Below are positions 1 through 64,000 of a stretch of DNA of 64,000 nucleotides, piece after piece (the stretch's first letter is position 1; every line of letters starts with the position of its first letter). This DNA is from Sanghuangporus weigelae (Eukaryota > Basidiomycota > Agaricomycetes > Hymenochaetales > Hymenochaetaceae). The stretch is from positions 124,001-188,000 of the forward strand of contig CP137318.1 in the NCBI GenBank assembly GCA_033182465.1. Direction: 5' to 3'. Position numbers and translations under genes: made by a program. The notes beneath the pieces are model-generated. The model searched no databases and was not told the DNA's origin. It saw only the letters and a program-made list of their open reading frames with translations.

Positions 1-257
1 TACCGGGATGTGCTTAGCAGTGATGCACTACGAAGGCCCAAGAATATATGAGTTAGATCAGAATGAGAGCAGTACTATAGCGAGGAGCAGAAAAAAGCGA
101 AGACATTTGGAAAAACAAACTTTTGATTTTGAGAGGAATGCAGGTTTCCAATGTCTATGAGAATATGACCAGACCGACGACCATACCACACAAGAAAAGA
201 GCAAGAAAAGAAAATACTTAACGACAGGATAGAAAGAGCGAAAGAATAAATAATATG

Positions 258-3200
258 TTAAGAAGGTCCATCATACTCAGGCGGCGCCTCATCATGCATC
301 GCAGCTAGCCGTTCTTCACGTATCCGCTCAAGATCCCGTCGGAGATTATCCACCTCAGATCTCAGCTCCTCATTCACCAGCGTCTGCTTTGCGAGCATGA
401 CTTGCTGCGGGGCAGTCCCGTCGCTCACTGAGCCTCCACCGTGTCCTCCTCCACGAGAGCGGCTAGAGTGACTGCCCCGTCCACCTCGTGAGGACCCGCG
501 CCCGCTACTCGTCGTTGCGCTCCCGACTTGCGAGGCTGACGGGCCGATGTCATCGCTCTCCCCCGGGCGATGTGTGCGGAAGTACGTACTGTCCCGTACG
601 TTCTGCGCCGTGCTCGCTCCATACGGATCCGGCAGGACTGGCTCCGCACCATTCGAGTGGGTGTACGCAGCGGTACCAGCGCCAGTAGCACCAACACCAG
701 CGTAAGTAATGGCACCGTATCTTTGCGAATCCGACCCCGTCCCTGTTCCCGTAGCAGTTCCAGTTGGAGTCGTTCCTAACGTAAACGGCTCAAACGTCGC
801 GCCGTCACTAAATCCTGGTAACTTCGGTCGCCTATCATACGACGACGGAGAAGTTAGAGCGCCCGTACTCATGGGATTCACCCGTGTATCGTATATCTGC
901 TGTTCGCGTAGATGCCGTCGACGACGCAGGCAGAAGAATACGCCTGCTCCGATAAGAGCCGCCCCTGCTAGGCCACCTACTACTCCGCCTGCTATGGCAC
1001 CAGCGTTGGAACCGCTTGAAGCAGAGAATTCTGAGCCGTCTGGGATGGTGCTGCCATCCCGAGGAATGTTGATGTCGGATTGGATTGTAGTGCTGAAATA
1101 CACATCAGACGACGGATTCCGCTGAAAGGTATACAGAAGTAACATACTTCAATGCTAACAGTGAGAAAACACCTCCAATTGCAGGACTAAAAGGTAAGTT
1201 GGTGATCAGAAACATATGAGAGAGCGTCTCTCAATAATTACCTGTTCTTCCCGGCATTTGGACTACTATCCACAATCCCACTCGACGGATCATAATATAG
1301 CGAGAATGGTGTATTGTTCTGATTTGACGCCGCGTACTCATGCACCTGGTTTATCATGTACTCCCTTGTCGCAAAATTCTGGACAGTAGAGGCAGAGAAC
1401 ATCATCCAGTCTATTTAATCGAAAAGAAATCCCGCAGGTCAGATGGTGCCAGCATAGAAGAACGACAGTATATGATACACACGTGCACCCGTCCGATCCG
1501 TGTCTTCATTATTCAAAGGTAACCCATATGTCGCTTGACCTACAAACGCAAACAATCAAAACGCATTAATATCCACGACCACATGCTAGCATACGCTCAT
1601 TCGCAATGAACCGAAAATACTCACTCGCGATGTTGTTATAAAATACGGTGGCCACTTGATATACCTGATCCGATACGAGGTCCAACTGGAGTAACTGATC
1701 CGCATACAAGTTGTATATCAATCCATTCGTGTCGGTGTCGCCAGAGATGAAGTTGATATGCGAGTTATCCGAAGCAAGTGCATTCGCTTGCCATTCCGAG
1801 ATATATGACGTTGCAGTGTCCTACGTATTTGATCAGTTCAGACCAGTTATTGAGAGATGCATTCGCATTCCTTGATGCTTCGAGAGAAAGGAAGGCTATG
1901 ACGTATGACTCACGTTGAAGTGCTGCTGATCGCCACTAACATCCGCCAACTCAGCGATCTTAGTCATACATGCGATACCAATGATGCCCTTCAACACAAG
2001 GTTCGTCTGGTTATTATTCGACACTTGCGAGCTGGTCGTAAAGTCAGCAGATTTCCTACATAAAGCGAAGTATCAGTATCGTTTCAGTTAGCATTTTATC
2101 CACGGACGAAGAACACGCACTCGTTCGTCGGGGACATCGTATTGTTCTCGAGGTACTCTGCCCATCCTCGCAATAACGTGTACTGCAACATAAAACAAAT
2201 TCAGTTGTTACTAGAAGAAATCTGAGACACGCGAAAAACTCTTACATGTCTACTGAGGAACGTTCCGTTCCCGGACCTTTGCGAGTACGCGAGCGTCATA
2301 ATAAGCATATTCGCAGATTCTGCATTTTTTAAAAACATCAAAGATTTAAAATCTGAAATTATTAAGTGAACTCGTGCATTCTCACCTTCGATACGATAGT
2401 CATGCGAGTCAGTGATCCCATCTGCAGTAGCATTCGGATACGACGAGCCAATGTTCCTCGCAGCATAGCTCTGAGTATACTCTGACGAATCCTGGTACTC
2501 CAAGAGCGGAGCGAGGAGGTACCCAGCGATCTCCGGGTTTAGATACAAAAACATTGGTAAGGCGGCGTAGAGCGTGTCAACAGTATTCACACTCGTAATC
2601 GTCAGCCTGCAATATCGAATGAGTTCGACAATTTCCTTGCACAGTGAAAAAGAAAGCTGCTTACCCGGTACTACTAGCATCCGACCCGGCAGATCCTATA
2701 TTCTTCATGAAAGCCTTCGTATCCGTAAAGTTCCATTCACCACCACCAGTCCTGGACAGGGTAATATCCAAAGTGCCCATAACCTGCCTCGTGCTCAACG
2801 CCAAGAGGTCAGCATACTCCTGAGAGACGGTATTCCCCGCTGCGCTGATCTGCACGTCGAATGCGCTAGAAGCGGCGATGGCACGATCGAAGTCGTCTAG
2901 GAACGCCTTGGTCTGTAGATGCGATTCAATCATCAATATGAAAAGAATTGAAGTGGATGCTAGGGATGGATACGAACCGCCGTAGGACCATCGCTCCACT
3001 GCGTCAAGAAGTATGGGAAGTGTTCCTGATTCGAACCGGCAGGTGTCCGATATTGGATCGCCGGACTGCGCATAACGCCTATAGCCCAAACAGCTGGCTC
3101 CGAAGTGGATTGAATGCTCTGCCAGTCTACTGCAATTCCCAGGGTTGGCCATCGCCTGCGAAAAGAAAGGAATAGATGAGGGATTATGAGTTCGGAGATG

Positions 3201-4550
3201 ACGGGAAATGAGAGCGGGGATGGGAACGTACACTTCGACTCCTCGAGGAGGGTTATCCTGCTGATTCCCGAGACTGCTCATATTCGCTGCTCGACCACGA
3301 TTGGCAACGTCCTCCGTGATGGCCCAAGAAGCAGTCGCTCCGCTAATCTGAAGAACCGAAGCAGAGAAATTCATTCACATTAAATCAGTTTCCCGAAGAG
3401 ATGGAACAAAAGCGAACCTTCTTGAAAGCATAGTACTCGACCGCGTCCTGCGCGTGATTGCCCACTTCCGTGTATTTCTGCGGCGTCTGAAGCTGCATCG
3501 AAAGAACGATATACTGCCCCTCATCGTCCGAGTTCCATATCGCCAATTCCGATGTATCGCCCGCGATGAATTCTTTCGTTCATCGTCAAGTTAGTTTGAT
3601 GCCTGAATACACTGATTCTATTCTTAGAAGAAGAGATGACAAACCTCCGGATATGTCCGAGTACATTCGTAATTGATGAGAGTTCCCATCGAGGGAGGAT
3701 GCGGACATCGTGTAGTAGCTGAATGGGAGCGATTGCCGTACGAGATCCGTCGGCTACAAGTTTCCACCACAAGCAGTCCACAAAATTGCCCCAAAATTAC
3801 GGAAAAAATGATAAAAATAATCTCGTGAGTCTCCCTCTAAACTCTCGCCGTGAGGCAAATTATTGAACGCACTTCAATAGGACTGATGAAAGAACAATTA
3901 ATCTGCATTGGGCCGGCATTGAAGATGAAGGACGTCCGGGTTGCGGTGAATTCGATAGCGGTTTGGTTCGCATTCGAGACATTGGCGATGGGCGCGGCGC
4001 CCATGATTCGGTAGGCTGTGCCATCGACTACCACGGACGAGTACCAGCCGGTGATCTAGAGAGGTATAGACATAAGCGTCAACGTTCTATTCTCCAGTAT
4101 GGATTCGCGTTTGCGAGTTGAGGTATAACTCCTGAACCTCGACATCTCCAATTCAAACTAACTCTCTTTCGCTCAGCCCAACTCAAAATCCCGCGAGAGA
4201 CACGTCATCTCATACACCAACACAAGTATGATGGTATAAATAATGATCACAGTTCCACTCACCGCAGCAATTGTCCACAAGTTCGGCCATGAAGTATCCA
4301 AGCTAGCAGGTCTGTTGCCCTGCTGCAGCCATGTGTTCAAGTACGGGGACTTGACAGCTAGAGGGAGAGCAGGAGCATTGAAGGGCGAGGATGTCCAATC
4401 CGTTGGACGGTTTTGCGCGAGCACGAAGATGGTGCTCGTGAGGAGGGATATCAAGAGGAAGGGTATACATGAGAGAGAGGGTAACGATGATCGTGATTGT
4501 GCTTGAGCCCGTGCTCGCACGGACGATCTGGGGAAAGGGAGGAGACGCAT
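258..4550 (-). CDS. gtaA: Secreted, membrane-anchored glutaminase (GtaA-like)
   Basis: About 16 exons. Family GtaA enzymes deamidate L-glutamine outside the cell. Exon 1 (4550-4263) gives a signal peptide ending near VLAQ, then the family opening with PLAVKSPYLNTWLQQG. Later exons read RQSLPFSYY and MYSDISG, then WAIGVMRSPAIQY, LLRGWAEYLENN and QTNLVLKGIIGIACM, the usual order of the DUF4964/DUF5127, DUF4965 and DUF1793 regions. The last exon (1125-258) adds a Ser/Gly linker, one membrane helix (about GAIAGGVVGGLAGAALIGAG), a basic stop-transfer and a tail of about 200 residues ending in a coiled coil. I chose the ATG at 4550 because longer forms lack an ATG and this one precedes the signal peptide. 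Splice sites checked at the first six exons keep frame and no lesion was seen. Function is by family resemblance; the tail's role is unknown. Confidence 0.85.
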
Positions 4551-4745
4551 TGCTGAGAGAAAGGGAGAAAAGAGAGACGGTAAGGAAGGAGGAGACGACA
4601 CAGGCTGCGAGCACTGGTGACGATGACAGTGCTAGTGCGAGATCTGGGAGAGAGAGGTGTGAATGTGAACAGTGAAGCGCTGACCCACAGATGAGCGCAG
4701 TGCAAGAGCCTTGCCGACATCCATCAGAGAAGTGATTAGAATCCA

Positions 4746-6441
4746 TCAGGGTCGACTATATTTTTTGTTACCTTTTGATTACAAGCGGAGGAAATAGACT
4801 AATCGCACATTGTCGATCAATCACAGAAACTACGCCACATTAGGTATCCCATCCTATTCGGCTCTTGCCCCGGTGGTTTGATCTCCACAAAAATGCAACC
4901 ATATTTCCTTCGTCTTTCGGGGCTGCCGTATCCACAGAAACAGAACGCACACATAAATACGACTCCGTTCATTCGGCCTTCCAAACCTCCTTTGAACTAC
5001 TCAGTTGTGGAGGCAACCCAACACGGACTCCTACCTATCTTTGAACGTCTACTGATTCAGCGACAGATTGACGCCACGACGAATTCTGGACCTGGGAAGA
5101 GAATCAAATCCAGGAGACTCAGCCGGAGAGGTTTATCCAGTGGAGCACCTACCGTCTCTTCTTCCGAGTCGGCTTCTCTGATCTGGCGCTGATGCCAGCA
5201 CTGGTGGGTCTTCTGAAACTCAATCTTCATGAAATTTCTTGTCACCGGAAGATAAATGTAATTGCATTCTTAACGATACTCCCGTCAAGCCGACCTGATC
5301 CGATCATTCTAGCATTTTGCATTGGAACTTTGTATAGGTGCCTAGAAGTGACGAAGTCTGCTAGACTAGAGGGTGGAACTGGAAGGAAGGAAGTAAGCAC
5401 TTTATGACGGGAAACTTCGCGGTCAAGAATAGCATCGCCCTCTTGGATACGCCTTACACGTATAGATCTCGGACAACTCGGACCATACCCATATTTTGCC
5501 ACGATCAACAAAGTATAAATGAATGTAGGTCTGACCTCGGCGGAGTTGATTTCTCTCTGTGTTTCTACAATAAATACATACACAACAAATAATAACAGTT
5601 CTTTGCAAGGAATTTCAACGGCTTCGATGATGAACGTCTCGACTGGGGCCACAATGATGACTGACCGGTGTTGCTTCTTATTCGGCGTTCAAACAATTAT
5701 GACACGGATATTTAAAGCTGGGGCTCGGGCTCTTGAGTAATAGCCTGTTGGCAGTTGAGCTGATGCCGTTCCCTGGTTCTTGAGTGGTGGCTAAACTACC
5801 GAAGAAAGATGCAGTATTACATAGGGCGGATGGTATCCAAGCATCGCAAGAGAAAAAAAAGTCTGCATATGGGCCAGTGGCAAGGTCTGATAGTATCGAA
5901 ACGAGTCGCGAAGGTTTCGATCTATTGGATGACAACGTGCATGAGCCAATGTTTTGCATTCCAACCAATCCCAGTAATTCGGGGTTTAAACCTTTCGTCA
6001 ATTACGAGTACGTGTATGAGCAAAGGGCATGGCATTAATAACTCGGATTGTTGAGTATTAGCCTCCAAACATCTCGTTGTTTCGTTGACTTTGGAATGTC
6101 TCACATAGCTACTTGATCTGCTATGTAATCTCAAAAAGCCACTCTCGATCTGCATGTCAATCCATTCTAAATTTTAAACGTAAGAAAGAAAACTTGGATT
6201 GCTATCGGAATAACTCACAATGCGGCAATATCAGATAGCGTCCTGGCACTTGCCTCCAGAAAAGCGAAAGTTATGAGGCGCCATATATATGTGAAGCATC
6301 CAGTCATTGCGATGATTAGGAACGGAATATCCACGAGTATATTGATGTCGAAGAAAGCGAAGGTGAGGTCAAAGCTCACTCTGGTCGTCAGGTCACAAAG
6401 GGAAATGATGAGGACCAGCAGACTAGACCAATCATTGCTTC
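4746..6441 (-). other. Uncertain region; possible membrane-protein exons
   Basis: No gene can be supported firmly here. The minus strand has several hydrophobic open stretches: 6457-6215 (three or four potential membrane helices, ending at a good GTGAGT donor at the junction near 6214), 6155-5922 and 5652-5242. They could be exons of one multi-span protein converging on the methyltransferase gene, or the decayed remains of one. I could not find a start, a consistent splice chain or a known family motif. The plus-strand ORF at 4878-5192 has no recognisable feature either. Confidence 0.25.
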
Positions 6442-7650
6442 TTATCTCCTTTTCCAACCGACCTTGTAATACGCATATTCAACCTCATCCCCACGGTCCA
6501 TCAAGCGCGAATCACCGTCGGAGTGTGCGTCACAGGAAAATCGTTCTTGATGGATAATCTCAAACTTGTTATCTGGTGCTTCCTCCCCAAATACTTGTTC
6601 GACGGTGCTCGATTCAATTGTGTGCGTACGACGCAGAGGTATGACCAGGTGAAAGTGGGCATTTGTGCGAAGAAGTTTTTCGAGGCACGATTTGATCCAC
6701 ATTGCATGCTCGGATTCATATACAATGTCCGCCCCGACGATTAAATCAAAAGAACCGAGGTATTCGCTTTCTGAAGCAGATTTTGATGCGTACGTCGACC
6801 AATCGAGAGAAGATACGGATACCCTCAAGCGGTCCCCGGAGCTCGATGGGAAATTAACAGCAACGTTGGAACGCAAGTTAGCAAGTACTGAAGGATAGAA
6901 GTCCGTCAGAACCACATCAGCACGTATATTCCGCAATTCCATGAGCTTTATTATAGCTAGACCGACCAGTCCGGTTCCGGCTCCAAGTTCGAGAATCCTG
7001 AACGCATGCTCCGCATCGATATTATCTCCTGCTCCAGCAGCCGGTAGGTCAAATTGCTCGGGGCTTTCAAAAATCATATCCGCCGTCACGCACGCGCCAC
7101 CCCACGTCTGCGCACCCACACTCGAATAATCCCCATTCTCAAAGGGAGTATCCGTCAACGTGAGCGACACCCGTTCGCCACACGGCGTTGGTCCGAACGA
7201 GTATGAGCGAGACAGACGGCCTGAACCTGCTGTGCCTGCGCACGCAGCAAGTAGAGCGGCTGCATCGTCAATCAATCTCTCGCGCACTGCATTCTCGTTT
7301 CCATCATCACGCAAATCGGAAGATGTTTCAGTGGCATTTGCCAGATCATCGCTGCGCGCGACAAGAGAGGTGAGCCAACGGATAGCATGAGCCCGTTCGA
7401 ACGCATCTGCTCTGAGCGCTCTTACTCGGTCACTATCGGGATTTTCTTCGCTCTGCATCGAGCCCGCAGTCGGTCCTTTCCTCCTCTTAGAGCCGCGCAC
7501 CTCAGGATTATACAGAAACCGCAAATAATCAACGCATGAACGTAAATCCGCCAAAGGTGTCACCGATATACTCTTGCTGTTTGGTAAACGAGCCGTCGGT
7601 GCAGCAAAAGCCGTGTCAATTGGGTTTGACGGGAGTTGATGTTTGAGCAT
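6442..7650 (-). CDS. Class I methyltransferase, lysine-methyltransferase family
   Basis: Single exon, 402 residues. The core is a seven-beta-strand methyltransferase of the Methyltransf_16 (METTL21/EFM-like) family, whose members methylate lysines on translation factors and chaperones. The SAM-binding motif I is LELGAGTGLVGLAI in the second half. It is preceded by the family's TWGGA, and followed by VVLTDFYPSVLANLRSN (acidic loop) and the post-motif FDLIVGADIVYE, where the family more often has D/E-x-x-Y/F. The first 130 residues are an extension with a basic patch (GSKRRKGP) and a helical part. The ATG at 7650 is the first in frame; a longer reading would need a TTG. Substrate cannot be told from sequence. 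Its stop overlaps the uncertain hydrophobic stretch downstream. Confidence 0.85.
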   Translation of the reverse strand: MLKHQLPSNPIDTAFAAPTARLPNSKSISVTPLADLRSCVDYLRFLYNPEVRGSKRRKGPTAGSMQSEENPDSDRVRALRADAFERAHAIRWLTSLVARSDDLANATETSSDLRDDGNENAVRERLIDDAAALLAACAGTAGSGRLSRSYSFGPTPCGERVSLTLTDTPFENGDYSSVGAQTWGGACVTADMIFESPEQFDLPAAGAGDNIDAEHAFRILELGAGTGLVGLAIIKLMELRNIRADVVLTDFYPSVLANLRSNVAVNFPSSSGDRLRVSVSSLDWSTYASKSASESEYLGSFDLIVGADIVYESEHAMWIKSCLEKLLRTNAHFHLVIPLRRTHTIESSTVEQVFGEEAPDNKFEIIHQERFSCDAHSDGDSRLMDRGDEVEYAYYKVGWKRR

Positions 7651-7773
7651 CGCAGCGCATAGCAAGTGAAATGTCTTGAATGCTAGCTTAGCTTAGGAAA
7701 TTCATGCACCTTACCAGACAGACGGCACCCAGAGGATAATTCCAGTCAATCTTCTTTCACTACGGGCAATTTA

Positions 7774-8409
7774 GGGCCTGTTCGGCTGCACGAAATCACA
7801 AGATCTCGACTTGGCTCTATCTCTACTCTACATGCATGACTAGTGTGCAAGTCGTGGGAATATTTCTGATAATCTCAACACAATTGGACGCGAGTTGAGG
7901 TTCAAAACCCTCACTTCTGCTGAGGGCCCATTGCACTACATTGCACGCCTGTAAAAAAATTATTTCAACTGCAGGGCAATCGGCCCCTATGAATAGATTA
8001 TTTTTGCAATTTTTAATTTATTTTTTTGTGGTTGTGTTGTGTTGAGTGGCAGAGATACTGGAAAGAAAGAGTGGATGGTGTGTGATCTCAAAAACAGGTC
8101 GGACCTCTTTTTCAAGTTGAGTCCAGGGAGACGTGAGATCATGACTCGAAATCATGACACCTGGGGCAAAACCCTATTTCCGAACCTGAAAAAATTGATC
8201 CAGAACTGGAAAGCTCGCCTCTGATTGGCTGGATTCCAGTTCTGGATCAAATTTTTCAGGTTCGGAAATAGGGTTTTGCCCCAGGTGTGATTTGAGATTG
8301 TGCAGCCAAACAGTGCCTGATTTTGGTGTGATCTCTGATGACTTCCGCAACATCACACTTTCTTTATATGGCAGGTCTATCTCAACTTGACATGCAGCTG
8401 AACAGGCCC
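7774..8409. mobile_element. PIF/Harbinger-like MITE
   Basis: A 636-base non-coding unit with 17-base terminal inverted repeats (GGGCCTGTTCGGCTGCA on the left, GGGCCTGTTCAGCTGCA on the right, one mismatch), flanked by TTA on both sides (7771-7773, 8410-8412). A 3-base TWA duplication and GGGCC ends are typical of PIF/Harbinger (Tourist-type) elements. No transposase frame is present. A second foldback MITE is nested inside at 8158-8287. It lies just upstream of the methyltransferase gene. Confidence 0.7.
8158..8287. mobile_element. 130-base foldback MITE, copy 1
   Basis: Nearly the whole unit is one palindrome: it starts CACCTGGGGCAAAACCC and ends with the complement, around a short loop (GCTCGCCTCTGATTGGC). 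The 3-base flank TGA is repeated on both sides (8155-8157, 8288-8290). A second copy of exactly the same length lies at 23352-23481. Nested in the Harbinger-like MITE. Confidence 0.88.
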
Positions 8410-8412
8410 TTA

Positions 8413-8738
8413 GTATTTTTTAGGTGATGATAAATGATTGGAAATTTAATTTGATATGCATTATATAAGTATAAATATCTCCATTTATTATAAGTAACAT
8501 AACGGAAACAAATGATCACCATGCTGATTATAGTGGAGTTGTAAGTCAATATCAATCAAACGTGCATCTGGCACTGTTCATAAAACTTACTTTCGTCCCC
8601 CTCTCCCCTTCATTTGCACACAGTAGTAGCCACTAGCCCAGCGTGGGTCATAACTGACCAGTTGAAGCTTTCAGACTTGCATCGCGACTAGTTGCAGACT
8701 AGATGTGTTCATGTCTGCTCCAGTCTCGAAGAGTATGA
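8413..8738. other. AT-rich intergenic stretch
   Basis: No ORF, repeat or signal recognised between the Harbinger-like MITE and the LTR-1 fragment. Confidence 0.5.
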
Positions 8739-9507
8739 TGTAGTGGGTGGTGTGTGTCTCTGAAGGCACTACCAATGTCTGTCCTACTATGGGTGCTGAA
8801 TGTATGAAGAAACCTCCAAAAATGCGATGCCAATGCTATCAGACTCTAAATCCCCACTACCCAGCAGATGCCGGGAACTGTTGGAGACGTGATGGAGGGG
8901 TGTAGGGATGCTGAAGTATGAAAGGAATAGGCTAATAGGGCCACTGCTCGAAAGGGGGGATTACAGGAGGCTGCCAACATGGTGGAAACTCAGACACAGG
9001 GTCGGCAGGAGTGTATGAGATGAATATAAGGGATAAAATAGAGCAAGTGGGTGGAGAAGGCATCGCTGGGTCATCTGGTATGATGTCTATGTTGCTGGAT
9101 AGCCACCAACATCAAATAGGGGGGCACTGGGACAAGGGGAAGGCTGCATGAATCCGCCGAAGTAGTGTAAACACGATAGGTGAAAGGAAAGGACTGTATA
9201 AGATGAGTATATGGACTAAGCTGGGGTGAAAGGCTGGAAAGGGTGCCGCAGAGGAGTCTGATAGGAGGCCTGTGTCGCCAAAGGGCCGCCAATGTCAAAT
9301 AGAGGGGCGCTGACAAGGTGCAAGAGGGCTGGAGAAAGCTGAGGGTTAAATCCCGAGCTTCTACACACTCGCAGAATGTCAGAGCAGCCAAGGCATATCA
9401 GAGGTGGCGATGGCAAGTAGAATGATGAGTCAAGCAAGAGGAGATGTCAAAGATAGTATATAGTCAAGGGGGGAGCTCAGTACAAGAGGGGAGACTTAGA
9501 GTGAGGG
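8739..9507 (-). mobile_element. LTR-1 fragment (old copy F)
   Basis: Reads as the downstream half of the LTR-1 repeat in minus orientation, clearly more diverged than the copies at 15.7, 26.8, 31.9 and 47.2 kb and closest to the copy at 44.5 kb (both carry TGTAGTGGGTGGTG at the end). It stops where an LTR-2 copy begins at 9508. Non-coding fossil. Confidence 0.7.
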
Positions 9508-11008
9508 TGTTAGGGAGTAGGCCCGGGGTTACACTGGTTTGATCCTTTTGCCTAAGCAGCGGTGTGTTGTACAGAGGTGATCTTATCTACCCACGTCTGG
9601 CTGTACCACGCGGTCCCTTACTAGCCTTCCTAGTCGCGGTCCGAGTTATGGATGCTTTCAGATATGAGGTGATAGTAAAGCAGATTGGGATTTCCAAGAG
9701 GCGTGATAGTACAAAGCACACAGTAATAGCTCGCTGTAGGGCAAGCTTTACACCAGTGTGTTAAGAGGATCGAAAGATGGGGAAATGAGGGCCTAATCCT
9801 ACAGCTATTTATGCTCCCAGATATTCCATTTTCCGTCCCATTTCTTACTCATCCTGTCTCCACTTTACTCCACTTTTACATCTGTTCCTTTGTCATCCTA
9901 CTGCGCTTTGCTCCACTTTGCTCCAATCTTTGTAAGGTCATCTCCACTATGACAGTATTCTGTGGAGTTGCTGACTGAGACAATAGAGGTGGTGTTCCGA
10001 TGTGGAATGCTCTACTGTCAGTACTCCATAATGATGTCATTGCCGTCATTGAGTGGCATCTTTGCTCTTGGAGCAATGTAGGCTGCTCGGTATGTGATTC
10101 TTCGGAATTCATCTCGAGGTCCAGCGAGGGTAAGCATAACTCGCACGTCAGTGTTAAGGTGTCGGGTCGGTGTGGAGTATGGTCCAAGGCATATCATGAA
10201 CTGCATAAGCTCTGCTGGCGGGTTCTGCTGGGTTCTGGTGACTAGCCATGCTTTGCCTTCGTATCGTATATCTCGAATGTAGTGCCATATCCTTCATTGT
10301 ATAAGGAGTTGTAATTGCTTGGTCTCCAGGTTTGCATCTCTCGGTAAATAAAGGTTTGCCTGTATCGTAGATGCTGGACATGGTGTGTGCAACTCTGGTC
10401 TATACCATCCAATCATTCTCCAGGTTATCGGGTTCGCAGTTCGAGGGGTTTGAGTTGTGATCGTGAGTTCCTCTTGTTTCATGAGTACTACTGGGTTTGG
10501 TGGATTGGAATGCATTGTATCTTGAAGGTGTCACTCGGTTTTGATGTGACAGTCATGTATACCAACTGTTGCCGTGCATACTAAATAGTATACTTCATAA
10601 AGGACCATGTAAACTCGTGCACAGACTTGACAGTGCTGAAATGCCAGTGATGTCTCCATAAACCTTATTAGCCTTTAGCCTTTTAGCGTTTAGGCTTTAG
10701 TAGTTGTGCTTCTGGACTTTTAAGAAGTTTGATCGCTTCTTTGATTGAGGTCGCTCTGGTTGCTTGGTCGGTGGCGTTAGGGTGGTAGTCCGCAGTAATA
10801 GGCGGTCGGTGGTGTTAGCTGTTAGCGGGATTACGTATCCGCCTCGGTGCTTCTAGTGCCCGGGTGGTAACGGGTTACTGTTGCCTAGGCCGCTCGATCG
10901 CTTGGGCCCGTGATAGCTGGCTTGGTTACCGGTCGCGTTTGGAAAGCTGATCGTGTAGATCTGCTGATTGCGTCGATCCTGATGCGAGTTTTTGAGCGGA
11001 TCCTTTCA
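9508..11008 (-). mobile_element. Solo LTR, family LTR-2 (minus)
   Basis: Full-length match (about 1.5 kb) to the unit at 47307-48818 in reverse. In its own orientation it begins TGAAAGGATCCGC and ends CCTAACA. The 5-base flanks (GAGGG and TGTAC) do not match, so the right-hand part of the LTR-1 fragment it entered has been lost. Frames are broken in this copy. Confidence 0.75.
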
Positions 11009-12171
11009 TGTACCAATGTACCGGTACAGGCAAGTGCGCCACACTACAGTGGGAGTACAGATTAAATTCCCAAAGCGTAAACATAAAGATGAATGTCAAT
11101 TTATTCATATTAATATTGACATACTATATAGGAAGGGAGCTAATGAAATAGTATGACGAGTAGCAGAGAATATATCGACTAGAGTCAAAGAATTCATTAG
11201 ACTCATTGATACAGAAGAAGTATCAATTATAGATGAACAGATCACTGAGCTAATGATAGAACACAGAATAAAGTTCATCATCGGCAAGATCAAGATCCCG
11301 ATGCCGCCAGAAGAAGGATTCACAAGGATGACAACATACCTATACAAGTTAAGCTTTCCAGTAGACAATAGAACGCCAGTGGGAAAACCCACAGGACTTC
11401 TGGAGGAAGACGTCATACTGAGCAGGCACAGAAGCTCGGAATCCATGGAGATTGATGATCGCTAGATACGCAAAGGTAATCTTATCAGGAAAGAGATAAG
11501 AAGCGATTGCAAGTAGTAGATGAGAGTAAAGACATTCCAGCCTGCACAGACAGAGTAGCAGGATGAGTCAATAGGAGTTAAAGCATCAGTCAGATAGTCC
11601 GAGTTGGAAGAAGCATGTAAGTCCTAACTCCAAGGAAGAAAAGCTGTGGAACAAACCAGAAGGAACTGATAGAACTCAGTATCAAAGACTTACCAGTAAA
11701 ATTGCTGAAGATAGAAAGTATGCACCAGAATGTGCTAGTAACAATTAAACTATAGGAGTAGAGCTAAGGCATTGTAGCACACAGCATTGTGGAGCTGTGA
11801 AACTGGTAGAACAAACCAGAACATGAAGTACGGTCAGAATTGACAAGGAGCTCTAGGAATTGACTTAGAACGCAAGGAATTGACAAGGAAAGGATTGTGG
11901 ACAGCACAAAAACAGAGGTAGATAGTTATAGTAGTAGCCATAGCATAGCCACACCTGTAGAGTATAAAAGGAGGCCAAACGAGCCATCCAAGTGTCAGTT
12001 TAATTCATCTTCCAAACGCCCCACAAAGCAAGTTGGAATCTTCTCTCATACAAACACTAGCTTGATAGCTACCTTTGCCTGATTCATCAATATCACTTAT
12101 CATCTCAAGCAGTGTGAGACACTTGCTTCAGTAGTAAGTCACATATATTACTCATCTTACTCTGATTCTAA
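11009..12171 (+). mobile_element. LTR-like fragment with TATA box
   Basis: No gene. Near 11958 is a TATA motif (GTATAAAAGG), followed about 210 bases later by an end of LTR type (GATTCTAACA at 12171) next to GTGAC. The same GTGAC lies in the uninterrupted homologue near 14070, so an LTR probably inserted there. The left end was not found. The upstream half has short open frames without recognisable content. Confidence 0.4.
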
Positions 12172-12400
12172 CAGTGACAAGACGTGAGATGAAACACAAT
12201 AAAACCACAACAAGGAGCGTGAAACCGACAAGACAGAAGTCTAGTGGACTACAGGAAACTGTAAAACAAGATGAAATCATAGCAAGGAGTGTGAAACTGA
12301 CGCAATAAGGGTCAGATGGAGCGATAAGGGTCAGATGGACTGCAAGGAACTATGAAACGACATGAAAACTGTCCAGGAAGGGTCCTCCGAATGGTGCACT
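12172..12400 (-). repeat. Fragment of repeat L8 (minus)
   Basis: Inverted match to 13875-14075, diverged by about a tenth and with a short local duplication (GGGTCAGATGGA unit). Beyond 12400 the similarity stops. Part of the LTR-type repeat called L8 here. Confidence 0.6.
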
Positions 12401-13268
12401 CAAGTCGATGAAGAGTAAGACTAAAGCTTGGGAGCGTACGAAGTTGTTATGACCAGTTCTGTGGGTTCCGACTAGTTTCGCCCGGTTTCGACTGGTTTTG
12501 CTAGAACGAGTGAACTTAGCAAGAACGCCATAGTCTAAATGGCATGTGCACCGTTCCGTGATCGGCCATCATATCAGACATGGCGGAAGAATCACGTGAT
12601 GATCCTACACGTGTCAATCACAAGTCTCCGTATCTCGGATCCATACTCCTGACAAAGAGATTTGACCCTGCAGCGTCGTCCACAGTCCCTCTCTCATTCA
12701 AAACATCACAGATTTGCCTTGTTAAGCTAGCCAAGGCCTTTCCAAGTCCTTTCCCCAAGTTCCGACTTGTTCCGCTCAAAGACAACCGGTTCCAAAGGTT
12801 TCGCTTATGCCCTCACCTTTCTATATGCATCCCTTTTATTTCTTTATGCTCTCATTCTGATCATGCTTAGTATTGTTTCTTTCTGCTTTATGTGTCCTTT
12901 AACCATTCATATGCGCACCTCTCCTTTGTAGATAGTGATATGTGTTCCCCTTTTTTCTTATGGCCATATGTTCTCTGACCAAAAGGAGGCTCAGTCTGGG
13001 ACATTTAGTATAAATATAGCATGACTCTCATAGTGGGGGGAGGGAGAGGGGAGCAGTTCTTATATCGTCTCAAGTCGCCCAGCTTCAAGTTCTACTTGTT
13101 CATAGTGGACTCTCTCGTCTCTATAGTCTAATATACGATATTTTGTGTTCTGTGCGGTCGATTGGTGATCACTCTTCGCAGCAGAGCTGTTCGTACATTC
13201 GTATAGTTCACCGTGTTCATGTAAAGGACTCCTCTTATCTCTATCACCCATACCAAAACCCCTTGCGT
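12401..13268. other. Repeat-derived intergenic stretch
   Basis: No gene supported. Pyrimidine-rich plus strand with scattered phrases that resemble the L8 region at 14.7 kb (GTTTCG...CTGGTTT). The 96-residue ORF at 12580-12870 has no recognisable feature. Confidence 0.4.
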
Positions 13269-15063
13269 TGTAGCGCACACCGCTATTCTGGGCGTCAGTG
13301 GTTGAGTATTGTACATACTTCACCAGTGTCCAACACACTGGTGTATCAGCTTCCCGAGCGACTCCAACAGTCACAAAGGGTATATACGACTCGATTTGAT
13401 TCTTCCGGGCACTCCGCCATACCTTAGGACATGCCCGAGACTTCGTACATATCTTGGCTCACACCATTTCACCTTCCTTTGCACATATGTCACATTCCGA
13501 GACCCCGAAGACCTGCTAATACTGCGCCATAGGCGCCATGCCATATTTCATTGTCCATACTTCATCACACTACCACTGGCTGACCTCCATCTCAGTCATC
13601 CGAGCAGATATCGGCACTCCAAAGTCTGGACCCAGACTCCTGAAGGGACCCTAGCCCTTTTCATCAGCGTTTCACACTGCCAGGGACCGTTCCAACCTGT
13701 TTTGAGGCACCCAACAGTCGCATACCTATATCCTAGATGTTCCACGAGGTGCGCTCCATTGTTCGGACCTTGCCGAAGTGGTCTCTGAGGTTCGGACTTC
13801 CGATCGGAGTTCGCCGATTGGTACATCCGTTTGGTCACTCCGTCTGGTTTGTTCGCCGACTTGAGTGTGCAGTTCGGAGGACGCTTCCTGGACAGTTTTC
13901 ATGTTGTTTCACAGTTCCTTGCAGTCCGTCTGACCCTTATCGCGTCAGTTTCACACTCCTTGCTATGATTTCATCTTGTTTCACAGTTTCCTGTAGTCCA
14001 CTAGACTTCTGTCTTGTCGGTTTCACGCTCCTTGTTGTGGTTTTATTACGTTTCACCTCACGTCTTGTCACGATCCTTCCCCAGTCTCAGATCAGTCGTT
14101 TTGTACATGTTTTGGACCCCCATAGTCTATAAAACCCGCCCAGATGTCATAGTTTTCAGATAGCAAATATCAGAGATCTGTTCAGCGCACACATCTTCTG
14201 TTCCGAAGCCTCTCAGATCGTCCCGACCGACTCTGTCATTCATAGAAGGTCGAAGTACCCACTTTGGGTAGCTCACCTTCCTTGTCTAGACTAGTCCGGA
14301 CGTCCCAAGAGTGACTCGGTTACACTCAGCTTGTCTTCTTTCTCCATCAACTCATCTCTGAGGTGATCAAGTTACCGAAGTATTCACTCGGTTCACCACA
14401 GCACGTCCAGATTGGTCTCCCTAGACGACCATTGAGTATCACATCTTGCCTATGTGTATTCACTCACCCCCCCCCCTTTTTTTTCCCCTTTCAGATAGTT
14501 CACCCCAACTGTTCCGGCTGATGCCATTCTGACTAAACCACAGTTCCCACAGAGTAGGCCAGAGCCTCGGTCTATCTCAGGGGAGTCTTCTGGATCACCC
14601 TTCCTTGTTTGGTTTCCCCGATTCGTTCTCACTCGCTCCCTATAGGATCGAACGCCCTAGCCTGCTAGGATTGCACCTACAGACCTAGTCCGATCGTCCA
14701 CCCACAATATCAATCATACAGCATGTTCCGATCTGTTTCGCTGGTTTCGCTCATAACCCTGTTACTTAGCATGCCACGTGCCTTCGGTCTCGCGACACCT
14801 TCCCCTCTCCACTGCCATCGGAAAAGGACATCATATCTTCCCTTTCTATCACTGTATAGTCCCTCTGTCCCTCGTATCACATTTCGATCCACCCAGTTAT
14901 TGTCCCTCGTCCATCGTATCGCGTTTCGAATTGTTACGCCGTGTTCCGACACTTTAGACTACAAGTGAAATCGGCTCCCATCGCTTCCCAGTGTGTTAGC
15001 CCGGTCGATTAGTCACATTCGAGTTGGTGGTTTGACTAGCGTAGCATAAGTTTAGATTAGTTA
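13269..15063 (+). mobile_element. LTR-type repeat L8, plus copy
   Basis: Begins TGTAGCGCACACCGC at 13269 after GCGT. The first 600 bases match the inverted copy at 15363-18445. A TATA motif (CTATAAAACCC) is near 14127. The right end is not certain. The termini resemble those of LTR-1 (TGTAGCGCACTGG), which suggests related LTR families. No intact frame. Confidence 0.5.
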
Positions 15064-15362
15064 TTGTGCCTTGTGTTTGTCGGCTTTAGTCCAGAGCTCG
15101 CAGTAGAGCCAGAGAGTCGATTTAGCCTTTGCACCGCCACCATCAATCTCGGGAGAAGTCCATCCTCGGGACCCTTCCTCAAGCGCTTCCCACACATTCC
15201 TCAGCTCTCATACAACCTTTTCCTTGTACATTCTCTTATCCCTTCATTTCTGCTTGCCTTTGGTCAAAGGTGTAAGTCTCTGCTGACCACTCAAAGGTAT
15301 TCTAGGGCAGCCCCTCGAACTTTATATTCCCTGTCCAGTATCAGAACGCCCACAGGAGTTTC
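15064..15362 (-). mobile_element. Internal fragment of an LTR retroelement
   Basis: Inverted match to 44070-44235. On the minus strand it reads phrases such as EYKVRGAALEYL, also seen in the gag-side region at 44 kb. Broken fossil, family not assignable beyond LTR retroelement. Confidence 0.55.
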
Positions 15363-15685
15363 ATTGGTGAACAAACCGGACGGAGTGATCAAGCGGATGT
15401 ACCAATCAGTGAACTCCGATTGGAAGTCCGAACCTCAGAGGCCACTTCGGCAAAGTCCGAACAACAGAGTGCACCTCGTGGAACGTCTAGGTTGAAGGTA
15501 CGTGACCATTTGGTACCTCAAAACAGGTCGGAACGGTCCCTGGCGGTGTGAAACATTGACGAAAAGGCCTAGGGTCCCCTCAGGAGTCTGGGTCCAGGCC
15601 TTAGAGTGCCGATGTCCGCTCGGGTGAATGAAGTGGAGGTTGGCAAGTGGTAGTGTGACAAAGTATGGACAACAAAATATGGCGT

Positions 15686-17516
15686 TGTAGCGCACTGGCT
15701 CCTCCTGTGCCAGTACACTCATACTATGGCTCCCTCTTACTGCAGATACCATATCCCAGCACTGCCGACACCTGAGAGTGTGAGGGCACACTCCTATTGC
15801 ACTCAGGACATCATTTGAGCACATATCCATTGATTCCAGCACACGTACTGTACTGCGGCGCCCTCCTATGACCCAAATCGATCCGCCGATGGCTCCCCGA
15901 CACTCAGACAGGTCCGCCGACAGCTCCTACCCAGCACCAGGCACTATAGGACACATCCCTCAGTGACTACGTGCCGCCGATCTTATGATTTACCATATGT
16001 ACAGCCGTGCGGCGACTCTGGATGCCTCCGAGTCGGCCCCCCTTGGCGCCGATCAATGCGGCGGACACTCAGACATCCTCAGGTACCCTCGCCGACGCCT
16101 CCTACAGCTTACCAAGCAGCCCCCCATTGTCTAGGGAGCTATATATTGTCATATGTGCTTACATGCCTCATTACGATGTATCTGCCACCAGTCCGGCAGT
16201 CCCCCACAGCACTGCCGCTCCGGCCACTCATATTAGTCACTAGGGATCGCCCACACTCTGTATTGAGTGCCGCCGATGCATCGGACACCTCAGGGACATC
16301 GGCTGATGCGCCCTTTGTCTCATATACGCGATATCAGCCTCCAATCATCGGTTCCGATGTTTCCCAACTTCCCCCTGACGCGGCAGCCCCCATTAGACCA
16401 TGTATGGAAGGTAGGCATGTGGTACATCGGCGTGCCAAGCCACCGACTCGCGCCGCCAAGCCCAACTCTGCCGGCGCCCGTGTTATTGCAGATACTCAAT
16501 ATTTCATGTGATTGGATGCCCCCCTCACGTTGCCGCTCTCAGATTTCACCTGGGCGCTCCGGCAGCGGCCCTTGGCGACCCAGATGACTCAGGAGATGTT
16601 GTCAGACAGTAGGATGTGTCGGCGACAGCAGTAGAGTATATATAGAGCTTATACTAGCTTGTAGACGAAAGGATTCGAAGCCTAGCGAGGATTCCAAGCC
16701 TAGCAAGGATTCCAAGAGCATGTACCAGACCGAGCGCCAGAGTTCGAGATATCCCTCACTCTGAGTCTCCCCTCATGTACTGAGCCTCCCCCTTGACTAT
16801 ATACTATCCTTGACATCTCCTCTTGTTTGACTCCACATTCTACTTGCCTCCGCCACCTCTGATACGCCTTTGCTGCTCTGACGTTCAGTGAGTGAGTAGG
16901 GCTTGGGATTTAACCCTGAGCCTCCTCCCCACACTTTATACCTGTCCGGCGCCCCTCTATTCGACGTCGGCAACCCTTCGGCGACCCAGGCTTCTCATCA
17001 GACTCCCCTTCGGCGTCCTTTCCAGCCTTTCACTCCAGTTTATCCCATATATTGATCTTATACGGTCTTTTCCTTTCATCTATCGCGTTTACGCTACTTC
17101 GGCGGATTCCTGCGGCCTCCCCCTCAGTCCGGCACCCCTCTATTCGACGTCGGCGGCCATCCGACAACCCAGGCATCCTATCAGACGACCCAGCGGCGCC
17201 TTCTCCAGCCACTCACTCCATTTTATCCTTTATATTCATCTTATACGCTTCTTCCTGTGGCCGAGTTTATATCACGTCGGCAGCCTCTTGTGATCCCCCC
17301 TTTTGAGCGGCGGCCCTGTTATCCTATTCCCTTTATCCAGCGGCATCCTTAGACCCATCCATTACGTCTCCGACAGTTCCTGGCACCTGCCGGGTAGTAG
17401 GTCTTTGAGAGTCTGATAGCGTCGGCATCCCATTTTTGGAGGTTCCTTCATACATTCAGCACCCTTAGTAGGACGGACATCTGTAGCACCTTCAGATACA
17501 ACACCGCCGACCGACA
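15686..17516 (+). mobile_element. Solo LTR, family LTR-1 (copy A)
   Basis: 1,831 bases from TGTAGCGCACTGG to CGACCGACA (TG...CA), with GCGT on each side (15682-15685, 17517-17520). A TATA motif (GTATATATAGAG) lies near 16625, so the first half is U3-like. No primer-binding site or pol frame, hence solo LTR. A 182-residue frame (15963-16511) recurs in copies B, C and E with a few substitutions. Copies A, B, C and E are close to identical, so the burst is recent. Confidence 0.75.
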
Positions 17517-17572
17517 GCGTGCCGCCTATGGTGCAGTATTAGCGGGTCTTCGGGGTCTCGGAATGTGACATA

Positions 17573-18220
17573 TAGTGTTCTGACTGTATGCGTATAATGC
17601 ATATACGGCTTTCCATATATGCAATACGGCTGTATCGTATAAGAGAAAAAGAAGAAAATATATGGCCCGTATATATACGGCCATATCCCATATAGAGTTG
17701 GGAGAGAAATGCCGTATACGGCATATGCGCCATATATGGCACAGTACTAGTCGGCACTGAGTAGAGGAGTTTTTTTTCTTTGTGTCACACACATTGACAA
17801 GTTCCGTGCGACCGTGCTCGATTTCCCATTTTATCTCGTCTTGCCAGAGACATTCATTGTATTCCTGGTAAGCTTTGTCCTTCGTACTATACTAATTGCT
17901 TACTAAGATTGTTCAGGCTCATTGCTGTTAAGTGTATTTTCTCAAGCGGACATGACACAATTGCTCTCCGAAGTGCTAGATTGAAGGCAGGAACAATTAG
18001 GGACCTTATGATACTTAAACACTTAGAGCGACCATATAATTATTTTAATTATTTTTTCTAAGAAAGTATGCTGCCGTATGCGTCATATAAGCCGTATATA
18101 GGCCTCCCGTATGCGTATAAAGGTCTGAGCACTCAAATATACAGTCGTATCTATACGGCTGTATCCATATAGAGTCTTAATTATATGACCATATCCATAT
18201 ATGATACGGTCAGAACCCTA
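17573..18220. mobile_element. hAT-like MITE with ATACGG arrays
   Basis: 648 bases. The 8-base flank GTGACATA is repeated at 17565-17572 and 18221-18228, and the uninterrupted site is seen in the L8 copy near 13480. Terminal inverted repeats are TAGTGTTCTGACTGTAT and TAGGGTTCTGACCGTAT (15 of 17). The outer 150-190 bases on each side are packed with ATACGG/CCGTAT motifs, about six on the left and five on the right, several as palindromes. An 8-base duplication and TAGNG ends fit hAT. No transposase frame. Confidence 0.78.
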
Positions 18221-18445
18221 GTGACATATGTGCAAAGGAAGGTGAAATGGCATGAATCGAAATATGTACAAAGTCTCGGGCGCGTCCTAAGGTATGGTGG
18301 AGAGCTCGGAAGGATCAGATTAAGTTGTATATACCCTTTGTGACTGTTAGAGTCGCTTGGGCAGCTGATACACCAGTGTGTTGGACACTGGTGAAGTATG
18401 TACAATACTCGACCGCTGATGCCCAGAATAGCAGTGTGCGCTACA

Positions 18446-19849
18446 GCGGTTCAAAGTGTTCGGCCATGGGCTGAGCGCAGCTTCCGGAAAAGCCGGCGCC
18501 ATCATATCTGCACTAGCTTTTACAGCCGTTTGCAAAAGTAATGAGAATCACATGATTTCACCACTTTTCTCGCCATGAGAGCCTCAAAACACAGATAAAA
18601 TCATATCTCACCCAAATCTCAACGGTTTCACATCATCTAAGTTGTTAAATTCATCTTTTCGAAAGGGCTTTCGCTTAGAAAAAACTGTAGAGAAAATAGA
18701 GCGAAAAATGACCCTAAAATGGCGAAAATATCGGTTTTTGCCTCTTCCTTGCATGTGCAATTTTTTCTGTGATCCCTGCTGGTCCAGCACCTCCCCAAAG
18801 CTATCCAGAATGATAATATGATTATAAAATGAATTTACAGACTGAGTTTGAGTTGAATTGTGTACCAGAATGTGCTGCTTTGAGGCATGCCTGAATCACT
18901 CAAAACTCATCATTTCCCCCTAGCCTCCCAGGCTCCAGGAAAAATTCTTACAGGCCAGATTCATGCATGTAAATTCATTTTGGATATAATAGACTAGGTT
19001 TGTGTACTAGCTAAGGCCTCAGCATCCACTGGTGAGCTGGGCTGAACAAGTGATTCTGGTTGTATGCATCATTTTAGACAGCATCTTCCCAGCTCACCAG
19101 TGGATGCTGAGGCCTTAGCTAGTACACAAACCTAGTCTATTATATCCAAAATGAATTTACATGCATGAATCTGGCCTGTAAGAATTTTTCCTGGAGCCTG
19201 GGAGGCTAGGGGGAAATGATGAGTTTTGAGTGATTCAGGCATGCCTCAAAGCAGCACATTCTGGTACACAATTCAACTCAAACTCAGTCTGTAAATTCAT
19301 TTTATAATCATATTATCATTCTGGATAGCTTTGGGGAGGTGCTGGACCAGCAGGGATCACAGAAAAAATTGCACATGCAAGGAAGAGGCAAAAACCGATA
19401 TTTTCGCCATTTTAGGGTCATTTTTCGCTCTATTTTCTCTACAGTTTTTTCTAAGCGAAAGCCCTTTCGAAAAGATGAATTTAGCAACTTAGATGATGTG
19501 AAACCGTTGAGATTTGGGTGAGATATGATTTTATCTGTGTTTTGAGGCTCTCATGGCGAGAAAAGTGGTGAAATCACGTGATTCTCATTACTTTTGCAAA
19601 CGGCTGTAACACTCTATCGAAGAAAATTGGCACCCCCACGGTATTATGGAGTAAGTTCGGCCTTTTACCCGAGTGAATAAGAAAATATTGATCGTATTTT
19701 CTCCAATGCGCTAATCTATAGTATTTTTTGCATGTTGTATTGCAGGGGCTGCCTGTACACTGCTTCTCCCTGAAGTAAAGGGTCGGGATGCAGATGAAAT
19801 TGATGCGGCCGAGATCCATGCTAGACGTGAAGTGAGGAGATACATTTAA
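18446..19849 (+). pseudogene. 3' remnant of an MFS (phosphate-permease-like) transporter gene
   Basis: The stretch 18446-18522 reads FKVFGHGLSAASGKAGAII, the conserved late-helix loop of fungal inorganic phosphate permeases (PHO84 type). The frame resumes after the foldback element at 19607-19650 (NTLSKKIGTPTVLW). A 95-base intron (GTAAGT...TTGCAG) follows, then a last exon 19746-19849 reading LLLPEVKGRDADEIDAAEI, the MFS sugar/phosphate transporter C-terminus, with TAA at 19847. Everything upstream of the final two helices is missing; L8 abuts the exon directly. Two mobile elements therefore ended this gene. The rest was not found in the window. Confidence 0.75.
18523..19606. mobile_element. 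1,084-base foldback element sharing ends with the 14.1-kb element
   Basis: Two 519-base arms (18523-19041, 19088-19606), at least 99% identical with two differences seen, around a 46-base loop. Ends are CAGCCGTTTGCAAAAG and its complement, flanked by TA on both sides (18521-18522, 19607-19608). TA target and CAG ends are of Tc1/mariner type. The first 25 bases equal those of the element at 23519-37616, and both carry a subterminal ATCACGTGAT palindrome. No coding content. It splits a transporter exon. Confidence 0.92.
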
Positions 19850-20278
19850 CTGTGACATCCGACATTCTATCAATTACATATCATGGTTAATCCGACCCGG
19901 TAATGGATTGACAATTCACGATGTGCTGTTACATAGAGAAATCGCAAGCGGTAATGGCATGGGATATAAATTCTCGTTCTTCAGTGAAGGTCTTTTCAGG
20001 CTGTCCTACAACACAGCAAACTAGAAAATGTTCGCATGCGTTACATGGTATCTCCACCTTAGTGACTGCGTCAAACCTCACGGAAGAGGAGCCTATCAAT
20101 ACTCATATATGTCGAGTTGCAGTTTAGCACTCTCAACCTCGCCAAGAATTTTCGACAGATTATTTGTACGCCCGTTACATAATTTCATTTATTCCAGGGA
20201 GGGAGAACAGGCTCTCCAAACCTCGATCACGCCATACAGTTCTGCATTACATGAACTAGCTATTCATAACTGAAGGAT
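19850..20278. other. Intergenic
   Basis: Between the transporter remnant and a convergent small gene. I see no gene, repeat or signal here. Confidence 0.5.
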
Positions 20279-20737
20279 TTAATGGAAGTGCGCCCTAATC
20301 GTATTGATATCATCACCAGTGATCTCGCGGTCCTTGGGAACCAAATTGGCAATGCCTTTTTCCGCCATGACCCTCTGGGCCTCCTTTGTCAGGTTGCCCT
20401 CAAGACGATTAATCCACTTCTGATACATTTTCTGTTCTGCGGGCCTTGTCGTCTCCAGCGAATGTCCCAGCTCTTCTTCTAGCTGAGGTTGTCCGCGCAT
20501 ACTAGCTCTCTCGATTTCATCAGGTAGATCGCGTATCTCGTCCCTGTTTCTTTCGACACCCGTTTGCGCAGTGCCTATTTTCCTCTCGTAATCTGAGTAC
20601 GCTTTCATGAGCCGGCTATTATCTTTCACGAGTCCAAGATTTTGTATGACCTTGACAGTGTTTCTAGCCTGCTGTGTCGTCACCTTGTTAGATGCAGAAG
20701 ACCTGCTGCCTCCTCTGGATCCTCCCCTGCCTGACAT
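20279..20737 (-). CDS. Small hypothetical protein with Arg-Gly-rich N-terminus
   Basis: Single exon, 152 residues from the ATG at 20737 (further upstream the frame has no better start). It opens with MSGRGGSRGGSRSS, an RGG-like stretch often seen in nucleic-acid-binding proteins. The rest is charged and helical (KDNSRLMKAYSDYERK, QPQLEEELGHSLETT), probably a helical bundle or short coiled coil. No membrane segment, no signal peptide, no family recognised. The frame is open and its composition is protein-like, so I think it is real, but function is unknown. Confidence 0.6.
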   Translation of the reverse strand: MSGRGGSRGGSRSSASNKVTTQQARNTVKVIQNLGLVKDNSRLMKAYSDYERKIGTAQTGVERNRDEIRDLPDEIERASMRGQPQLEEELGHSLETTRPAEQKMYQKWINRLEGNLTKEAQRVMAEKGIANLVPKDREITGDDINTIRAHFH

Positions 20738-21881
20738 TATCTTGAAGAACGAGTGTTGTGCGTGTGACGAAAACTTAGAAACTAAAGGCGATGTACACAC
20801 AACCCACTCAAAACCTTCACCTTTTATAATGGCCGTTTGCTGCATCTATGCACCGAACTTGAAGACGACATTCTCCAAGCCGGTTCAGTTTGAAGCCTCA
20901 AAGGCGAGCTCTAAGTGCCAACGACTGTTAGTGGTAGCAAACGTGTCCATCAGCAGGAAAGCGGCGCATAGCTGCAGGCAAAGGCACTTCCATTGTTGTG
21001 ATACAAGCATCTGATTGCTGAATAGTTTGCATTGTCCGATACACTGCATCGCAATTGAACACACTTTGTAGCGTCCATAAGGTAGCAGTCATCATTGACA
21101 AACTTTCAGGGAAGTAACACATGACACGATCCAAGTTGCTTGGTGTTTGTGCCAGGTCCTGATTCGGCAATGGCAAATGCAGAAACTTTGCAATGACTGG
21201 GAATTTGACATTGCTTACGCAAAGTGCACTAAAAGATTGGCCAGTTCGAAAGAAAATCCCAGTCCAATGCAATATCAACATACCATATAAGCCAGACATC
21301 ACCACCGAAGGAGGGGACGGTACAACAATTAAGGCACGTGCAAGTACCTCGCGCGGACGGATGCGACAATACATTGTCTCGCAAACTGCTTGATGTTTGA
21401 CATGTTTTGCTTGACACTGCTTTCAGCATTGCAATGCATACTATACTTCAAGCAGCATGCCTTGACACCATTGCGCATAAAAAGTAGATGTTGCCTGTTC
21501 TTTGGGAGTTATGCGAGACTACTTTCCTGCGCAAAATACATTATTCCTTGAGGAATCCGAATAAGCGTAAGATGATGGAGACATAAACACTCGATTGCAA
21601 GATAAAACCTATGCATGATCAGATAGGAGCATAGCATTACATGCAAATTTACACCTGTCCTTCAGTCGATTATGCTTTTGTGAAGAAAATATTCACAGTT
21701 GTCTTGCGAGCCTCAAGCCAGACGCAAAATGCGACAATCTTGCGTCAACAGCGAAGCCCTGTATCGTTGAGAGCCAACGAATCGATACACATCCCTTCCT
21801 GCAACTCACCTTCCGGTCATACTCTAAACCAAATTCAAGTTGCAGTCAGTCCTTGAAACCCGAGTATACAACGTTCCGGGA
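20738..21881. other. Intergenic, no confident gene
   Basis: A 148-residue minus-strand ORF (21374-20928) starts with ATG but has no recognisable feature; I leave it unassigned. No repeat seen. Confidence 0.4.
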
Positions 21882-22775
21882 TTACGGACCCTGAAGTTCA
21901 TCATACAGCCTGGTTAGTTCCACAACACGTTTTGTGGTATGTTCTCCGTCATCCAGTTTTGCTTCGCTTAACTCAAGTTCATCGGGAAAAGTGACGCCGA
22001 GAACGATGTGTTTCATGTTCGCCGTGGTCATACCTTGCGAATACCATTAGTCTGACCATGAGAACTACATCAAATAGCTTACCGGGATCATTAACAACTA
22101 TAGGAGACGATTCGATGACCTTGTCAGCTTTGAATCCGGTTTCTTCTTCAAGTTCGCGGATTGCAGTTTGTTCTGGTGTCTCGCCTTCGTCGATCAGACC
22201 TGAGACGGTGCCGCAACGTGAACATGATTGTTGAAGCGGTCAAACCAGGTCAGCGATACTCACCAGCTGGAAGTTCTGAGATTGCAGATAGTATCGGTAA
22301 TCGAGAGCTTGACGTCGCACGAACTGAACTCACCAACTACATACTTGCCGATCGGTGGTCGGAACTGCTCAATAATGACGGTTGAGGTGGGAAATGAGCC
22401 CTTGGCGGACTTGATAACTGCGAGAATGGCAACAGCTTAAATCAATCAATCAATCAATCAAGGGAGTGGACCAAAGGTGTAATGAATATGAAAAGCTTGC
22501 CGTCAATGCCAGTGGATCCGCGGGTCTTCCGTTCTGCACATTCCCACTTCCTCTGCCCAAACGAATGAGAGGCGGAGATGGGATCAGAAAATAAGTTTTT
22601 GGATACCTTCTTTCGTTCCTGATCGACCCACTCGAGCTCTTTTAGGGTGATCCATCTAGATTGAACCCATGATTTTCCGAATCATCGACTGTACGTTTGA
22701 TGATGTACTACGCGCTCACTTTGCTTCTGAGGCGGGAAGTTCACGTGTATTGAATATTTTCGGCTGACCGGACAT
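21882..22775 (-). CDS. YSA1: ADP-ribose/ADP-sugar diphosphatase, Nudix family (YSA1-like)
   Basis: Seven exons: 22775-22720, 22655-22607, 22552-22501, 22435-22334, 22275-22264, 22199-22083 and 22033-21882, 540 bases in all, 179 residues. YSA1 enzymes hydrolyse ADP-ribose and related sugars to AMP and the sugar phosphate. The Nudix box is whole: [20 protein letters not shown] followed by TG. It is preceded by the family phrases GVDAVAIL-like ([12 protein letters not shown]) and [16 protein letters not shown]. The fifth exon is only 12 bases (encoding ELPA with its neighbours). The third intron is GC-AG (GCAAGC...TTTAAG) and holds an ATCA/TTGA microsatellite. All other introns are GT-AG. An in-frame ATG at 22919 would add 48 basic residues. 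Intact. Confidence 0.95.
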
Positions 22776-23351
22776 TTTTGTGAAATTTCTGCGAGAATAG
22801 CGAGGGAGGAAGAGCAATCTTTTGGATGAAGAATGCAGCAAATGGTTCATGTGCATATTGTGTACAGTTCCAATGAACGCGTCGCGTTTACCCACCGAGT
22901 CACGTGTAAACCTATTCATACGAGGTAAGCCCGGGCCGGGAGTCGTCGGCTTGGGTCGGTGGTGATAGCCGAGCGTCAGAAGCTGTGACTAAGCGCCCCA
23001 TGAGTGCTGAGTGAGTGAGACTTGAATTGATGCTTCCAGTGGTACAGTCATTAACCAGTCCTTTAAACAGTACCATTCCTTTAAACACCTTATGTTTTCT
23101 CACTCAATTCTTCATCCCTCACCACAAGAAAAATGTTGCAGATGCAAAGTGTATATCTGAATTGATATCCAAAATTTTAAGTAAATTGGGCAAGTTGTTG
23201 GGTCAGGAAAAATTAGACACTGGTCAAATTTATATGAAACCAGTAAACCTCACTCTGATCAAATTGGTCCTGTGCAGCATTTTTCTGTCAACCAATGTGG
23301 ATTCTAAGTTTATTAGCTAATATCACTCTATTATAAGTGTCTTATCTCTTA
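22776..23351. other. YSA1 upstream region and intergenic
   Basis: 22776-22919 could be a 5' extension of YSA1. Beyond it I see no gene. Near 23045-23090 a phrase of about 28 bases (GTACAGTCATTAACCAGTCC and flank) recurs inverted near 37925-37955, on the other side of the 14.1-kb element. Confidence 0.4.
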
Positions 23352-23481
23352 CACCTAGGGCAAAACCCTATTTTTGAACCTGAAAATTTTGATCCAGAAC
23401 TGGAAAGCTCGCCTCTGATTGGCTGGATTCCAGTTCTAGATCAAAATTTTCAGATTTGGAAATAGGGTTTTACCCCAGGTG
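23352..23481. mobile_element. 130-base foldback MITE, copy 2
   Basis: Same length and design as 8158-8287 (CACCTAGGGCAAAACCC at the left end), flanked by TTA on both sides (23349-23351, 23482-23484). About 93% identical to copy 1. It lies 37 bases outside the left end of the 14.1-kb element. Confidence 0.88.
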
Positions 23482-23518
23482 TTATATTTTCATGAAGGAA
23501 TATGCTTTCAGTAAATTA

Positions 23519-24870
23519 CAGCCGTTTGCAAAAGTAATGAGAAAAGCCTAAATCACGTGATTTGTTGACACATGTCGTGCCCTTGAACAACAAAAATGAA
23601 TTGAGTGCTCTATTTCTCGGTCAATACTGCATGTAAAAATATGATATGGCTATGTAAAAAAAGTGCTCGAAAATGCGCTTCCAACGGTGTAAGAATGTAT
23701 GAGAAATATAGTGTATACATGACAGAACAAAACAGACAACCTTGTCAACCCATCCCTCACAACCATCCCTCAGGCCATTGAAAAATCACCACTCATGAAA
23801 TACTCCATGTAAAAATATAATTCAGGTGGCATAATTCATGCAAGTGCAGAAGGTATCTGTGTACAAGTTCTTGTGGCAGGTATATTGATAGGCCCTTCAA
23901 TGGTAGAGTAAGGCAACAGCCATTCATGCCCACTTGCAGAACCCCTCTCCTCAGCCTCCTCGCAGGGCACTAGCACTCATCGTTTCGATTACCAACAGGT
24001 CAGTACTTGCCCTTCACTGCCTATCCCATCCAGTTGAAGCTCTGAAGAGAAAATGCAGCAGCCTTTGGAGCCAGGTCCGTCAACATCTTCATATTCTTCT
24101 TTGCATCTCGAGCCAAAGCGGTCAAAGCAGGCTAAAGAGCCTCAACGACAGATCAGTTAGCTACAATTTGTTGTTATCGCTCAGTACACAGCTCGCACGT
24201 ACAGATCATATTAAGTACAAGAAGCAATTCACGACTGAAGGCAAACTCTCGATCAAACGAGAGCAGGTGGAACTCGAATCATCGCTACTAAAAGAATACG
24301 GTCTGAAACTGCATATGACGGCCAAAATACACGGGAATACAGAGGTAGAATGACATATAGAAGAACAGAATACTTATTCAGATAGGGAGGGAACAAGAAG
24401 AGCATGACACAGCAATTCCTGCTGTACACGCGTTACAAGGCAAGGCAAATGGAGCCACTGTGTGGTGACCTACCGCAGCGTGCTCTTGGTATACTCAAAC
24501 AGCCGCAAAAGGGATCAACGTGCCCGCGTAAGAAGTAAGAAGACCGAGTCGAAATAAATAAACACGAAATGAGATCCTTTCGAGTAACGACCGCCAAACT
24601 AGACAAAGGAGAGGTGAAGAGGGCATAATTCCGTCCGTGGAGGGCAAGCGATTGTCCGGTCCATAGTACTTTCGGCCTCCCACAGTGGGAGTGAGGCAAG
24701 GCTGGATGGTCCCTCGCCCAGCTCACGTCGCCTTCCCCTTCCCCTTCCCCTTCCCCTTCGCCTTCGCCTTCGAGTCCGTCGCCTTCGCCTTCGAGTCCGT
24801 CGTCTTCGGCTCCTGATCCGTCTGAGCAGGGTTAGCTGACTCCATCCATTGTAACAGAATAAGGTAGTCC
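23519..24870 (+). repeat. Left terminal inverted repeat of the 14.1-kb element
   Basis: Matches 36290-37616 in reverse with only a handful of substitutions, plus a difference in the number of 6-base CCTTCC/CCTTCG units near 24727-24790. Contains the last codons of gene A and a 139-residue ORF (23934-24353) identical at protein level in the other arm. The outer end carries ATCACGTGAT near 23551. Confidence 0.93.
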
Positions 24871-26103
24871 GGATTTGTCGCATCTATTCCGGAACGTAGC
24901 TGCGCTTCGATGAAAATATCAATTTTCTTCTCCATCGACACGTCGTCCTTGGCGAAGTAATCACTCTCCATAAGAACACGATGTGCCTCTTCAAGTTCCT
25001 TGCCATGTGCAATCTCTTTTCCATCTTGCCGTGTCTCGTCAAATGCAGCAAACAGATGCATATAACCTTTATCGGCAATATCTTTTTGAACCCTCTCAAC
25101 CAACTGTTCGACATCTCGTATGGACTCCTCGTAATCTTTGTCGTATGTGTGCCTGGAGTGTGCTAGATAGTTCAGCGCGTTTCTCAATACCGATGGGCCA
25201 GTTACTGCAAGACGGAGTATATTATCGGAAAGGAGGATATGAAGACACTTTCGGAGCATGTCGAATTGTCTCTTGGCTCTGGCAAGTTGACCTTCAGCCC
25301 CTCGCATGTGCAAAACGTTCTCCCTCTGCTGTTGGGCAGTCCCTTCTTTGGTATGCTGCCAGGCAGGCGTCACCAAGGTACTTTGAAGTGCCTGGGGATG
25401 TGAGGTCCTCTCAGGAGGGTCCTGAGCAATTTGGGCGAGTTGGCCCTTGTCCGAATAGGTCGAGTGGACCTTCTCGAGCCCTTCAGCGGCATAACTACAG
25501 ATTGAGGTTGACACGTCGGCTTCGAAACGGGGTCGCGAGCCTCTGTATGCGTTACTATCGCTGGTCGGCTTTCGCTTTAGTTGTGCCTTCTTTCCCAGTC
25601 CCGGCGGGGAAAAACGGGGCAAAGCCCCCAGTGCTTTGCCCCACTCAGGTTTCTGTCGTAACTCTTGTGCTGTTCCAAACGCAAGTTCGTCCCCAGTGCC
25701 ATCATTATTGGAAACTTCATTGCCAGGCCCCTTGGGTGGGGATTGTTCACCGATGAACTTTAACGCTCCCACAATGTCTCCTGCTTCCATGAGTTCGAGC
25801 GTCCTTCGGAGAAAACTGTTTCGATCCTTAAAGTATTGCACCTGCTGGCTCCACATCAATATGTCACGCTTCGTCTCCGTGAATTTCCATATAAAGATTG
25901 GCGCGAAGAACCTTAGCTGTCTCGCCAGAGTTGCACTCCCTTCTTCAATCTGCTCGTACTCCAGCACAGCACGATTTTACTCGTCGCAAATGAATACACA
26001 ACGACCGGCATCGAAGAGAGCTTTGTAAGGTAGATCCTTCATTAAAATCGAGAAAACGCTCTTGTCCTGGATTGCTCGAAATCTCTGGTAACGACGCTCT
26101 TTG

Positions 26104-26275
26104 TCAACGAACTCGTTGCCACGATCGTCAACGTGCTCATTGCCACCACCCTCAGCGTACTCATTGCCACCACCCTCAGCGTACTCATTGCCACAATCGC
26201 CAATGTACCCACTGCCACCATCCTCAGCGTACTCATTGCCACCATCCTCAACGTACTCATTGCCACCATCCTTAT
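26104..26275. repeat. 24-base minisatellite inside gene A
   Basis: About seven imperfect 24-base units (core CACTCATTGCCACCA...) encoding on the minus strand the repeat G-G-N-E-Y-[VA]-E-[DG]. Units keep frame, so the array varies protein length. Not seen in the paralogue A'. Confidence 0.85.
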
Positions 26276-26807
26276 TGCTGTCGAAGTCCCGTTGGAACTG
26301 GTAACAGGACTCCCACGCCCGGACAACCTGATCGGTAAACTTCCACCATATCACCTCACGCTTTTGTGGGTCGTAACGGTTGACAAGATCATCACTGATG
26401 AAATAATCACTCATAGCAAGGATGAATCCTTGTGCGACGGCAGCACGAATATCATCAAGGTGCCGACGGACAACGATAGCCTCGTGGCTTCCCTTGTACT
26501 AGAAACAAGACAACATTAGACAAAATGCGCTTGAATGCTATGCGGCATGCTCACCTTGAGTGTCTTAGATTCCAACAGTCTCGTTACTTGTACGAGTTGC
26601 TCCAGCACCTCAGCTTGTTCCCCGATATCGCTCTTAACCGTTGTGATAACCTTTTTGAGTACTTCCTCGTGTTCTTCAATCTCCTTCTCTTTCGTTTCAA
26701 GTTTGCTGGACAACAATTGGACATGATCATGGATTTTGGCGATCACATCCACCGCCTTGTCGATAACAGCAGCAGAACCAGCTTCACCTTTCAACGAGGA
26801 CAAGCGT

Positions 26808-28590
26808 TGTAGCGCACTGGCTCCTCCTGTGCCAGTACACTCATACTATGGCTCCCTCTTACTGCAGATACCATATCCCAGCACTGCCGACACCTGAGAG
26901 TGTGAGGGCATACTCCTACTGCACTCGAGACACCATTTGAGCACGTTTCCACTGATTCCAGTACACGTACTGTACTGCGGCGCCCTCCTATGGCCCATAT
27001 CGATCCGCCGATGGCTCTCCGACACTCAGAAAGGTCCGCCGACAGCTCCTACCCAGCACCAGGCACTATAGGACAGACCCTCCAATGATTACATGCCGCC
27101 GATCTTATGATTTACTATACGTACAGCCTTGCGGCGACTCTGGACACCTCCGAGTCGGCCCCCCATGGCGCCGATCGATGCGGCGGACACTCAGACATCC
27201 TCAGGTACCCTTGCCGACGCCTCTTACAGCTTACCAAGCAGTCCCCCATTGTCTAGGGAGCTATATATTGTCATATGTGCTTACATGCCTCATTACGATG
27301 TATCTGCCACCAGTCCGGCAGTCCCCCACAGCACTGCCGCTCCGGCCACTCATATTAGTCACTAGGGATCGCCCACACTCTGTATTGAGTGCCGCCGATG
27401 CATCGGACACCTCAGGGACATCGGCTGATGTGCCCTTTGTCTCATATACGCGATATCAGCCTCCGATCATCGGTTCCGATGTTTCCCGACTTCCCCCCAA
27501 CGCGGCGGCCCCCATTAGACCATGTATGGAAGGTAGGCATGTGGTACATCGGCGTGCCAAGCCACCGACTCGCGCCGCCAAGCCCAACTCCGCCGGCGCC
27601 CGTGTTATTGCAGATACTCAATATTTCATGTGATTGGATGCCCCCCTCACGTTGCCGCTCTCAGATTTCACCTGGGTGCTCCGGCAGCGGCCCTTGGCGA
27701 CCCAGATGACTCAGGAGATGTTGTCAGACAGTAGGATGTGTCGGCGACAGCAGTAGAGTATATATAGAGCTTATACTAGCTTGTAGACAAAAGGATTCCA
27801 AGCCTAGCAGGGATTCCAAGCCTAGCAAGGATTCCAAGAGCATGTACCAGACCGAGCGCCAGAGTTCGAGATATCCCTCACTCTGAGTCTCCCCTCATGT
27901 ACTGAGCCTCCCCCTTGACTATATACTATCCTTGACATCTCCTCTTGTTTGACTCTACATTCTACTTGCCTTCGCCGCCTCCGGTACGCCTCTGCCGCTC
28001 TGACGTTCAGTGATCCGGCGCCCCTCTATTCGACGTCGGCGACCATCCGACGACCCAGGCATCTCATCAGACTCCCCTTCTGCGTCCTTTCCAGCCTTTC
28101 ACTCCAGTTTATCCCATATATTGATCTTATACGGTCTTTTCCTTTCATCTATCGCGTTTACGCTACTGCGGCGGATTCCTGCGGCCTCCCCCTCAGTCCG
28201 GCACCCCTCTATTCGACGTCGGCGGCCATCCGACAACCCAGGCATCCTATCAGACGACCCAGCGGCGCCTTCTCCACCCACTCACTCCATTTTATCCTTT
28301 ATATTCATCTTATACACTTCATACCTTCCTGTGGCCGAGTTTATACCACGTCGGCAGCCTCTTGTGATCCCCCCTTTTGAGCGGCGGCCCTGTTATCCTA
28401 TTCCCTTTATCCAGCGGCATCCTTAGACCCATCCATTACGTCTCCGACGGTTCCTGGCACCTGCCGGGTAGTAGGTCTTTGAGAGTCTGATAGCATCGGC
28501 ATCCCATTTTTGGAGGTTCCTTCATACATTCAGCACCCTTAGTAGGACGGACATCTGTAGCACCTTCAGATACGACACCGCCGACCGACA
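26808..28590 (+). mobile_element. Solo LTR, family LTR-1 (copy B)
   Basis: 1,783 bases, TG...CA, with GCGT at 26804-26807 and 28591-28594. Inserted in the second exon of gene A, whose frame is continuous across the site once one GCGT is counted. Very similar to copies A, C and E, with a short internal deletion. Confidence 0.78.
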
Positions 28591-28850
28591 GCGTGATACC
28601 AGGTCATCTCTCTTCTTCAAGATGTCCTTGAGCGCCACTATAACTCTGATTAGTAATGCCAAACGGGTAGCATGCAGCATCCCAAAGGTCACGTACGATC
28701 TAAAGCTTTATCCTGTTGTCCTGTAGTGTCTGTAGTGTCTGTGTCCATGGGTGGAGAGGTTGAGAGAGATCGTAGGAGATCGATGGACCAGGTTAGGTCA
28801 GGATGGTGGTAAGATGAAAAGTAACGGCTGACTCGAACCTCGTCTGACAT

Positions 28851-29007
28851 GGTGATAAAAGTGACGGGGTTCTCATCCCAGTGATGCGGAGGGTTCGTAA
28901 GTATGTAAGAGAAGAAGAGAAGAGACGAACAGAAAGGACATGTGTCAGACAGTAACGTCACAGTTTCTCTTGGTTTCTCTTTTCCTTTGCCCTTGCCCTC
29001 ACCCACC
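28851..29007. promoter_or_regulatory. Divergent promoter between gene A and the AT-hook gene
   Basis: Only 157 bases separate the two opposite ATG codons (28850 minus, 29008 plus), both in ACC/CACC-ATG context. A shared bidirectional promoter is inferred from spacing; no TATA box is evident. Confidence 0.5.
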
Positions 29008-31081
29008 ATGTCTACCGAGCTGTCTTCGAATCTATCTGCGGCAGCAATTGTAAGAAGCAGACGCCGGCCAAAGCCGTCTCAGAAGGTTCTCGATGCAGCT
29101 GCCCAAGACGTCCCTATGGTCAAGCGTGGTCGTGGGCGCCCTCGCAAAGTCGCACCAGAACAGCAGGGCTCAAATGTTGATTCCTGCGTTGACAAAGCCA
29201 AAGTATGCTCCTTCTTTTCTTTCACCTTGCGCTGGTTTCGACATATTTGTTGCAGCATGCTGTTCAAGCCGTGAGAATTCACTGTGAAGACAGGACTGGA
29301 ACTGACAGGGATGGTCAGGTAATGATGGCCTTATTTCCCACTTTTATATCTGCTATTGACCACTTCTGAAGCAACAAGAACGTCGTAGAATGGGGTATTT
29401 TGACCCAGAGCTGAAAGATGCTGTCGTCACTATGGATTCTGAAAGAGAAACAGACGATAAGGTATATTCCCGATCTCATAAATTTGCTTATGTCTTAATT
29501 CTTCTGAAGTCCATTGTACCGCCTCGCAAACGTAATCATTTTCCACAACCACCTCTACCATTGGACCCGCATAATCCAACTCCGGAGGTATCCAGGCTCT
29601 GATGTACGTAATTTATTTGTTCATCATTACTGATCAATACTCATCCGAAGAAAACTTTCTTACCGTCCCCCGGCGGAGGGCCTGCTGATGCCAGTACTTT
29701 TGATGAGGAGTTTTTGGACGATGTACTTGCACAGATCCTTGTAGACGGAATAGCGAACTCTACAATCCCTTTGTCCGATTCCGATCTTGAGGAAATTGAA
29801 GACGACGGTAATAAATACCATGCTTTTGTTGCTGAATGAAATCCATACTAATTGTGATGAAGATGATAAATTATCACTAGTCTCATCAAACTCGAGTAGA
29901 GGCAAGAACACACGTCGCACCCCAAAACGACCGGAGATTGAAGAGATAAAAGTCAAGGTCCACGACGGACTGGCAGAACGAATCGTTACCATATCATCTT
30001 TGGACAAGCACGCCGACGTCTTAGAGAAGGCTGCCCAAGCGATGAAACGACCAAATCATCTTGTTGAGATCGGGTATGAAGCCCCCTGGAGCTCAAAGAT
30101 AGGGACAAAGAAGAGCCTTATATATCTTTCCAACCCGGATGAACTTACGGAGTTCTGGTGTGCATATAGAAGGTATGTAAAGGATCAACGGAGCAAATGT
30201 CGCAATTGCGACCAGGAGATTACATGCAAAATAGTTTTTCGCAACATGTTGGACACTCTTCAAGTAATTACTTTCCTAGAAAATGACGACATTTGCTCAG
30301 TAAATTTGCTATAGGGTGCCACGAAGACAACTGTCTGTGCAGCCGGTGCGCCGAGGGGTAGGCCACTGAAACAGACTGACCCTACATACTCTGCTAGGGA
30401 CTCCGCCGATGAAAAGATCACTCAGGCTACGAAGAGTATCCAGGCTGCCATGTTTTGTCCAGTGCACAACCGCATGTGTTACGAGAAATACAATGGTACT
30501 TGCGGTGTTTATACCCCCGATCTCATTTTGGAACATGCGCAAAAACTTGTAAGTTTCGTGTTTGACTCTCTTCGCTTACTGATCTGATAACTGGGCATCA
30601 TGAGGCACGGCGGGAGTTGCATGTAGTTGCAAGTAAAGTCCCAGAGTCGATGTCAGCAAAATTACTTGACTACAAGAGGCCAGGAAGAATGAATCAGGGG
30701 GCGCCTCCTACTAATGGTGGAGTCCACAAGATACAGGTAGACTCGCATGCAGCACCCGTCAGAGTAGCACAGGAAGTTTTAACTTCTACTATGCACAAAG
30801 GACCACTGAACTACCCGGCTATCGGAGATTGGCTCAAGGCATGCGAAGATGATTTGGAGTGCGGCAGGGATAACCATGAATACCGGAAGCTTGCACCCGT
30901 GTTCTCGAATAATGGTTGCACAAGGATCGATGATATTGCAAGGATGAATACAGACAGGATCGAAGCTCTGGCAAAGGCGGAAGGGGTAGACGTGACGATA
31001 GGACTGGTGAATCGCGTTCATGATTATGCGGTGGAGGATGTTGCTTGTGTCAAGAGGGATGGAAAGTTGTCTACCTATTGA
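29008..31081 (+). CDS. AT-hook cargo protein with SAM-like C-terminus
   Basis: Eight exons with good GT-AG sites (first exon 29008-29202, last ending at TGA 31081). The N-terminus has an AT-hook (KRGRGRPRK, residues about 36-44) for minor-groove DNA binding and more basic patches (RRTPKRP). The middle holds a Cys/His cluster (CRNC; CPVHNRMCYEKYNGTCG), possibly metal-binding. The last 100 residues (YPAIGDWLKAC...GLVNRVHDYA) look like a sterile-alpha-motif-type helical domain. I believe similar proteins occur in many copies in agaricomycete genomes, but have not checked. It is intact, although the genes on both sides are broken by LTR-1. DNA binding is inferred; the role in the element is unknown. 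Confidence 0.83.
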
Positions 31082-31292
31082 AATGGCGCAGTTGCATTGC
31101 TTTCTCCTTTAGTTGTTTGATGTTTAATGCGCATGACGTACTCCCTTTCTGTTCGCTGTGCACAGTTTCTTTCCTCCTGTCTTTCGCTCACTGTATTTAA
31201 TCCATTTCGGGCTTCAACAGCTCTTTCTACGCATGAAATATATAAAACTGCTTCAACTGCATTTGTTCCTTGGGATCCACGTCAGGACCAAA

Positions 31293-34276
31293 TCAGAGAT
31301 AGCCTGATTGATGATAGAAACTTCGACAATCCGCTGCAGAGGTGCCAAAAGTTTGAAGATATAGGTATTCATACACAAGAACCTCATCCCCCTCCGGCGG
31401 CGGACTGCGACGTAAATTATGTTTAAGCAGCGAGAAAGCTAGCTCGATCGGGTTGAAGTCGGGAGAATACGCTGGCAAATATTCGAGCCTCATTCCTCTA
31501 TGAAAGTGGTGAACAAATTTTCAGTAACATATTTGAAAAAAGTTATCACCTTCCTTCGACAAGCTCGAGAAGTTTGGGAGCTTTGTGGATGGCACAATTG
31601 TCCATAACAACGACAGACATCGGTGCCGGAAACGGCTTCATTTTGGCCAAAAGGTCCTCAATGAAAACCATAAAAAGCTCCGTATTGAATGATCCTTCGA
31701 CAATCATGCATTCCACAATTCCGCTCATAGATATAGCAGGGAGGATGGAATACCTGGAAGCATGAAAACGACATGATGTGCAGATAGCTCTGAAAGTATA
31801 CCGTTTTCCCCTCGTGAATACCTGCTTTCAGCATGCGTGAACTCCCTCTAATGCCCATGCTCTACCATGCAAATATGTCCTTCGATCACACACTGTCGGT
31901 CGGCGGTGTTGTATCTGAAGGTGCTACAGATGTCCGTCCTACTAAGGGTGCTGAATGTATGAAGGAACCTCCAAAAATGGGATGCCGACGCTATCAGACT
32001 CTCAAAGACCTACTACCCGGCAGGTGCCAGGAACTGTCGGAGACGTAATGGATGGGTCTAAGGATGCCGCTGGATAAAGGGAATAGGATAACAGGGCCGC
32101 CGCTCAAAAGGGGGGATCACAAGAGGCTGCCGACGTGATATAAACTCGGCCACAGGAAGAAGCGTATAAGATGAATATAAAGGATAAAATGGAGTGAGTG
32201 GCTGGAGAAGGCGCCGCTGGGTCGTCTGATAGGATGCCTGGGTCGTCGGATGGCCGCCGACGTCGAATAGAGGGGTGCCGGACTGAGGGGGAGGCCGTAG
32301 GAATCTGCCGAAGTAGCGTAAACGCGATAGATGAAAGGAAAAGACCGTATAAGATCAATAGATGGGATAAACTGGAGTGAAAGGCTGGAAAGGACGCCGA
32401 AGGGGAGTCTGATAAGAAGCCTGGGTCGCCGAAGGGTCGCCGATGTCAAATAGAGGGGCGCCGGACAGGTATAAAGTGTGGGGAGGAGGCTCAGGGTTAA
32501 ATCCCAAGCCCTACTCACTCACTGAACGTCAGAGCGGCAGAGGCGTACCGGAGGCGGCGAAGGCAAGTAGAATGTGGAGTCAAACAAGAGGAGATGTCAA
32601 GGATAGTATATAGTCAAGGGGGAGGCTCAGTACATGAGGGGAGACTCAGAGTGAGGGATATCTCGAACTCTGGCGCTTGGTCTGGTACATACTCTTGGAA
32701 TCCTTGCTAGGCCTGGAATCCTGTCGTCTACAAGCTAGTATAAGCTCTATATATACTCTACTGCTGTCGCCGACACATCCTACTGTCTGACAACATCTCC
32801 TGAGTCATCTGGGTCGCCAAGGGCCGCTGCCGGAGTGCCCAGGTGAAATCTGAGAGCGGCAACGTGAGGGGGGCATCCAATCACATGAAATATTGAGTAT
32901 CTGCAATAACATGGGCGCCGGCGGAGTTGGGCTTGGCGGCGCGAGTCGGTGGCTTGGCACGCCGATGTACCACATGCCTACCTTCCATACATGGTCTAAT
33001 GGGGGCCGCCGCATTGGGGGGAAGTCGGGAAACATCGGAACCGATGATCGGAGGCTGATATCGCGTATATGAGACAAAGGGTGCATCAGCCGATGTCCCT
33101 GAGGTGTCCGATGCATCGGCGGCACTCAATACAGAGTGTGGGCGATCCCTAGTGACTAATATGAGTGGCTGGAGCGGCAGTGCTGTGGGGGACTGCCGGA
33201 CTGGTGGCAGATACATTGTAATGAGGCATGTAAGCACATATGACAATATATAGCTCCCTAGACAATGGGGGACTGCTTGGTAAGCTGTAGGAGGCGTCGG
33301 CGAGGGTGCCTGAGGATGTCTGAGTGTCCGCCGCATTGATCGGCGCCAAGGGGGGCCGACTCGGAGGCATCCAGAGTCGCCGCACGGCTGTACGTATGGT
33401 AAATCATAAGATCGGCGGCACGTAGTCACTGAGGGATGTGTCCTATAGTGCCTGGTGCTGGGTAGGAGCTGTCGGCGGACCTGTCTGAGTGTCAGGGAGC
33501 CATCGGCAGATCGATTTGGGTCATAGGAGGGCGCCGCAGTACAGTACGTGTGCTGGAATCAATGGATACGTGCTCAAATGATGTCCCGAGTGCAATAGGA
33601 GTGTGCCCTCACACTCTCAGGTGTCGGCAGTGCTGGGATATGGTATCTGCAGTAAGAGGGAGCCATAGTATGAGTGTACTGGCACAGGAGGAGCCAGTGC
33701 GCTACAACGCACTTTCATCAACGAAAACCAACTGCTCTGGAGAATAATTTGCTCCGATGCGAAGCCGATACTCTGCTCGACGGGACTCATTGCGTTCTTG
33801 CGCATGCTTTGTGATCTATGTTAAATTGTTGATTTTTTATCAGCCCTTTCGAATAAGCTACAATTACCTCCTTCATTCGAAAGCCTGCCCGGTTAAGAGT
33901 TCTCCAAATGGTAGCATCAGACACTCTCACACCGCATCTTTCTTCGAGCGATTGTCTGAGTTCATCAAGATAGATATCATTGTGACGCGTCACTGTTTTC
34001 AAAAGAAACTTGTTCCTTGTTAGTTACATCTCCGAGATCACGATTCTTCAGTCGTACCTGGGTATCAGCGAAGTCTAATGCCCTTGGACACCCTGATTTC
34101 GAACGGGGTGCAAGACACTCTTCCCCAGTTTGCTTCCAAGCATTCAAGACCCGATACACTGAAGCCCGAGGAACCACGGTGAGATAAACAATACCTTTTA
34201 CATCTAGTCCACAGTTCGTGGACATGTGCACAATAACGCGACGCAGGTCATCTGAGATAGGAACCCCATGCGTCAT
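31293..34276 (-). pseudogene. Tc1/mariner-family DDE transposase, split by an LTR-1 copy
   Basis: Starts at ATG 34276 (MTHGVPISDDLRRVIV). The N-terminal part has two helix-turn-helix regions (VPRASVYRVLNAWKQTG; VSDATIWRTLNRAGF), with introns at about 33968-34016 and 33830-33892. The catalytic domain has the first Asp in QLVFVDES, the second in VVVMDNCAIHK and the acidic residue in LPAYSPDFNPIELAF, typical of the DDE_3 transposases common in mushrooms. A third intron lies between the last two motifs. LTR-1 copy C (31894-33706) sits just after VDES. Outside that insertion I saw no other break, so the enzyme was intact until recently. It would cut at the CAGCCG ends; this is inference from family and TA target. 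Confidence 0.88.
31894..33706 (-). mobile_element. Solo LTR, family LTR-1 (copy C)
   Basis: 1,813 bases in minus orientation, flanked by ACAC (31890-31893) and ACGC (33707-33710), a 4-base duplication with one later difference. It sits inside the catalytic region of the transposase. Close to copies A, B and E. Confidence 0.78.
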
Positions 34277-34467
34277 GCTGGCAGTGGCAGTGGGCAAAAT
34301 AAACATAAACAAAGACAAGGAAAGAACTCGCGACAGTGTCGCAGCTTAGTAAGTATAAGGCATGCCCATATGCATCGCCCTATATCTCTCTTCCCCCGCT
34401 CCACCTCCTAACACTCACACTCACACACCTCCCTTTGCCACACAGCAGTTTGGACTGTTCAGTCAGA
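34277..34467. promoter_or_regulatory. Divergent promoter between transposase and gene A'
   Basis: 191 bases between opposite start codons (34276 minus, 34468 plus). A pyrimidine-rich stretch (CTCTTCCCCCGCTCCACC, CACACTCAC) near 34390-34430 is typical of fungal transcription starts. Mirrors the head-to-head arrangement at 28851-29007. Confidence 0.45.
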
Positions 34468-36412
34468 ATGTCCTACACTTACACTATGTCTCAGAGCCGC
34501 CCCACCACCGTGACACGCGGGCACGGCATCCGCCCCGCTACCGGGATACGCGGGCGTGACATCCGCCCGCCGACATTTGTTTCCTGCATCTCAACCCACC
34601 CAACCCATGGTGCATCGAAGGGGGAAGGTGCATTCCATGTCTTGTTTTGCCCTGCCCCCCTAAAATCGGGCTCTATAGACCCCATTAAGGGTATGGCTGT
34701 TCAGCATACGAGGATTAAAAGGAAACTGGAAGAGGCTGAGGGTTATCCTCCTGATCAAATAATGGTTCTCATAGATGTGCTATGCGATGTCGTTCATCGG
34801 CTTTCTCAGCATGTAACTCGTCTTGATAAGCGTTGTGATGGCGTAGCGAGTGCTGTGGACAATCAACGTGCGAAGTTGAAAGACCATTCCGCGACAGTGA
34901 AAAAGGATACCTCCGAGTTTGCGATGGCGCTCTCCGAGACCGTGGAGCATGTGAGGATGCTCGAGGCTTCTTCTTTAGGGGTAAATGACTCGTTCACAAT
35001 TAGACACACCTTTCCTACCTTACCTAATAGTCTCTCTTTCTTTTCAGAATGATGCAGCCACGAAGTTGTTAGATGTTCGACGTGGGTATACGATGGCGCG
35101 ATCTGACGTGGCGCATGGTTTCATGCTCGTCCTTCCGAAGTTCCTCAATGTGACAGGTTTCCTGAGCGAATTGGAATGGGCGATGCCAGTCAATCTATGG
35201 CACATGTTTTTATTGAAGCTGACGGAACATTACTGCCTCCACTTCAACGTTCAATCGAGGCCAAACGGGACGTACCTGTTTCGTCGTCGTCGCTCTGTTT
35301 TCCACTATCTTCTGGAAGAGGAGCGTTATTCACCGAATGGTCCGTATTTTGCTACTCTTCCGAACACCGCAATTGTCAGAGATTTTCGATCGGAAGCCGA
35401 TCACCAATGTAACGAAATTGGACGTTTCGGTACGGAAACTATCGAGGAATTCTTTGGTCGTGTCTTGAAGTTCTTCGCCCCGCTCATAATATGGGAACAT
35501 AGCGTGGTTAAGAAGGAAACAGAACAAACGGGCGCGGAAATTGAATCTCTGAATGCTGCGCTTGCTGAGCAACACAACCTTATTAGAGTACTTTCTCGTG
35601 GTGGTACAGTGGAAGAAGCGGTATATGCTAGTCAGCAATGCTCTCAGGCGGGCTATACCAGCAGCGCATCTGGAGGGACTCCTGCGCCACTGAAGCGCCA
35701 AGAGAGAGAAGGTATGGACCCTTCACTTAAGGCAGGTAGCATTTCATAGCAATTCTGAATCTGAAACACTCTATTTGGACAATCAGATATCGTTGTTGGC
35801 ATTTCGAACATCGAATCTTCCGGGATCAAGGTTGACAGCAGTCCTCAAATCGAATGTCCCCCGATCAATTCGGCGTTGATAAACCACCTAGAGGGAAACG
35901 CAAGAGTCTTTGAGAAGGAAATCAAGAAGGCTCTCGAGAAGCAGCGGAGCTGCACTCATTGGCTTAATGTTCTTCAGCGGTGCCTGCAAGTGCTCGGTGA
36001 CGAGAAGTTACTGAATCTAGCAATATCTGGATCCTCACGTGTATACGATCTTATAAAAGCGGGCGCGCTTGAGGTCAAGCTACCCTTCAAGCAGCTGGAA
36101 GCCGCGTGGACCACGATCAAGAAGGCTCGTACAGGAGACGTCGACTCGCAGGAAGTTTTCGATTCCAGTAAAGCTTTGCAGGAGACCGAGAAAGTCGAAA
36201 CTCTTGAAACAAATGAAGATGAAGTTGATGGAGCCTCGTCCAACATGGAGAAGAAAATCGATAATTTCATCGAAGCGCAGACACGTTACAGAATGAATAC
36301 AACAAATCCGGACTACCTTATTCTGTTACAATGGATGGAGTCAGTTAACCCTGCTCAGATGGATCAGGAGCCGAAGACGACGGACTCGAAGGGGAAGGGG
36401 AAGGCGACGTGA
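34468..36412 (+). CDS. Coiled-coil cargo gene A' (paralogue of gene A)
   Basis: Three exons (34468-34980, 35048-35735, 35787-36412), 1,827 bases, 608 residues, intact. The first 80 residues are low-complexity with repeated T-R-G-H/R-G-I-R-P-type units. Then comes a helical segment (about 85-170) with coiled-coil character, a central domain (FFGRVLKFFAPLIIWE) that matches gene A's LARQLRFFAPIFIWKF, and a C-terminus (TNPDYLILLQWMES...TTDSKGKGKAT) nearly the same as in gene A. The last codons lie in the inverted repeat. No catalytic motif seen. The start at 34468 is the first ATG of the frame. Being one of a pair at both ends suggests a role in the element's life cycle, but that is speculation. 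Confidence 0.8.
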
Positions 36413-37616
36413 GCTGGGCGAGGGACCATCCAGCCTTGCCTCACTCCCACTGTGGGAGGCCGAAAGTACTACGGACCGGACAATCGCTTGCCCTCCACGG
36501 ACGGAATTATGCCCTCTTCACCTCTCCTTTGTCTAGTTTGGCGGTCGTTACTCGAAAGGATCTCATTTCGTGTTTATTTATTTCGACTCGGTCTTCTTAC
36601 TTCTTACGCGGGCACGTTGATCCCTTTTGCGGCTGTTTGAGTATACCAAGAGCACGCTGCAGTAGGTCACCACACAGTGGCTCCATTTGCCTTGCCTTGT
36701 AACGCGTGTACAGCAGGAATTGCTGTGTCATGCTCTTCTTGTTCCCTCCCTATCTGAATAAGTATTCTGTTCTTCTATATGTCATTCTACCTCTGTATTC
36801 CCGTGTATTTTGGCCGTCATATGCAGTTTCAGACCGTATTCTTTTAGTAGCGATGATTCGAGTTCCACCTGCTCTCGTTTGATCGAGAGTTTGCCTTCAG
36901 TCGTGAATTGCTTCTTGTACTTAATATGATCTGTACGTGCGAGCTGTGTACTGAGCGATAACAACAAATTGTAGCTAACTGATCTGTCGTTGAGGCTCTT
37001 TAGCCTGCTTTGACCGCTTTGGCTCGAGATGCAAAGAAGAATATGAAGATGTTGACGGACCTGGCTCCAAAGGCTGCTGCATTTTCTCTTCAGAGCTTCA
37101 ACTGGATGGGATAGGCAGTGAAGGGCAAGTACTGACCTGTTGGTAATCGAAACGATGAGTGCTAGTGCCCTGCGAGGAGGCTGAGGAGAGGGGTTCTGCA
37201 AGTGGGCATGAATGGCTGTTGCCTTACTCTACCATTGAAGGGCCTATCAATATACCTGCCACAAGAACTTGTACACAGATACCTTCTGCACTTGCATGAA
37301 TTATGCCACCTGAATTATATTTTTACATGGAGTATTTCATGAGTGGTGATTTTTCAATGGCCTGAGGGATGGTTGTGAGGGATGGGTTGACAAGGTTGTC
37401 TGTTTTGTTCTGTCATGTATACACTATATTTCTCATACATTCTTACACTGTTGGAAGCGCATTTTCGAGCACTTTTTTTACATAGCCATATCATATTTTT
37501 ACATGCAGTATTGACCGAGAAATAGAGCACTCAATTCATTTTTGTTGTTCAAGGGCACGACATGTGTCAACAAATCACGTGATTTAGGCTTTTCTCATTA
37601 CTTTTGCAAACGGCTG
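36290..37616 (-). repeat. Right terminal inverted repeat of the 14.1-kb element
   Basis: Inverse of 23519-24870. The ORF at 37201-36782 encodes the same 139 residues as the left arm. Substitutions noticed: one near 37450, one near 36661 and two in the 36409-36702 reading frame. Confidence 0.93.
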
Positions 37617-37618
37617 TA

Positions 37619-38033
37619 ATGCAAGCCAAACAAGTAAAAAATGTGACAAATGCACAAGCTGTTTATTTTACATAATGTGATCGACATTGTTATGCCAAGT
37701 TGGCAAATTAGCCGATATTAGGTGTTTTGTAATGTCACACAGTGTTCAAAGGAGTTGTGTTACATAATAGTCATCTATTATTTTCTATTGGCCATATTAA
37801 TTTTTGCTGTCTATGTTATGACTGAGGAAAAAATTAGCAGGTGTATCTCATAGTAGACAATTGGAGTATGTACTCAGTTTTGAGAAAATTGCTATGTGGT
37901 GAGCTATAAAAGTGGATCTGTAATAGGTGTTCAAAGGACTGGTTAATGACTGTACCTGGCATGGCCTATGTAAATTGCATGACAACTTTTTTTTGCTTTG
38001 GAGTCTGAATACCTCCCAAATATAGTATGTCGC
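37619..38033. other. Intergenic, AT-rich
   Basis: No gene seen. Holds the inverted partner (about 37925-37955) of the short phrase near 23045-23090. Confidence 0.4.
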
Positions 38034-39548
38034 TGAAAGGATCCGCTCAAAAACTCGCATCAGAATCGATGCAATCAACAGATCTACATGATCAGCTTTC
38101 CAAACGTGACCGGTAACCAAGCCAGCTATCACGGGCCCAAGCGATCGAGCGGCCTAGGCAACAGTAACTCGTTACCACCCGGGCACTAAAAGCACCGAGG
38201 CGGATACGTAATCCCGCTAATAGCTAACACCACCGACCGCCTATTACCGCGGACTACCACCCTAACACCACCGACCAAGCAACCAGAGCGACCTCAATCA
38301 AAGAAGCGATCAAACTTCTTAAAAGTCCAGAAGCACAACTACTAAAGCCTAAACGCTAAAAGGCTAAAGGCTAATAAGGTTTATGGAGACATCACTGGCA
38401 TTTCAGCACTGTCAAGTCTGTGCACGAGTTTACATGGTCCTTTATGAAGTATACTATTTAGTATGCACGGCAACAGTTGGTATACATGACTGTCACATCA
38501 AAACCGAGTGACACCTTCAAGATACAATGCATTCCAATCCACCAAACCCAGTAGTACTCATAAAACAAGAGGAACTCACGATCACAACTCAAACCCCTCG
38601 AACTGCGAACCCGATAACCTGGAGAATGATTGGATGGTATAGACCAGAGTTGCACACACCATGTCCAGCATCTACGATACAGGCAAACCTTTATTTACCG
38701 AGAGATGCAAACCTGGAGACCAAGTAATTACAACTCCTTATACAATGAAGGATATGGCGCTACATTCGAGATATACGATACGAAGGCAAAGCATGGCTAG
38801 TCACCAGAACCCAGCAGAACCCGCCAGCAGAGCTTATGCAGTTCATGATATGCCTTGGACCATACTCCACACCGACTCGACACCTTAACACTGACGTGCG
38901 AGTTATGCTTACCCTCGCTGGACCTCGAGATGAATTCCGAAGAATGAATGACATACCGAGCAGCCTACATCGCTCCAAGAGCAAAGATGCCACTCAATGA
39001 CAGCAATGACATCGTTATGGAGTACTGACAGTGGAGCATTCCATATCGGAGCACCACCTCTATTGTCTCAGTCAGCAACTCCACAGAATACTATTATAGT
39101 GGAGACGACCTTACAAAGATTGGAGCAAAGTGGAGCAAAGCGCAGCAGGATGACAAAGGAACAGATGTAATGGTGGAGAAAGGTGAAGTAAAGTGGAGAC
39201 AGGATGAGTAAGAAATAGGACGGAAAATGGAATATCTGGGAGCATAAATAGCTGTAGGATTAGGCCCTCATTTCCCCATCTTTCGATCCTCTTAACACAC
39301 TGGTGTAAAGCTTGCCCTACAGCGAGCTATTACTGTGTGCTTTGTACTATCACGCCTCTTGGAAATCCCAATCTGCTTTACTATCACCTCATATCTGAAA
39401 GCATCCATCACTCGGACCGCGACTAGGAAGGCTAGTAAGGGACCGCGTGGTACAGCCAGACGTGGGTAGATAAGATCACCTCTGCACAACACACCGCTGC
39501 TTAGGCAAAAGGATCGAACCGATGTAACCCCAGGCCTACTCCCTAACA
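38034..39548 (+). mobile_element. Solo LTR, family LTR-2
   Basis: 1,515 bases, TGAAAGGATCC...CCTAACA, flanked by an exact 5-base duplication GTCGC (38029-38033, 39549-39553). TATA-like CATAAATAG near 39245. The 213-residue frame found in the copy at 47.3 kb is not open along its whole length here. Confidence 0.85.
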
Positions 39549-39553
39549 GTCGC

Positions 39554-40757
39554 GTCAATCATTGTGTCCCACTTTCCGTGCAGCACACAAATCTTGAGCT
39601 CACAGTTCTACACAATGCAAACACTACACATGCATTCATAATATTGATGTTTATGTATGATATAAATATTCCCCACAATAATTAGTCATTAAATGTGCTA
39701 ACTTGGTAAATAAACTTGCATATTCCAGAAAATATAGTTTTACTCAGGCTTGCACCTCTCCTAAATCTTCGCCTAAGGCAGAAAAACTTGATAGAATAAT
39801 AGAGGCATATATAAGGCATACTATTCGCTTAGATTTTGTATGATAAAATGACCTAGTGGTCTGTAAATCTGGGTGAATTTTTTGCATCAATCAGATTCAC
39901 CGAAAATTTTAGAAACATGATTTTTTTTTAACAGCATCTATACGCTTTTAAGAGCATACTCTAACTTTCTCTGTCATATTACACCTAAATTCAAAGGTTG
40001 TTTAGGTGAAATGAACATTTCTGTCTTTTTGTAGTCTCATCGGAAAATCATGTGACCCATTGAGGTCAGTTATGGTCACTTTTGCTCGACTACATTTCCC
40101 TCTGAAAGCACATAAAAGCATCCTTTAAATTGAGAATATATCATTATTGACAGTCTTTATTCATTATTTCAAGAAATATGTGAGAGTTAGTGGATGATTC
40201 ATGAAGATTTAAGTAGTTATTCTAGTCTCAATAGCATATATGCATTGCAGCTCCATGGATTCATGAATTTTCTACAGTCTTCTTTTATAAATCTAAATCT
40301 TATTCAAATGTAAAGATTTTGTTCAAAAAAATTCTGTAGAAGTGTCCTAATTGTCTTTATATGCTCATAAAATTGCTATATTTTGATATATATTGAATGA
40401 AAAATTTTAATTTTGGCATATTCTTGTTCAGAAGCTTGAAAAAGAATTTTTTGACATTTTGTCAGATTTTTTATTAAGTTGTGGAAGACAGGACAAGCCT
40501 TTGAATGCCAAAATGAAAAGTGGGACACCTCGAATCTATGCATTGATCACGAACACGGTTAAGTGAACCATGGGAATGTCACAGAAATTTGTTAGGCCGT
40601 GCCAGCCACCAATTATTCAGGATATAAAAAATATCCACATGCATCTAAACCTAGTTTATATATTCAATATTATGCCACATTTCTTTGATGATGATATTTT
40701 TTATATCATCATGATCGATATGGATATAGAAATCTAAATTGATATTTTCTTTATCAG
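39554..40757. other. AT-rich intergenic stretch
   Basis: About 1.2 kb, strongly AT-rich, no frame over 60 codons. I see no gene or repeat structure. Confidence 0.5.
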
Positions 40758-41355
40758 TGTTAGGACTCGAACATTTTTCTTTTCTTTTCTTACATCATCA
40801 TTTATTTTATTATTCTTCTTTTACATTATTCATCTATTTTTACTAATCCTGTTCACTCCGTCATGGCTTACTCATCTTTACTCACCCATCATGACTAAAT
40901 CTGCTCCTTCCAACTAAGACGCTCACTAATCACTCCACTCCTTCATCATGCGACTCCTTATTAGAGTAGACCTTTCACACATTCAAAGTATATATAAGTA
41001 GCTAGATTGACTCCTTCATCTCCTTGTCTTTCTATTCTACTTACCTTCACTACGACATAGCGTGTGTCTAGCTTGGCAACTTGTGTTTAGCCTGTTGTTT
41101 GTTGTTATGTTAGGCACCTCAAGATCAACATCTGATTAGTCTCGCCACCTAACATAATAGAAAGACCTACCCTCTAGCCTGTGGAAACACTCGCTATCGT
41201 TGCTCCATGCAAGGAGTCACATCGACGATCACTATATTGCGTCCATCCCAGATTTGTCCGAGCAACCCCTATCTAGCCCGTTGGTGTTTAACACCAATAT
41301 GTTTTGATATTTTCAACAAACAACCAATCACCCTGGCACCCACTCGTTATCAGAC
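40758..41355 (+). mobile_element. Ty3/gypsy LTR and leader fragment
   Basis: A 397-base LTR (40758-41154; TGTTAGGACTCGAACA...CCTAACA) followed by about 200 bases of the leader also seen at 41.2, 43.4 and 53.4 kb. The rest of the element is absent; a second gypsy LTR starts at 41356. Same family as the chromovirus at 53 kb. Confidence 0.85.
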
Positions 41356-41789
41356 TGTTAGGACTCGAACATTTTCCTTTTCTTTTCTTATGTCATCATT
41401 CATTTTAATATTCTTCTTTTACATTACTCATCCATTTTTACTAATCCCATTTGCTCCATCATAGCTTATTCATCTTTACTCATTCACTGTGACTAAATCT
41501 GTTCCTTCCGACTAAGATGCTCACTAATCACTCCACTTGTTCATCATGTGATTCCTTAATAGAGTAGACCCTTCTCACATCCAAAGTGTATATAAAGTAG
41601 CTAGATTGACTCTTTCATTTCCTTGTCTTTCTATTCTACTTACCTTCACTACGACATGGGTATCTACTCTTATACTCTAGTATTACTGAATATTCTACTT
41701 ACCTTCACTATGACATAGCATGTGTCTAGCTCGGCAACTTGTGTTTAGCCTGTTGTTTGTTGTTGTGTTGGCCGCCTCGAGATCGACAT

Positions 41790-43329
41790 TGTTACAAAAA
41801 TTGTGGTTATCTAATACGGCGTGGGCTAAATTTTACACACCGAGTTGCGATGCCAAATCAAGACTATTTCGAAAGGCTACTACGGCAGAACAGTGGTGGC
41901 GACTCAAGAGTAGCAAACCACGGATCGTCTGGAGAAGACACGGAGGACTCTAATGATTTGCAATTAGGACTAACTAATATGCACATTGGACATACTCCAC
42001 CGCCGGAACGCAGTCTGGCGGCGATGGAAGAAAGAAATGTCGCAAGGTATACGGAACTCCTGCAACGAAGACATTATCGGCGTGGTGCAACTAGAAGATT
42101 TGTACATGAGAGCTTGGTGTGCGCCAATTGTTACTTGGCCTACCAACGAAGCTGGGTACTTGCGGAATGGCTCATGAAGAACTTCACGGAACGGTTAGTG
42201 TCAAGGGAAGCAGCCGATGTCAAGATTCGGCATAAGCCCGGACCCTCGGAACGAACAGAAGACCAACCATTACCGAACCACGGAATGAGTGCATACGACC
42301 ATGAGGTATCCATATGGCTTAGCGATAGGGATGTCTATGCATTAAAGGTCGGCGTGCGAGCTTGGATCAATCAGCATCGGCACCAGACCTTGTGCAGTCG
42401 CACGGCAGTGGAAGTAGATTGGCCAGTTTACAAGCGGCCACCTTCGGACATTGAACATCTTACGGAAGAAGCGATAGAACGCTTGATGCAGGCTTGGCGA
42501 GCGTCAGAGCCAGGGGTAATTACAGTTGATGAGTGGAATGGCCGCGAGCACTTTGGACAGAGGCTACGGCTAACCACGGGCCCAGGACTACAACTATCGG
42601 ACATCGAAGTCGCGGCGAGGCACAGAAGGAGTGTAGCAGAGTACACTCATGCGCCGGGAGAAGATCGGCAAGCTCTGCCGATCTCTAACCCTGATATCAC
42701 TATCTCCCCCATGATCGAGGATTAAGCGGCAGAAGCTCGGCCCGGGAACGGAGCGCCAGAGAAGCGATAGCTTGGCAACTATCATGGGAACCCGTCTGGG
42801 AACGGAGAAGGATCGCGGGGTAAAGATAAGGAGAGATTAACATGTGATAACGATTACAGATCGGAGGAAGCACGGAAGAAGCTTCTCGAAGCATCGGGGT
42901 AGTAGGACTCAAACAAACCCTCCTAATATGGTAGAAATATTGTGATTCAACACTAGAGGAAAGTATCGGTGCTGGCACCAGAGTAGAGTACTGGTGCCAG
43001 AGAAAACATATTGTCTAGACCAATAGCAAGGCTGTAGTCGGTAGTAATAGGTAGTCGGTACTATTTAGTAAATAGGTTATTTAAGGGCCAGCTGAGCGGG
43101 GCATTGTCCCTCAGCAAAATTATTTTGTACTCTCAATCGAAAACTGTACCCTTTGATTGAAACCCTGTTCTACTGCTGAGGTCTAGCTTGAGCCTATCGC
43201 TCGCTTCTAAAGTAGTACATCTATAACCTTCGTTCCATCTCCAAGCAATTATCATCAGAAGGAATAAGCAGGGACTTGTTCCGGTACGCTTAGACTGACC
43301 ACCTCGTCTAAAAACTACTGGTCCTAACA
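41790..43329 (+). mobile_element. Solo LTR (family L6) with a 291-codon frame in U3
   Basis: 1,540 bases from TGTTACAAAA to GGTCCTAACA, flanked by an exact GACAT duplication (41785-41789, 43330-43334) within a gypsy LTR. A TATA-like GGTTATTTAAGG lies near 43073, so the first 1.28 kb is U3-like. No pol frames or primer-binding site. Confidence 0.8.
41850..42725 (+). CDS. Unknown 291-residue protein encoded in LTR L6
   Basis: ATG at 41850, stop at 42725, uninterrupted. The sequence is protein-like: charged, with even composition, a short Cys pair (CANCYLAYQRSW), and helical stretches (LLQRRHYRRGATRRFVHE; VGVRAWINQHRH). It resembles neither gag, protease, RT nor integrase. It lies wholly upstream of the LTR's TATA motif, so it would need its own promoter or an upstream transcript. 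No family recognised. Confidence 0.5.
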   Translation: MPNQDYFERLLRQNSGGDSRVANHGSSGEDTEDSNDLQLGLTNMHIGHTPPPERSLAAMEERNVARYTELLQRRHYRRGATRRFVHESLVCANCYLAYQRSWVLAEWLMKNFTERLVSREAADVKIRHKPGPSERTEDQPLPNHGMSAYDHEVSIWLSDRDVYALKVGVRAWINQHRHQTLCSRTAVEVDWPVYKRPPSDIEHLTEEAIERLMQAWRASEPGVITVDEWNGREHFGQRLRLTTGPGLQLSDIEVAARHRRSVAEYTHAPGEDRQALPISNPDITISPMIED

Positions 43330-43356
43330 GACATCTGTTAGTCTCGCTGCCTAACA

Positions 43357-44235
43357 TAATAGAAAAACCTACCCTCTAGCCTGTGGAAACACTCGCTATC
43401 GTTGCTCCATGCAAGGAGTCACATCGACGATCATCGTATCGCGTCAATCCTGGAATTGTCCGAGCAACCCCTATCTAGCCTGTTGGTGTTCAAATGCCAA
43501 TGCATTTTGATATTTTCAACAAACAACCAATCACCCTGGCACCCACTCATTATCAGACTCATTACCAACCCCGCAAACGTCAACGTGCATGAACTAAGCA
43601 CTTCATCACTCCCTTTTATAATGTACACAACTACCCCAACTTCAACCCAAACAACGTCGTCTCTGCCTTAAGTAAGCAAGGCAAACGAGTACTGACTCAC
43701 ATTGAAGGACCGCTGCCAAGAATGCTCAAACATCAACATCGTCTAGAGCTAGAGGTTAAGATCGAAGAAGACTAGTCAACATGGTGCTACAAATTAGCAT
43801 CTGGTGGGGCAATCAGCTGAGGTATACATGGGTAACTCGAAGGGTTCAATTGTCAACAAGTATCTCATTTGTCATTCACTTGGAAGTCTTCCATTTAGTC
43901 ATCAACTTCCAAGATGAGCCGAACATCCAAGGTCAGGCCCATTCAAACACGCCGATCCCTATCCCACCCCCTCGCTATCAAGGTGGATCTAACTGATGAG
44001 CAACGACTCGCCCTTCCGCAAGTTTGTTGGAGTACAACAGGAAACTGTTACCAAAGGAAACTACACGGCAGTCTCTACGATGAAACTCCTATGGGCATTT
44101 GGATACCGGACAGGGAATATAAAGTTCGAGGGGCTGCCCTGGAATACCTTTGAGTGGTCAGCAGAGAGTTACACCTTTGTCCAAAGGCAAGCGGAAATGA
44201 GGAAAAGGTTGTATGAGGGCTGAGGAATGCGTTGT
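43357..44235 (+). mobile_element. Ty3/gypsy leader and gag-side fragment
   Basis: 43357-44063 follows the leader and first gag region of the element at 53.4-54.1 kb. From about 44070 it continues with sequence also found inverted at 15190-15362. Broken fossil. Confidence 0.7.
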
Positions 44236-44241
44236 AGACTA

Positions 44242-44477
44242 TCAGACCCTCTTAAGCAGCAGCGAAGGTGGCTGTGTTCGACCACAGGGAGGTGTTGGCG
44301 ATGTCAAAGATCGGAGAGGTAAGAAAGGGTGCAACTTGTGGCTAGGCCTCCTAGACAGCTCGATGCCGCAGCGAACGATTTGACCCAGAAGCACTGCCAC
44401 CAATCGGAATCGACGTTCGGTCATGGGGGAGAGCTCAATTGTAAAGGCTGGAACATGGTCGATGTATGGAGGGGCGC
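44242..44477 (-). mobile_element. Short pol-side LTR retroelement fragment
   Basis: A minus-strand open stretch (PPYIDHVPAFTIELSPM) looks like part of a retroelement polyprotein; family assignment uncertain. Bounded by LTR-1 copy D. Confidence 0.35.
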
Positions 44478-46259
44478 TGTAGTGGGTGGTGTGTGTCTCT
44501 GAAGGCGCTACCAATGTCCGTCCTACTAAGGGTGCTGAATGTATGAAGAAACCTCCGAAAACGAGATGCCGACACTATCAGACTCTAAATCCCCACTACC
44601 CAGCAGGTGCCATGGACTGTCAGAGATGTGATGGATGGGTCTAGGGATGCCGAAATATGAAAGGGATAAGCTAATGGGGCCGCCGCTCAAAAGGGGGGGT
44701 TACAGGAGGCTGCTGACGTACTGGAAACTCGGACACAGGGTCGGCAGGAGCGTAGGAGATGAATATAAGGGATAAAATGGAGCAAGTGGGTGGAGAAGGC
44801 GCCGATGGGTCGCCTGGTACTATGCCTGTGTCTCTGGCTAGCCGCCGATGTCAAATAGGGCAAGCAGGAATGAGGGTGAGGCTGCACAAATCCGCCAAAG
44901 TAGTGTAAACGCGATAGATGAAAGGTAAGGGTAATATAAGATGGATATATGAGCTAAGCTGGAGTGAAAACTGGAAAGGGTGCCACAGAGGAGTCGGATA
45001 GGAAGCCTGGGTTGCTGAAGGGCCGCTGATGTCAAATAGAGGGGCACCGACGAGGTACAAGAGGGGTAGAGGAAGCTCAGGGTTAAATCCCGAGCTTCTG
45101 TAGACTCGCTGAATATCAGAGCGGCCAAGGCGTATCAGAGGTGGCCAAGGCAAGTAGAATGATGAATCAAGCAAGAGGAGATGTCAAAGATGGTATATAG
45201 TCAAGGGGGAGGCTCAGTACATGAGGGGAGACTCAGAGTGAGGGATATCTTGAACTCTGGCGCTCAGACTGGTACATGCTCTCTAAGATGATCTTAGCTC
45301 TATATATACTCTACTGCTGTCGCCGACATGTCCTACTGTCTGACAATATCTCCTGAGTCATCTGGGTTGCCAAGGGCCACTGCCGGAGCGCCCAGGTGAA
45401 ATCTGAGAGCAGCAACGTGAGGGGGGTGTCCAATGGCATGGAATATCGAGTATCTGCAATAATACAGGCACCAGCGGAGTTGGGCTTGGCGGCGCAAGTT
45501 GGCAGCTTGGCACGCCGATGTACCACATGCCTACCTTCCATACATGGTCTAATGGGGGCCGCCGCATTGGGGGGAAGTTGGGAAACGTCAGAGCCGATGA
45601 TCGGAGGCTAATATTGCGTATATGAGACAAGAGGCGCATCAGTTAATGTCCCTGAGGTGTCCGGTGTATCGGTGGCACTCAATACAGAGTGTGGGCGATC
45701 CCTAGTGACTAATATGAGTGGCCGGAGCGGCAGTGCTGCGGGGGACTGCTGGATCGGCGCCAGATACATCATAATGAGGCATGTAAGCATATATGACAAT
45801 ATATAGCTCCCTAGGCAATGGGGGACTGCTTGGTAAGCTGTAGGAGGCATCGGCGAAGGTACCTGAGGATGTCTGAGTGTGCGCCGCATTGATCGGCGCC
45901 ATGGGGGGCCGACTCAGAGGCATCTAGAGTCACCACAAGGCCGTATGTATGGTAAATCGTACGATTGGCAGCCCGTAGTCACTCAGGGATGTGTCCTATA
46001 GCGCCTGGTGCTGGGTAGGAGTCGTCGGCAGACCTGTCTGAGTGTAGAAGAGACATCGGCGGATCGATCTGGGCCTTAGGAGGGCGCCGCAGTACAGCAC
46101 ATGTGCTGGAATTGGTGAAAACATGCTCAAATGGTGTCTCAAGTGCAGTAGGAGTATGCCCTCACACTCTGAGGTGTAGGCGGCACTGGGATATGGTATC
46201 TGCAGTGGGAGGGAGTTATAGTATGAGTGTACTGGCACAGGAGGGGCCAGTGCGCTACA
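44478..46259 (-). mobile_element. Solo LTR, family LTR-1 (old copy D)
   Basis: 1,782 bases in minus orientation. Clearly more diverged than copies A, B, C and E; flanks GCGC and TCTC do not match, so the ends have changed or recombined. With copy F it shows an older wave of the family. Confidence 0.75.
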
Positions 46260-47306
46260 TCTCCAGGTTGCAATGTAAACAAATCATAAAAAAAAAAGGC
46301 TGTATACAGTGGGGCGAAGATGAAATAAGGTGTGTATGGTGCTGTGGCTGGTCGCCGACAGGATAGGGTGATAGGGGAGTGAATTATAAGGGTATAAGAT
46401 GAAGGGGTTAGGTCGGCGGTGACTGGAGTTGTAAGATCTCGAGTATTGGTCATATCTGGGTGCCAGCGCAGCGATAGATGTTTGTTTGGGTGAGTGCCAG
46501 GAAGCGGCAGCAGTGGGGATGTCTGGGGAGGCTGGTCTGGGCCTATAGGGATGGGTCTGTGCATGGGCGTGTGCCGCCGCTTGCGGGGGGGGCTGTAGTG
46601 TGCTGGGGGGAGGGCCGGGAGAGCCAGGAAGGCAGATCGCCAAAGGTGTCTCTGATAAGCAGGCAAAAATTGGAGGGATCGCCGCAGGCTTGGGCAGCAT
46701 CTGGGAAGAGGTCTGCTGTCTAGAGGTGTATGTATCCGCCGCAGGTTTGGGGTATATGAATTTGGGGGTGGGGGGGGGGGGGCTTGTAGATGTTGAAACT
46801 GTCGCCGACGCATACATTTCTTCATTCGCCGCAGGTGTACAGGCTGCTGGGATAGTCTGGGAGCTGAGGCAGGGGAGCGGTGAGGTGTTGGGCATGGAAT
46901 AGTGATGTGAGGGTGTCCTGAGTCGAGTACCAGTGGTGGGGGGGATTGCCGAAATGTGTTACCTTAGTTAATTCTTTGCTAGGATGCCGGCGGAGGCGTT
47001 TTAGAGCATGTAGGCAGGCAGAACACTTCGCCAGTGACTGGATCTGTGATTTAGAGGTTCTGGTAGTGTTCGGTGAGGTCTGCCACAACAGCATGGGTAT
47101 GGGCAAAGAAGGGCCGACTAAGGAGAAGGTCAAACGGCGCATTTTCGAGTATATGGACTGGCGCTGTAGCGCACTGGCTCCTCCTGTGCCAGTACACTCA
47201 TACTATGGCTCCCTCTTACTGCAGATACCATATCCCAGCACTGCCAACACCTGAGAGTGTGAGGGCACACTCCTATTGCACTCAGGACATCATTTGAGCA
47301 CATATC

Positions 47307-48818
47307 TGAAAGGATCCGCTCAAAAACTCGCATCAGGATCGACACGATCAACAGATCTACACGATCAGCTTTCCAAACGCGACCGGTAACCAAGCCAGCT
47401 ATCAAAGGCCCAAGCAATCGAGCGGCCTAGGCAACAGTAACCCGTTACCACCCGAGCGCTAGAAGCACCGAAGCGGATACGTAATTCCGCTAACAGCTAA
47501 CACCGCCGACCGCCTACTACCGTGGACTACCACTCTAACGCCGCCGACCAAGCAACCAGAGCGACCTCGATCAAAAGAAGCGATCAAACTTCTTAGAAGT
47601 CCAGAAGCACAACTACTAAAGCCTAAACGCTAAAAGGCTAAAGGCTAATAAGGTTTATGGAGACCTCACTGGCATTTCAGCACTGTCAAGTCTGTGCACG
47701 AGTTTACATGGTCCTTTATGAAGTATACTACTTAGTATGCACGGCAACGGTTGGTACGCGTGACTGTCACATCGAAACCGAGCGACACCTTCAGGATACA
47801 ATGCATTCCAATCCACCAAGCCCAATAGTACCCAAGAAACGAGAGGAACTCACGATCACAACTCGGACCCCTCGAACTGCGAACCCGATAACTTGGAGAA
47901 TGATTGGATGGTATAGACCGGAGTTGCACACACCATGTCCAGCATCTACGATACAGGCAAACCTTTATTTACCGAGAGATGCGAACCTGGAAACCAAGCA
48001 ATTACAACTCCTTATACAACGAAGGATATGGCGCTACATTCGAGATATACGATACGAAGGCAAAGCATGGCTAGTCACCAGAACCCAGCAGAACCCACCA
48101 GCAGAGCTTATGCAGTTCATGATATGCCTTGGACCATACTCTACACCGACCCGACACCTTAACACTGACGTGCGAGTTATGCTTACCCTCGCTGGACCTC
48201 GAGATGAATTCCGAAGAATCACATACCGAGCAGCCTACATCGCTCCAAGAGCAAAGATGCCACTCAATGACGGCAATGACATCGTTATGGAGTACTGACA
48301 GTGGAGCATTCCATATCGGAGCACCACCTCTATTGTCTCAGTCAGCAACTCCAAAGAATTCTGTCATAGTGGAGACGACCTTACAAAGATTGGAGCAAAG
48401 TGGAGCGAAGCGCAGCAGGATGACAAAGGAACAGATGTAATGGTGGAGGAAAGTGGAGTAAAGTGGAGACAGGATGAGTAAGAAATAGGACGGAAAATGG
48501 AATATCTGGGAGCATAAATAGTTGTAGGATTAGGCCCTCATTTCCCCATCTTTCGATCCTCTTAACACACTGGTGTAAAGCTTGCCCTACAGCGAGCTAT
48601 TACTGTGTGCTTTGTACTATCACGCCTCTTGGAAATCCCAATCTGCTTTACTATTACCTCGTATCTGAAAGCATCCATAACTCGGACCGCGACTAGGAAG
48701 GCTAGTAAGGGACCGCGTGGTACAGCCAGACGTGGGTAGATAAGATCACCTCTGCACAACACACCGCTGCTTAGGCAAAAGGATCAAACCGGTGTAACCC
48801 CGGGCCTACTCCCTAACA
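47307..48818 (+). mobile_element. Solo LTR, family LTR-2, nested in LTR-1
   Basis: 1,512 bases, TGAAAGGATCC...CCTAACA, flanked by ATATC (47302-47306, 48819-48823); the host LTR-1 reads straight across ATATC in copy A. TATA-like CATAAATAG near 48513. Best preserved copy of the family. Confidence 0.9.
47657..48298 (+). CDS. Unknown 213-residue protein encoded in LTR-2
   Basis: ATG 47657 to stop 48298, open only in this copy of LTR-2. Protein-like, rich in Arg/Pro/Tyr (MIGWYRPELHTPCPAST; LLIQRRIWRYIRDIRYEGK). Located upstream of the TATA motif, in U3. No known domain seen. Could be a chance frame in a conserved repeat. Confidence 0.4.
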   Translation: METSLAFQHCQVCARVYMVLYEVYYLVCTATVGTRDCHIETERHLQDTMHSNPPSPIVPKKREELTITTRTPRTANPITWRMIGWYRPELHTPCPASTIQANLYLPRDANLETKQLQLLIQRRIWRYIRDIRYEGKAWLVTRTQQNPPAELMQFMICLGPYSTPTRHLNTDVRVMLTLAGPRDEFRRITYRAAYIAPRAKMPLNDGNDIVMEY

Positions 48819-50838
48819 ATATCCATTGATTCCAGCACACGTACTGTACTGCGGCGCCCTCCTATGACCCAAATCGATCCGCCGATGGCTCCCCGACACT
48901 CAGACAGGTCCGCCGACAGCTCCTACCCAGCACCAGGCACTATAGGACACATCCCTCAGTGACTACGTGCCGCCGATCTTATGATTTACCATACGTACAG
49001 CCGTGCGGCGACTCTGGATGCCTCCGAGTCGGCCCCCCTTGGCGCCGATCAATGCGGCGGACACTCAGACATCCTCAGGTACCCTCGCCGACGCCTCCTA
49101 CAGCTTACCAAGCAGTCCCCCATTGTCTAGGGAGCTATATATTGTCATATGTGCTTACATGCCTCATTACGATGTATCTGCCACCAGTCCGGGAGTCCCC
49201 CACAGCACTGCCGCTCCGGCCACTCATATTAGTCACTATGGATCGCCCACACTCTGTATTGAGTGCCGCCGATGCATCGGACACCTCAGGGACATCGGCT
49301 GATGCGCCCTTTGTCTCATATACGCGATATCAGCCTCCGATCATCGGTTCCGATGTTTCCCGACTTCCCCCCAACGCGGCGGCCCCCATTAGACCATGTA
49401 TGGAAGGTAGGCATGTGGTACATCGGCGTGCCAAGCCACCGACTCGCGCCGCCAAGCCCAACTCCGCTGGCGCCCGTATTATTGCAGATACTTGATATTC
49501 CATGCTATTGGATGCCCCCCTCACGTTGCCGCTCTCAGATTTCACCTGGGCGCTCCGGCAGCGGCCCTTGGTGACCCAGATGACTCAGGAGATGTTGTCA
49601 GACAGTATGACGTGTCGGCGACAGCAGTAGAGTATATATATATAGAGCTTATACTAGCTTGTAGATGAAAGGATTCCAAGCCTAGCAAGGATTCCAAGAG
49701 CATGTACCAGACCGAGCGCCAGAGTTCGAGATATCCCTCACTCTGAGTCTCCCCTCATGTACTGAGCCTCCCCCTTGACCATATACTATCCTTGACATCT
49801 CCTCTTGTTTGACTCCACATTCTACTTGCCTTCGCCGCCTCCGGTACACCTCTGCCGCTCTGACGTTCAGTGAGTGAGTAGGGCTTGGGATTTAACCCTG
49901 AGCCTCCTCCCCACACTTTATACCTGTCCGGCGCCCCTCTATTCGACGTCGGCAACCCTTCGGCGACCCAGGCTTCTCATCAGACTCCCCTTCGGCGTCC
50001 TTTCCAGCCTTTCACTCCAGTTTATCCTATCTATTGATCTTATACGGTCTTTTCCTTTCATCTATCGCGTTTACGCTACTTCGGCGGATTCCTGCGGCCT
50101 CCCCCTCAGTCCGGCACCCCTCTATTCGACGTCGGCGGCCATCCGACAACCCAGGCATCCTATCAGACGACCCAGCGGCGCCTTCTCCAGCCACTCACTC
50201 CATTTTATCCTTTATATTCATCTTATACGCTTCTTCCTGTGGCCGAGTTTATACCATGTCGGCAGCCTCTTGTGATCCCCCCTTTTGAGCGGCGGCCCTG
50301 TTATCCTATTCCCTTTATCCAGCGGCATCCCTAGACCCATCCATTACGTCTCCGACGGTTCCTGGCACCTGCCGGGTAGTAGGTCTTTGAGAGTCTGATA
50401 GCGTCGGCATCCCATTTTTGGAGGTCCCTTCATACATTCAGCACCCTTAGTAGGACGGACATCTGTAGCACCTTCAGATACGACACCGCCGACCGACAGC
50501 GCGTGCATTGAAAACCCAGGAATTGAGATTTGATGCTGGGAATTATGTGGGAGCTTTGGGCAAGGCATCGGCAAGGCTGTATGGATGTGTATAGGGTTGG
50601 AAATGCATGCCGGCAACTTGATCTGGCACCATATACGTCGGGGAATACCAATAAATGAGCTTCCAGAGTCGAGAACACCATTAACCTGTAACATATCATT
50701 GAGATGGACATTGATCTCATGCAGAGGGATGACTGCTGGTGCTAAGAGCTTCTCTGGGTGCTTGGGAAAGCCTGCCAGAGGTTTCCAGGGTGGCGGCATG
50801 TCTGCGGCGAAGGTGATGGCTGCCTGTTGACGAGTGGC

Positions 50839-51601
50839 TGTTAGGGAGTAGGCCCAGGGTTACACCGGTTCGATCCCTTTGCCTAAGCAGCGGTGTGTTG
50901 TGCAGAGGTGATCTTATCTACCCATGTCTGGCTATACCACGCAGTCCCTTACTAGCCTTCCTAGTCATGGTCCGAGTGATGGATGCTTTCAGATACAAGG
51001 TGATAGTAAAGCAGATTGGGATTTCCAAGAGGCGTGATAGTACAAAGCACACAGTAATAGCTCGCTGTAGGGCAAGCTTTACACCAGTGTGTTAAGAGGA
51101 TCGAAAGATGGGGAAATGAGGGCCTAATCCTACAGCTATTTATGCTCCCAGATATTCCATTTTCCGTCCTATTTCTTACTCATCCTGTCTCCACTTTACT
51201 TCACCTTTCTCCACCATTACATCTGTTCCTTTGTCATCCTGCTGCGCTTTGCTCCACTTTGCTCCAATCTTTGTAAGGTCGTCTCCACTATGACAGTATT
51301 CTGTGGAGTTGCTGACTGAGACAATAGAGGTGGTGCTCCGATATGGAATGCTCCACTGTCAGTACTCCATAACGATGTCATTGCCATCATTGAGTGGCAT
51401 CTTTGCTCTTGGAGCGATGTAGGCTGCTCGGTATGTGATTCTTCGGAATTCATCTCGAGGTCCGGCGAGGGTAAGCATAACTCGCACATTGGTGTTAAGG
51501 TGTCGGGTCAGTGTAGAGTATGGTCCAAGGCATATCATGAACTGCATAAGCTCTGCTGGCGGGTTCTGCTGGGTTCTGGTGACTAGCCATGCTTTGCCTT
51601 C
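50839..51601 (-). mobile_element. LTR-2 fragment (minus)
   Basis: Matches the last 760 bases of LTR-2 in reverse; cut by the gypsy LTR at 51602. Confidence 0.85.
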
Positions 51602-52972
51602 TGTTAGGCGGCGAGACTAACAGACGTCGATCTCGAGGTGGCCAACACAACAACAAACAACAGGCTAAATGCGAGTTGCCAAGCTAGACGCAAGCTATGT
51701 CGTAGTGAAGGTAAGTAGAATAGAAAGACAAAGAAACGAAAGAGTCAAACTAGCTACTTATATACACTTTGGACGTGGGAAAGGTCTACTCTATTAAGGA
51801 GTCACATGATGAAGGAGTGGAATGATTAGTGAGCGTCTTAGTCGGAAGGAACGGATTTAGTCATGGTGAATGAGTAAGGATAAATAAGCCATGACGGAGT
51901 GAACGGGATTAGTAAAAATGGATGAGTAATGTAAAAGAAGAATATTAAAATGAATGATGATGTAATAAAAGAAAAGGAAAATGTTCAAGTCCTAACATCA
52001 CCCCCCCTTCAAGGTTGGGCGTCCCGACCAACCACAGTATCCTTCCGATGTTGTGAACTTGTACATTGCGCAAAGGCTTTGACGAGGTATTGACAACTTC
52101 CTTGGAGCACCGGGATGCTTTCGATAAAATTCTTCGACTGCTTCCTTAGCGTTATTTCCAACGTCCGATTCAGGTTGCCATGTTGCTTCCTCATACCCAA
52201 CCCACTTGACAAGGAATTGAAGCTTTCCTCTGTGCAGACGCGAGTCAAGTATTTCTTCTACCTCATATTCTTCTTCGTCTTCGACAATGATGGGTGGTGG
52301 TGGCGGAGGTTTCCTTTGAGACTCAAATGACGGTTTGACAGATGGTTTGAGTAAGACTTCATTGAAAATGGGGTGTACTTGTCTCCATGTGCGAGGTAGT
52401 TTGAGTCTATATGCGCTTGCACCCACTTTTTCGACAACTTCGAAAGGACCGAACCATTTATCATCCATCTTCTTCGTTGGGCGTATTGTCTTTATATTTC
52501 GTCTGTCGAGGAAAACCTTATCGCTAGCTTTGTATTCCACCACCTTGCCTGCATGACGATCGTAGAAGCATTTCATGTCATCATTGGCCTTGACCAGGTT
52601 TGTTTGAGTGAGTTTGTGTATGTCCTTGACATGTTTGGCGAACTCCTCTGCTGACAGATTTGCTGAAGACGTTCCGACATTCGTGAACCCCATCGGATGG
52701 ACTCCCGTAATGACGAAGAAAGGGGACAACTTTGTTGCCGAATGTTCGTGATTGTTGTATGCAAACTCTGCTAGTGCTAGCCAGTCTGCCCAGTCCGTCT
52801 GTCTATGGTTGACATACAAGCATAGGAACTGTTCGAGCTCCTGATTGACACGCTCTGTCTGTCCATCTGTTTGAGGATGATATGCTGTCGACGGGTTGCC
52901 TTCAATGTGGAGGAGTTTATACAGTTCTTTCATCATTTTCGCATCAAACTGTACGCCTCAGTCATGGATGAT
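51602..52972 (-). mobile_element. Ty3/gypsy chromovirus, 3' end (minus)
   Basis: 3' LTR 51602-51997, preceded on the minus strand by a G-rich polypurine tract, then 52936-51998 carries the integrase C-terminal part (AYHPQTDGQTERVNQ; GPFEVVEKVG) and a chromodomain (YEVEEILDSR...LVKWVGYEEATWQPE). Chromovirus of Tf1/sushi type. The remainder is lost where the plus-strand gypsy LTR begins. This piece reads open throughout. Confidence 0.92.
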
Positions 52973-55900
52973 TGTTAGGACTTGAACATTTTCCTTTTTC
53001 TTTTATTACATCATCATTCATTTTAATATTCTTCTTTTTACATTACTCATCTGTTTTTACTAATCCCGTTCGCTCCGTCATGGCTTATTCATCTTTACTC
53101 ATACACCATGACTAAATCCGTTCTTTCCAACTAAGACGCTCACTAATCACTCCACTCCTTCACCATGTGATTCCTTATTAGAGTAGACCTTTCACACGTT
53201 CAAAGTGTATATAAGTAGCTAGATTGACTCTTTCGTCTCCTTGTCTTTCTATTCTACTTACCTTCACTACGACATAGGTATCTACTCTTGTACTCTAGTA
53301 TTGCTGAAATCTACTTACCTTCACTACGACATAGCTTGCGTCTAGCTCGGCAACTCACGTTTAGCCTGTTGTTTGTTGTTGTGTTGGCCGCCTCGAGATC
53401 GACGTCTGTTAGTCTCGCCGCCTAACATAATAGAAAGACCTACCCTCTAGCCTGTGGAAACACTCGCTATCGCTACTCCACGCAAGGAGTTACATCAACG
53501 ATCATCGAATCGCGCCCATCCCGGATTCATCCGAGCAACCCCTATCTAGCCCGTTGGTATCTAACGCCAATGCGTTTTGACATTCCAATAACCAGTAATC
53601 ACCCTGGCACCCACTCGTTATCAGACTCGTTACCAACGCCAACCTCGTCGACAACCCTATCAGAAACCCATTCGTTATATCATCCCCTGAGACGAAGTCT
53701 TAGAACGAGTCGATCCTAACGACATCATCTGTGCAGCTAGTATCCCCATTGCTATCTCTCACTACCTACCTCCCATCCAACCAGAACTCAAGGTTGAAGA
53801 GGCCGAGGTTAAGATTGAAGAAGACTAGTCACCATGGCACTCCGTATTAGTATCTGGTGGGGGAATCAGTTGAGGTTCACAGGCTTGTCATTTAGTCATC
53901 AACTTCCAAGACGAGCCGAACATCCAAGGTCGGGCCCGTTCGAACACACCGATCCCCGTCCCACCCCCTCGCTATTAAGGTGGATCTAACTGACAAGCAA
54001 TGACTTGCCCTCCCACAAGTCCGTTGGAGCGCAACAGGACACTGCTATCAGGGAAAGCTACACAACACCCTCTACAACCTCGAGTGGGACGACACAAGGA
54101 AGTTTTGGAAGTCACAGGATTCACAAGGAGCTTGGTTTCCCTGGGCACCAAACCCCGGAGCAAACACTGGGTTATTCGCGCAACCTGCACACTCAACAAC
54201 AACAGAAGCATTGACATCAAGGGCACCTCCACCCATCGCTCCTAAACCCGAAGTTGTTACGCCAGCACCCCCTCTCCAACCATCAACATCATTTACGACA
54301 TTAAGAGACCCGAAACCACCAATCATCAGCAGGAGTACAACACCCGAGCAGGAAGAAAAGAAGGAGATGTCGTTAAGCTCAGAACAGATGAAAGATTTAG
54401 GTGTCGCGATTGCTCTCGCACTCCAAACGCAGGGAGTAGGAAGCGGAAGTACGTCAAAGCCGTCAGAAAAGATCGGAACAGCCAAGCCACGAGAGTACAG
54501 CGGAGGAAAGGACTATCCTGACTTCAAAACGGAAGTCCAATTATACATCCAGTCGTATCCATCAAAGTTCAAAACAGACAGCGACAGGATCATCTTCACC
54601 CTCTCATACCTAAAAGGTGGCAAGGCAGCGACATGGAGAGAAAGCTACTTCGAGGTAACACCCAAGGTTGATGGAAATCTACAGATCACGGAGTCATGGG
54701 TAGATTTCTTGAAACACCTGGACCTGTCATTCGCAGACCCCAGCCGTCATCATAAAGCCTTCCAAAAGATCGAAGAGCTGTACCAAGGTGACGATGACGC
54801 TGACAAGTTCTTCAACGAGTTCGACATCTATCAGACACATGCAGGCCTGACCCTAGAGGCCCATGATAGCTGGCTAATCAGTCGTCTCAGGAAGGCCATG
54901 AACCCAAGGGTGGTCGAAGGCGTTATGCGAACAGAACCGGAACCAACAAAGTACGCAGACTGGAGAGCAAGGGCGATCAAGGTCGATCAAATGGAACAAC
55001 AGATTAGAGACTTGTTCGCTGAACGACGACGACGGAATCCGATTCAGACAACGCAGAAAGCACCTCCCATACCACAACCACGGCGTCCAATTCCACAACA
55101 GTTTGCAAGACCCTATGTTCCAAATCTCCAACCCTTTCATCAAGCAGATCGACGAGATGCGACAGGAGTAACATATGGTGGAATGGGTCAACCAATGGAC
55201 GTTGCCATGAACCAAGCGCGAGCTCGACGCACATGCTACAAGTGTGGCCAAACTGGCCACTTCATAAGGGATTTCCCCCGCGGTCATGAGGCAATCAGGT
55301 CCATCATTGCTGCCTTCGAACCAGAAGACAGACTGGCACTCCTCGAAGAGCTCGGCAATGCGAAGGAATCAGACTTCGATAACGTTGACGTGCGAGCAGT
55401 ACCAGCTGAGCTGGAAGAAATGGTCGATGGTGAGGGTTTTCAGGACGACCAGGTGTAAACGTCGGAACGACTGGTCACACGGCTAAAGGACTCTTCTCGT
55501 CGCATTCGCTAAAATATAATCGCCCCGATGTACATTATCTAGATGCAAGAATACAAGGCGGTTTTAACCTTCGAAAGATCCTGTCCGACGTAAACCCAGA
55601 GGAGTTAGAAGACGACGATGACTTCGACGTCTATAACGACTTATTCATCAGAAGGATGAGTACGCAAGGAGGCGACTCAAACATGATAAGAGCGGATGAG
55701 CAGATTCAAACCGCTATAAAAAATGAGGTTGTGACGGAAGAACCTTACCGTGAGAACGTTGTTGCCCAGGCGAACGTTACTGAGGCAGTGTGGGATGTTA
55801 TTGGCAGACGCGCAGCTGAGGTATGGCGTGAAGGTATAGAAGATGCGACTTCGGGACAGTTCATCAGACAAAGCGGTGGAAAGGAACTCGATGCCTTCGT

Positions 55901-58482
55901 TAGCATCGTACACCCAAAGGTAGCAAATGACGATGAGGTTGAGATTTCAAACCCTCTTTTAGAGGAGGAAAATCTCATTGATGCCCATGCCCTCATTGAC
56001 TCAGGGTGTACAGGCTCTTGCATTGACGAAGGGTTCGTCAAACAATATGGTTTCCCAACTCAAAAGTATATACGCCCAAGACCAGTCTTCAATGCAGACA
56101 GAACAAGCAATGAAGGTGGACTAATTACGGAATATGTGGTCGTATGCATGATTTTTGGGAAACACAAAGAGGAGATTTGTCTAGCTGTGACGTCACTGGC
56201 ATCAAGCAACATCTTCCTTGGTCATGATTGATTACAGAGACATAATCCCGAGATTGACTGGAAGATCGGCAAGATCAACTTCACCCGCTGCCCTGACGAA
56301 TGTGAGTCTGCATTTTCAAAAGAAGAGTTGGATGATGGGTACGTGAGGAATGTGAGGATGGAAGAAGCGGCGAAGTGGCCACCTTACTTAGAGGAGTATG
56401 CGGATGTCTTTAGCGAGGAATCGTTCGAGCAGTTACCAGCTCAACGTACATGGGACCACGCCATAGACCTGAAACCAGATTTCAAGCCAAGCGATTGCAA
56501 GGTATATCCATTGTCGCCAAAGGAACAAGAGGCGATGAAGGCATTCATTGAAGAAAACCTTGCATCGGGACAAATCAGGCAATCGAAATCTCCAATGGCG
56601 TCGCCATTCTTCTTTATCAAGAAGGAAGATGGTAGCTTACGAGCAATCCAAGACTATCGAAAGCTCAATGAAGGAACAGTCAAGAATAAGTACCCCTTGC
56701 CCTTGATCAATGAGCTCATCAATAAAGTCAAGGACGCTAAGTACATTACCAAGCTCGACGTCTGCTGGGGATATTACAACATCTGGATCCGCGAAGGCGA
56801 CGAGTGGAAAGCGGCTTTCAGAACAAATCTGGGACTATTCGAACCAACGGTAATGTTCTTTGGACTATGTAATGCACCCGCGACTTTCCAAGGATTCATG
56901 AACGACATTTTTCGAGAAATGATCCATGAAGGCGTCGTTATCATTTACCTTGACGACATACTCATCTTCTCAAACACGTTGGAAGAACACCGCGAGCGTA
57001 CTAGACGAGTCTTTGAGATCCTCCGACAGAACAAACTTTTCCTAAAGCCACAAAAATGTGAGTTCGAGGTTAGTACAGTCAAATACCTCGGGCACATCAT
57101 TGGTAACGGTGAAGTACGCATGGATCCAAAAAAGACGGTTGCAGTCCAGGAATGGCCAGTCCCGAAGAACGTTCACAAACTACAGCAATTCCTTGGTCTA
57201 GGTAATTGGTTACGCCGTTTTGTCAAGGACTATAGCTCGGTTGTCAAACCGCTAACATCACTGACCGGTAAGGTGGAATGGAAGTGGGGAGAGGAGGAAC
57301 AATGAGCGTTCGAGGAGTTGAAAGATCGATTAAGTAGTCCCCCGGTGTTGGCAATCCCGAATAATGACGATCCCTTCCGCATCGAAGCTGACACATCAGA
57401 CTATGCAACAGGCGGTGTACTTCTTCAGAAACAAGAGGGCAAGTGGAAGGTTATCGCATATCGATCATTGACATTTTTGGATGCCGAACGAAATTATGAG
57501 ATCTACGACAAGGACATGCTTGCCATCGTTCAAGCGCTCAAGGAGTGGCGACAATACCTTCAAGGAGCCAATACACCATTTGAGGTCTGGACCGACCATG
57601 CAAACCTAACATACTTCAGATCTCCTCAGAAGTTGAATCGTTGACAAGCGCGTTGGAGGCTCGACCTTGCTGAATTCGACTTTTTGTTGGTACACAAACC
57701 TGGAAAGACGTTAGGAAAAGCCAATCTTCTGTCATGCCGTGCAGACTACGACAAAGTGGAACATGATAACGAGGGCGTGACATTCATCAAGGAAGAATGG
57801 TTGGTCAGGGGCACAGTGGAGACGTCGAGGGACACGCTCGTAGTAGCGATCAAGAGGGCGCAGGAGGAGATGGACGAGAAGGACAGGCCATCGAACTTAG
57901 TGTTTGAAGATGGCCTGTGGAAGAAGGAGGTGACGACCAAACTGTCAGCAACAAGGACAAGAAAGTTCAAGAACATCTTTGTACCAATGAGCGTCAGAGA
58001 GGCCGTAATGAGGGAATGTCACGACTCGACATTAGCAGGACACCCGGGAGCAAACAAGACAGTGGCAATGGTGAGCCGAAGCTTCTGGTGGCCCAACATC
58101 TACGTCGACGTCAGAAATTACGTACGAGGATGTGATCGTTGCCAGCGGACAAAAGCTCTCAGAGTAACGAAAGCAAAGGTTTTGCACCCTAACGAGGTGC
58201 CGGAGGCGCCATGGCAGATTGTCACGGTCGACCTGATCGGAGAACTACCGGAGTCAAATGGGTTTAACGCCATATGTGTAGTGGTCGACCGTTTTAGCAA
58301 ACAGATCCATGCAATCCCAACAACGACGAAGTTAACCGCGGAGGGTATGGCAAAGATCTACAGAGACCATGTCTTTCGTTTACATGGACTACCTCGAAAG
58401 ATTATCCACAACTGAGGCATGCAGTTTGATGCGAAGATGATGAGGGAGCTGTATAAACTCCTCCACATTGAAGGCAACCCAT
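52973..58482 (+). mobile_element. Ty3/gypsy chromovirus (plus), no 3' end
   Basis: 5' LTR 52973-53427, leader, gag about 54211-55458 with a zinc-knuckle region (CYKCGQTGH), retropepsin near 55990 (ALIDSGCTGSCID), reverse transcriptase 56328-57305 (YLDDILIFS), RNase H to 57644, and integrase zinc-finger and core from 57684 (HPGANKT...CDRCQRTKA). It ends within the integrase core where an LTR-like repeat begins at 58483. Parts lie in several frames, with roughly four or five breaks; a dead copy of middle age, same family as the minus fragment next to it. Confidence 0.92.
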
Positions 58483-59808
58483 TGTAAGAAGCAACGACAC
58501 GCTAGGTCCGAAATCACGCACGTGACACACATTCCGCTATGTTCTGCGTTGTAACAGTTTAATCCGGCGTGGATCGACATGATTCGAAGCGGAGCAATCT
58601 ATTACAGCCTCACGCATTGGACTACCACCGGGGAAAAACTTACGACGTTGGAAATCGCTCAAGGATAGCAGATCAGACACCTGAGCCACCCAGTCGACTC
58701 CACAAAGGAAGGCTCAACCGACTCGTCTTATCAGTCCCAAGCCCAAGATTTGAATTGTGAGACTCGGGACCGACGCCCGACGCCTCCCAAGCTTCGATCC
58801 GATGTAATGCACTCCGACTTCTCCCCTCTATGTTCTATATGCGCTCATATTTTGTTTTATGCCCCATGATCTATGTGCTTGCCACTTTCCAGATATGTCC
58901 ACCTCGTCTTTTGTTCTCCATGCTCCCCTTTGAGATATGCCTTCCGACTTCTCTTTGTTTATGGTCCCTGATGCTTCGAAGGCTCAGGATGGACAATGTT
59001 ATAAATAGACGATCTATTTGTGTAGGGGAGTTCAGTTCAGTCCGGCTCACAAATCAGTACAGGAGTCAAGTCTAGACCGGAAAGCCCAGTTCTAGTCCTA
59101 CTCGTCTTCTCTCCTTGCTACAGTCAAAACACCTCAACTCTCACTGTACTCACTTTGCCATTCTTGCCTCTATCAAATATACGATAGTTCTGTTTCATTC
59201 ATCCCGAGACCCCTGCCTAGCAGTTGTGTTCCGAGATCAGTGTGCTCAGTTCGACTCGCATTGCTGTTAGAGTCTCTACCCGCAACTTACTGGTCCCCTT
59301 ATTCAACTCTCGTCCCCCCCCGCTCTGTTCCACGTCGTATCGCATCGTTACGCTGCACAACACCTCACGTTTCATCACATCCCGTCGCATCGTATCAGAT
59401 CCTCGTAGGATCACTCTAGCTTCGTTCTAAGCTTCGGAAATATTCGTCCCAAGCTTCGTCTCATCGTCATTACTCCCCAGGGTTCGAATCCATTGAAGGG
59501 TTACCTGTGAGGACATCGTTCGTACCATCGTATTGCCACCGCCGATCCCCCTCGCCTCGACTTCTCCCGCTTGCTTCTCGGCTTCTTTTCTCCGCTCAAA
59601 TCCCCACCCTTGCATGCTTTCAGCAGCCTTCAATCTCAACTCACTCATCCCCTCCGAAACCGCTTTGGAACCTAGCTCAACCCTTCGGAATCACCCCAGC
59701 TTTGGCCTATAGTCACCCTTCTGCTATTCCATTTGTCTCAATCTTACAGAACAGCCCCCAACAGAACTGCGACACTCCTCTGCTAACAGACAGTCCAAAG
59801 GAGTTTCA
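58483..59808 (+). mobile_element. LTR-like repeat L7 with first internal part (left copy)
   Basis: Starts TGTAAGAAGCAACG inside the gypsy integrase. TATA motif GTTATAAATAG near 58997. From 58918 to 59808 it matches 63110-64000 inverted with no net length change. Includes an open frame (59507 onward, MRTSFVPSYCHRR) shared by both copies. Right LTR boundary not certain (a CTTAC near 59288 mirrors the TGTAAG start). Confidence 0.6.
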
Positions 59809-59865
59809 GCGTGAGTGTTCAATCATCCTATTTTCTTTATTTATAAACTATAAACTAACTCGAAC

Positions 59866-60356
59866 AAGCGTGACGTGTTCGCTCATCCGCCCCCACCCCT
59901 GCCCCCGCCCGCAGGACCGCCCTCTGGATCGCCCCCTAGACCAAGATGTTCATCCACGCAAGCCGGCCAGCCGAGCGAGTCAAGCGAGGCGCAGTTGTCG
60001 TCCGGTCTCCAGAACGTGCATCTGGGTGCAGGCGGTACCCAGACGCGGACGCCGGCTTGCTCGACCACTCAAGCGGCTGTGTCGTCCTCTCGCTCGACTG
60101 CTCGCCCAGCTCCCTCGTCCTCTTGTACGCATGCATCAAGTACTCGTACGCCTTCCTCGGTCTCGTCGGTCTCGCGTTTAACGAGCGCGACATCGTCTCG
60201 TCGCGATCCTGACGAAGATATCACGTCCAAAGACGAATGAGTCTACGAGGAACTACATGGGAACATCGAAGAGTACACACATCGCGTTCAAGCTGAGGAC
60301 GCTCGCCACGCTCATCAGTCTCGTGAGGACACATACTATGATGAAATAGCGGGATG
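59866..60356 (+). pseudogene. Ser/Pro/Thr-rich reading frame (possible gene 5' part)
   Basis: After a possible acceptor (CCCGCCCGCAG near 59911) the frame reads a low-complexity S/P/T-rich stretch, then DPDEDITSKDE with a stop at 60238-60240. The same frame continues as VYEELHGNIEEYTHRVQAEDARHAHQ to a second stop at 60354-60356. It could be the disordered N-terminal region of the gene that follows, or a separate decayed gene. A GTGAGT donor in the repeat at 59811 might splice to it. Poly(A)-like AATAAATG near 60508. Confidence 0.35.
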
Positions 60357-60548
60357 AATGGCCTTGCACGACCTTTGATGATCGTTGTAATGGCTCATAC
60401 GAACGTTCGTTTTTTTTTTTGTTCTTGTTCGATCGTAAAGAAATCGTATGCTCTATGTGTTTCGTTTCGCCTGTACAAACAACGAATGGCTCGAGATCCT
60501 ATCGAGCAAATAAATGTTTATTTATTCAATTCTCAAAGGTGCGACTAC

Positions 60549-62012
60549 ATGGACAAGCGAATGACGAACAAGCCACTAATATTTCGACACGTGTCATACA
60601 TGTTAAGCGAAATTTTGGCTAATTGGGGGACTTTTTTCTCTCGTGAAGAGAGGGGATCGTTTCTCCAAACCGCCATCTTGCCTCGATTGTTTGTACAAAT
60701 GGCCATCGACTTCAAGTTCCTACAGGCAAAACGATGCTTCCAAGCCCATATGAACATAACCCGCAAACGCAGATATAATATCTCGTTTGCGACGCTTCAG
60801 GCGCGAGCAGAGAAACGTGCAAAGACTGCTGACGCGATGAATCGTGAGCTCGACGATTTCTGGAAGAGATGTGACAAGTTTATCGAGCAATTCGCTGCAA
60901 AATACAAGCTCAAACGTCTTGTTGCGCGACGAAAAGTCTTGCATCTATCGGGTTACGGCAAACAGAACGCAGTCAGTGCGTTCAACACGTATATTTTCTG
61001 CAAGAGTCTTGAAGTGAACAGTGGTATGTTTGTACGCTTCGTTTGTCTTGATTTTTCTGATGCTTAGTTTGCGCAATTGTCCAGGTCGAGAAGAAGGCGA
61101 ACAACTGCGCCTGAAGGAGCTCCATGATATAGCGCTTAAAACGGACAATTGGACGACCATTCCACAAGGAGTGATGAAGGAAATGAAACGAGCAGTCGAG
61201 GCATACTGCCTCATGAAGAAAAGAGGTTCACGTAAGAGTGGGAAGGCTCAGGCTCATGACACAACTGTCACGCTGAAACTGATGGACGAGGAGGTGAGTA
61301 CTGCATTGATTGAGTGAGCTTGAAGTGGTTTAAGACTTATTGTTCTACAGCTCAAGAATCTCGAATATAGGTGCACTACCTCATCCATTCGAATGTCCGT
61401 ACGAACATGCTTAGATTCGACCATCCCTGGGAACTATTATGTGGACGACGTCTCAGAAAAATTCCTCGAGTCGGTTATGAAAATATCGCATAGAGACCTT
61501 TTGAATAAATTTGAAGCATTTGCTTTGACGGGTTTGGCCGGCAACTCGACGACTGTTGCAGTCGCAAATTCAAACTGTCGAAAAGTTGCATTGAAGAAGA
61601 TTATCCAAGAGACATTAGTTGAACAACTCAGTATGTCCATGCAGTGTATCTCATGCCTGATATTAATTAACATATGATTGTGACAGGGGATCTGACAGGC
61701 AAAGATAACGTACTAATGCCTTGGAAAATGTACGAAGCTTTCGTACGCGAGTACAATGTGCGTTTAGTCAACTGGCCGCTCGAACAAGTCGGTCTGATCG
61801 ACAATCTCAATGAGCCGACTCTCGAGCAAATTTGCGATGTGGTCGAAGCAGGTGACTGTCGGTGGGAAGCAATTGAAGACGATTCTGAGCCAGATGAACA
61901 TGTTGAAGAACCACCCAAGCCACCAAGAAAGAAGAGGAAGCAGAGATCGGACAAAGGCAAAAAACGTGGTTCAAAGAAGCAAAATGTCGATCCAGATAGT
62001 GAATGCAACTAA
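60549..62012 (+). CDS. Hypothetical agaricomycete protein, four exons
   Basis: Exons 60549-61023, 61085-61293, 61351-61630 and 61687-62012, 1,290 bases, 429 residues, all GT-AG and in frame. The first third is basic and helical (RKRRYNISFATLQARAEKRAK; AAKYKLKRLVARRK). The segment SAFNTYIFCKSLEVN and the later YNVRLVNWPLEQ...AGDCRWEAI recall a protein type I know as expanded in mushrooms (an NAF-type motif followed by a V-x-N/G-W-P-L motif), sometimes near KDZ transposons. The tail is acidic then strongly basic (KPPRKKRKQRSDKGKKRGSKK), a nuclear-localisation-like end. Intact. Start uncertain; this ATG is the first after a likely upstream poly(A) signal. Function unknown. Confidence 0.72.
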
Positions 62013-62392
62013 ATTGTCCACACTGAATAGATGTTATATATTGCACGAATTGCACAAAGTAGAGTCTACTAATAATAGAACACTGTCCGTTTATTTGAAT
62101 TATGTTATCATCATTTGCTTAAGTAAGATCAAGCATGCCATTAGTGCGTAGTGCATTCAACCATTTGCTTGTCTATCGCAAATAAATGCACTTTCCCCTC
62201 ACTACTATGGCAGGCAAAAGATTGAGACGGAGGCTCTCTTCATTCTTGCTACGGTGACGACGCACTATGCGACAATCAACCAATGAACTCCTGCAGGTCA
62301 TCCGACTGTCGTCTGGATCACCAACACAACTGCTTGCTTGATGATGCCATCCGTTTTACCCCACACTCACTAGTATGAGCGTAGGAGTAACC
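62013..62392. other. 3' flank of the four-exon gene
   Basis: AATAAATG near 62181 is a plausible poly(A) signal. No gene seen. Confidence 0.4.
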
Positions 62393-62424
62393 GATGGATG
62401 GATGGATGGATGGATGGATGGATG
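62393..62424. repeat. GATG microsatellite
   Basis: Eight tandem GATG units. Confidence 0.95.
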
Positions 62425-62594
62425 AACGGACAGCGGACGTAATTTTTATGTGTGCTGCGTATCATCCATCAGACATGTTTTCTCTGTATTTTATTTATTT
62501 TTATTTGCCATTTTACGTGTGCTTGTGTGTGATTAGTTCCGATAATAAATGTAAAAAAGAACGAAATAAATTGATGAAGAATTGTGCGGGTTGT

Positions 62595-62885
62595 GACAAT
62601 ATTGCGCACTCATCGTGCGAGGCAGCGAGCACGCGATGAGGCGTGGTGATGTGACATGCGGCAAATGAGATGCCGCGAAGCGAGCATGCGGCCTGCCACT
62701 GGTCATCAGTGATCACGCGAGATCAAGCTAATGTAAGCTTATAAAGGCATTTAGTCATTCATCATGCTTAGTCACACGAGCGATCACCTAAACCTGGACC
62801 TAGTAATATCTTTAACCTGCAGGACGCAGTATTAAGCACAGTATACCGAAAATTTCAGAGTGGCATCAGATCAGAGGGGATCAAC
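62595..62885 (+). mobile_element. Possible short LTR and primer-binding site
   Basis: A stretch from TGTGACAATATTGC to AAAATTTCA with a TATA motif (CTTATAAAGG near 62738), followed 3 bases later by TGGCATCAGATCAGAG, similar to the TGGTATCAGAGC initiator-tRNA primer site of many LTR retroelements. Only one copy in the window and no duplication found, so tentative. Confidence 0.3.
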
Positions 62886-63109
62886 ATCTGAAATCGCTTG
62901 TCTTATTTGATTAGCCGGTGTGGGACTGGCAGGTGGGGAGCGTCTGAGAGCTGTACAAGTACCACGGAAGTGTTCGGCGCGGTGTCTGGAGTCGGTTGAG
63001 CCTGAACCTTTGCCTGAGACCTATAGACGGCATCTGGTGTGTCCTGGGGGACTCCCCATTGTCTTGGAGGCTTGCAGCAAGGGCTGGGAGGCAGTTCTTG
63101 GAGTGCCGA

Positions 63110-64000
63110 TGAAACTCCTTGGAACTGTCTGTTAGCAGAGGAGTGTCGCAGTTCTGTTGGGGGCTGTTCTGTAAGATTGAGACAAATGGAATAGCAGAAG
63201 GGTGACTATAGGCCAAAGCTGGGGTGATTCCGAAGGGTTGAGCTAGGTTCCAAAGCGGTTTCGGAGGGGATGAGTGAGTTGAGATTGAAGGCTGCTGAAA
63301 GCATGCAAGGGTGGGGATTTGAGCGGAGAAAAGAAGCCGAGAAGCAAGCGGGAGAAGTCGAGGCGAGGGGGATCGGCGGTGGCAATACGATGGTACGAAC
63401 GATGTCCTCACAGGTAACCCTTCAATGGATTCGAACCCTGGGGAGTAATGACGATGAGACGAAGCTTGGGACGAATATTTCCGAAGCTTAGAACGAAGCT
63501 AGAGTGATCCTACGAGGATCTGATACGATGCGACGGGATGTGATGAAACGTGAGGTGTTGTGCAGCGTAACGATGCGATACGACGTGGAACAGAGCGGGG
63601 GGGGACGAGAGTTGAATAAGGGGACCAGTAAGTTGCGGGTAGAGACTCTAACAGCAATGCGAGTCGAACTGAGCACACTGATCTCGGAACACAACTGCTA
63701 GGCAGGGGTCTCGGGATGAATGAAACAGAACTATCGTATATTTGATAGAGGCAAGAATGGCAAAGTGAGTACAGTGAGAGTTGAGGTGTTTTGACTGTAG
63801 CAAGGAGAGAAGACGAGTAGGACTAGAACTGGGCTTTCCGGTCTAGACTTGACTCCTGTACTGATTTGTGAGCCGGACTGAACTGAACTCCCCTACACAA
63901 ATAGATCGTCTATTTATAACATTGTCCATCCTGAGCCTTCGAAGCATCAGGGACCATAAACAAAGAGAAGTCGGAAGGCATATCTCAAAGGGGAGCATGG
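63110..64000 (-). mobile_element. LTR-like repeat L7, right copy (runs off the window)
   Basis: Inverse of 58918-59808 over 891 bases with at most a few changes. Beyond 63110 (towards 62890) the internal sequence differs from the left copy and stays open to about 62911 on the minus strand. The outer end lies past 64000. Confidence 0.7.

Follow-up and report, generated by a model that had tools for sequence, protein, structure and literature searches.

The 64,000-nucleotide stretch of Sanghuangporus weigelae DNA analysed here (the window) contains a 14,098-bp unit with a TA dinucleotide on either side, the left flank ending ...AAATTA and the right flank starting TAATGC... (Table 1). The same 25-base end, CAGCCG..., stands exact at both edges and opens two inverted arms that are 99.8% identical (3 mismatches in 1,229 nt), which bears out the TA flanks, identical ends, and 1.3-kb repeats at over 99% identity reported in a first-pass annotation of this DNA. 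An inner continuation of the repeat encodes the C-terminus of two genes, B-left and B-right, and the neighbours of the two arms differ both inside and outside. The unit measures 14.1 kb rather than about 10.5 kb because two solo-LTR-like inserts sit in it; subtracting both leaves 10,494 bp, in agreement with the earlier estimate.

Table 1. Positions, in the window, of the 14.1-kb unit, its parts, and the nearby palindrome.
Feature	Position	Strand	Remarks
Small palindromic element	18523..19606		Same 25-bp ends, TA flanks; ATCACATGAT / ATCACGTGAT
Left TA flank	23517..23518		Proposed target-site duplication; from flank sequence
14.1-kb unit	23519..37616		
Left inverted arm, 1,229 nt	23519..24747	+	25-bp end first; ATCACGTGAT at 23552
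Gene B-left, broken	24723..28680	-	First exon piece 28648-28680, placed by eye
Inner continuation of repeat	24776..24935, partner 36245-36404	+	91% complementary
Solo-LTR-like insert, 1,783 bp	26808..28590	+	TG...CA; GCGT both sides
Gene A, 8 exons, 564 aa	29008..31081	+	Open throughout; hand-placed GT-AG introns
Tc1/mariner transposase gene, broken	31383..34274	-	Putative start codon at 34274
Transposase E	31437-31466	-	
Transposase second D	31591-31608	-	
Solo-LTR-like insert, 1,813 bp	31894..33706	-	TG...CA; GCGT one side, GTGT other
Transposase first D	33711-33734	-	
Transposase HTH pieces	33868-34345	-	
Gene B-right, 3 exons, 600 aa	34468..36412	+	Open throughout; hand-placed GT-AG introns
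Right inverted arm	36388..37616	-	ATCACGTGAT at 37574
Right TA flank	37617..37618		Proposed target-site duplication; from flank sequence

As had been read previously, the unit holds one DDE transposase, whose D, D, and E motifs sit on separate open pieces of the minus strand. The gene is broken by the 1,813-bp insert and by an in-frame TGA within 31822-31839; its coordinate 31383 marks the end of the last piece used and not a mapped stop codon. Pfam DDE_3 matched two pieces at 39.9 and 36.1 bits (cut-off, 28.6), the first-D piece being too short for Pfam. HTH_33 was recognised at 28.3 bits (cut-off, 25), and HTH_Tnp_Tc3_2 scored 28.3 bits (E = 2.1e-6), under its cut-off of 31.5. From the second D to the E there are 34 residues, counted across a putative 52-nt intron on which assignment to the DD34E type would depend. 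A search of solved structures with a 93-aa transposase piece gave six unrelated matches (E of 0.11 to 0.95). Taken together, TA flanks, a DDE_3-type domain with DD34D/E spacing, and an N-terminal paired-type HTH domain were found, the combination that marks the IS630-Tc1-mariner superfamily.

Three other multi-exon genes had been proposed between the arms; three are indeed present, but B-left and B-right are a single gene present twice, in mirror image and diverged, and B-left is broken by the 1,783-bp insert, upstream of which its proposed first exon piece lies, and by an in-frame TAA at about 25977. The introns of gene A and B-right, placed by hand, are GT-AG and 48 to 75 nt long. At the protein level, the exon 1 sequences of the B copies are 30% identical across 70 aa (E = 4e-9) and the exon 3 sequences 39% identical across 163 aa. 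When the C-terminus was omitted, the score was reached by 0 of 500 shuffles for each of two stretches. The comparison is weak in exon 2 (20 of 500 shuffles as high). The first intron occupies the identical place and phase in both copies. The last codons of B-right fall within the right arm. Of the 14 bases that differ across the 52 C-terminal codons of the pair, 13 lie in residue-changing codons, and therefore there is no sign of purifying selection in this part of the protein.

Pfam placed neither gene A nor the B genes in a family above cut-off, and no recombinase family was recognised in them at E up to 1. Exon 8 of gene A had no match among solved structures, an AT-hook-like motif in gene A scored below cut-off, and predicted structures were of unusable quality (mean pLDDT of 37 for gene A exon 8 and 48 for B-right exon 3). 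Gene A, B-right, the second-D transposase piece, and a 23-base end pattern found no relatives in viral contigs (viral_contigs), and a 20-base end pattern had one match in genome_contigs, in a Bacteroidales MAG, with about 0.5 expected by chance.

The 25-base end, searched for with up to 3 mismatches, has four matches in the window, all exact (0 expected, from 100 shuffles): two at the ends of the 14.1-kb unit and two at those of a small palindrome 3.9 kb upstream. This 1,084-bp palindrome has arms of 522 nt with 4 mismatches and contains no ORF of at least 150 aa. Besides the end and the TA flanks, it has the motif ATCACRTGAT in common with the larger unit; beyond end and motif, its sequence is unrelated to the unit's arms. 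The sequence ATCACGTGAT occurs four times in the window (0.08 expected), the fourth time at 12591, not adjoining a 25-base end. TA stands on each side of both units, and the joined flanks of either unit read TTAA with a single TA (2 of 2 sites). We propose that the TA flanks are a target-site duplication, though TA could conceivably be part of the end. As two unrelated units possess identical ends, such ends have been inserted at least twice. The search for an inner direct repeat of the end within the arm, as in a Sleeping-Beauty-like layout, gave nothing above shuffles.

We consider it likely that the unit is a degraded IS630-Tc1-mariner (DD34E) cut-and-paste transposon, inserted at TA, of about 10.5 kb and four genes before it received its two inserts; those genes would have been the transposase, gene A, and the two mirror-image B genes. 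The first-pass call of a Tc1/mariner-type unit thus holds, in that one TA-flanked inverted-repeat unit has the transposase inside and a second unit has the same ends. The transposase, which we suggest acts on the CAGCCG... ends, would bind the 25-bp ends and perhaps also the nearby ATCACGTGAT palindrome and cut at TA, after which the whole unit would be reinserted. The A and B proteins may serve as nuclear accessory factors, in DNA binding or in pairing of the distant ends. We suggest that the long arms arose by inverted duplication of one end together with the adjoining gene B, and that, as the B coding parts diverged, gene conversion has preserved the match between the outermost 1.2 kb of the two arms. 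The present copy is unable to move itself because its transposase is broken.

An alternative hypothesis is that the long-armed unit belongs to another element and that the transposase is a separate small Tc1/mariner element inside it, its own ends having decayed. The window commonly shows nested insertions (two LTR-like inserts in the 14.1-kb unit alone), the transposase forms a block between gene A and B-right, and its three motifs had to be pieced from separate fragments. Against this, ends of the transposase's own, which had been named as a finding that would speak against the original reading, were sought around the gene and not detected: in the two short gaps (31082-31480 and 34271-34468) the best inverted match had a score of 11, which 34 of 200 shuffles equalled or exceeded. 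The starts of the transposase and B-right are also just 194 bp apart, with about 300 bp between the transposase and the stop of gene A, and Pfam recognised no other transposase among the proteins tested from the unit. Tc1/mariner enzymes insert at TA, which fits the insertion seen here, and we regard a nested element as rather unlikely. A similarly low probability attaches to a variant of the preferred reading in which genes A and B are captured host genes and thus true cargo. Among fungal Tc1/mariner elements, Ant1 of Aspergillus niger, a captured-gene element, is a precedent for such capture. In the present unit the genes are multi-exon with ordinary short introns, and the GC3 of gene A (0.46) is near that of the flanking methyltransferase gene (0.48, the one host gene compared), that of B-right being 0.53. 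The host-like cargo of the first-pass annotation was nevertheless not borne out, given the lack of a Pfam family above cut-off and a B pair of mirror-image paralogues that reaches into the arms; such a layout would imply long residence in the element and seems more in keeping with accessory genes owned by the element than with genes captured from a host.

Two further readings would do without a single large transposon. The unit might be non-mobile, having arisen by inverted segmental duplication or as an artefact of assembly, and end at TA by chance. Consistent with this, the only matches of the joined flanks of both units were their own flanks and dispersed repeats, with no uninterrupted copy within the window. 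The arm boundaries, however, match an end sequence found also at the borders of an unrelated unit, and a simple assembly fold-back would yield neither the 3 differences between the arms nor their differing neighbours; this reading is very improbable. Where the first-pass annotation had made its case hinge on finding another copy or an empty site, the same-ended small palindrome is the only answer from the window. That palindrome could also suggest a composite, in which a host segment is moved together with a copy of a small element on either side of it, as in bacterial composite transposons, but this is most improbable. The 25-bp end lies only at the unit's outer edges, with none inside 23544-37591 at up to 3 mismatches, the arms stop in the last B codons without a second element end, and they share only end and motif with the small element. 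A composite in which each arm is an element with two ends was rejected for want of an inner copy of the end.

In most descriptions, Tc1/mariner elements are small and carry one gene, the usual Tc1 form being about 1.3 kb with repeats of about 30 bp and a single ORF, with long repeats an accepted variation (PMC7325037, available part). The unit described here, at 14.1 kb (10.5 kb without inserts) with 1,229-nt arms and four genes, departs from that form. The first-pass annotation knew of no such class; a full-text literature search likewise found no fungal multi-gene, long-armed Tc1/mariner element, but ciliates offer precedents in the multi-gene Tec and TBE elements (PMC7325037, available part). 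Tec of Euplotes resembles the unit in its DD34E transposase, its multiple genes, and the great length of its inverted arms (about 700 bp), and differs in having three ORFs, one of them (ORF2) a site-specific recombinase (PMC7325037, available part); the fungal unit has four genes, no recognised recombinase family, 1.23-kb arms, and about 10.5 kb without inserts. TBE of Oxytricha likewise combines a transposase with two more genes, whereas its arms are about 80 bp with telomeric repeats and its third gene is of zinc-finger/kinase type; the available parts of these accounts mention no mirrored gene pair for TBE (PMC7325037; PMC4724952). Among fungi, Trem of Paracoccidioides has a TA duplication and a transposase between inverted repeats, but at 1.85 to 1.9 kb with repeats of 42 to 49 bp; TremE has a second ORF of 217 aa (PMC2836289, available part). 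Enlarged En/Spm elements of Chondrus crispus reach 16 to 20 kb with 4 to 5 ORFs (PMC6431247, available part) but belong to another transposase superfamily. Starships, the giant cargo elements of Pezizomycotina, are fungal and carry additional genes, but, in the partial account available, move by a tyrosine recombinase and are far larger; the present unit encodes a DDE enzyme, its inverted arms are long, and no Starship tyrosine-recombinase captain was matched among the proteins tested from it.

Tentatively, a fungal Tc1/mariner lineage may have independently become a large multi-gene element, following in this the course of Tec in ciliates, with its own accessory proteins, a mirror-image gene pair, and palindromic arms maintained by conversion. 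If so, members of this superfamily can enlarge and retain accessory genes in hosts other than ciliates. The mirrored B genes and near-identical arms would offer a clean test of how long arms form and are maintained, given 99.8% identity in the arm against 30 to 39% protein identity in the adjoining gene. Separately, a second long-armed unit lies at the right edge of the window, with CACGTG about 32 to 38 bp from its end, and may be a cousin of the 14.1-kb unit.

The large unit, 14,098 bp long (10,494 bp when the two solo-LTR-like inserts within it are discounted), was correctly recognized in the first-pass annotation as an inverted-repeat structure: its arms of 1,229 nt each are mismatched at three positions, and TA lies on either side. 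The 25-base end beginning CAGCCG occurs exactly at four places in the 64-kb window, compared to none in 100 shuffles, and these are both ends of the large unit and both ends of a small palindromic unit in which no ORF of at least 150 aa was found. Only this end and an ATCACRTGAT motif are common to the two units, the motif directly following the end in the small unit and lying 8 further bases after it in the large one. Judged by sequence, the two units, otherwise unrelated but with shared ends and TA flanks, look like a transposon family plus a non-autonomous relative. Gene structure suggests a fungal host, probably a mushroom-forming basidiomycete.

Features of the window, in window coordinates
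Feature	Position	Strand	Description
Host gene (apparent)	6442-7692	-	lysine methyltransferase
Short inverted-repeat element, copy	8148-8291 (match near 8157-8291)		92%
Insert repeat, partial copies	near 8743-9507, 44475-46259, 47161-47301, 48822-50501		
Insert repeat, full copy	15686-17516		1,831 bp; flanks GCGT/GCGT
Small palindromic unit	18523-19606		1,084 bp; 522-nt arms, 4 mismatches; TA flanks
Short inverted-repeat element	23351-23482		55-nt arms, 87%
Large unit	23519-37616		
24-bp tandem repeat	26104-26295		in B-left exon 2
Insert repeat, full copy (in B-left)	26808-28590		1,783 bp; flanks GCGT/GCGT
Gene A	29008-31081		8 exons, 564 aa; open throughout
Transposase gene, in pieces	about 34274 to 31383	-	Pfam matches to pieces
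Three catalytic motifs	33711-33734, 31591-31608, 31437-31466	-	
Insert repeat, full copy (in transposase gene)	31894-33706		1,813 bp; flanks GCGT/GTGT
Gene B-right	34468-36412		3 exons, 600 aa; open throughout
Gypsy-type retroelement pieces	54004-58480	+	
Second long-armed unit	58484-64000		left end approximate; arms 58918-59811 and 63107-64000, 894 nt, 3 mismatches

Pieces of the transposase gene matched HTH_33 and, in two matches, DDE_3 above the Pfam cut-offs, and HTH_Tnp_Tc3_2 at E 2.1e-6, though under its cut-off. The second and third catalytic motifs are 34 residues apart, across one inferred 52-nt intron. HTH_33, DDE_3, this spacing and the TA flanks make the Tc1/mariner identity proposed in the first-pass annotation likely. 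Two defects break the gene: a TGA and the 1,813-bp insert, which lies just past the first D motif. Alternatively, the transposase could come from a smaller element inserted into the large unit. The ends of that smaller element should then be found in the gaps of about 300 and 194 bp beside the coding pieces, but neither gap gave an inverted match that stood out. Pfam recognized no other transposase family in the proteins tested from the large unit, and Tc1/mariner enzymes insert at TA. Therefore, we prefer to read the structure as one unit, although we only infer that its transposase acts on the CAGCCG... ends.

Gene A and gene B-right, with hand-placed introns of 48-75 nt, had no Pfam match above cut-off (an AT-hook-like stretch in gene A scored 11.9 bits, below the cut-off of 17.4), and their interpretation as host-like cargo is not supported. 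B-left is a diverged copy of B on the opposite arm and strand from B-right, with the first intron identical in position and phase. The two proteins share 30% of residues in exon 1 (70 aa compared) and 39% in exon 3 (163 aa compared); for exon 2, the rear is clearly similar (0 of 500 shuffles scored as high) and the front only weakly so (20 of 500). B-left is no longer intact, being interrupted by the 1,783-bp insert and carrying a TAA in frame. Its tandem repeat encodes a run of GGNEYAED-like units, which B-right does not have.

Both B genes point outward, with the last codons of each inside the arms. The 160-bp stretch directly inside the arms matches at 91%, and farther in, the B proteins are 30-39% identical. 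We propose a simple history in which one end and its gene B were duplicated in inverted orientation, after which the two B genes would have diverged while gene conversion between the arms kept the outer part alike. Such a history fits the pattern of arms and B genes, and the near-perfect arms of the small palindrome are in line with such a tendency. The B pair differs at 14 bases within its 52 C-terminal codons, 13 of them in residue-changing codons; these numbers are too small for a claim about selection.

Tc1 elements usually measure ~1.3 kb and hold one ORF, and some have long repeats (PMC7325037). Among ciliate elements, Tec has repeats of ~700 bp and three ORFs, of which one encodes a site-specific recombinase (PMC7325037), and TBE elements also have three ORFs (PMC7325037, PMC4724952); fungal Trem elements measure 1.85-1.9 kb (PMC2836289, available portion). 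Fungal DNA transposons with TET/JBP genes are the subject of a 2025 paper that names several superfamilies, "mariner" being absent from its main text as far as available (PMC12730594). Likewise, the accessible parts of a giant-transposon review (PMC6431247) mention neither Tc1 nor mariner, and those of a Laccaria transposon paper (PMC3411680) do not mention mariner. No fungal element of the large unit's form was found in a full-text search confined to journal articles outside subscription titles, preprints and Repbase, so the evidence for novelty is weak.

The two inserts in the large unit start with TG and end with CA, and we interpret the insert repeats as solo LTRs. The GCGT or GTGT flanks of the full copies indicate an apparent target preference.

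Immediately left of the large unit, the short inverted-repeat element has TTA on both sides, suggesting a PIF/Harbinger-type MITE. Elsewhere, the second long-armed unit, which runs past the window edge, begins at the end of a gypsy-type pol match (58480) and interrupts the retroelement pieces, in which an integrase zinc-binding domain was matched at 84.7 bits; CACGTG occurs at 58519, about 32-38 bp from its left end. The apparent host gene matches Methyltransf_16 at 73 bits.
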